From: a virus
DNA: 29,248 nt
Direction: 5' to 3' (one strand)
IMG/VR virus record: IMGVR_UViG_3300033273_000337
Span: 1 to 29,248 of that record
Within the stretch, counting starts at the first letter, position 1. Each line of letters opens with the position of its first letter. The position numbers and the translations under genes are program-made. Positions 1 through 29,248 of this stretch are shown here, one piece after another. The notes under the pieces were generated by a model, which had not been told where the DNA came from, did not search any database, and worked only from the letters and a program-made list of their open reading frames with translations.

Positions 1-3000
1 CCTTCAGTGGAACTTCATATCACGAAAGAGTTGCATTCGATTATAATGAAGACTCCATTGTTAATGTAAGACACGATAATTATGGATTAATTACCGAAGG
101 TAGTGCTGACCAACCAATTTCCGACTTTGCTAACGACCCAATTAGTCTTTATGCTAATGAGCAAGTCTCCGAGTTTGGTAGATTTGCGAATAGAGAGGAC
201 TTTGGTCATATTTCTATTGACCCAGAGCAATCCATCAACACTCATGGTCATTGTCATGATGATTATGGTTACATTAATACCACCAATAGATTCCCATTCG
301 GTGGATTCACCTTTGAGGATGGAAATGAAGGTGTTGATACTGCAGGAATTAGATTCCAACTCAGAGCACCTACATCAGGTACTGAACTTAGACTTCAGGG
401 TCAAGCTGAAATTTATGTACTCCCAGTACACATCGGTGGTGGTATCACCAGATTTGCTGGAGATGCAACTATCAGAATCAGAGCCGTCTACTACGGATCT
501 GGTAAGTTTAGTAACTTTGGTGGTAGTGCCGAGGCAATTTCCAATGTTGACTCTGGAAGACAAGTTCTCTTCAGAGTTTCTGGTGATTCCCATAATACTA
601 TACGTTTCGTCTATGTTGGAGAAGGTTCTCTCTTTACCTTCGTATCCAAGACAGAATCCACTTCAGTTGCAGAAGATAAAGCACCAGTCCTCTACAAGTT
701 TACTGGTTCTGCAGTCGAGAAGAACACCGAAAGTTACTTTGGAACAGGTTCTCTGTTCACATTCGATAGTTCTACAGAATCTACTGCTGTTAACAATCCT
801 GTATCTGGTCTCTTCTCCTTCAAGGGTTCAGGTATCGAGAAGAACACCGAGAACTATGTTGGAGAAGGTTCTCTCTTTACCTTCGTATCCAAGACAGAAT
901 CCACTTCAGTTACAGAAAAATCACAAGTTCTCTACAAGTTTACTGGTTCTGCAGTCGAGAAGAACACAGAATCTTACGTTGGAAAGGGTTCTCTATTTAC
1001 ATTTGTTTCTTCTACAGAATCCACTGTTATCAACAGTGCAGCATCTGGTCTTTTCTCTATCAAAGGTTCAGCAGAAGAAAAGAATACAGAAGTATATGTT
1101 GGAGAAGGTTCTCTGTTCACCTTTGTTTCCAAGTCGGAAGCAACTGTTGTTCAGAGCAAAGCTCAAGGATTGTTCAAGATTTCTGGTGCAATCACAAACG
1201 AGCATGTCAGATTCCATCAGTTTGGTACTGGTACATTCTCTACATTCAGTGGAACTGCCTATCACGAAAGAGTTGCGTTTGATTATAACGAAGATTCTAT
1301 CGTTAATGTTGACCATGAGAATTATGGTTTCATTACTCAAGGTAGTGCTGACCAACCAATTTCCGACTTTGCTAACGACCCAATTAGTCTCTATGCTAAT
1401 GAGCAGGTCTCTGAATTCGGAAGATTCTCCAATAGAGAAGACTTTGGTCATATCTCTATCGACCCAGAGCAATCCGTCAACACTCATGGTTGGAATCACA
1501 TTGATTATGGTTACATTAACACCACGAACAGATTCCCATTCGGTGGATTTACCTTCGACGATGGCAGTGTCACATCTGCAACTTCCAAGTTCCAGGTAAA
1601 ACTACCTGTCGAAGGACCTGTATTCCAAGTCCGTGGTGCTTCAGAAGATCGTATACTCTCAGCTATTATTGGTGGTGGTCTTACGAGAATTTCTGGAAAA
1701 GGAATCATCAAGATTACCGCAGTTTACTACGGATCTGGTTCAATATTCTCCTTTGTTGGTGGTGCAGAAGCAACTTCATCTACTGTACCAACAGAAGCAC
1801 CACTTCTCGACTTCAATGGTACTGCAAGGGAGAGATTTGGAAAGGGCAACTACGATGCCAGTGGTACATTCTCCACATTCTCTGGTGCTGCAGAATCTAC
1901 AGTCATCAGCAGCAAACCACAAGTTCTCTTCGACCTTAACGGTACTGCTATTGAGAAGCATACCGAAAACTATGTCGGAAGTGGTTCCCTCTTCGCATTT
2001 GTTTCTGCTACAGAATCCACTGTTATCAACAGTGCAGCATCTGGTCTCTTCAAGTTCCATGGTGGAGCAATCGAGAAAAACACCGAGAACTATGTTGGTA
2101 CTGGTTCTCTGTTTACATTCGACAGTGCTACAGAAGCAACGGAAGTTCTCAGCACTGCATCTGGACTCTTCAAGTTCAGTGGTGCTGCAACCAATGTTCA
2201 GGTCAGGTTCCACCAGTTTGGTACTGGTTCACTCTTTGGATTCAATGGTGGAGCAGAGTCTGTCACATTCGACTATAGCTGCGGTTCGATTGTTAACATT
2301 GGGGCAGATAATTATGGATTCATTACTGAATCTGTTGTTGACGAGACAATTTCTAATTATGCAAATGTACCAATTAGTACACTTGCAAATGAGGTAGTAT
2401 CTAACTTTGGTATTGATCCTAATCAGGAATCCTTTGGACATATCTCCATCGATCCTGAGCAATCCATCAATACTCATGGTTGGAACCATGAAGATTATGG
2501 ACTTATCACTGAACCTGAAGGTGGTAATAAGTTCCCATGTGTCCATCTCAAGTTTGGTGGGGAAAGAATCACCGAATCCAGAGCCTTTGGATATCATGGT
2601 TCTGGTACATTCTCTACATTCTCTGGTGCTGCAGAAGCAAGAGCAATTGTACCTCCTTCTAAGGGTCTATTTAAAGTTCATGGTTCTGGTGGTATTGTTG
2701 CTTCCCTATCCCATAATGGATCTGGTGAAATCAACATTGGTGATTCTGGAATTGATAAGTTTATCAAGGTTCAATTCACCCCACCAACCACTGGTGTTCT
2801 ATTCAAGTTCTCTGGTGGACTGGATGTCAGTGGTGTCAAGGAGAGACCATCCGACCTCAAGGCAACATTTGCAGAAGTTGGACATGCTCAAATCCGTACT
2901 TCTGGAAAGGCATTCACTACCTTCCATCTTGGACACATTGGAAGTGGTCAACTCGATATCAATGGCAATGCTATCGAGAAACATACCGAAGCATACGTTG

Positions 3001-5018
3001 GTTCTGGTTCTCTATTCGCATTTACTGGTGGAGCAGAAAGTCTTACAAAAGACCTTCCAGAAACTGCAACTCTATTCAGATTTGCAGGCAACGGTATCGA
3101 GAAGAACACCGAGAACTATGTTGGTACAGGTTCTCTATTCACCTTCGTTTCCAAGACAGAATCTACAACTTCTGTCGAAGAAGCAAAGGTACTCTTCAAT
3201 ATCGAAGGTGCTTCTGTCAACAGAGTCCTATTCCATTACTATGGTACTGGAAACTTCTCCACATTCGGTGGTGCTGCAGAAGCAAGAGCAGTCACCAAGG
3301 AAGCAGGTGGTCTGTTCACATTCAGTGGCAACGCACCAGAATCCATCACTCCAGCACCACATATTGGTTCTGGTTCTCTGTTTACATTTGTTGGCAAGAC
3401 AGAAGCATTTGTCGCAAGCGACGACTTGGTTGCACCACCACTATTCAGGATTGGTGGAGATGCAACCATTGGATTCTCTCTTGGTATTATTGGTCGTGGT
3501 GGACTCGATGTTCTTCAGAAAGTCACCAAACTCGACGTTGAAGGAAAGAACAGATTTGTTGGTGCTCAAGAAAGAAGAGCAATCAACAATCCTGCTTCTG
3601 TACTCTTCAGTATCGACGGAAACGTCAAAATCTTCTTTGTCTTCCAAGAAACTGGTGGTGGATTCACCAGACTTGGTGGAGAAGCATTTACCGAAGTCAC
3701 ACCTAGACATACTGGTAGTGGTAAGGTATCTCTACATGGTGATGTCACCATGTCTGCATCCCTATCCCACATCGGATCGGGAACAATCTTCGGATTCATT
3801 GGTGGTGCAGAATCTCGTACAATAGAGGAAGCACCAAGAAGAGGATTACTCAGATTTGCTGGTACTGCACCAGAATCCTTTGCCCGTGGACCAGAAATTG
3901 GAGATGTATCTCTCCAACTCAAGTCTTCCGACGTATTTGTCAGATTCAAACTCAGCCATATTTCAGATGGTTCCAGAATCCACGTCGATGGAGATGGAGC
4001 AGAAGCAAGAGTCAGACTATACGAAGGTTCTGGTACACTCTTCGGATTCAGTGGTGCAACAGAATCTCGCACAATCGACCTCCCACCACAGGTTCCAACA
4101 CTCTTCAGATTTGCTGGAAACTCTGGAGAAAGGGAAACCAATGCACATCTTGGTACTGGTTCACTCTTCGGATTCGATTCTGCAACAGAAGTCAGAGTTG
4201 CTTCCCCAGAACTTTCTGGACTATTCAAAGTTCAGGGTACTGGTGCAGAAGCAAAAACCAAGGTATTTACTGGTTCTGGTGTATTCGACCTCAACACCAA
4301 GACGGATGGACTGGATACTCTTGGCAAGCAAGTTTATATCAGTGCTCCAGAATCTACAACTGTCAATCCACCAGAACATACTCAGGTATTCACATTCTCT
4401 GGATCTGCTGTTGCTACAGAAGACAGAGCATATCAGGGAACTGGAACATTATTTGGATTCTCTGGAGCAGCAGAATCCAGAGCAGCAGCACCAGAATCTA
4501 CAGGTCTATTCAAGGTTCAAGGTTCTGGAGAAGAATCCAGAAGCAGAATTTACTCTGGAACTGGAAGAGTATTTGGATTTACTGGTGGTGCAGAGGCAAC
4601 TGCCGTCACAGAAAATGTACCAGGTTCTCTCTTCAAATTTACTGGAGAAGTTACTGTTGTTCGCAGATTCCCACCACATGTTGGTTCTGGAACACTATTC
4701 TCCTTCACTGGTGCAACAGAATCTCAAACAATTGCACCACCAGTTGCAACACTCTTCGAGTTCAACGGAAACGTTGCAGAATCCAGAAGCAGAGTTTACA
4801 CAGGTTCTGGAACACTCGTTACATTCCAGTCTGCAACACTCGCAAGACGTGTTCCATACGATGTTACTCAGGGACTTTTCAAACTTGTTGGAGCACTCAA
4901 CGAATCTTTTGTTCCTTCTGGATACGTTGGTACGACTGGAGTTCAATTCATCGGGGCATCTACAGATAGAAGGATTGAATTTGAGTCACCAAAACCAACA
5001 CAAATATACATCGTCTAA
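1..5018 (+). CDS. Giant repeat-rich virion structural protein (5'-truncated by window)
   Basis: The reading frame is open from base 3 to the TAA at 5016-5018, giving 1671 visible residues; the start lies upstream of the window. The protein is almost wholly beta-type repeats of about 20 and 40 residues with phrases such as GSGSLFTF, GAAES and EKNTENYVG, plus three copies of a roughly 107-residue block (3-323, 1245-1565, 2241-2561) with the phrase FGHISIDPEQS. No enzyme motif, signal peptide or membrane segment was seen. Giant repeat proteins next to fibre genes are common in marine T4-like phages and are usually virion components, so a fibre or baseplate-associated adhesin is the best guess. 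The first ATG inside the window, near 1170, is internal to the repeats and is not a start. The family is not recognised by name. Confidence 0.85.
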   Translation, partial: FSGTSYHERVAFDYNEDSIVNVRHDNYGLITEGSADQPISDFANDPISLYANEQVSEFGRFANREDFGHISIDPEQSINTHGHCHDDYGYINTTNRFPFGGFTFEDGNEGVDTAGIRFQLRAPTSGTELRLQGQAEIYVLPVHIGGGITRFAGDATIRIRAVYYGSGKFSNFGGSAEAISNVDSGRQVLFRVSGDSHNTIRFVYVGEGSLFTFVSKTESTSVAEDKAPVLYKFTGSAVEKNTESYFGTGSLFTFDSSTESTAVNNPVSGLFSFKGSGIEKNTENYVGEGSLFTFVSKTESTSVTEKSQVLYKFTGSAVEKNTESYVGKGSLFTFVSSTESTVINSAASGLFSIKGSAEEKNTEVYVGEGSLFTFVSKSEATVVQSKAQGLFKISGAITNEHVRFHQFGTGTFSTFSGTAYHERVAFDYNEDSIVNVDHENYGFITQGSADQPISDFANDPISLYANEQVSEFGRFSNREDFGHISIDPEQSVNTHGWNHIDYGYINTTNRFPFGGFTFDDGSVTSATSKFQVKLPVEGPVFQVRGASEDRILSAIIGGGLTRISGKGIIKITAVYYGSGSIFSFVGGAEATSSTVPTEAPLLDFNGTARERFGKGNYDASGTFSTFSGAAESTVISSKPQVLFDLNGTAIEKHTENYVGSGSLFAFVSATESTVINSAASGLFKFHGGAIEKNTENYVGTGSLFTFDSATEATEVLSTASGLFKFSGAATNVQVRFHQFGTGSLFGFNGGAESVTFDYSCGSIVNIGADNYGFITESVVDETISNYANVPISTLANEVVSNFGIDPNQESFGHISIDPEQSINTHGWNHEDYGLITEPEGGNKFPCVHLKFGGERITESRAFGYHGSGTFSTFSGAAEARAIVPPSKGLFKVHGSGGIVASLSHNGSGEINIGDSGIDKFIKVQFTPPTTGVLFKFSGGLDVSGVKERPSDLKATFAEVGHAQIRTSGKAFTTFHLGHIGSGQLDINGNAIEKHTEAYVGSGSLFAFTGGAESLTKDLPETATLFRFAGNGIEKNTENYVGTGSLFTFVSKTESTTSVEEAKVLFNIEGASVNRVLFHYYGTGNFSTFGGAAEARAVTKEAGGLFTFSGNAPESITPAPHIGSGSLFTFVGKTEAFVASDDLVAPPLFRIGGDATIGFSLGIIGRGGLDVLQKVTKLDVEGKNRFVGAQERRAINNPASVLFSIDGNVKIFFVFQETGGGFTRLGGEAFTEVTPRHTGSGKVSLHGDVTMSASLSHIGSGTIFGFIGGAESRTIEEAPRRGLLRFAGTAPESFARGPEIGDVSLQLKSSDVFVRFKLSHISDGSRIHVDGDGAEARVRLYEGSGTLFGFSGATESRTIDLPPQVPTLFRFAGNSGERETNAHLGTGSLFGFDSATEVRVASPELSGLFKVQGTGAEAKTKVFTGSGVFDLNTKTDGLDTLGKQVYISAPESTTVNPPEHTQVFTFSGSAVATEDRAYQGTGTLFGFSGAAESRAAAPESTGLFKVQGSGEESRSRIYSGTGRVFGFTGGAEATAVTENVPGSLFKFTGEVTVVRRFPPHVGSGTLFSFTGATESQTIAPPVATLFEFNGNVAESRSRVYTGSGTLVTFQSATLARRVPYDVTQGLFKLVGALNESFVPSGYVGTTGVQFIGASTDRRIEFESPKPTQIYIV
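3..323. repeat. Long direct repeat block, copy 1
   Basis: This is the first of three copies of a roughly 107-codon block inside the giant structural gene. It matches copy 2 at an offset of exactly 1242 bases (414 codons). Bases 97-148 are identical over 52 nt to 1339-1390. The copy may begin before the window. Confidence 0.85.
611..668. repeat. 58-nt identical direct repeat, copy 1
   Basis: The 58 bases here are identical to 854-911, an offset of 243 bases or 81 codons. They encode the YVGEGSLFTFVSKTESTSV phrase. The identity at DNA level points to recent duplication or gene conversion among the short repeats. Confidence 0.85.
854..911. repeat. 58-nt identical direct repeat, copy 2
   Basis: Identical to 611-668 and in the same reading frame. 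The bases after it diverge at once (acagaa against gcagaa). Confidence 0.85.
1245..1565. repeat. Long direct repeat block, copy 2
   Basis: Second copy of the roughly 107-codon block. It is nearly identical to copy 1 at the protein level, with mostly third-position DNA changes outside the 52-nt identical core. Confidence 0.85.
2241..2561. repeat. Long direct repeat block, copy 3 (diverged)
   Basis: Third copy of the block. It keeps the FGHISIDPEQSINTHGWN phrase and the spacing but has many substitutions, so it looks older than the copy 1/copy 2 duplication. Confidence 0.75.
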
Positions 5019-5022
5019 GGTT

Positions 5023-5030
5023 GATAAATA
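5023..5030 (+). promoter_or_regulatory. T4-type late promoter, GATAAATA
   Basis: Matches the T4 late -10 element TATAAATA at 7 of 8 positions. It sits in the short gap after the giant gene and 22 bases before the next ATG, which has no clear Shine-Dalgarno sequence. Confidence 0.6.
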
Positions 5031-5052
5031 CTTTTATAGAATTCCCTTATAA

Positions 5053-5502
5053 ATGGCAAATACTAAACGTGTACAGATCCGTAAGGGTTCTGAGCCAGAA
5101 CATCAGGCTTTTACTGGTGCTCTGGCTGAAATCACTTACGATACAGACAAAAAGTCCATCAGAATGCATGATGGAACAACTTTGGGTGGTTTTGATGTAC
5201 AAAAATCTAGATACGATTTTTTAAATTCTACCACCACTCTAGTTACTAATGTTAAGTACTTTGCCGACACCGTGAACGGAGCGTTCTCCGTTACCTTGCC
5301 TACCTTTAAGGCAATTGGTGATACTATTATTATAGTGGATGCCGAAGCATATTGGGATATAAATAATCTCACGGTGCTAACTCAAAATAATGAAACATTT
5401 AAGGATTATACAGGACTAATTGAATCCCCTTTGGTGTGTGATGTTGCTGGTGCGGCAATAGAACTTATTTGGGAAGGCAGTTACTGGAGATTAATCGCAT
5501 GA
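5053..5502 (+). CDS. Small tail-fibre protein with Mtd-like N-terminal domain
   Basis: 149 residues. The N-terminus (about 1-50) has the pattern VQIRKGSEPEHQAFTG, then LAEITYDTDKKSIRMHDG. This is the signature of the N-terminal domain of major tropism determinant-like phage receptor-binding proteins. Residues from about 55 to the end look like a compact beta domain common in marine phage fibres, with SVTLPTFKAIGDTIIIVDA, NNLTV and a final W-R-L-I-A. It probably forms or caps a short fibre; no enzymatic motif is seen. The start ATG follows a late promoter by 22 bases. The gene overlaps the next one by four bases (ATGA). Its exact place on the virion is unknown. Confidence 0.8.
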   Translation: MANTKRVQIRKGSEPEHQAFTGALAEITYDTDKKSIRMHDGTTLGGFDVQKSRYDFLNSTTTLVTNVKYFADTVNGAFSVTLPTFKAIGDTIIIVDAEAYWDINNLTVLTQNNETFKDYTGLIESPLVCDVAGAAIELIWEGSYWRLIA

Positions 5503-5882
5503 CAATGTTTCTAAGCGGGAGTATGCTTTCTGGCTCTGGTGGGGGCGGAGGAGGTGGAAAATTATTTTCTCAGCAAAATGATTTCTACATCCATGCACTC
5601 AGAAGAGATACAGATGGAATGCTTCGATACACCAAAATTAAAACCACTGATTCAGAAGTTGGTGATTTCCACAGATTGGATGGAACTCCATATCCCGATT
5701 TCTTAGATGGTGCTGATTATGTAGAGCAAACTACAGAAGAAAAAACATATACAAACCATCCGCAAGATAAATACCAACAGTATAGGTTTGATTTTAGACG
5801 CATCAGTTACTTTATTGATGACGATGGATATCTTGTTGCAAGATTTGGAAGTTATGATTACAACACCGAAGGACCTAAGTAA
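5499..5882 (+). CDS. Hypothetical protein with Gly-rich N-terminus, probable virion component
   Basis: 127 residues. The ATG at 5499 overlaps the stop of the upstream gene as ATGA, which supports translational coupling; a second ATG at 5505 is possible. Residues about 7-17 are a Ser/Gly linker (SGSGGGGGGG), followed by a soluble domain with the phrases DFYIHALRRDTDGMLRYTK and RISYFIDDDGYLVARFGSYD. I do not recognise the family. Its place between fibre genes suggests a structural or fibre-assembly role. No membrane segment or catalytic motif is evident. Confidence 0.7.
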   Translation: MTMFLSGSMLSGSGGGGGGGKLFSQQNDFYIHALRRDTDGMLRYTKIKTTDSEVGDFHRLDGTPYPDFLDGADYVEQTTEEKTYTNHPQDKYQQYRFDFRRISYFIDDDGYLVARFGSYDYNTEGPK

Positions 5883-5897
5883 GGAATTTAACAAAAA

Positions 5898-8800
5898 ATG
5901 GCAGACTTTAGACTTGGAAGACTAAAATTCAACTGGAGAGGTGGCTGGGCAGCAAGCACCGATTACGTTATTGATGACATCGTAAAGTTTGGTGCAAATA
6001 CTTATGTCTGTACCGAAAATCATACTTCCGTTGTTGACGAAACTACATGGTATGCAACAGACCTTTCAAAATGGTCACTTCATACTGAAGGTTTAGTTCA
6101 GAGAGGAACTTGGACACCTGGTGTTTACTATAAAATTAATGATGTCGTTGATTACGGTAACACTCAGTATCGTGTCACTGCAGGATTCTCCACAAATTCA
6201 TTCTCAACAACATATTTAACTGAGTATCTCAGAGGATTCCAATACGAGGATACTTGGGATAGTGCAACCGAATACCAACCAGGTGACTTTGTTACCTATG
6301 GTGGTTATTCTTATGTTGCAACTAGTATTCATACTAACAGAGTTCCAACTGATTATCTGGCAGCAGATTGGGATGTAGTAACTACTGGATTTGATTCTGT
6401 AGGAACATATTCAACTACAGTTGACTACAAACCAGGTGATGTTGTTCAGTTTGGTGGTTATGCATATGTTGCAGAAACAAAGTCAACAAATGTTCATCCA
6501 ACAACAACACCAGATTGGAATCTTATTGTAAAGGGTATTAACTGGGCTGGTTCTTATCAGACAGCAACTACTTATGAACTAGGTGATGCAGTTCAAAGAA
6601 ATAGCAACTCATATATTAGTGTTGCATCAACTAATACTGGTAATGATCCTGCTTCAGACACTCTAGGCACTTACTGGAATGCTTTGACACAAGGTGCTGA
6701 GACAAATGTTCTCACCACTGCTGGTGACCTTTTAGTTCAGGGTGGTGCTGGTGCATCAAGATTGCCTGTTGGTGCTGCTGGTTCAGTTCTTGCAGTATCT
6801 GATTCTGGTTATCCAGAATGGCAACCAAATAACGTATCTGAGCAAGTTTTCTATGTAACTGAGGAAGGTGCTGATAATAATACTGGTGAAAATATTCAAA
6901 ATTCATTTGCAACATTAGGCAGAGCATTATCTGTTGTAAATGGTGCTGCAACAATTTATGTAAAAGCTGGTGTCTATGATGAAGTACTTCCTCTAACTGT
7001 TCCACCCGATGTAACAGTTGTTGGTGATAACATCAGAACAACTAAGATTAGAGCAGCAAGTGGTTTATCAAATGTTTGGACTTTGACTCTAGGACAGGAG
7101 TTAAATAATGTTGCATTTGGTTCAGTAATTCAGTTCTCAAATGGTGCTAGATGTACTTATCTTGATGGCAATGCTCAAGAAGATGTAATTACTGTAATCA
7201 GAAACACTTTGTATGCACCTCCACTGAGTGGAAATTACATTACATATGTTGATAACATTCCATATAGTGGTCCAACAACATACATTAATAACTACGTCAA
7301 TGAGGTGAATGCTCATACCAAGATGTTCTTGATGAGCGACAAGACTATGCTTAAAGATCTTCAAATGGAAGGTCTTACTGGATATACTTCTGCTGGTCAA
7401 GCACACCAAGCAAGTGGAAGTATTAGTGGAACCACTTTAACTTCTAGTGGTTTAATTGATGACTATGTAGGAACAACAGTTACTGGTGCTAATGTTGCTG
7501 CAAATACTAAGATTGTTAACGTATTGAATGCAACAACTGCAGAAGTTAGCATTTCACAGTCCGTATCTACAACAACTCTTACATTTACTGCACCACCTCA
7601 GGATATCAATAATGCACACATTAAGGGTGTGTATATTTCATTGAACCCTGCTACACCAATTACTAAGTCTCCTTACATCTCACAGTGTTCGGCATTTTCA
7701 ACTGGTGGTGTTGGTGCTATTGTTGATGGAAGAATCCATAGAGCATTCCCACCAGGAAGTGCTACTCCATCAAACAAGTCGATTGTTTTTGACTCGTTCA
7801 CCAATATTCATGATAATGGTGTTTCATTCTGGGTTACAAACAATGCTGCTGCAGAATTCGTCTCTTGCTTCAGTTACTATGCTCATATTTCTTATGCAGC
7901 AACTCGTGGTGGAAGAATTCGTTCACTTGCAGGTAACTCCTCCTGGGGTACTTACGGTCTTGTAAGTTCTGGTTATAACTTCGATGAGACTCCAATTACT
8001 GGTAATGTTGAAGGTCTACAAGTTAAGTTTGATCCTACCACAATTAGTGGTCCTGGATTTAATGAAGGTGGAAGATTTATTGGTCAGAATTCTGGTGCAG
8101 AAGGTTACATCAACTCTTCCCAGACTGATAAACTGATTTATTCTCTCGTTACTGCTGGTCCACTTGGACTTGGAACTGGTTTCTCAGTTGGAGAAACAAT
8201 CCGTGCTGATAATGGGACAACGGCAGATCTTGTTCCTAATACTGATTGTAACACTGGTATTGATGGGTTTACATTCCCAATGTCTGGATTACCAGCAGGT
8301 ATGGAAGACGGTGGTAGTGTAGAGTTCGTAACTGGTAGTGGTAACGGTGGATTTAATAACCAAGTAATTACTGGTGCTGACCAATTTACTTACGTTGTAT
8401 CTAATATTTCATACAGAGCACCTGATGGAAGAGGTTCTATCCAGGTAAATAGAGGACAACTTGGTTCTATTGCTGCTGGACATACTGGTGGTGCTGTTAA
8501 TGGAATCGTTGCATATCCAGAATCTGGAGTTACTGAAACTCTGCTCTCTACTGTTGGAGCTGGAGATACAACAATCTTCGTTTCATCCACAACTGGATTT
8601 ACTCAGGGTGGATTTGCAAAAGTTGCAGACGAATTGATGAAGATTGTAACTGTTATATCCAGTACTTCACTTGAAGTTGAACGTTCTGCTGATGGTTCTG
8701 GTGCTGCTGGTTCATATAACAACGGTGCTGCAACAGTTGCTATCGGTGCTTCCACAGTTCTCGCAGCAGAATTGTTCCGTGATGCAATTAATAGTGATAC

Positions 8801-9425
8801 GGAAATTAGAGTTGATGATGCAAGTGTATTTGGCACAAATCAAATTCTTAAGATTGACTCCGAATTCTTAGATATTACTGCTGTAAATACAGACACTGTT
8901 GGTACTTCAATCGTTGTCCTTGCTGAAGAAAAAGCAGCAAGAGCATATGATGGTCAGCAAGTCAAGATTAGATTCCTTTATTCACAAGGAAGATTCACTG
9001 GTCATGACTTCCTACAAGTTGGAACTGGTGGAACAGCTACAACAAATTGGCCTGGAACACCTTCTCAGGATCCAGTACAAACACAAGAAGTTGTTGAAGA
9101 TTTCCCAGGACGTGTCTTCTATGTTTCTGCTGACTCTAACGGTAACTTCCGTGTTGGTAGATACTTTAAGGTTAACCAGGCAACTGGTTCTGCAACATTG
9201 AATGCTTCTGCATTCGACCTTTCTGGTCTATCTTCCTTGAGACTGGGTTCAATTGGTGCTCAGTTAGGTGCTCAAATTAATGAGTTCTCTACTGATACCA
9301 CACTCTCTCAAAATAGTAATGAAAAAGTTCCTACTCAAGCAGCAGTCAAGGCATACATTGACAATGCAGAAACTAGGACAAAGGCACGAGCAGTCCGTGA
9401 TGCCTTCTTCTATGGCATGAGCTGA
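5898..9425 (+). CDS. Large tail-fibre protein with CBM5/12-like repeats and beta-helix region
   Basis: 1175 residues. The ATG at 5898 follows AAGGAA at 5881-5885. Residues about 12-258 hold five repeats of about 50 residues of the pattern W-x-G-x-Y/W, D-V-V-x-Y/F-G-G, Y-V-A, HTN, resembling carbohydrate-binding modules of the CBM5/12 type. A linker with GDLLVQGGAGASRLPVG follows, then a region from about residue 315 (FYVTEEGADNNTGE, YVKAGVYDE) that looks like the start of a pectate-lyase-like beta-helix. Residues about 870-1030 carry two copies of a module seen again in gp15 here. The C-terminus has the phage-fibre phrase NEKVPTQAAVKAYID. Likely a receptor-binding fibre. A late-promoter-like GATAAATA at 5766-5773, inside the upstream gene, could serve it. 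Confidence 0.8.
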   Translation: MADFRLGRLKFNWRGGWAASTDYVIDDIVKFGANTYVCTENHTSVVDETTWYATDLSKWSLHTEGLVQRGTWTPGVYYKINDVVDYGNTQYRVTAGFSTNSFSTTYLTEYLRGFQYEDTWDSATEYQPGDFVTYGGYSYVATSIHTNRVPTDYLAADWDVVTTGFDSVGTYSTTVDYKPGDVVQFGGYAYVAETKSTNVHPTTTPDWNLIVKGINWAGSYQTATTYELGDAVQRNSNSYISVASTNTGNDPASDTLGTYWNALTQGAETNVLTTAGDLLVQGGAGASRLPVGAAGSVLAVSDSGYPEWQPNNVSEQVFYVTEEGADNNTGENIQNSFATLGRALSVVNGAATIYVKAGVYDEVLPLTVPPDVTVVGDNIRTTKIRAASGLSNVWTLTLGQELNNVAFGSVIQFSNGARCTYLDGNAQEDVITVIRNTLYAPPLSGNYITYVDNIPYSGPTTYINNYVNEVNAHTKMFLMSDKTMLKDLQMEGLTGYTSAGQAHQASGSISGTTLTSSGLIDDYVGTTVTGANVAANTKIVNVLNATTAEVSISQSVSTTTLTFTAPPQDINNAHIKGVYISLNPATPITKSPYISQCSAFSTGGVGAIVDGRIHRAFPPGSATPSNKSIVFDSFTNIHDNGVSFWVTNNAAAEFVSCFSYYAHISYAATRGGRIRSLAGNSSWGTYGLVSSGYNFDETPITGNVEGLQVKFDPTTISGPGFNEGGRFIGQNSGAEGYINSSQTDKLIYSLVTAGPLGLGTGFSVGETIRADNGTTADLVPNTDCNTGIDGFTFPMSGLPAGMEDGGSVEFVTGSGNGGFNNQVITGADQFTYVVSNISYRAPDGRGSIQVNRGQLGSIAAGHTGGAVNGIVAYPESGVTETLLSTVGAGDTTIFVSSTTGFTQGGFAKVADELMKIVTVISSTSLEVERSADGSGAAGSYNNGAATVAIGASTVLAAELFRDAINSDTEIRVDDASVFGTNQILKIDSEFLDITAVNTDTVGTSIVVLAEEKAARAYDGQQVKIRFLYSQGRFTGHDFLQVGTGGTATTNWPGTPSQDPVQTQEVVEDFPGRVFYVSADSNGNFRVGRYFKVNQATGSATLNASAFDLSGLSSLRLGSIGAQLGAQINEFSTDTTLSQNSNEKVPTQAAVKAYIDNAETRTKARAVRDAFFYGMS

Positions 9426-9435
9426 GGCTCATGCC
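9414..9435 (+). terminator. Perfect 9-bp hairpin over the stop codon, possible terminator
   Basis: GGCATGAGC (9414-9422) and GCTCATGCC (9427-9435) form a perfect 9-bp stem with a 4-base loop; the TGA stop (9423-9425) lies in that loop. No long T-run follows, so it is not a textbook intrinsic terminator. It may act as a weak terminator or protect the 3' end of the mRNA. A late promoter follows within ten bases. Confidence 0.5.
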
Positions 9436-9443
9436 TTAGTGGC

Positions 9444-9451
9444 AATAAATA
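9444..9451 (+). promoter_or_regulatory. T4-type late promoter, AATAAATA
   Basis: 7 of 8 match to TATAAATA in the only gap of this region, 50 bases before the ATG at 9502 and just after the hairpin. A weaker element, ACTAAATA at 9469-9476, lies closer to the gene. Confidence 0.6.
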
Positions 9452-9501
9452 ATTAAACTAATCAGTTCACTAAATACTAGTATAGGAAAGAGTTTTGTAA
9501 A

Positions 9502-9819
9502 ATGGCATCTGGAATCTTAGGGCAATCTGCCCCATCAGCAACCACAAACACCACTGTTTATACAGTTCCTGCTGCAACCACTTCTGTTGTAAACGTAAAC
9601 GTTCTTAACAGAGGTAGTGCTGCTGCTACTGTGCGTATTGCACTTGCTGCTGCTGGAACACCAACAGATAGTGAGTACATCGAGTACGATGCAGTCGTAC
9701 CTCCAAAAGGTGTACTGGAAAGAACAGGGATTGCACTTAACGCAGGAAAACTAGTTGTAGTTTATGCTTCATCTGGTGACACCTCTGTTAATGTGTATGG
9801 ACTAGAAACCGCTGTTTGA
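9502..9819 (+). CDS. Small virion-associated beta protein, same family as the domain repeated in the 607-aa fibre protein
   Basis: 105 residues. The order TVYTVPAATT, a beta stretch (VVNVNVLNRGS, VRIALAAAG), YIEYDAVVPP, a GxAL element and a final VNVYGLE matches the two N-terminal domains of the 607-residue protein at 20207-22030 (YLEYNRYINYG, YIEYEVAVLPG). This shared fold suggests an oligomerising fibre or fibre-base domain standing alone. No catalytic motif or signal peptide. It is the first gene after the hairpin and late promoter, and is followed after 13 bases by the next gene. Confidence 0.75.
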   Translation: MASGILGQSAPSATTNTTVYTVPAATTSVVNVNVLNRGSAAATVRIALAAAGTPTDSEYIEYDAVVPPKGVLERTGIALNAGKLVVVYASSGDTSVNVYGLETAV

Positions 9820-9832
9820 TAGGAGAAAGCAA

Positions 9833-10111
9833 ATGGGAAGGTTTTTGGGTTTAGCATCAAACAGAGGGACAGGTGGTGGTGGTTCCACACTAGTGGAAGA
9901 ATTTGACCGTGCAACTGGCATCACAACTGATGCGAGTAACAATGTCACAGCTGTGACATTAGGTACTCTGGAATATAGCAACGTATTGTATCATAGTACT
10001 CAACCAGGAATTGTTACCTCTTTCACTGAAACGGTAAGTGGAGCATCTAAAGATTATGAAATTTCATATGATAGTGATTTCCATGTGACATCAATTACGG
10101 AGGTACAGTAA
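9833..10111 (+). CDS. Hypothetical small fibre-associated protein
   Basis: 92 residues. The ATG at 9833 follows a good Shine-Dalgarno AGGAG (9821-9825). The N-terminus MGRFLGLASNRGTGGGGS is a short Gly-rich arm, followed by a beta-rich domain with FDRATGITTDASNNVTAVT and DYEISYDSDFHVTSI. No enzyme motif. I do not recognise the family beyond its likeness to other small marine-phage virion proteins. It lies directly before the first cysteine-rich protein, with one base between the stop and the next ATG, so the two are probably co-translated. Two inverted repeats lie inside the gene (9883-9898 and 9941-9960). Confidence 0.7.
   Translation: MGRFLGLASNRGTGGGGSTLVEEFDRATGITTDASNNVTAVTLGTLEYSNVLYHSTQPGIVTSFTETVSGASKDYEISYDSDFHVTSITEVQ
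9883..9898. repeat. Inverted repeat, 6-bp stem with 4-base loop
   Basis: TTCCAC, ACTA, GTGGAA lies within the 92-residue gene. It is short and may be chance, but a second, longer palindrome lies 43 bases downstream. Confidence 0.5.
9941..9960. repeat. Perfect 20-bp palindrome
   Basis: AATGTCACAGCTGTGACATT is a perfect 20-base inverted repeat with no spacer, inside the coding sequence of the 92-residue protein (codons for NVTAVT). It could be a dimeric protein-binding site or an RNA hairpin. No regulator is known from the window. Confidence 0.7.
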
Positions 10112-10112
10112 G

Positions 10113-11162
10113 ATGGCGGCAGACGTACTATTATATAATGCGTTAAACGATCTTAACGCAGGTAAAAGAGCACAAGTTGCTGCTCTTGATTCTCAAATTG
10201 CAGCAAAAGCAACTGAATGTGCTGGTTATGAAAGCACAATTGCAACTAATAGTGTAGCAATTGTTAATCATGCAGGTCCAGAACACCCAGAACTTTGGGG
10301 TCTTATTCCAACTCAACCTGAAGCAGGTGGAAACTTCGATAGTGGATTTAAAGTTTGTGATACTTCTGGTTACTACCGTTGTGGTTCAAGTTGCACTTGG
10401 ACTGTTCCAGCTGGTGTAACTTGTGCTCGTTTCCAAATTTGGGGTTCTGGTGCAGGAACTGGTTCATCATGTTGCTGTGGATGGACACATATCGGTCCTT
10501 CTGGTGCATATGCATCTGTAATTATTCCAGTAACAGAAGGTGATACATACACCTTATGTGGTGGTTGTGCATATTGTTGTTATGGAACAAGAGGACAGGT
10601 AACAGTTCAAGGTTGCCCATCTTATGTAACTGGTACTGGTCTCACCAACTTCTGTGCTGAAGGTGGAAAAGCAGGAATGTTCTGCGAGATGAAAGTAAGA
10701 TGCTCAATGGCACTAATTTGCTGTAACTATTGCATCTACTCCGCAGGTTCTGCTTGTATTTGTACAACTGGTACTGACGTTTGTATTGAAGGTAATCAAG
10801 GTGGTTATACCTGCTCAAATAGTGCAGGTGCAGTAAATATCAGAAAGAGTTGTGCCATGTATTATGGTTCAGCAGCAAGTGGAACTGTATATGGTATTCA
10901 GGGTGCATATCACCTAACTTCGGAAGGTAATGGTGCCGTACTTTGCGTCAGACACGCACCAGTTTATGGATTCCCCAATGACTCCTGCTGCCACTGCTGT
11001 ATAGCTACATCAGGTAGAGCAGGTTTAGAGAGATCTGCATGTGCTGGATACATGCAAATTCCATCTGCTGGTGGATGGGCAGCATTCACATGTGCTGGTT
11101 GTGCTACCCACTGTGGTGATGCTGGTAGAATGGGTATGGTTTGTGTATCTTGGAAGTCTTGA
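10113..11162 (+). CDS. Cysteine-rich virion protein A, glycine-rich-domain fold relative
   Basis: 349 residues with 34 cysteines by my count (about 10%). Start ATG 10113 follows GGAGG (10099-10103). Residues 1-60 look helical or coiled-coil (AGKRAQVAALDSQIAAKA). From about residue 90 the phrase CTWTVPAGVTCARFQIWGSG followed by GAYASVIIPV resembles the glycine-rich sandwich domain of phage fibre tips, but many glycine positions hold Cys: CCC at 120-122, CGGCAYCC, CCHCC near 290 and CATHCGD near the end. The C-terminus GRMGMVCVSW is shared with protein B (11859-12908), a same-length paralogue. Likely a surface-exposed adhesin held by disulfides or binding metal; neither can be told from sequence. 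Its function is not established. Confidence 0.75.
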   Translation: MAADVLLYNALNDLNAGKRAQVAALDSQIAAKATECAGYESTIATNSVAIVNHAGPEHPELWGLIPTQPEAGGNFDSGFKVCDTSGYYRCGSSCTWTVPAGVTCARFQIWGSGAGTGSSCCCGWTHIGPSGAYASVIIPVTEGDTYTLCGGCAYCCYGTRGQVTVQGCPSYVTGTGLTNFCAEGGKAGMFCEMKVRCSMALICCNYCIYSAGSACICTTGTDVCIEGNQGGYTCSNSAGAVNIRKSCAMYYGSAASGTVYGIQGAYHLTSEGNGAVLCVRHAPVYGFPNDSCCHCCIATSGRAGLERSACAGYMQIPSAGGWAAFTCAGCATHCGDAGRMGMVCVSWKS

Positions 11163-11167
11163 TAATA

Positions 11168-11175
11168 CATAAATA
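11168..11175 (+). promoter_or_regulatory. T4-type late promoter, CATAAATA
   Basis: 7 of 8 match to TATAAATA in the gap after protein A, 40 bases before the ATG at 11216. Confidence 0.6.
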
Positions 11176-11215
11176 ATCATATTAAAGGAAAAACTCTAGA
11201 GGATAGCTTAGAACA

Positions 11216-11854
11216 ATGATTACTAAGGAGTTCACATATGCCTTGCCCGATGAATTATGGGTAGAAGGTGTTTCAGGTGATGTAACTGGAACTTGGACTT
11301 ATGAAGGTCCAGAAACAATTAAACTGTATGCAGATCCCGATGACGGTACTATTACTGCCATTGACCCTGGTCATCCTCTCCCTGCAGGGAATGTAGAGGT
11401 AACCATTGATGCAAATGCTAATCCAGAATTGGCAGAAATGGTTGCTCACTACTTCACAGATGATGTAGTGAACAATCCTATTTTTGAAGATGTTACCATG
11501 GACAATGGTGATATCTTCAAAAGATTGACAAATCCTCGTATGATTGATGCATATGAACTTCAATATGACGCAGATAATAATGCACTAAAACTTGCACAAG
11601 TTCTTAGAGCAATTGACGACAGTGGAAAAGTTCTTGCCCAGTCAAGAAAAGATAAGATGCAATCTTATCTGAATGAATATGATTTTGGAACAGACACTAA
11701 TGCTGCTATTCAAACATACATCGATAGTTTGACTACCTATATTGATAACTATGTTGGTGTTCAGAGATGGAAATACATTAACATTCCTCAAGCAGAAGCA
11801 GCACCCAAGATTCCAGCAGCAATTCAGTCTGAAATTAATAAACTGGGAGTATAA
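11216..11854 (+). CDS. Hypothetical protein between the two Cys-rich paralogues
   Basis: 212 residues with no cysteine, in sharp contrast to both neighbours. The first part (1-70) is beta-like (FTYALPDELWVEG, GTWTYEGPETIKLY). The middle and C-terminus are acidic and helical (LAEMVAHYFTDDVV, KLAQVLRAIDDSGKVLAQSR, AIQTYIDSLTTYIDNY). It follows its own late promoter and ends four bases before protein B. I do not recognise the family. The position suggests a structural partner or assembly chaperone for the Cys-rich proteins, which is inference only. Confidence 0.65.
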   Translation: MITKEFTYALPDELWVEGVSGDVTGTWTYEGPETIKLYADPDDGTITAIDPGHPLPAGNVEVTIDANANPELAEMVAHYFTDDVVNNPIFEDVTMDNGDIFKRLTNPRMIDAYELQYDADNNALKLAQVLRAIDDSGKVLAQSRKDKMQSYLNEYDFGTDTNAAIQTYIDSLTTYIDNYVGVQRWKYINIPQAEAAPKIPAAIQSEINKLGV

Positions 11855-11858
11855 TTAA

Positions 11859-12908
11859 ATGGACGTATTATCGTATTCTGCTTTTAATGAAAGCAAAAAG
11901 TTAGACGACTTAATTGCACAAAGAACTACTGAGTTAGCAACTAAAACGGCAGAAACTGCTGCTAAGGCTAATACTGCTGCACAGTTTAGTGCCGATACAA
12001 TATGTTGGTTGCAGTGTGTGGAACCCTGCCTTCAAGGTTGCCCTTACGCAGAGAGCCTTTGGTGCTTTATTCCTGGATTAGATACTGTTACTAACGCTCA
12101 AAAGATTTGTAATACCTGTCCACAATTTAACTGTGGTAACTGCTGCTTATGGACTGTTCCTGATGGTGCTACCCAGATTAGATTCCAATTATGGGGTGCT
12201 GGTGGTGGTTCAAGTACTGGTTGCTGCTGTGGTGGTTCACCTTTTGGAGCAACGGGTGCATATGCATCAGTAATTATTCCTGCAACTCCAGGTTGTCAGT
12301 ATACTATTTGTACTGGTTGTGCATATTGCTGCTTCCCATCTGTTGGTGGAGTTGGTAGAGTTGCTGGATGCCCAACATGGATTACTGGTTATGGTCTTGA
12401 TAATGTCTGTGCTGCAGGTGGACCTGGAAACATGGGTGAGTGGATGGGTACTTATGGTAAGGCAAATACTTACAGAATGAGTCACTATTCCCACCCAGAT
12501 GCTGGTCCATGCTTCTGTAATGGTGGTGCCGACTATTGCTTTGTTAACTCTTGTGCTACTTGTGGTATTATTCCAATCGTCCCTGCTGGTGAATACTTTG
12601 GAACAGTAACACACCCAGATGCCTTAGGTAGTATCGTATATGGTATTAGAGGTATGTGGCCTTGCATCTGTTTCCAAACAGATCATTATGGTTATCAGCA
12701 GCATCCTCCAGTCTATGGATTTGAAGATGTGTCCAAATGTAATCCTTCTTGGTCTTCTGGATATTGTTGCGGATGTGAATGTAGTGCTGGTAGAGGATAT
12801 CTTGAAGTTCCTGGTGCAGGTGGTTTCTACTCTACAGCAATGGGTGGTGCGACTAGTATGTGCGGAGATATGGGTAGAATGGGTATGGTCTGCATTCAGT
12901 GGAAGTAA
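11859..12908 (+). CDS. Cysteine-rich virion protein B, paralogue of protein A
   Basis: 349 residues with 34 cysteines by my count, the same totals as protein A. The N-terminal 45 residues are a Cys-free helical segment (KKLDDLIAQRTTELATKTAE), followed by CWLQC and CLQGC. The core phrase LWTVPDGATQIRFQLWGAGG leads to CCC at residues 122-124, GAYASVIIPA and CTGCAYCC, all colinear with protein A. The end, MCGDMGRMGMVC, is also shared. The middle differs (HYSHPDAGPCFCNGGADYC). The pair probably arose by duplication and may form a hetero-oligomeric tip, or offer alternative tips. The ATG at 11859 lies just after GGGAG. The two copies are diverged, so the duplication is not recent. Confidence 0.75.
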   Translation: MDVLSYSAFNESKKLDDLIAQRTTELATKTAETAAKANTAAQFSADTICWLQCVEPCLQGCPYAESLWCFIPGLDTVTNAQKICNTCPQFNCGNCCLWTVPDGATQIRFQLWGAGGGSSTGCCCGGSPFGATGAYASVIIPATPGCQYTICTGCAYCCFPSVGGVGRVAGCPTWITGYGLDNVCAAGGPGNMGEWMGTYGKANTYRMSHYSHPDAGPCFCNGGADYCFVNSCATCGIIPIVPAGEYFGTVTHPDALGSIVYGIRGMWPCICFQTDHYGYQQHPPVYGFEDVSKCNPSWSSGYCCGCECSAGRGYLEVPGAGGFYSTAMGGATSMCGDMGRMGMVCIQWK

Positions 12909-12925
12909 TACCCTTCTGATTACAT

Positions 12926-12933
12926 TATAAATA
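12926..12933 (+). promoter_or_regulatory. Exact T4 late promoter TATAAATA before the carbohydrate island
   Basis: Full 8 of 8 match to the T4 late -10 element, in the gap after protein B and 26 bases before the ATG at 12960. It is the only promoter candidate I can see ahead of seven closely packed plus-strand sugar genes, which implies late expression together with virion genes. Confidence 0.75.
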
Positions 12934-12959
12934 TTTGAAAATACATCGTTATTTGTTTT

Positions 12960-14063
12960 ATGAATAAAGCATTCTTTATTAACGGTGGAGCAGGGAGAGT
13001 TCTCTGCTCCATTCCTGCGTTAGAGCATCATGCAAAAACCAATAAAGACTTCGTAATTGTTGCAGAGTCTTGGGGAGATTTATATTTAACAAGCCCTATC
13101 CTTCGGGAGAGGGCATTTCCTATGCATCATAAAAATCTTTTTGAGGATTATCTCAAAGATAAGGAAATTATTAGTCCAGAACCTTATAGATTAAATGCTT
13201 ATTTCAATCAAAAAGCAAATTTGATTCAAGCATTTGATATGATAATTAATGGTCTTGATGAAGTTCCAGAAACTAAAGAATTAAAGTTAGAACTTCCTAA
13301 AGACACTCAGATACTTGGATATAATTTAGTTGGTGAAGTAAAAGAAAAACTTAAAAAAGATAAGGTTGTTGTTTTCCAACCATTTGGAAGTACAGTAAAA
13401 ACTGAAGGTAAGTTTATTACTGATTCTTCTGGAAGAAGTTTTGAGATGAAGAATGTATATTCTATCATTGAAGAACTCAAAAAAGATTATGGTGTTATCC
13501 TAATGTCAAGTGTGGAGATTCCTGGTTGGGAAGACCTTGGTGTAGCAAAACCATCAGGAACAGGTCTTCTTGAATGGTGTGGTATAATTAATGCTGCAGA
13601 TTATTTCTTGGGATGTGATAGTGTAGGGCAGCACATGGCACATGGACTAAATAAACCAGCAACTGTAGTCATTGGTTCAACGTATCCAGAGAACATTTCA
13701 TATCCTGGAAATAAAAACTTTAAGATTATAGATTTGGGTAACGAGAAAAGAAAGTATACTCCAATCAGAATGACTTTTGACCAATGTATTGACTTAAATA
13801 ATGAATCCCTAATGGTTATTGAAACTGATAATCAGATTAAAGATTTAAAGAAGTCAATAGTTAATAAAATTGGTACTTCAAAGAAAGTATCAAAATCTAC
13901 ATTTAATGCTGGAAGTAGCAATGTTAAGGGAGCAAAAATGCCTCCTCAGGCATCCTTTCCTTCAGGAGGAGGAGCAGTAGATACTCTTTTAAGTGGTTCT
14001 AAAAAGAGTACCAAAAAGACTACTATAGATAAAGTTTTAGAACTTGATAACGCAAAAAATTGA
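12960..14063 (+). CDS. GT9-family glycosyltransferase (heptosyltransferase-like)
   Basis: 367 residues. The N-terminus has the glycine motif GGAGRVLCSIPALEHH (9 onward), matching the IGD-x-V-x-x-x-P-A-L start of ADP-heptose:LPS heptosyltransferases. Residues 217-240 (LGCDSVGQHMAHGLNKPAT, then VVIGSTYPEN) match the family's D-S-x-x-x-H-x-A, K-P-x-V-x-x-F-G nucleotide-sugar site. Residues from about 290 on form a Ser/Lys/Gly-rich tail that the family does not need. Such enzymes move heptose from ADP-heptose to an acceptor; HldE- and HldD-type genes in the same island supply the matching donor. The acceptor is unknown. No Shine-Dalgarno is clear, and the next gene starts nine bases after the stop. 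Sugar specificity is inferred from context. Confidence 0.75.
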   Translation: MNKAFFINGGAGRVLCSIPALEHHAKTNKDFVIVAESWGDLYLTSPILRERAFPMHHKNLFEDYLKDKEIISPEPYRLNAYFNQKANLIQAFDMIINGLDEVPETKELKLELPKDTQILGYNLVGEVKEKLKKDKVVVFQPFGSTVKTEGKFITDSSGRSFEMKNVYSIIEELKKDYGVILMSSVEIPGWEDLGVAKPSGTGLLEWCGIINAADYFLGCDSVGQHMAHGLNKPATVVIGSTYPENISYPGNKNFKIIDLGNEKRKYTPIRMTFDQCIDLNNESLMVIETDNQIKDLKKSIVNKIGTSKKVSKSTFNAGSSNVKGAKMPPQASFPSGGGAVDTLLSGSKKSTKKTTIDKVLELDNAKN

Positions 14064-14072
14064 GGTTTTACT

Positions 14073-15902
14073 ATGGAAAGAGACGAAGTAATTGTTGCTA
14101 TTACTAGAGGACATAATGCAAGTACCACCTTAATGATTAATGGTGAAATTAAGTGGTATCTTGAAGAAGAAAGAATTACAAGAAGGAAGTATGATGGATG
14201 CCCTCTTGCAGGTCTAATTCAAGTTTCTAAGGAAGTTGACCATATTGATGAACTAATCATCTGCCATACACATAGAGGTGGTCCACAAACTGACTGGACA
14301 GCAACAGACATTTATGAGGCATTGGTTCAGAAACTATTTAAGTTTGATACCAATAATCTACCTGCTGTTCATTTTGTAGATACTATTCACCATGAACTTC
14401 ATGCTGCAGTTGGATTTATAAATTCTGGATTTGATGAAGCAGTATGTGTTATTGCTGATGGTGCTGGTAGTTTTCTTGAAAGTACCGAATGGGAAGGAAT
14501 AGCATTTGAATTTGAAACCATTTTTAAGGCAAAATGGCCAAAGAATAGTGGTGAATCAATGCTTAAATTTGAAACACTTTGGAAGCATTTAGGACAAAAG
14601 GATTCAAGAAAATCTAATTTAATTTTTGATGGTACAACTCTAATCGATAGTTATTTGGGAATCACAAAAGCATATGAAGCAGTTACTGAGTATTGTGGAT
14701 TCCAATCTATTGATGCTGGAAAAACAATGGGTCTTTCTCCTTACGGAAAAGAAAATCCAGAACTTCCTAGTTTGTTAGATGAAAATGGTAATATCTCAAG
14801 AGCACTATTCATTCCAAACTATCCTAATGGATCTTGGATTGATGTTGGTGTAAGTGAAGCACTTCAAAAAGATTGCTCAGAAGAAAATACAGCAATTAAA
14901 CAAAGTGGTGGTTATACTCAAACTCAAAAAGATATGGCATATGCTGTTCAGAAAATGACTGAACAAAAGATGTGTGATCTAATCAGAAAAGCAGTAGAAC
15001 TTTCTGGTTGTAATAATGTTATAGTTTGTGGTGGTTATGGTCTTAACTGCGTTGCAAATTATAAGTATTGGCAAAATTTTCCAGATATTAATATTCATTG
15101 TGAACCAATTGCACATGATGGTGGTATTTCTATTGGTGCAGCAAAACTTCTTTATTCCAGAAAGCACGAAATTCAAGAACCTTGGCCAGTACAAACTTCT
15201 ATTTACTATGGACCTCAGTATGATTATTCTGAATATGAAAAGGCAATTGCTGACTTAGAGACTACAGATGTTTCTTATGATGATATTGCTAAACTAATTC
15301 GTGAAGGAAACATTGTTACTATTTTCCAAGGTCGTTCTGAAGGTGGTCCCAGAGCACTAGGTAATAGGTCTATTCTGTTTGACCCAACCATTAAAGATGG
15401 TAAAGATATTGTCAACAGTGTTAAAAAACGAGAGTTCTTCAGACCATTTGCATGTAGCATAAAAGAAGAAAGTGTACATGAATACTTTGATTTGGCAGGT
15501 CGTGAAAAAAGTCCTCATATGATGTATGCTGTTAAGTGTAAAGATGGTGTGGAAGAAAAGATTCCGTCTGTAATTCACGTTGATGGTACTTGTAGAATTC
15601 AGACTGTTACTGAAGAAGAAAATGAGCACTATTATAAATTAATTGATGCTTTTGAAAAATTGAGTGACGTTCCAATTTTATTCAATACTTCTTTTAATCT
15701 TGGTGGACAACCTTTGGTTGAAACTATTGATGATGCAATCAAGACATTGAAGAATAGTGATATTGATTATATGTATCTTCCAGAGATTGGTAAATTAGTT
15801 ACAGTTACTAGTAAAACTGAAGATATGAATGGATTGGGATTCCCATACAATAGTTTCACAAAGTTTGAAGTTTCAGAAAAACCTGAAGGTGCAACAGTTT
15901 AA
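14073..15902 (+). CDS. NodU/CmcH-family O-carbamoyltransferase, copy 1
   Basis: 609 residues, normal for the family. The N-terminal Kae1-like domain has RGHNASTTLMINGEI and LEEERITRRKYDG, then the metal-site run HHELHA (His106, 107, 110) and DGAGS. The GGYGLNCVANYK and HDGGISIGAA motifs follow. The C-terminal YrdC-like domain has EGGPRALGNRSILFDP (GPRALGNRS at about 425-433), VHEYFDL and NTSFNLGG. All expected motifs are present. Such enzymes use carbamoyl phosphate and ATP through a carbamoyl-AMP intermediate to carbamoylate a sugar or natural-product hydroxyl. A Shine-Dalgarno GAGG (14062-14065) precedes the ATG. The substrate is not shown; an activated or transferred heptose is plausible given the neighbours. 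Confidence 0.9.
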   Translation: MERDEVIVAITRGHNASTTLMINGEIKWYLEEERITRRKYDGCPLAGLIQVSKEVDHIDELIICHTHRGGPQTDWTATDIYEALVQKLFKFDTNNLPAVHFVDTIHHELHAAVGFINSGFDEAVCVIADGAGSFLESTEWEGIAFEFETIFKAKWPKNSGESMLKFETLWKHLGQKDSRKSNLIFDGTTLIDSYLGITKAYEAVTEYCGFQSIDAGKTMGLSPYGKENPELPSLLDENGNISRALFIPNYPNGSWIDVGVSEALQKDCSEENTAIKQSGGYTQTQKDMAYAVQKMTEQKMCDLIRKAVELSGCNNVIVCGGYGLNCVANYKYWQNFPDINIHCEPIAHDGGISIGAAKLLYSRKHEIQEPWPVQTSIYYGPQYDYSEYEKAIADLETTDVSYDDIAKLIREGNIVTIFQGRSEGGPRALGNRSILFDPTIKDGKDIVNSVKKREFFRPFACSIKEESVHEYFDLAGREKSPHMMYAVKCKDGVEEKIPSVIHVDGTCRIQTVTEEENEHYYKLIDAFEKLSDVPILFNTSFNLGGQPLVETIDDAIKTLKNSDIDYMYLPEIGKLVTVTSKTEDMNGLGFPYNSFTKFEVSEKPEGATV

Positions 15903-15925
15903 TTATATAAAATTTGAATTGAAAA

Positions 15926-17614
15926 ATGACTACTCACGTATGTCTTCATGTAGACCATGATTCTGCAGCTGCTATTGTAAAGGATGGAAAATTTCATTCT
16001 CTTATTTCAGAAGAAAGATTAGTTCATATTAAGCATTCTGGTGTTCCTATTCTGATTATTGATGAACTAAAAAGACTTGGGTTATCTATTGATAACCTTT
16101 CTTTTTCAATTTTAAATAATCATGATGACCAAGTACTTGATTACGTTTATCAGCATGGTTATAGAAAAAAACTATGGGGTGAATGTGGGATAACCCAACA
16201 TACATCCCATCATATTCTTCATGCAATTACTGCATTTATTCGTTCAGGAATGGATGAAGCAGTGGCAATCATCATTGATGGTGCAGGAAGTATGTATGAT
16301 TATGGTAAGGAACATCTTAGTGTAATTAAGTGCGGATATCTTAAAGATGGTAGACCTTCCTTTGATTTCATTCACCAGAAAATAGTTGGTAGTGGTGAAC
16401 TTATTGAAGAGGGCAAATGTCCACCATGGGTGGATAGATATAAATGTATTGGACCAGGATATGCATATTCAGCAGCCACAAGTGCCTTAGGGTGGGGTGG
16501 ACTGGATTGCGGTAAACTTATGGGGATTGCTCCATATGGAGAGGATGATAAAAATGTACCAGAGTTATTAAATATAAATTCAAGTGCAAATTTAGATGCC
16601 TTTTCTTTAATGACGTTTAATGTCACATCTTTTGGTCCTAGAGGAGCAGTTTTAGATAAGAATGATTATATAAATTCGATATGGAAAGAAAATAAGGGAA
16701 CTATAGAAGAAGCAGGTAAGTATAGAACAATTGCTCAAAATGTTGCCTATAGAATGCAAGATGATTTTGAAAAATATATAATTAATTTTTTCAATAAAGT
16801 TCTTGATAATGTTCCAACAAAAAATATTGTCTATAGTGGTGGATGTGCATTAAATTGCGTTGCAAACTATAAGTTACTTAAGTCTTTGCCTGAAGATGTA
16901 AATCTCTATATTGAACCAATATCTGCAGATGATGGAGTTGCACTTGGGGGAGTAATTTCTTCTATAATTAATGCTAATGAAACCATTCCATCTTTTGATG
17001 GAATATACTTTGGTTCTCAATTGGAGTATACTTATACATTGCTTTCGGGTGAATCGGAAAAGAATACAACTGCAAAAGAAGTTGCTACTCTTATATCTGA
17101 AGGCAATATTGTAGCAATAGCACAAGGAAAAAGTGAATCTGGTCCCAGAGCTCTTGGTAATAGGTCCATTTTATTTGACCCAAGAGTTATTGACGGTAAA
17201 ACTATAGTCAATAGAGTAAAGAAACGAGAAACTTGGAGACCTTTTGCTGGAACTGTACTAGTAGAATATGCAAAAGACTGGTTTGATATGGATAGACTTG
17301 AAGAAACTCCATACATGATGTATGCTGTTGATGTTATTCCAGAAAAGCAAGATAAAATTCCATCGATTGTCCATGTTGATGGAACATGCCGTATTCAGAC
17401 AGTTTCTGAAGAGCAGAATAAAAACTATTATGAATTAATAAAGGAGTTTTATTCAATTACAAATGTTCCTATTGTATTCAATACCTCATTTAATCTTGCT
17501 GGAGATACAATAGTAGAGACAATTGATGATGCTTTCAATACACTTAGAAATAGTGAGATTGAATATCTTTATCTTCCAGAGATTAAAAAACTTATCTACG
17601 TACCTAATAAATGA
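15926..17614 (+). CDS. NodU/CmcH-family O-carbamoyltransferase, copy 2
   Basis: 562 residues, a paralogue of the preceding gene. The motifs run in the same order: HDSAAAIVKDGKF, SEERLVHIKH, HHILHA (His95, 96, 99), DGAGS, SGGCALNCVANYK, DDGVALGGV, SGPRALGNRSILFDP (GPRALGNRS from about 406), DGTCRIQTV, NTSFNLAGD. Both copies look intact. Differences are concentrated in the central region, which suggests different acceptors or a heteromeric enzyme. The gap from copy 1 is 23 bases, and the stop overlaps the next gene's start as ATGA. No clear Shine-Dalgarno precedes it. Confidence 0.9.
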   Translation: MTTHVCLHVDHDSAAAIVKDGKFHSLISEERLVHIKHSGVPILIIDELKRLGLSIDNLSFSILNNHDDQVLDYVYQHGYRKKLWGECGITQHTSHHILHAITAFIRSGMDEAVAIIIDGAGSMYDYGKEHLSVIKCGYLKDGRPSFDFIHQKIVGSGELIEEGKCPPWVDRYKCIGPGYAYSAATSALGWGGLDCGKLMGIAPYGEDDKNVPELLNINSSANLDAFSLMTFNVTSFGPRGAVLDKNDYINSIWKENKGTIEEAGKYRTIAQNVAYRMQDDFEKYIINFFNKVLDNVPTKNIVYSGGCALNCVANYKLLKSLPEDVNLYIEPISADDGVALGGVISSIINANETIPSFDGIYFGSQLEYTYTLLSGESEKNTTAKEVATLISEGNIVAIAQGKSESGPRALGNRSILFDPRVIDGKTIVNRVKKRETWRPFAGTVLVEYAKDWFDMDRLEETPYMMYAVDVIPEKQDKIPSIVHVDGTCRIQTVSEEQNKNYYELIKEFYSITNVPIVFNTSFNLAGDTIVETIDDAFNTLRNSEIEYLYLPEIKKLIYVPNK

Positions 17615-18009
17615 AAATTTCTTTTGTCAATGGATGTTTTGATGTTCTTCATCCAGGACATATTGAGCTTTTAAAATATGCTAGTTCTCTTGGTGATTAT
17701 CTAATTGTTGCCATAGATTCAGATAGAAAAGTGGCAGAGATGAAAGGTCCAGAAAGACCTATATTCTCTCAGTCTGATAGGTCTTACATGTTAAAAGAAA
17801 TACGATGTGTGGATGTAGTTCATATATTTGATTCTAAAGAAGAATTAGAGTCATTGCTGGATTCATTGAGACCTGATACAATGGTAGTAGGTTCAGACTG
17901 GAAAGGAAAAGAAGTAGTAGGTTCACAGTATGCCAAATCAGTCAAATTCTTCGACAGAATCGGAGACTACTCGACAACTAAAACAATTCAAGGTTCTTCT
18001 TATCGGTGA
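17611..18009 (+). CDS. HldE C-terminal-type heptose 1-phosphate adenylyltransferase
   Basis: 132 residues, the size of a free-standing HldE adenylyltransferase domain. The N-terminus FVNGCFDVLHPGH carries the nucleotidyltransferase HxGH motif (His14-His17); LGDYLIVAIDSD, RPIFSQSDRSYML and the final STTKTI (121-126) align with the HldE C-terminal domain (E. coli: FDILHAGH, STTNII). It would attach AMP to D-glycero-beta-D-manno-heptose 1-phosphate. In most bacteria this domain is the second half of a bifunctional protein; here it is a separate gene placed before the kinase gene. Related cytidylyltransferases (TagD, ECT types) share HxGH, but the kinase and epimerase neighbours favour the heptose role. 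Confidence 0.8.
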   Translation: MKISFVNGCFDVLHPGHIELLKYASSLGDYLIVAIDSDRKVAEMKGPERPIFSQSDRSYMLKEIRCVDVVHIFDSKEELESLLDSLRPDTMVVGSDWKGKEVVGSQYAKSVKFFDRIGDYSTTKTIQGSSYR

Positions 18010-18727
18010 TAGTTGTGAAGATGAGTACATTTATGGTACTTGTAAACGCATAAGTCCAGAAGCACCAGTTCCTGTTATGGACTATTCTAGATTAGAAACA
18101 AAATCTGGAATGGCAGGAAACGTATGCTTAAACTTACAGTCGTTTGAAATGGATATAACGTTCTTAACTAACTCTGAGAAATTAGTTAAGACACGATTTA
18201 TCGATGAAAAATCAAATCAGCAAATTCTTAGAGTTGATAATGAAGAAGATGTAAAACCTCTATTGTTGCCAATTAGCACTGATGGTTTTGATGCAGTTGT
18301 AATTTCTGATTATAATAAAGGTTATCTAACTTATTCTAAAATTGAAGAAATAGTTTCTGGTTCTACATGTCCAGTGTTTATTGATAGTAAAAAACGATTT
18401 TTACCAAATAAAGAAAATTGTTTTGTAAAAATAAATGACCTTGAGTATAGTCAATTAGATGAAAAGTGTCATATTGATAATCTAATTGTCACCAAAGGTT
18501 CTGAAGGATGTTATTATAAAAATACTTTGTATCCAGCAGAAAAAGTAAATGTTTACGATGTTGTTGGTGCAGGTGATACTTTTCTAGCAGCACTAGTTTT
18601 TAGTTATCTTGCTAGAGATGATATGAGTGAAGCAATTCGTTTTGCAAATAAAGCAGCAGCAGTTGTTGTTGGTCAACCAGGTACATACGTTTTACAGGAG
18701 AAAGATATAAATGAGATATGTAGTTGA
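17930..18727 (+). CDS. HldE N-terminal-type (PfkB family) heptose 7-phosphate kinase
   Basis: 265 residues, shorter than the roughly 318-residue kinase half of E. coli HldE. The signature RISPEAPVPV (40-49) is highly characteristic of HldE/RfaE kinases, and the PfkB active-site motif VVGAGDTFLAAL has GAGDT at 213-217. SDYNKGYL matches the SDYAKG phrase. A central segment between about 78 and 88 appears shortened against E. coli. It would phosphorylate D-glycero-D-manno-heptose 7-phosphate at C1. The ATG at 17930 is the only one possible in frame before the fold begins, so it overlaps the adenylyltransferase gene by 80 bases; residues 1-20 are polar and probably disordered. Confidence 0.8.
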   Translation: MPNQSNSSTESETTRQLKQFKVLLIGDSCEDEYIYGTCKRISPEAPVPVMDYSRLETKSGMAGNVCLNLQSFEMDITFLTNSEKLVKTRFIDEKSNQQILRVDNEEDVKPLLLPISTDGFDAVVISDYNKGYLTYSKIEEIVSGSTCPVFIDSKKRFLPNKENCFVKINDLEYSQLDEKCHIDNLIVTKGSEGCYYKNTLYPAEKVNVYDVVGAGDTFLAALVFSYLARDDMSEAIRFANKAAAVVVGQPGTYVLQEKDINEICS

Positions 18728-19040
18728 TATTGATGCAACCATTTGTACCCCAGGTACATGTGAAGCATGTAGATATGAAGGTTCTACACCAATCCAGGAT
18801 AGGATTGATAAAATAAATAAATTGTACGATGATGGGCATATCATCAAATACTTTACTGCCCGAGGCATGGGAAGGTATAATGATGATGCGGAAAAGGCAC
18901 GGGAAAAATTTTACGGACTAACTAAAATGCAGTTAGACGTTTGGGGTTGTAAGTATCATGAACTTATTCTCGGAAAACCATCAGCCGACTATTACATAGA
19001 TGACAAAGCTGTAAATTCAGATGACTTCTTCAAGACCTAG
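18711..19040 (+). CDS. Small HAD-family phosphatase, possible GmhB substitute
   Basis: 109 residues. HAD motif I is VVDIDATIC (Asp6, Asp8), motif II is the Thr of FTARG (Thr49), Lys89 lies in GKP, and motif III is YIDDKAV (Asp97, Asp98), so all catalytic positions are present. The pattern (INKLYDDGHIIKYFTARG, QLDVWGCKYHELILGKPSADYYIDDKA) is that of small HAD proteins found in capsule and sugar loci. It overlaps the kinase gene by 17 bases and has a Shine-Dalgarno GGAG at 18697-18700. The heptose pathway needs removal of the C7 phosphate from heptose 1,7-bisphosphate, the GmhB step, and this is the only phosphatase in the island. It is much smaller than E. coli GmhB (about 190 residues), so the role is inferred. 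Confidence 0.7.
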   Translation: MRYVVDIDATICTPGTCEACRYEGSTPIQDRIDKINKLYDDGHIIKYFTARGMGRYNDDAEKAREKFYGLTKMQLDVWGCKYHELILGKPSADYYIDDKAVNSDDFFKT

Positions 19041-19401
19041 AGCAGGAAAGGACATCAAATTCGTACCTAAGGGATGGGGATTTGAAAAATGGATTGTAAA
19101 TTGTGAACAATACTGCGGAAAACTTCTGTATATTGTTAAAGGAAAGAAGTGCTCATGGCACTACCACAACAAAAAAGATGAAGTTTTTTATGTTCAAAGT
19201 GGTAAGATTAAAATCAAGTATGGTTGGTCAGATAATCAAGAGTTGGGTTCTATAGCAATATTAGAACGTGGAGAAAAGTTCCACGTTCCTGTTGGTATGA
19301 GACATCAAATGTATGGTTTAGAAGATACAGAACTGTTTGAGTTTAGTACAGAACATTTTGATGACGATAGTATTCGTGTCATCCAAGGAGATACTCTTTG
19401 A
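19021..19401 (+). CDS. Cupin-fold protein of the phosphomannose isomerase C-terminal type
   Basis: 126 residues. The single cupin domain has the metal-binding set His47, His49, Glu54 (SWHYHNKKDEVFYV) and His95 (PVGMRHQM). The opening KFVPKGWGFEKWIV and the phrase LERGEKFHVPVG are typical of mannose-6-phosphate isomerase type II C-terminal and related sugar cupins. It may isomerise or bind a sugar phosphate; the reaction is unknown. It begins 20 bases inside the HAD gene, and its last 23 bases overlap the end of hldD on the opposite strand. It closes the seven-gene plus-strand run. Confidence 0.75.
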   Translation: MTSSRPRAGKDIKFVPKGWGFEKWIVNCEQYCGKLLYIVKGKKCSWHYHNKKDEVFYVQSGKIKIKYGWSDNQELGSIAILERGEKFHVPVGMRHQMYGLEDTELFEFSTEHFDDDSIRVIQGDTL

Positions 19402-20170
19402 CAGTTTTAAATTTACGATTACCCCACTCTTTCTTAGCACAAGTATAAATTTGATATTTGCCTTTTAAATGGTCGGGGAATGGAATGTATTCTATATCTC
19501 CACCATATTTTTTTATGCAGCATTCTGCTACATGTTGAAAACTTACTGGAGCACTTGTTCCTAAGTCGTAGATACCTGACCCTTTATTATTATTCAGAAC
19601 AACATCTACTATATCATCAACACACACAAAGTCTCTTAAGAAGTCTTGAGAACCTTCAAATAGTTTTAGTTTACCTGTTTCTTTGATTTCCTTGGCAAAC
19701 TTACTTACAGGACTTGCTTGATTTCCTTTGTGTTCTTCACCATCACCATAAACATTAAAGTATCTAAACCCCTGAATAAGAGAAAACTTGTCAATATTAT
19801 CTTGAACCCAATAGTCAGTGGTTACTTTTGATAGTGCATAGTAATTAAGTGGATTGATTATCCCTTGCTCATTTCCATATACGGAAGCAGATGAAGCATA
19901 CTTTACGGGAATATTAAACAATATTGCTTTTTTAAACAACCACTGACTGTATTCAATATTAAAATTAAAAATTTCTTTTAAATTTGTGTTTGTAGTTGAT
20001 GACATTGCTCCTTGATGGATAATGCACTCAACATTACTCCAATCATTGAAGCACTCTCTCCATTCCCAACAATCATTCTTGTCTATTTCAATAACTTTTT
20101 TTCCTTTTTCGATTAGAGATTTTAAAAATTTTTTACCGAGAAATCCCTTTGAACCAGTTAATATAATCAT
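19379..20170 (-). CDS. hldD: ADP-L-glycero-D-manno-heptose 6-epimerase
   Basis: 263 residues against about 310 in E. coli. The extended SDR fold is intact: NAD site TGSKGFLG (6-12), SSASVYG, and the catalytic pair Tyr111 and Lys115 in YYALSK. HldD-specific phrases are present: HQGAMSSTT, FRYFNVYGDGEEHKG, KLFEGSQDFLRDFV, and IEYIPFPDHLKGKYQ near the C-terminus. I chose the ATG at 20170 because the fold starts there; a longer frame begins upstream but adds no family sequence. It converts ADP-D-glycero- to ADP-L-glycero-D-manno-heptose. It is the only minus-strand gene in the window and overlaps the cupin gene tail to tail by 23 bases. A sigma70-like promoter lies at 20231-20259. Confidence 0.9.
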   Translation of the reverse strand: MIILTGSKGFLGKKFLKSLIEKGKKVIEIDKNDCWEWRECFNDWSNVECIIHQGAMSSTTNTNLKEIFNFNIEYSQWLFKKAILFNIPVKYASSASVYGNEQGIINPLNYYALSKVTTDYWVQDNIDKFSLIQGFRYFNVYGDGEEHKGNQASPVSKFAKEIKETGKLKLFEGSQDFLRDFVCVDDIVDVVLNNNKGSGIYDLGTSAPVSFQHVAECCIKKYGGDIEYIPFPDHLKGKYQIYTCAKKEWGNRKFKTVKEYLLG

Positions 20171-20177
20171 ATAAATA
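20170..20177 (+). promoter_or_regulatory. Exact T4 late promoter TATAAATA before the 607-aa fibre gene
   Basis: 8 of 8 match, 29 bases before the plus-strand ATG at 20207. Its first base is also the first base of the hldD start codon on the other strand, so the two genes diverge from one point. Confidence 0.75.
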
Positions 20178-20206
20178 CTAAAAACAGTTGTATATTGGGG
20201 TATAAA

Positions 20207-22030
20207 ATGGCCTTTGGCTTTCTTAATTCTATTATACCAAATGCGGATCAAAATGTAACCTTATACACTTCTCCAGGCAACACCCTGACGCAGGGAAAGG
20301 TTTCAGTTTCTAGCAAGGTAACTAATCCAGTAAGGATTCGATTATCCATACGAGAATCTGGTGCTTCGGTTACAGATTTGAAGTATTTAGAGTATAATAG
20401 ATACATTAATTATGGGGAAGTATTTGAAACTGGTGAAATTAATATTGGACCATTGCAAGAGTTGGTTGTAAGGTGTGACCACCCCGACGTTAGTTTCTTG
20501 CTGACTGGAGAAACTTTTGATGAGTCCAATGCAGATTTAGGAACTCATGGTTCTCCATCTGTTAATACCCATTCTGGTCTACTTGGTTGTCTAATATCTA
20601 CAGATAGTAATAAGAAAGAACTTTATAAGGTTCCATTTTCTGGTGATAGACCAGACTTGAGAACAAATGCAACAGTGGTTATTTGTAATGTAGGACCTAC
20701 AGTAGCAAGAGCAAGAATTGGATTAATTCAAACTGGAGATATACTTTCTGGTTTTAGTGTAGAAGATTACATTGAATATGAAGTTGCTGTTTTACCTGGA
20801 CAAACTTACACTAGACCTGGCGTAAAATTGGTTGCAGGTGAAAGTATAGTAGTTTCTTCGTCTGATAGATCAAATCTACAATTCCTCCTTCATGGAAGAT
20901 TGAAAAGAGAAACTGGAGATATTTCTACCAAAGATTTAACAGCAAGTGGTGACATCACAGGAAATACTTTATCTGTATATAATGCTTCTGTAAGTGGAAT
21001 TCTTACTGCCCCTAGTATTGATGGTGAAATGCCATATGGTACTGTAGTTGGTGGTGGGGTAACTATTAATGGAACTGGTATTGATGTAGGTGTAGGTGTT
21101 GTAACTGCAACTCACTACTATGGTAATGGAACTGAACTGGCAGGTATCGTTACAACACTTACTGCAGGGGCAAATGTAAGTTTATCAGCAACTACTGGTA
21201 GTGTAGTCATTACTTCCATACCTTCTAGTCTTAATGTTATTGGAGTTAGCACACTTGGTATAACTACATTCACTGGTACTATATCCATTGGTTCTAGTGT
21301 TTTAATTGGTGATGATAAAAAGATAATTGTTGGTGATGATTCTGACTTATCAGTATTTTATGATAGTAGTAATAATGTCACAGCATTTGAATCTGATTCA
21401 TTAATTTTTAGAACAAAATCTACACCTAATGAAAATTATATTACGGGTCTTGCAAATGGACCTGTAGAATTTTACTATGATGGTAGTAAGAAATTTGGAA
21501 CATCTGACAGTGGTGTAGCTGTTCTTGGTGACCTTGAGGTATCTGGTATTGTTACAGCATCATCCTATAACTCTTCTTTAGGAATGGACCTTGTTACACA
21601 AGGTCAGACTAGAGTTGCTATTACATCAACAGGAACATCAATCTTTAAATCAGGACTTGCTGAGAAGTATAATATTGTAGCAACAACTGCTGGAACATCT
21701 CCATCTCAGTCTATTAACTCTGGTAATGTAATTAAATTTACTGGAAATGAAACTGGAAACAACATCACATTGAATATTTCTGATGTCCATGCTCACATTG
21801 CTTCTGGTGAGTCCGTATCAATCACTGCAATTATTACACCAAATAATATTGGAAACTTTAATGCTATTCAAATTGATGGGCAATCTCCTTCAGGTGGACT
21901 GAAGTGGACTAATGGAAATGCTCCTGTTGCTTCTGCTTCTGGAGAAGATGTATATACATTTACTATACTCAAGTTTGGTTCCAATACTAATGAATACGTT
22001 GTTTATGGTGCCAAGACAAATTACGCATGA
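20207..22030 (+). CDS. Tail-fibre-like structural protein with duplicated N-terminal domain
   Basis: 607 residues. The ATG at 20207 is preferred to a TTG four codons earlier. Two N-terminal domains (about 1-105 and 120-245) match the free-standing 105-residue protein at 9502-9819, with YLEYNRYINYGEVF and YIEYEVAVLPGQTY as landmarks. The middle (about 250-440) is a repetitive beta region with phrases such as DLTASGDITGNTLSV, SVSGILTAPSI and DDSDLSVFYDSSNN, as in other marine phage fibres. The C-terminus is a distinct beta domain (about 505-607, ending YVVYGAKTNYA). No enzyme motif. It lies between the sugar island and the neck genes, with its own exact late promoter. Confidence 0.75.
   Translation: MAFGFLNSIIPNADQNVTLYTSPGNTLTQGKVSVSSKVTNPVRIRLSIRESGASVTDLKYLEYNRYINYGEVFETGEINIGPLQELVVRCDHPDVSFLLTGETFDESNADLGTHGSPSVNTHSGLLGCLISTDSNKKELYKVPFSGDRPDLRTNATVVICNVGPTVARARIGLIQTGDILSGFSVEDYIEYEVAVLPGQTYTRPGVKLVAGESIVVSSSDRSNLQFLLHGRLKRETGDISTKDLTASGDITGNTLSVYNASVSGILTAPSIDGEMPYGTVVGGGVTINGTGIDVGVGVVTATHYYGNGTELAGIVTTLTAGANVSLSATTGSVVITSIPSSLNVIGVSTLGITTFTGTISIGSSVLIGDDKKIIVGDDSDLSVFYDSSNNVTAFESDSLIFRTKSTPNENYITGLANGPVEFYYDGSKKFGTSDSGVAVLGDLEVSGIVTASSYNSSLGMDLVTQGQTRVAITSTGTSIFKSGLAEKYNIVATTAGTSPSQSINSGNVIKFTGNETGNNITLNISDVHAHIASGESVSITAIITPNNIGNFNAIQIDGQSPSGGLKWTNGNAPVASASGEDVYTFTILKFGSNTNEYVVYGAKTNYA
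20231..20259 (-). promoter_or_regulatory. Sigma70-like promoter for hldD (minus strand)
   Basis: Read on the minus strand: GTTACA (4 of 6 to TTGACA), a 17-base spacer, then an exact TATAAT (plus-strand ATTATA at 20231-20236). The leader to the hldD ATG would be about 55 bases. The site lies inside the start of the 607-residue gene. In AT-rich DNA this could be chance. Confidence 0.45.
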
Positions 22031-22075
22031 TAGGAGATAGATAATTCTCAATTTTTGGTGTCTATGGAGGTTATT

Positions 22076-22114
22076 ATGCTTGGCCATCCTAGTGATAAAT
22101 ATAAGTACGGGTAA
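22076..22114 (+). CDS. Possible 12-residue leader peptide before gp13
   Basis: ATG at 22076 opens a 12-codon frame, MLGHPSDKYKYG, ending in TAA at 22112-22114. A strong Shine-Dalgarno GGAGG (22066-22070) sits five bases before it, better than that of gp13 itself. An in-frame ATG at 22064 would make 16 codons. The frame contains the late promoter GATAAATA, so only longer transcripts would carry it. It may be a true micro-gene, a leader peptide, or chance. Confidence 0.3.
   Translation: MLGHPSDKYKYG
22094..22101 (+). promoter_or_regulatory. T4-type late promoter, GATAAATA, before gp13
   Basis: 7 of 8 match, 24 bases upstream of the gp13 ATG at 22126. Confidence 0.6.
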
Positions 22115-22125
22115 GTAGGTAGTAA

Positions 22126-22956
22126 ATGGCATCACCCAATTCTAGAGCAAGTTTAATCGAGTATTGTCTCAGAAAACTAGGTAAACCAGTTCTTGAGATT
22201 AATGTCGATGATGACCAAATCGGGGATTTGGTTGATGATGCATTGCAGTATTTTAATGAAAGACACTATGATGGTGCTGTTCGTACTTACTTAAAGCATC
22301 AATTAACGGAAGATAATAAAGCAGCAATTCTTTCTAGCTCAGTTGAGCAGAAAACAAATACTGCTAATGTTGGTATTGCAACCACTTCTGCAACTACAGA
22401 TTTTGAAGAAGGAAATAATTTTTTAGAATTACCAGATAGTATTATTGGAGTCAACAACGTTTTTAAAGTTGACTCTAGTACAATATCATCTGGTCTTTTT
22501 AATATCAAATATCAGATATTTTTGAACGACTTATATTACTATGGTGCTCTAGACCTAATGAACTATGCGATGGTCAAGACTCACCTAGAAGATATTAGTA
22601 GATTACTAACACCTGATGTTCAGTTAAGGTTCAATAAGAAACAACATAGACTATATCTTGACATTGACTGGAAGCAAGTAGACGCAGACCAGTACATTGT
22701 TTTAGATTGTATTAGGATAGTCAATCCTAATGACTTTACAGCAGTATATAATGACTGGTGGGTCAAGAGATATACTACTGCATTAATTAAACGACAGTGG
22801 GGACAGAACTTAATTAAGTTCCAGGGAGTTCAACTTCCTGGTGGCATCAGTCTTAATGGTAGAGAAATCTATGAAGATGCTATTCAAGAAATTGATAAGT
22901 TAGAGGAAGAACTCCATAATGATTATGAACTACCTCCAATGGACATGATTGGTTGA
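22126..22956 (+). CDS. 13: gp13 neck protein
   Basis: 276 residues against 309 in T4. The opening (SRASLIEYCLRKLGKPVLEINVDDDQI cut here to its start: SRASLIEYCLRKLGKPV) and DDALQYFNERHYDG are typical of gp13 of T4-like marine phages, as are FLNDLYYYGALDLMNYAMV and YNDWWVKRYTTALIKRQWG. gp13 forms the head-completion ring that joins gp14 at the portal so that the tail can dock. The gene is followed at once by gp14 (stop TGA at 22954-22956, ATG at 22958), the T4 order. Soluble, no membrane segment. A short insert near residues 75-105 is Ser/Thr-rich. Confidence 0.9.
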   Translation: MASPNSRASLIEYCLRKLGKPVLEINVDDDQIGDLVDDALQYFNERHYDGAVRTYLKHQLTEDNKAAILSSSVEQKTNTANVGIATTSATTDFEEGNNFLELPDSIIGVNNVFKVDSSTISSGLFNIKYQIFLNDLYYYGALDLMNYAMVKTHLEDISRLLTPDVQLRFNKKQHRLYLDIDWKQVDADQYIVLDCIRIVNPNDFTAVYNDWWVKRYTTALIKRQWGQNLIKFQGVQLPGGISLNGREIYEDAIQEIDKLEEELHNDYELPPMDMIG

Positions 22957-22957
22957 T

Positions 22958-25900
22958 ATGACACCTTTAAATTCTTACTTTCTACAGGGGTCTCCAAGTG
23001 AGCAGAGACTTGTACAAGACTTAATTAATGAACAACTAAGCATTTATGGGCAAGATGTTGTATACATGCCCAGAAAGATTATCAATGAAGAGAAAGTACT
23101 TAAGGAAATTACTGTCTCTAAATTTGATGATAGTTTTCGTATTGAGGCATATATCTCAACGTTTGATGGATATGGTGGACAAGGTGATATTCTTAGTAAG
23201 TTTGGAGTAAGAAGCACAGATGAGATTACTTTTGTAATCTCAAAAGAACGTTATGCAGACTTCATTACCCCAAAGATTAGTTTATTTAAGGACCAAGTAA
23301 AAACTGCAGAAAGGCCACAAGAAGGTGATTTAATATATCTTCCATTAGACAATAGTCTTTTTGAGATTAAGTATGTTGAAATGAAGGCACCCTTCTATCA
23401 ACTTAATAATCTTTATGTTTATGAACTCCGTTGTGAGCTCTTTGAATATGAGGATGAAGTTATTGATACTGATATTCCAGAGGTTGATGAGTCTGTTCAA
23501 GACTTTGGTTATATACAGACCTTGGTTATGCATAACAGCACTACCTTTGTTCAAGCTAGAGCAAATTCAATTGACTTACATGCTTCATTAGTAGGTACTC
23601 GTCCAGGTTTACCCGAGTATGGTGTTGTTTATATTGATATCATTAATGGTGGTTCTGGATATCTCACTCCACCAGAAGTCAGGTTTAAGAAACCTGGTGG
23701 TTTTGGAATATTACCAAAAGTAGAGGCAGTCCTCGATAGAGGGTCTATATCTAAGGTATTAATTAGTCATCCTGGCATGGGTTATACCTTTGCTCCAGAA
23801 ATTACATTCCACGGTGGTGGAGGAGTAGGTGCTGCTGCTACAGCAGTTATTGCTAAGGGAATTCCTTTAGTTGGACTTACAACAGGTGGTGTTGGATACT
23901 CTACTGCACCTAATGTATACATTAATAATCCAGTAAATCCAAACAGTCCTAATGGTTTCGACCCAATCTTCAATCCTAAGTATATCACTAGACTAAATTC
24001 TGTAGGTAATGTTGTCTCAATACTTGCAGAACGTGTTGGTGGTAAGTATGACGAGTTTGCATCTGGTGCGGGATTACCACCATCAGTTGCTATAGATCCA
24101 CAATCCCCAACTTTCATTAATCGTGAGGGAGCAACAGCAACTGCGACAGTTGGTGCTGGTGGGACTGTCACGGCAATTAGCATAACAAACGGTGGTGCAG
24201 GATATAACTCTGCACCAGTGGTAAGTATTTCCACGGCACCAGATACGACTACAACCAGTATAGGAACAATATTACTTGAGGATGTTGGATTAGGTTATAC
24301 TGTCGGCACATATCCATTAAGACCTTTCCCAGGACAGAACCCAACTCCTGTGGGAGCAAATGGTATTGTTAGTATAGATTCAGTTGGTGTTGGTGGAAGT
24401 ATCACAGGAATATCAGTTTCTGCTGGAGGAACTAATTTTGCTGTAGGGGAAAGATATACATTTGGTGGTACTGTGGGTGCATCAACAATTACCAGTGTTT
24501 TACTTGGACCAGCAGCACTTACCGCATCAACTGAACCAGACGACCAAAATAATGATGATGATTGGTGGGAACTCGATCTCCCATGGAATGTCCAGTATGC
24601 TGGCGGTGAATATGCGAAAGTTTTTGTTGCTACAAATAACTACCTGACCTTTGTTGAAGGAAGTGACGATTATACACCAGAAGCAACGTATCCTGCGGTT
24701 CCTAAGATTTTAATTCGGGCTGATGATAACTCAGTACAAAGAATATACTATGGTACAGAAGGAACTGCACCAAATAGAACATTCAGAATCCGTTCAGAGG
24801 GAACTGATGATACTGAGGGTACATTAGGTTCTCCAAACATGGTATATGAAGCTATTTTCTATGAAGCAACTCCAAATCAGATTGATATTCAAAATGGAGA
24901 ATTGGCAAGAAACGATCAATCGGAATATCCTGGAGTAAGTGGTGCGTTTTCATCTGATACTCTCCTTGCTACTGGAAATCTTGCAAACTCATTTAGTGGA
25001 ACTCGGTTAACGAGTAGTACTCTGCCTGGTAATGGAGCACGTATAAATGTTACTGGTCTAGCAACAGATATAGGAGTAACTGCAACAGCAACCGCAGTAG
25101 TTGGATCTGGTGGTACTATTGGTGCGATTACAATAACAAACCCAGGAGCTGGATATACTGTTACACCAACAGTGGATATTGCTCTTCCAATCATACCTAA
25201 TAGTGCTAATTTCAGAGAAGCAACAGCAACTTCAACAATAGGTACTTCTGGCACCGTCACATCATTAACTATAACAGATAATGGTTTGGGATACGGTTCA
25301 GCACCAGTTGTAAGTATTTCCACAGCACCTTATAGAGATGATTCCATTCAGTACTTTAGATTGAATAGTTCTGGTATCCGAACAGGTGATGTATATACAC
25401 AAGGACCAGGTGGAAACAGCAGTGGTGTTGGTGGATTCTCAGGAAATCATGGTGTCAATTATGACGTTGGTGATATACTCAGAATGGATGCTCGTTCCCA
25501 CATGACTGGTTCGGGAGCAATAATCCGTGTTGATTCTGTTCAATCTGAAGGTAGAGTTACTGGATTTACCATGCTCTATGGTGGTTCTAACTATCAACCA
25601 ATGCAGAATCTCTCAATGGATTACTATGATGCAACATATGTTACTGCAGCAGGACTTGGAACTGGCACACAGCTTAGATTGGCAGTAGATACAGTTGAAA
25701 CAGTTCAGGGAGTAAATGCAACAGCAACAGCAGTTTTAGGTGTTGGTGGTAGTGTCACTGGTTTAACAATAACAAATCCTGGTCTTGGGTATAGCAATGC
25801 ACCAACAGTTACTATGACTCCAGCAGCAGCTCCTGGTTCCAATACAATTGGAATAACAACAGGGCACTTCAAATTCAATGAGACTGTCACTGGTCAAACT

Positions 25901-26143
25901 AGTGGAGTTACTGGAGTTGTTAAATCTTGGGACCATGATACCAGAACACTAAAAGTTTCTATCGTCAGTGGCACTTTCCAGAAAGGAGAAAAAATCGTTG
26001 GTGATGAGAGTTCTGCATCTCACAAGATTAATTCAATTTTCTCAGATGACCTCTATGATGATTTTGCAGAAAATGATGTCATAGAAACAGAAGCAGATAA
26101 GATCCTAGACTTCACTGAAAATAACCCATTTGGAGAGCTCTAA
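22958..26143 (+). CDS. 14: gp14 neck protein, greatly expanded
   Basis: 1061 residues against about 256 in T4. The ATG at 22958, one base after the gp13 stop, is preferred to a TTG three codons earlier. Residues 1-185 match gp14 (QRLVQDLINEQLSIYGQDV, VYMPRKIINEEKVLKE, EGDLIYLPLDNSLFEIKYV), and the last 20 (EADKILDFTENNPFGEL) look like its end. Between them lie about 825 inserted residues, rich in beta structure, with at least seven copies of a GxGYxxxPxV motif at about 232, 273, 309, 412, 730, 776 and 941, often after GGTVTAISITNGG-like runs. The insert probably decorates the neck as fibres or collar-like domains. gp14 works with gp13 in head completion. Confidence 0.85.
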   Translation: MTPLNSYFLQGSPSEQRLVQDLINEQLSIYGQDVVYMPRKIINEEKVLKEITVSKFDDSFRIEAYISTFDGYGGQGDILSKFGVRSTDEITFVISKERYADFITPKISLFKDQVKTAERPQEGDLIYLPLDNSLFEIKYVEMKAPFYQLNNLYVYELRCELFEYEDEVIDTDIPEVDESVQDFGYIQTLVMHNSTTFVQARANSIDLHASLVGTRPGLPEYGVVYIDIINGGSGYLTPPEVRFKKPGGFGILPKVEAVLDRGSISKVLISHPGMGYTFAPEITFHGGGGVGAAATAVIAKGIPLVGLTTGGVGYSTAPNVYINNPVNPNSPNGFDPIFNPKYITRLNSVGNVVSILAERVGGKYDEFASGAGLPPSVAIDPQSPTFINREGATATATVGAGGTVTAISITNGGAGYNSAPVVSISTAPDTTTTSIGTILLEDVGLGYTVGTYPLRPFPGQNPTPVGANGIVSIDSVGVGGSITGISVSAGGTNFAVGERYTFGGTVGASTITSVLLGPAALTASTEPDDQNNDDDWWELDLPWNVQYAGGEYAKVFVATNNYLTFVEGSDDYTPEATYPAVPKILIRADDNSVQRIYYGTEGTAPNRTFRIRSEGTDDTEGTLGSPNMVYEAIFYEATPNQIDIQNGELARNDQSEYPGVSGAFSSDTLLATGNLANSFSGTRLTSSTLPGNGARINVTGLATDIGVTATATAVVGSGGTIGAITITNPGAGYTVTPTVDIALPIIPNSANFREATATSTIGTSGTVTSLTITDNGLGYGSAPVVSISTAPYRDDSIQYFRLNSSGIRTGDVYTQGPGGNSSGVGGFSGNHGVNYDVGDILRMDARSHMTGSGAIIRVDSVQSEGRVTGFTMLYGGSNYQPMQNLSMDYYDATYVTAAGLGTGTQLRLAVDTVETVQGVNATATAVLGVGGSVTGLTITNPGLGYSNAPTVTMTPAAAPGSNTIGITTGHFKFNETVTGQTSGVTGVVKSWDHDTRTLKVSIVSGTFQKGEKIVGDESSASHKINSIFSDDLYDDFAENDVIETEADKILDFTENNPFGEL

Positions 26144-26146
26144 ATA
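26139..26146 (+). promoter_or_regulatory. Weak late-promoter-like element, TCTAAATA
   Basis: 7 of 8 match, overlapping the gp14 stop codon and 22 bases before the gp15 ATG. The mismatch falls at the second base, usually conserved, so this is a weaker candidate than the others. Confidence 0.35.
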
Positions 26147-26167
26147 CTTTTATCATAAAATATTGAC

Positions 26168-27214
26168 ATGTTTGGTTCCTATCACTATCACGAAATTATA
26201 AAGAGAACAATTGTTGCTTTTGGCACATTGTTCAACAATCTTTATATCAAACACCAGGATGGCACTGGTGCGGATAATAGTGTCATAAAGGTTCCAATTT
26301 CTTATGGTCCTGTTCAGAAGTTTCTTGCTAGATTGGATGAGAAACCAGACCTGAGAAGAAGAGTTGCAATTACTCTTCCTCGTATGTCATTTGAGATGAC
26401 AGATATTGTTTATGATGCTTCTAGAAAAGTATCTTCTGTTCAGAAGTTTCAAGCAAATAGAGAAGGAGTTGGTCCAGTTCAGGTTTACATGCCTGCACCA
26501 TATAATATTAGTATTGAACTAAGTATTATAACTAAGTATCAAGATGATATGCTTCAAATTCTGGAGCAGATTTTGCCATACTTCCAACCACAGTTTAATT
26601 TAACAGTTGACTTGGTAAACTCTATTGGTGAGAAGAGGGATATTCCTATTACCTTGGAAGGAATTAGTATGCAGGATGACTATGAGGGTGACTATACAAC
26701 TAGAAGAAGTTTAGTATATACTCTGAGATTCACTGCTAAGACATCAATCTTTGGTAAGATTGATGATAAGGAAGGACCAATTATCAAGAAAGTTACCGTT
26801 GATTATTATGGTGATACTGATAGAAAAGATGCTTCCAGACAGTTAAGATATCAGGTAACACCAAGAGCAATCAAAGATTATAACGACGATAATACTACTA
26901 CTCTTGCAGAAGATATTAGTGACACACAAGTAACTTTTGATGTGTCTAATGCATCTCAATTTGTAGAAGATTCTTACATTATGATTAATGAAGAGTCAAT
27001 GTTAATTACTAATATTACAGGTAACACATTGAGAGTCAAGAGAGGTATGGATAAGACAATCAATGCCAAGCATCAAATTGGTGACCAAATCAATATGATT
27101 AATGCTGCTGACGATGCACTTATCAACTATGATGATGAGTTTGGATTTAATGAAGACCTCTTCGACTTTGGTGATGGAAGACTGTATAGTCCCAGAAAGG
27201 ATAGTGACTTATGA
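26168..27214 (+). CDS. 15: gp15 tail completion / sheath stabiliser protein
   Basis: 348 residues against 272 in T4. The start MFGSYHYHEIIKRTIVAFG, the run VPISYGPVQKFLARL, and ELSIITKYQDDMLQILEQIL followed by PYFQPQFN match T4 gp15 closely (MFGYFYN, YELSIFTRYEDDMFQIVEQILPYFQPHFN). gp15 forms the hexameric ring at the top of the tail that binds the sheath and connects to the head. Residues about 240-348 are extra to T4: a module with TLAEDISDTQVTFDVSNASQ, VEDSYIMINEESM and NTLRVKRGMDKTINAKH, similar to two modules in the 1175-residue fibre protein, and an acidic tail. The stop overlaps gp16 as ATGA. Confidence 0.92.
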   Translation: MFGSYHYHEIIKRTIVAFGTLFNNLYIKHQDGTGADNSVIKVPISYGPVQKFLARLDEKPDLRRRVAITLPRMSFEMTDIVYDASRKVSSVQKFQANREGVGPVQVYMPAPYNISIELSIITKYQDDMLQILEQILPYFQPQFNLTVDLVNSIGEKRDIPITLEGISMQDDYEGDYTTRRSLVYTLRFTAKTSIFGKIDDKEGPIIKKVTVDYYGDTDRKDASRQLRYQVTPRAIKDYNDDNTTTLAEDISDTQVTFDVSNASQFVEDSYIMINEESMLITNITGNTLRVKRGMDKTINAKHQIGDQINMINAADDALINYDDEFGFNEDLFDFGDGRLYSPRKDSDL

Positions 27215-27636
27215 AAAATGATTTTGATGCGATAAATGATTCATTGGATATAGAAGCAACTCCCACAGAAATTGTTTCTACTCCAGATACTTCTATTAGA
27301 AAGACTCCCAAGAAGGGAGAAAAAGAAGAGACTGACTATGACTATGATTATACTAGAGGGCAACTATATAGTTTAATTGAAAAAGGACAAGAAGCAGTTG
27401 ATGGAATCTTAGATATTGCTCAGCAGTCTGACTCTCCAAGAGCATATGAAGTTGCAGGTCAACTTATTAAGAACGTTGCAGATACTACAGATAAGTTATT
27501 AGACCTTCAAGCAAAACTTAAGAAGTTAAAAGAAGAAGAAGCAGGTCCAAAGAATGTTACCAACAACAATACTATGTTTGTTGGTTCGACAGCAGAACTG
27601 CAAAAACTGCTGAAGAAAGGTTTACCGAAAGAATAA
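27211..27636 (+). CDS. 16: gp16 small terminase subunit
   Basis: 141 residues against 164 in T4. The helical core (QLYSLIEKGQEAVDGILDIA, then SDSPRAYEVAGQLIKNVAD, TTDKLLDLQAKLKKL) matches T4 gp16 (NADSPRHMEVFATLMGQM), and NNNTMFVGSTAELQKLL matches its C-terminal NATVFMGSPTEL. gp16 forms the ring that recognises DNA and regulates the gp17 motor. The N-terminal 45 residues are acidic and low-complexity (EETDYDYDYTRG). The start overlaps the gp15 stop by four bases. Confidence 0.92.
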   Translation: MKNDFDAINDSLDIEATPTEIVSTPDTSIRKTPKKGEKEETDYDYDYTRGQLYSLIEKGQEAVDGILDIAQQSDSPRAYEVAGQLIKNVADTTDKLLDLQAKLKKLKEEEAGPKNVTNNNTMFVGSTAELQKLLKKGLPKE

Positions 27637-27639
27637 ATA
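27632..27639 (+). promoter_or_regulatory. T4-type late promoter, AATAAATA
   Basis: 7 of 8 match, overlapping the gp16 stop codon, 20 bases before the next ATG at 27660. Confidence 0.55.
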
Positions 27640-27659
27640 GTTAAAAATTGTATCTTCCA

Positions 27660-28619
27660 ATGAAATCTTTTGCGGAATTTATTGATGAATCGAAGAGTGG
27701 TGATAGTTCTCTGCGTGACTGGTTTAGCAAGAGTTCTTCTGATGATGGCACCCCTGGTTGGGTTCAGTTGGGTGGCAAATATGCAGGGAAACCCTGTGCA
27801 AGACAACCAGGACAAACCACAAAACCAAAATGTGGTTCTAGTAAGATGAAACGCAACCTCTCCAAAGATGAAGAGGAAAGAGCGTTCCGTCGTAAGAATC
27901 GTAAGGATCCAAATCCAGATAGAAAGGGTAAGGCTAAGAATGTTGCAACTGAGGAGTTTGAAATTGAAGAGGGCATGTCCCTCAAAGACTTTAAGAAGAA
28001 ACGTAGTGCTCAAAAGCAAAAGGATAAGAGAGCAGAAGAAAAAACTTCTCCTAATCGTAGAAAGGATATTCATACCGATAGATATTCTCCTGAGAGAGCA
28101 GCACGTCATCGTGCTAATGTAGATCCCGACTTTGAGGGTGATGATGAGAGAAACTATCCTGGTGGTAAGTTAAATCCAAAGAAAGTTCGTAAAGCAAAAG
28201 CACTTGGAGAACTTGGTGAATCAGCAGGAGAAAAAGACGCATGTTATTCAAAGGTAAAGTCTCGTTACAAAATTTGGCCAAGTGCATATGCGTCAGGAGC
28301 ACTGGTCAAATGTCGTAAAAAAGGTGCTGCCAACTGGGGCAATAGCACCAAAAAGGAAGGATTCTCCCAAAAAGCAACGGCACTAATAGAGAGATATACT
28401 AAAATACAGGAAAGAGGCAAAACTTATCACGTCCGTTTTCAGTGGAGAGGGAAGTATGAAGGTATCCAATTATTCTTCCCAAGTCTGACAACACCCACTA
28501 AAATGGAAGTGTCTGCCCAGATTGAAAAAATCTATCCTGGTGCAACAGTTATATCTTTTGGTCCACACTTTAGGGACCCAACTCAACCATTACTACATGT
28601 AGGAGAAGACAACCCATGA
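27660..28619 (+). CDS. Basic Cys-motif protein between gp16 and gp17 (DUF5872-like)
   Basis: 319 residues, Lys/Arg-rich. The ATG at 27660 is preferred to a TTG four codons upstream. Near the N-terminus, GWVQLGGKYAGKPCARQPGQ then KPKCGSS form a compact Cys/Gly motif. A long charged stretch follows (NRKDPNPDRKGKAK, FKKKRSAQKQKDKRAEEK). Near residues 190-235 a second motif runs DACYSKVKSRYKIWPSAYAS, then GALVKCRKKGAANWG. I recall both motifs from marine T4-like phages and the second also from other aquatic viruses; this is from memory, not a search. The C-terminal 65 residues form a separate beta-like domain (YHVRFQWRGKYEGIQLFFPS). Its site among packaging genes suggests DNA-binding or virion-packaged roles, unproven. 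Confidence 0.65.
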   Translation: MKSFAEFIDESKSGDSSLRDWFSKSSSDDGTPGWVQLGGKYAGKPCARQPGQTTKPKCGSSKMKRNLSKDEEERAFRRKNRKDPNPDRKGKAKNVATEEFEIEEGMSLKDFKKKRSAQKQKDKRAEEKTSPNRRKDIHTDRYSPERAARHRANVDPDFEGDDERNYPGGKLNPKKVRKAKALGELGESAGEKDACYSKVKSRYKIWPSAYASGALVKCRKKGAANWGNSTKKEGFSQKATALIERYTKIQERGKTYHVRFQWRGKYEGIQLFFPSLTTPTKMEVSAQIEKIYPGATVISFGPHFRDPTQPLLHVGEDNP

Positions 28620-28792
28620 ATCCTGATGACATAACACTTGATTCCCTTTCCAAGACGTTTGAATACGAGAAACAAGTTCGAGAAATCGAGGACTGTGATG
28701 ATATTAAAACAATCAAAAATATTTGTAAAGCATATATTAAGTTATATTTAAAGCAGCAAGAAACAGTTGCTGCAATTGGTTTAATGAGTTAA
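28616..28792 (+). CDS. Small helical hypothetical protein before gp17
   Basis: 58 residues. The ATG at 28616 overlaps the previous stop as ATGA, and AGGAG (28601-28605) serves as Shine-Dalgarno. The protein is acidic and helical (TLDSLSKTFEYEKQVREIED, NICKAYIKLYLKQQETVAAI). I do not recognise it. Its overlap and position suggest a late gene co-translated with its neighbour, perhaps a terminase-associated factor, which is inference. Confidence 0.7.
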   Translation: MNPDDITLDSLSKTFEYEKQVREIEDCDDIKTIKNICKAYIKLYLKQQETVAAIGLMS

Positions 28793-28802
28793 AAATTTTT
28801 TC

Positions 28803-29248
28803 ATGTCTGACAAACATTATAAGGGCAATCCCAATCTCAAAGCAGAGAATGTCCAGGTTGAATTTACTGAAGAGCAAATTTCTGAGTATCTAAAATGTAA
28901 AGCAGATCCAGTTTATTTTGCACTTAAGTATATCCGTATCGTTTCTCTGGACGAGGGTTTGATTCCCTTTGACATGTATGACTTCCAGAAAGAATTAATT
29001 AAAAACTTCCACGAACAACGTTTTAATATTGCTAAACTACCCCGTCAGACTGGAAAGTCTACAACTGTGGTTTCGTATCTGCTTCATTATGCGTTGTTCA
29101 ATGACAATATTAGGATTGCAATCCTAGCAAACAAAGCAGAGACTGCAAGGGAACTGCTGCAGAGATTGCAACTTTCTTATGAAAATTTACCCAAGTGGTT
29201 ACAGCAAGGTGTTGGATCTTGGAACAAAGGTTCTCTAGAACTTGAGAA
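28803..29248 (+). CDS. 17: gp17 large terminase subunit (3'-truncated by window)
   Basis: The first 148 codons of the packaging motor ATPase-nuclease; T4 gp17 has 610 residues. DFQKELIKNFHEQRFNIAKL leads into Walker A PRQTGKSTT (Lys85; T4: SRQLGKTT). NIRIAILANKAETARELLQR, LPKWLQQGV and WNKGSLELE align with the same region of T4 gp17 (LAHKGSMSAEVLDR, LQPGI, WNKGSIELD). Walker B, the catalytic Glu and the nuclease domain lie beyond the window. It translocates DNA into the prohead through the gp20 portal. No strong Shine-Dalgarno precedes the ATG at 28803, and the gap to the small upstream gene is ten bases. Confidence 0.95.
   Translation, partial: MSDKHYKGNPNLKAENVQVEFTEEQISEYLKCKADPVYFALKYIRIVSLDEGLIPFDMYDFQKELIKNFHEQRFNIAKLPRQTGKSTTVVSYLLHYALFNDNIRIAILANKAETARELLQRLQLSYENLPKWLQQGVGSWNKGSLELE

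Follow-up and report, generated by a model that had tools for sequence, protein, structure and literature searches.

A predicted heptose pathway in a cyanophage virion gene cluster, with a small cupin as candidate first enzyme

In Escherichia coli, the ADP-heptose pathway is formed by GmhA, HldE, GmhB and HldD. Among cyanophages, a block of genes within T4-GC 302-308 is annotated in the P-SSM2, S-CAM3 and S-SSM7 records, in the order GT9-like gene, carbamoyltransferase, hldC, hldA, HAD phosphatase and cupin, with hldD on the opposite strand and tail-fibre genes adjoining. Seven LPS genes, including T4-GCs 304, 305, 307 and 308, were reported in 2010 to co-occur in three phages, and a functional link between them was proposed; it was left open whether such LPS genes of cyanophages have a function or are ‘stuffer DNA’ (PMC3037559). 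Heptose genes have also been reported in phage SynMITS9220M01 (PMC7378029).

The window, the whole 29,248-nucleotide stretch of viral DNA analysed here (IMG/VR record IMGVR_UViG_3300033273_000337), holds the same block at positions 12960-20170: a GT9-like gene, two carbamoyltransferases, HldC-, HldA- and HldD-like enzymes, a small HAD phosphatase and a cupin. The block is present in P-SSM2, S-SSM7, S-CAM1 and S-CAM3, and tblastn locates it in S-CAM1, P-SSM5, Sf-FS3 and single-cell marine viruses. Relative to P-SSM2, S-SSM7 and S-CAM3, the window keeps the gene order and the inverted hldD next to tail-fibre genes, but has an additional full-length carbamoyltransferase within the run itself, and its proteins are roughly 45-75% identical to theirs. 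Relative to the E. coli pathway, the kinase and adenylyltransferase are encoded by separate genes in reversed order, and neither GmhA nor a canonical GmhB was found, the cassette containing a cupin and a small HAD protein instead. The original prediction knew of no described role for such a set in a T4-like marine phage; the genes had in fact been annotated and discussed (PMC3037559), and only their role is undescribed. The gene set is thus known but unexplained, and what is new is the assignment of the cupin as a candidate for the missing first enzyme.

The plus-strand genes of the module overlap or abut one another, while the minus-strand hldD extends into the 3' end of the cupin gene. According to the gene annotation of the window, the module is flanked by tail-fibre genes and gp13-gp16 homologues. 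Tail-fibre PHROGs occupy 5898-9425 and 20207-22030, followed by gp13, gp14, gp15 and gp16 homologues: a tail-fibre gene (phrog_9851) and two Cys-rich proteins lie on the 5' side, and a second tail-fibre gene (phrog_11338) precedes the gp13-gp16 homologues on the 3' side. The virion gene cluster setting that had been predicted is thereby borne out, and the open reading frames of the GT9-like, HldC-, HldA-, HldD-like and HAD proteins are confirmed at their predicted positions. The predicted gene inventory was real as far as it went, with two omissions: the carbamoyltransferases at 14073-17614, which are part of the module and take up about half of 12960-20170, and the cupin at 19021-19401. Gene identities, folds, conservation and co-occurrence are given here at the computed level of evidence.

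Three proteins of the module are predicted nucleotide-heptose enzymes: an HldC-like heptose-1-phosphate adenylyltransferase (17611-18009, plus strand; phrog_7878; TIGR02199, 1.6e-34, 118.8 bits), an HldA-like heptose-7-phosphate kinase of the PfkB type (17930-18727, plus strand; TIGR02198, 1.1e-46, 159.5 bits) and an HldD-like ADP-heptose 6-epimerase (19379-20170, minus strand; TIGR02197, 8e-63, 212.5 bits). All three scores fall below the curated NCBIfam equivalog cut-offs of 181.5, 345 and 274.6 bits, respectively, yet far exceed those of any other family; for the HldC-like protein, glycerol-3-phosphate cytidylyltransferase reaches 68.7 bits. The GAGDT motif is visible in the HldA-like sequence, and the phage kinase is shorter than cellular HldA and 50 residues shorter than the family model. 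In HldD, S116, Y140, K144 and K178, shared with the E. coli pathway, are conserved in 37 of 37 phage representatives; Y140 and K178 are the two catalytic bases of the E. coli enzyme. The genes hldA, hldC and hldD are conserved together in more than 90 viral contig groups, their best families corresponding to consecutive ADP-heptose steps. The sub-cut-off scores of all the phage proteins and the shortened kinase would fit a route to some other nucleotide sugar, a reading that the four checked HldD residues, the HKG lysine included, and the joint conservation of three consecutive-step enzymes make improbable. An ADP-heptose-type route is therefore supported by the best matches, which are to HldA, HldC and HldD and not to other PfkB, cytidylyltransferase or epimerase families, as well as by the retained HldD residues.

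GmhA catalyses a ketose-to-manno-aldose isomerisation, which is also the chemistry of the cupin sugar isomerases acting on D-lyxose and D-mannose and of the archaeal cupin phosphomannose isomerases. A search for GmhA homologues (TIGR00441) in 15 large viral contigs and five complete cyanophage genomes detected none, the controls, E. coli among them, being positive. It had been predicted that GmhA alone was missing from the route; GmhA is indeed not detectable, but an isomerase may still be present in the route: the cupin (19021-19401, plus strand), overlooked at first, is a strong candidate for that step. Residues H47, H49, K52, E54, H95 and E107 are invariant among the phage cupins. The profile matches the D-lyxose ketol-isomerase 2y0o (1e-6) and other cupin sugar isomerases, and the AlphaFold2 model (pLDDT 94) finds, among its top 50 structures, D-lyxose isomerases in complex with mannose or fructose and archaeal cupin phosphomannose isomerases, alongside other cupins such as CapF, KdgF and oxalate decarboxylase. 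With the sugar isomerases, the window cupin has in common a similar fold, the HxH...E...H metal ligands and an aligned Lys/Glu pair, and it differs in its low identity (~20%) and in its predicted substrate, a seven-carbon sugar phosphate. The invariant set includes the metal ligands and this pair, K52/E54, which corresponds to the active-site Lys and Glu in the alignment with 2y0o and with K86/E88 of TsLI; K86/E88 lie in the D-lyxose isomerase active site (PMC8378251). The cupin is therefore proposed as a candidate sedoheptulose-7-phosphate isomerase, one that would work like GmhA without being homologous to the SIS-fold enzyme. No report of a cupin acting as sedoheptulose-7-phosphate isomerase emerged from a literature search, and the database label on the protein is ‘cysteine dioxygenase’; the apparently missing first enzyme is probably a small, mislabelled cupin.

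Apart from the GmhA and GmhB steps, the ADP- and GDP-heptose routes have nothing in common, their kinases and nucleotidyltransferases being unrelated. Among 92 deduplicated viral contig groups with hldA, hldC and hldD, 91 contain the cupin, and the sole exception stops at a contig edge. In phages SynMITS9220M01, where it is 60% identical, and Bellamy, the cupin is located between a GHMP kinase, HddA (279-287 bits in the two phages), and an HddC-like nucleotidyltransferase, so that it adjoins two unrelated types of heptose kinase, HldA and HddA. Mutual exclusion of cupin and GmhA is not absolute: a second cassette of SynMITS9220M01 encodes a diverged GmhA, and a GmhA-like match at E<=1e-20 is present in six of 18 cellular genomes chosen for the cupin locus (seven with one weaker).

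Archaea provide independent support from genomic context for the isomerase role. The archaeal operon has the order cupin-hldD-hldA-gmhB-hldC, with no gmhA inside it on the contigs analysed, and its HldA (394 bits) and HldD (278 bits) score at equivalog level. The cupin is fused to HldA, the heptose-7-phosphate kinase, in two archaeal genomes, the kinase part scoring 342 bits. One archaeal order was sampled (n=117 genomes, HldC in 38), with p-values that are optimistic because the genomes are related and incomplete: the cupin occurs in 10 of the 38 genomes with HldC and 3 of the 79 without (p=0.0007), and within the 38, a strong gmhA (E<=1e-50) accompanies the cupin in 0/10 genomes, against 17/28 of those without it (p=0.0008), or 1/10 and 20/28 once weaker matches are included (p=0.0019). 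All ten of these cupins share a contig with HldC. A corresponding gmhA/cupin sample from Patescibacteria was dropped, since the HldC match was strong in no more than four of the 48 genomes that had one; the remaining matches, near the threshold, are probably other cytidylyltransferases. A ‘transketolase’ beside the hld genes of contig L217, considered as a supply of sedoheptulose phosphate, resembles pyruvate dehydrogenase E1 and was not used.

The cupin could instead catalyse a later step, such as a sugar epimerisation, with the host or an unrecognised enzyme supplying heptose 7-phosphate. Cupins catalyse many reactions, as the matches to CapF, KdgF and oxalate decarboxylase illustrate, and eight archaeal genomes hold HldC with neither gmhA nor a cupin of the window type, so other solutions exist. 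Against a downstream role stand the presence of the cupin in both ADP- and GDP-heptose cassettes, the HldA fusion and the place it takes from gmhA in the archaeal operons; we regard that role as rather unlikely. The family is broader than heptose, given that Binataceae relatives adjoin genes identified by eye as GDP-mannose dehydratase-like, without hld, a setting that would fit a mannose-phosphate isomerase. If the window cupin is the isomerase, many genomes of archaea, candidate phyla and cyanophages in which the first heptose step is counted as missing would have a complete pathway.

The GmhB step has a candidate in the small HAD phosphatase of the EcbF/BcbF type (18711-19040, plus strand; TIGR01689, 3.9e-9; PDB 9iqw, 2e-18), in which D6, D8, T10, T49, K89 and D98 are invariant among the phage sequences. 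Canonical GmhB (TIGR00213) is not found in the five complete cyanophages and is found in two distant contigs. Among the 92 contig groups, 77 have the small HAD protein, nine a canonical GmhB, five both and eleven neither; of the 15 without the HAD protein, only four have a recognisable GmhB. A clean mutual replacement is weakened by these counts, with both genes in five groups and neither at the locus in at least ten, and the GmhB role of the HAD protein is plausible, though on weaker support than the isomerase role of the cupin. In the databases, the HAD protein (phrog_1238) carries the label ‘phosphoheptose isomerase’, which is probably a mistake. Together with ‘cysteine dioxygenase’ on the cupin, it would amount to a systematic mislabelling in phage records, which the cupin assignment, if right, corrects.

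Large LPS gene clusters are contained in the larger cyanophage genomes (PMC3037559), which would suit passive cargo with no selected function. The catalytic residues that stay invariant among divergent phages in HAD, cupin and HldD, together with the conserved gene order, make this reading very improbable. If right, the cupin assignment also makes the question of 2010 directly testable, namely whether the ‘LPS genes’ of cyanophages work and what they modify.

The first gene of the run encodes a GT9-like protein with a heptosyltransferase fold and a disordered C-terminal tail (12960-14063, plus strand; phrog_8954). Its sequence match is weak (RfaQ, 18.5 bits), and a PDB sequence search with the GT9 alignment returned chance matches only, so that a fold search was required. 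The best PDB matches of the AlphaFold2 model (pLDDT 88.7) in Foldseek are WaaC, WaaF, the GT9 structure 3tov and TibC, the top matches having E values of 1e-10 to 1e-7 and a TM of about 0.5. The model thus supports a GT9-fold protein within the virion gene cluster, as had been predicted. With WaaC/WaaF and the protein heptosyltransferase TibC, the phage protein shares the predicted GT-B fold and a C-terminal D/H motif, D220/H225 aligning with D261/H266 of WaaC, although hhalign pairs it with WaaC over only 53 C-terminal columns. It differs from them in its 12-14% identity, in its constant pairing with a carbamoyltransferase, in the disordered tail found in near relatives and in an Arg at the position of WaaC Asp13. 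This Arg13 is invariant in 48-49 phage sequences, its placement resting on the motif: the N-termini match without gaps (WaaC GDVLHTLPAL, phage GRVLCSIPAL) in a register set by inspection, and the register differed in an automatic local alignment limited to residues 1-60. Heptose transfer by the GT9-like protein is therefore a prediction. Of the claim that all catalytic motifs are intact, the part concerning the four HldD residues stands, while the Arg at the Asp13 position departs from it. In 13 of 15 large contigs examined for the GT9-like gene, HldD and HldC are also present, the other two being fragments of 60 and 40 kb.

Following the GT9-like gene are two NodU/CmcH-type O-carbamoyltransferases: the first at 14073-15902 (plus strand; phrog_1601; Carbam_trans_C 6e-60, Carbam_trans_N 2e-16) and the second at 15926-17614 (plus strand; Carbam_trans_C 2e-58, Carbam_trans_N 4e-23), with PF16861 and PF02543 above cut-off in both. 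A carbamoyltransferase relative is present in all 82 contig groups with the GT9-like gene, and the second enzyme in only part of the relatives. Both Pfam domains are common to the WapO/NodU carbamoyltransferases, from which the window enzymes differ in being phage-encoded and linked to a GT9-like gene. A precedent for heptose carbamoylation is WapO of Pseudomonas, whose acceptor is a heptose of the LPS (PMC8005017).

A T4-like late-promoter-like motif, ATAAATA (12927-12933, plus strand), lies 26 nt before the GT9-like gene, the first of the operon. The window has ten copies, a number not above chance (mean 8.4), all on the plus strand. In relatives, the strand ratio is 221:35, and the motif is positioned 31-50 nt upstream of the GT9 gene in 16 of 53 representatives and upstream of any other module gene in at most one sequence. 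Strand and position, rather than total number, are suggestive of a late promoter. Because overlapping or abutting plus-strand genes follow this motif among tail-fibre genes, the pathway product is probably made late in infection.

The predicted route proceeds in five steps. The cupin, standing in for GmhA, would convert sedoheptulose 7-phosphate by isomerisation into D-glycero-D-manno-heptose 7-phosphate; HldA would phosphorylate C1; the small HAD protein, in place of GmhB, would remove the 7-phosphate; HldC would adenylylate the product; and HldD would epimerise C6. The GT9-like protein would then transfer the heptose, and one or both carbamoyltransferases may add carbamoyl to the heptose or to the same glycan. 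Every reaction is a prediction, as are the timing and the target; for the latter, a tail-fibre protein of the virion or a glycan of the host surface is most likely. The whole route, from the cupin to transfer, carbamoylation and late expression, we judge somewhat probable.

As to the target, the heptose may alter the host cell surface rather than the virion, for instance through a superinfection block or a receptor change. A second arrangement, with hldA, hldD, hldC, HAD and cupin, is located in polysaccharide clusters of S-SM2 and P-TIM68, and many contigs likewise hold the hld-HAD-cupin core among glycosyltransferases away from tail genes, which favours a host-surface role. The NodU/WapO-type enzymes also modify cell-surface sugars, WapO acting on an LPS heptose. 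In the window and dozens of contigs, however, the module is inserted in the tail-fibre/neck run behind the late-promoter-like motif. The LPS of marine Synechococcus WH8102 and CC9311, which may not be hosts of the window phage, is without heptose (PMC4515613), so there is no known host acceptor. The predicted late expression among tail genes and the heptose-free LPS of these two strains favour virion decoration. A host-surface role is a substantial possibility, somewhat short of even. The full proposal, in which a complete cyanophage heptose route, with an isomerase from a cupin family so far not recognised in this role, is used late to decorate the phage's own tail fibres with heptose, perhaps carbamoylated, is put forward tentatively.

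The inverted hldD may have a sigma70-like promoter of its own, as judged from the sequence: a possible promoter with an extended -10 element (20231-20259, minus strand) reads GTTACA-17-TATAAT, with TG before the -10. A similar TGGTATAAT occurs ~60 nt upstream of hldD in three contigs only, L072, L008 and L104.

The GT9-like protein, the heptosyltransferase-fold product of the first operon gene (12960-14063, + strand), extends at its C-terminal into a disordered tail (residues about 310-367), a possible docking peptide. The tail terminates in a KKKPIDE-type motif conserved among near relatives, and distant relatives lack the tail. The gene is immediately preceded by two phrog_35878 paralogues (10113-11162 and 11859-12908), each encoding a 349 aa protein with 34 Cys (9.7%) and 14.3% Gly, a Cys content that is very high by phage-protein standards. 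Among the virion structural genes, the tail fibre (5898-9425) contains two matches to the carbohydrate-binding CBM_5_12 family. In the gp14 homologue (22949-26143, 1064 aa), head-closure family matches are confined to about residues 5-330, beyond which the protein becomes repeat-like, with matches to structural and baseplate families.

In distant relatives, the domain of HldC, the nucleotidyltransferase of the ADP-heptose route, lies within an open frame of 380-413 aa (L052, 8125-9267; contigs G003, G004, G006, G007, G009 and G011), and in view of this frame length it may be fused to a second domain. In eight HldC-positive archaeal genomes (G038, G051, G071, G075, G076, G079, G090 and G146), neither GmhA nor a cupin of the type encoded at 19021-19401 was detected; these archaea may use a third isomerase type, or the genomes may be incomplete.

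Phage SynMITS9220M01 (L300) carries two heptose cassettes, at 20923-22373 and 14310-16313, one with HddA, a cupin and an HddC-like protein, the other with a diverged HddA and a diverged GmhA. Phage-like or unexpected heptose clusters also occur in two MAG contigs, L206 and L217, labelled Rhodobacteraceae and Bifidobacterium breve. L206 is probably phage DNA, and its gene order is collinear with that of the window.
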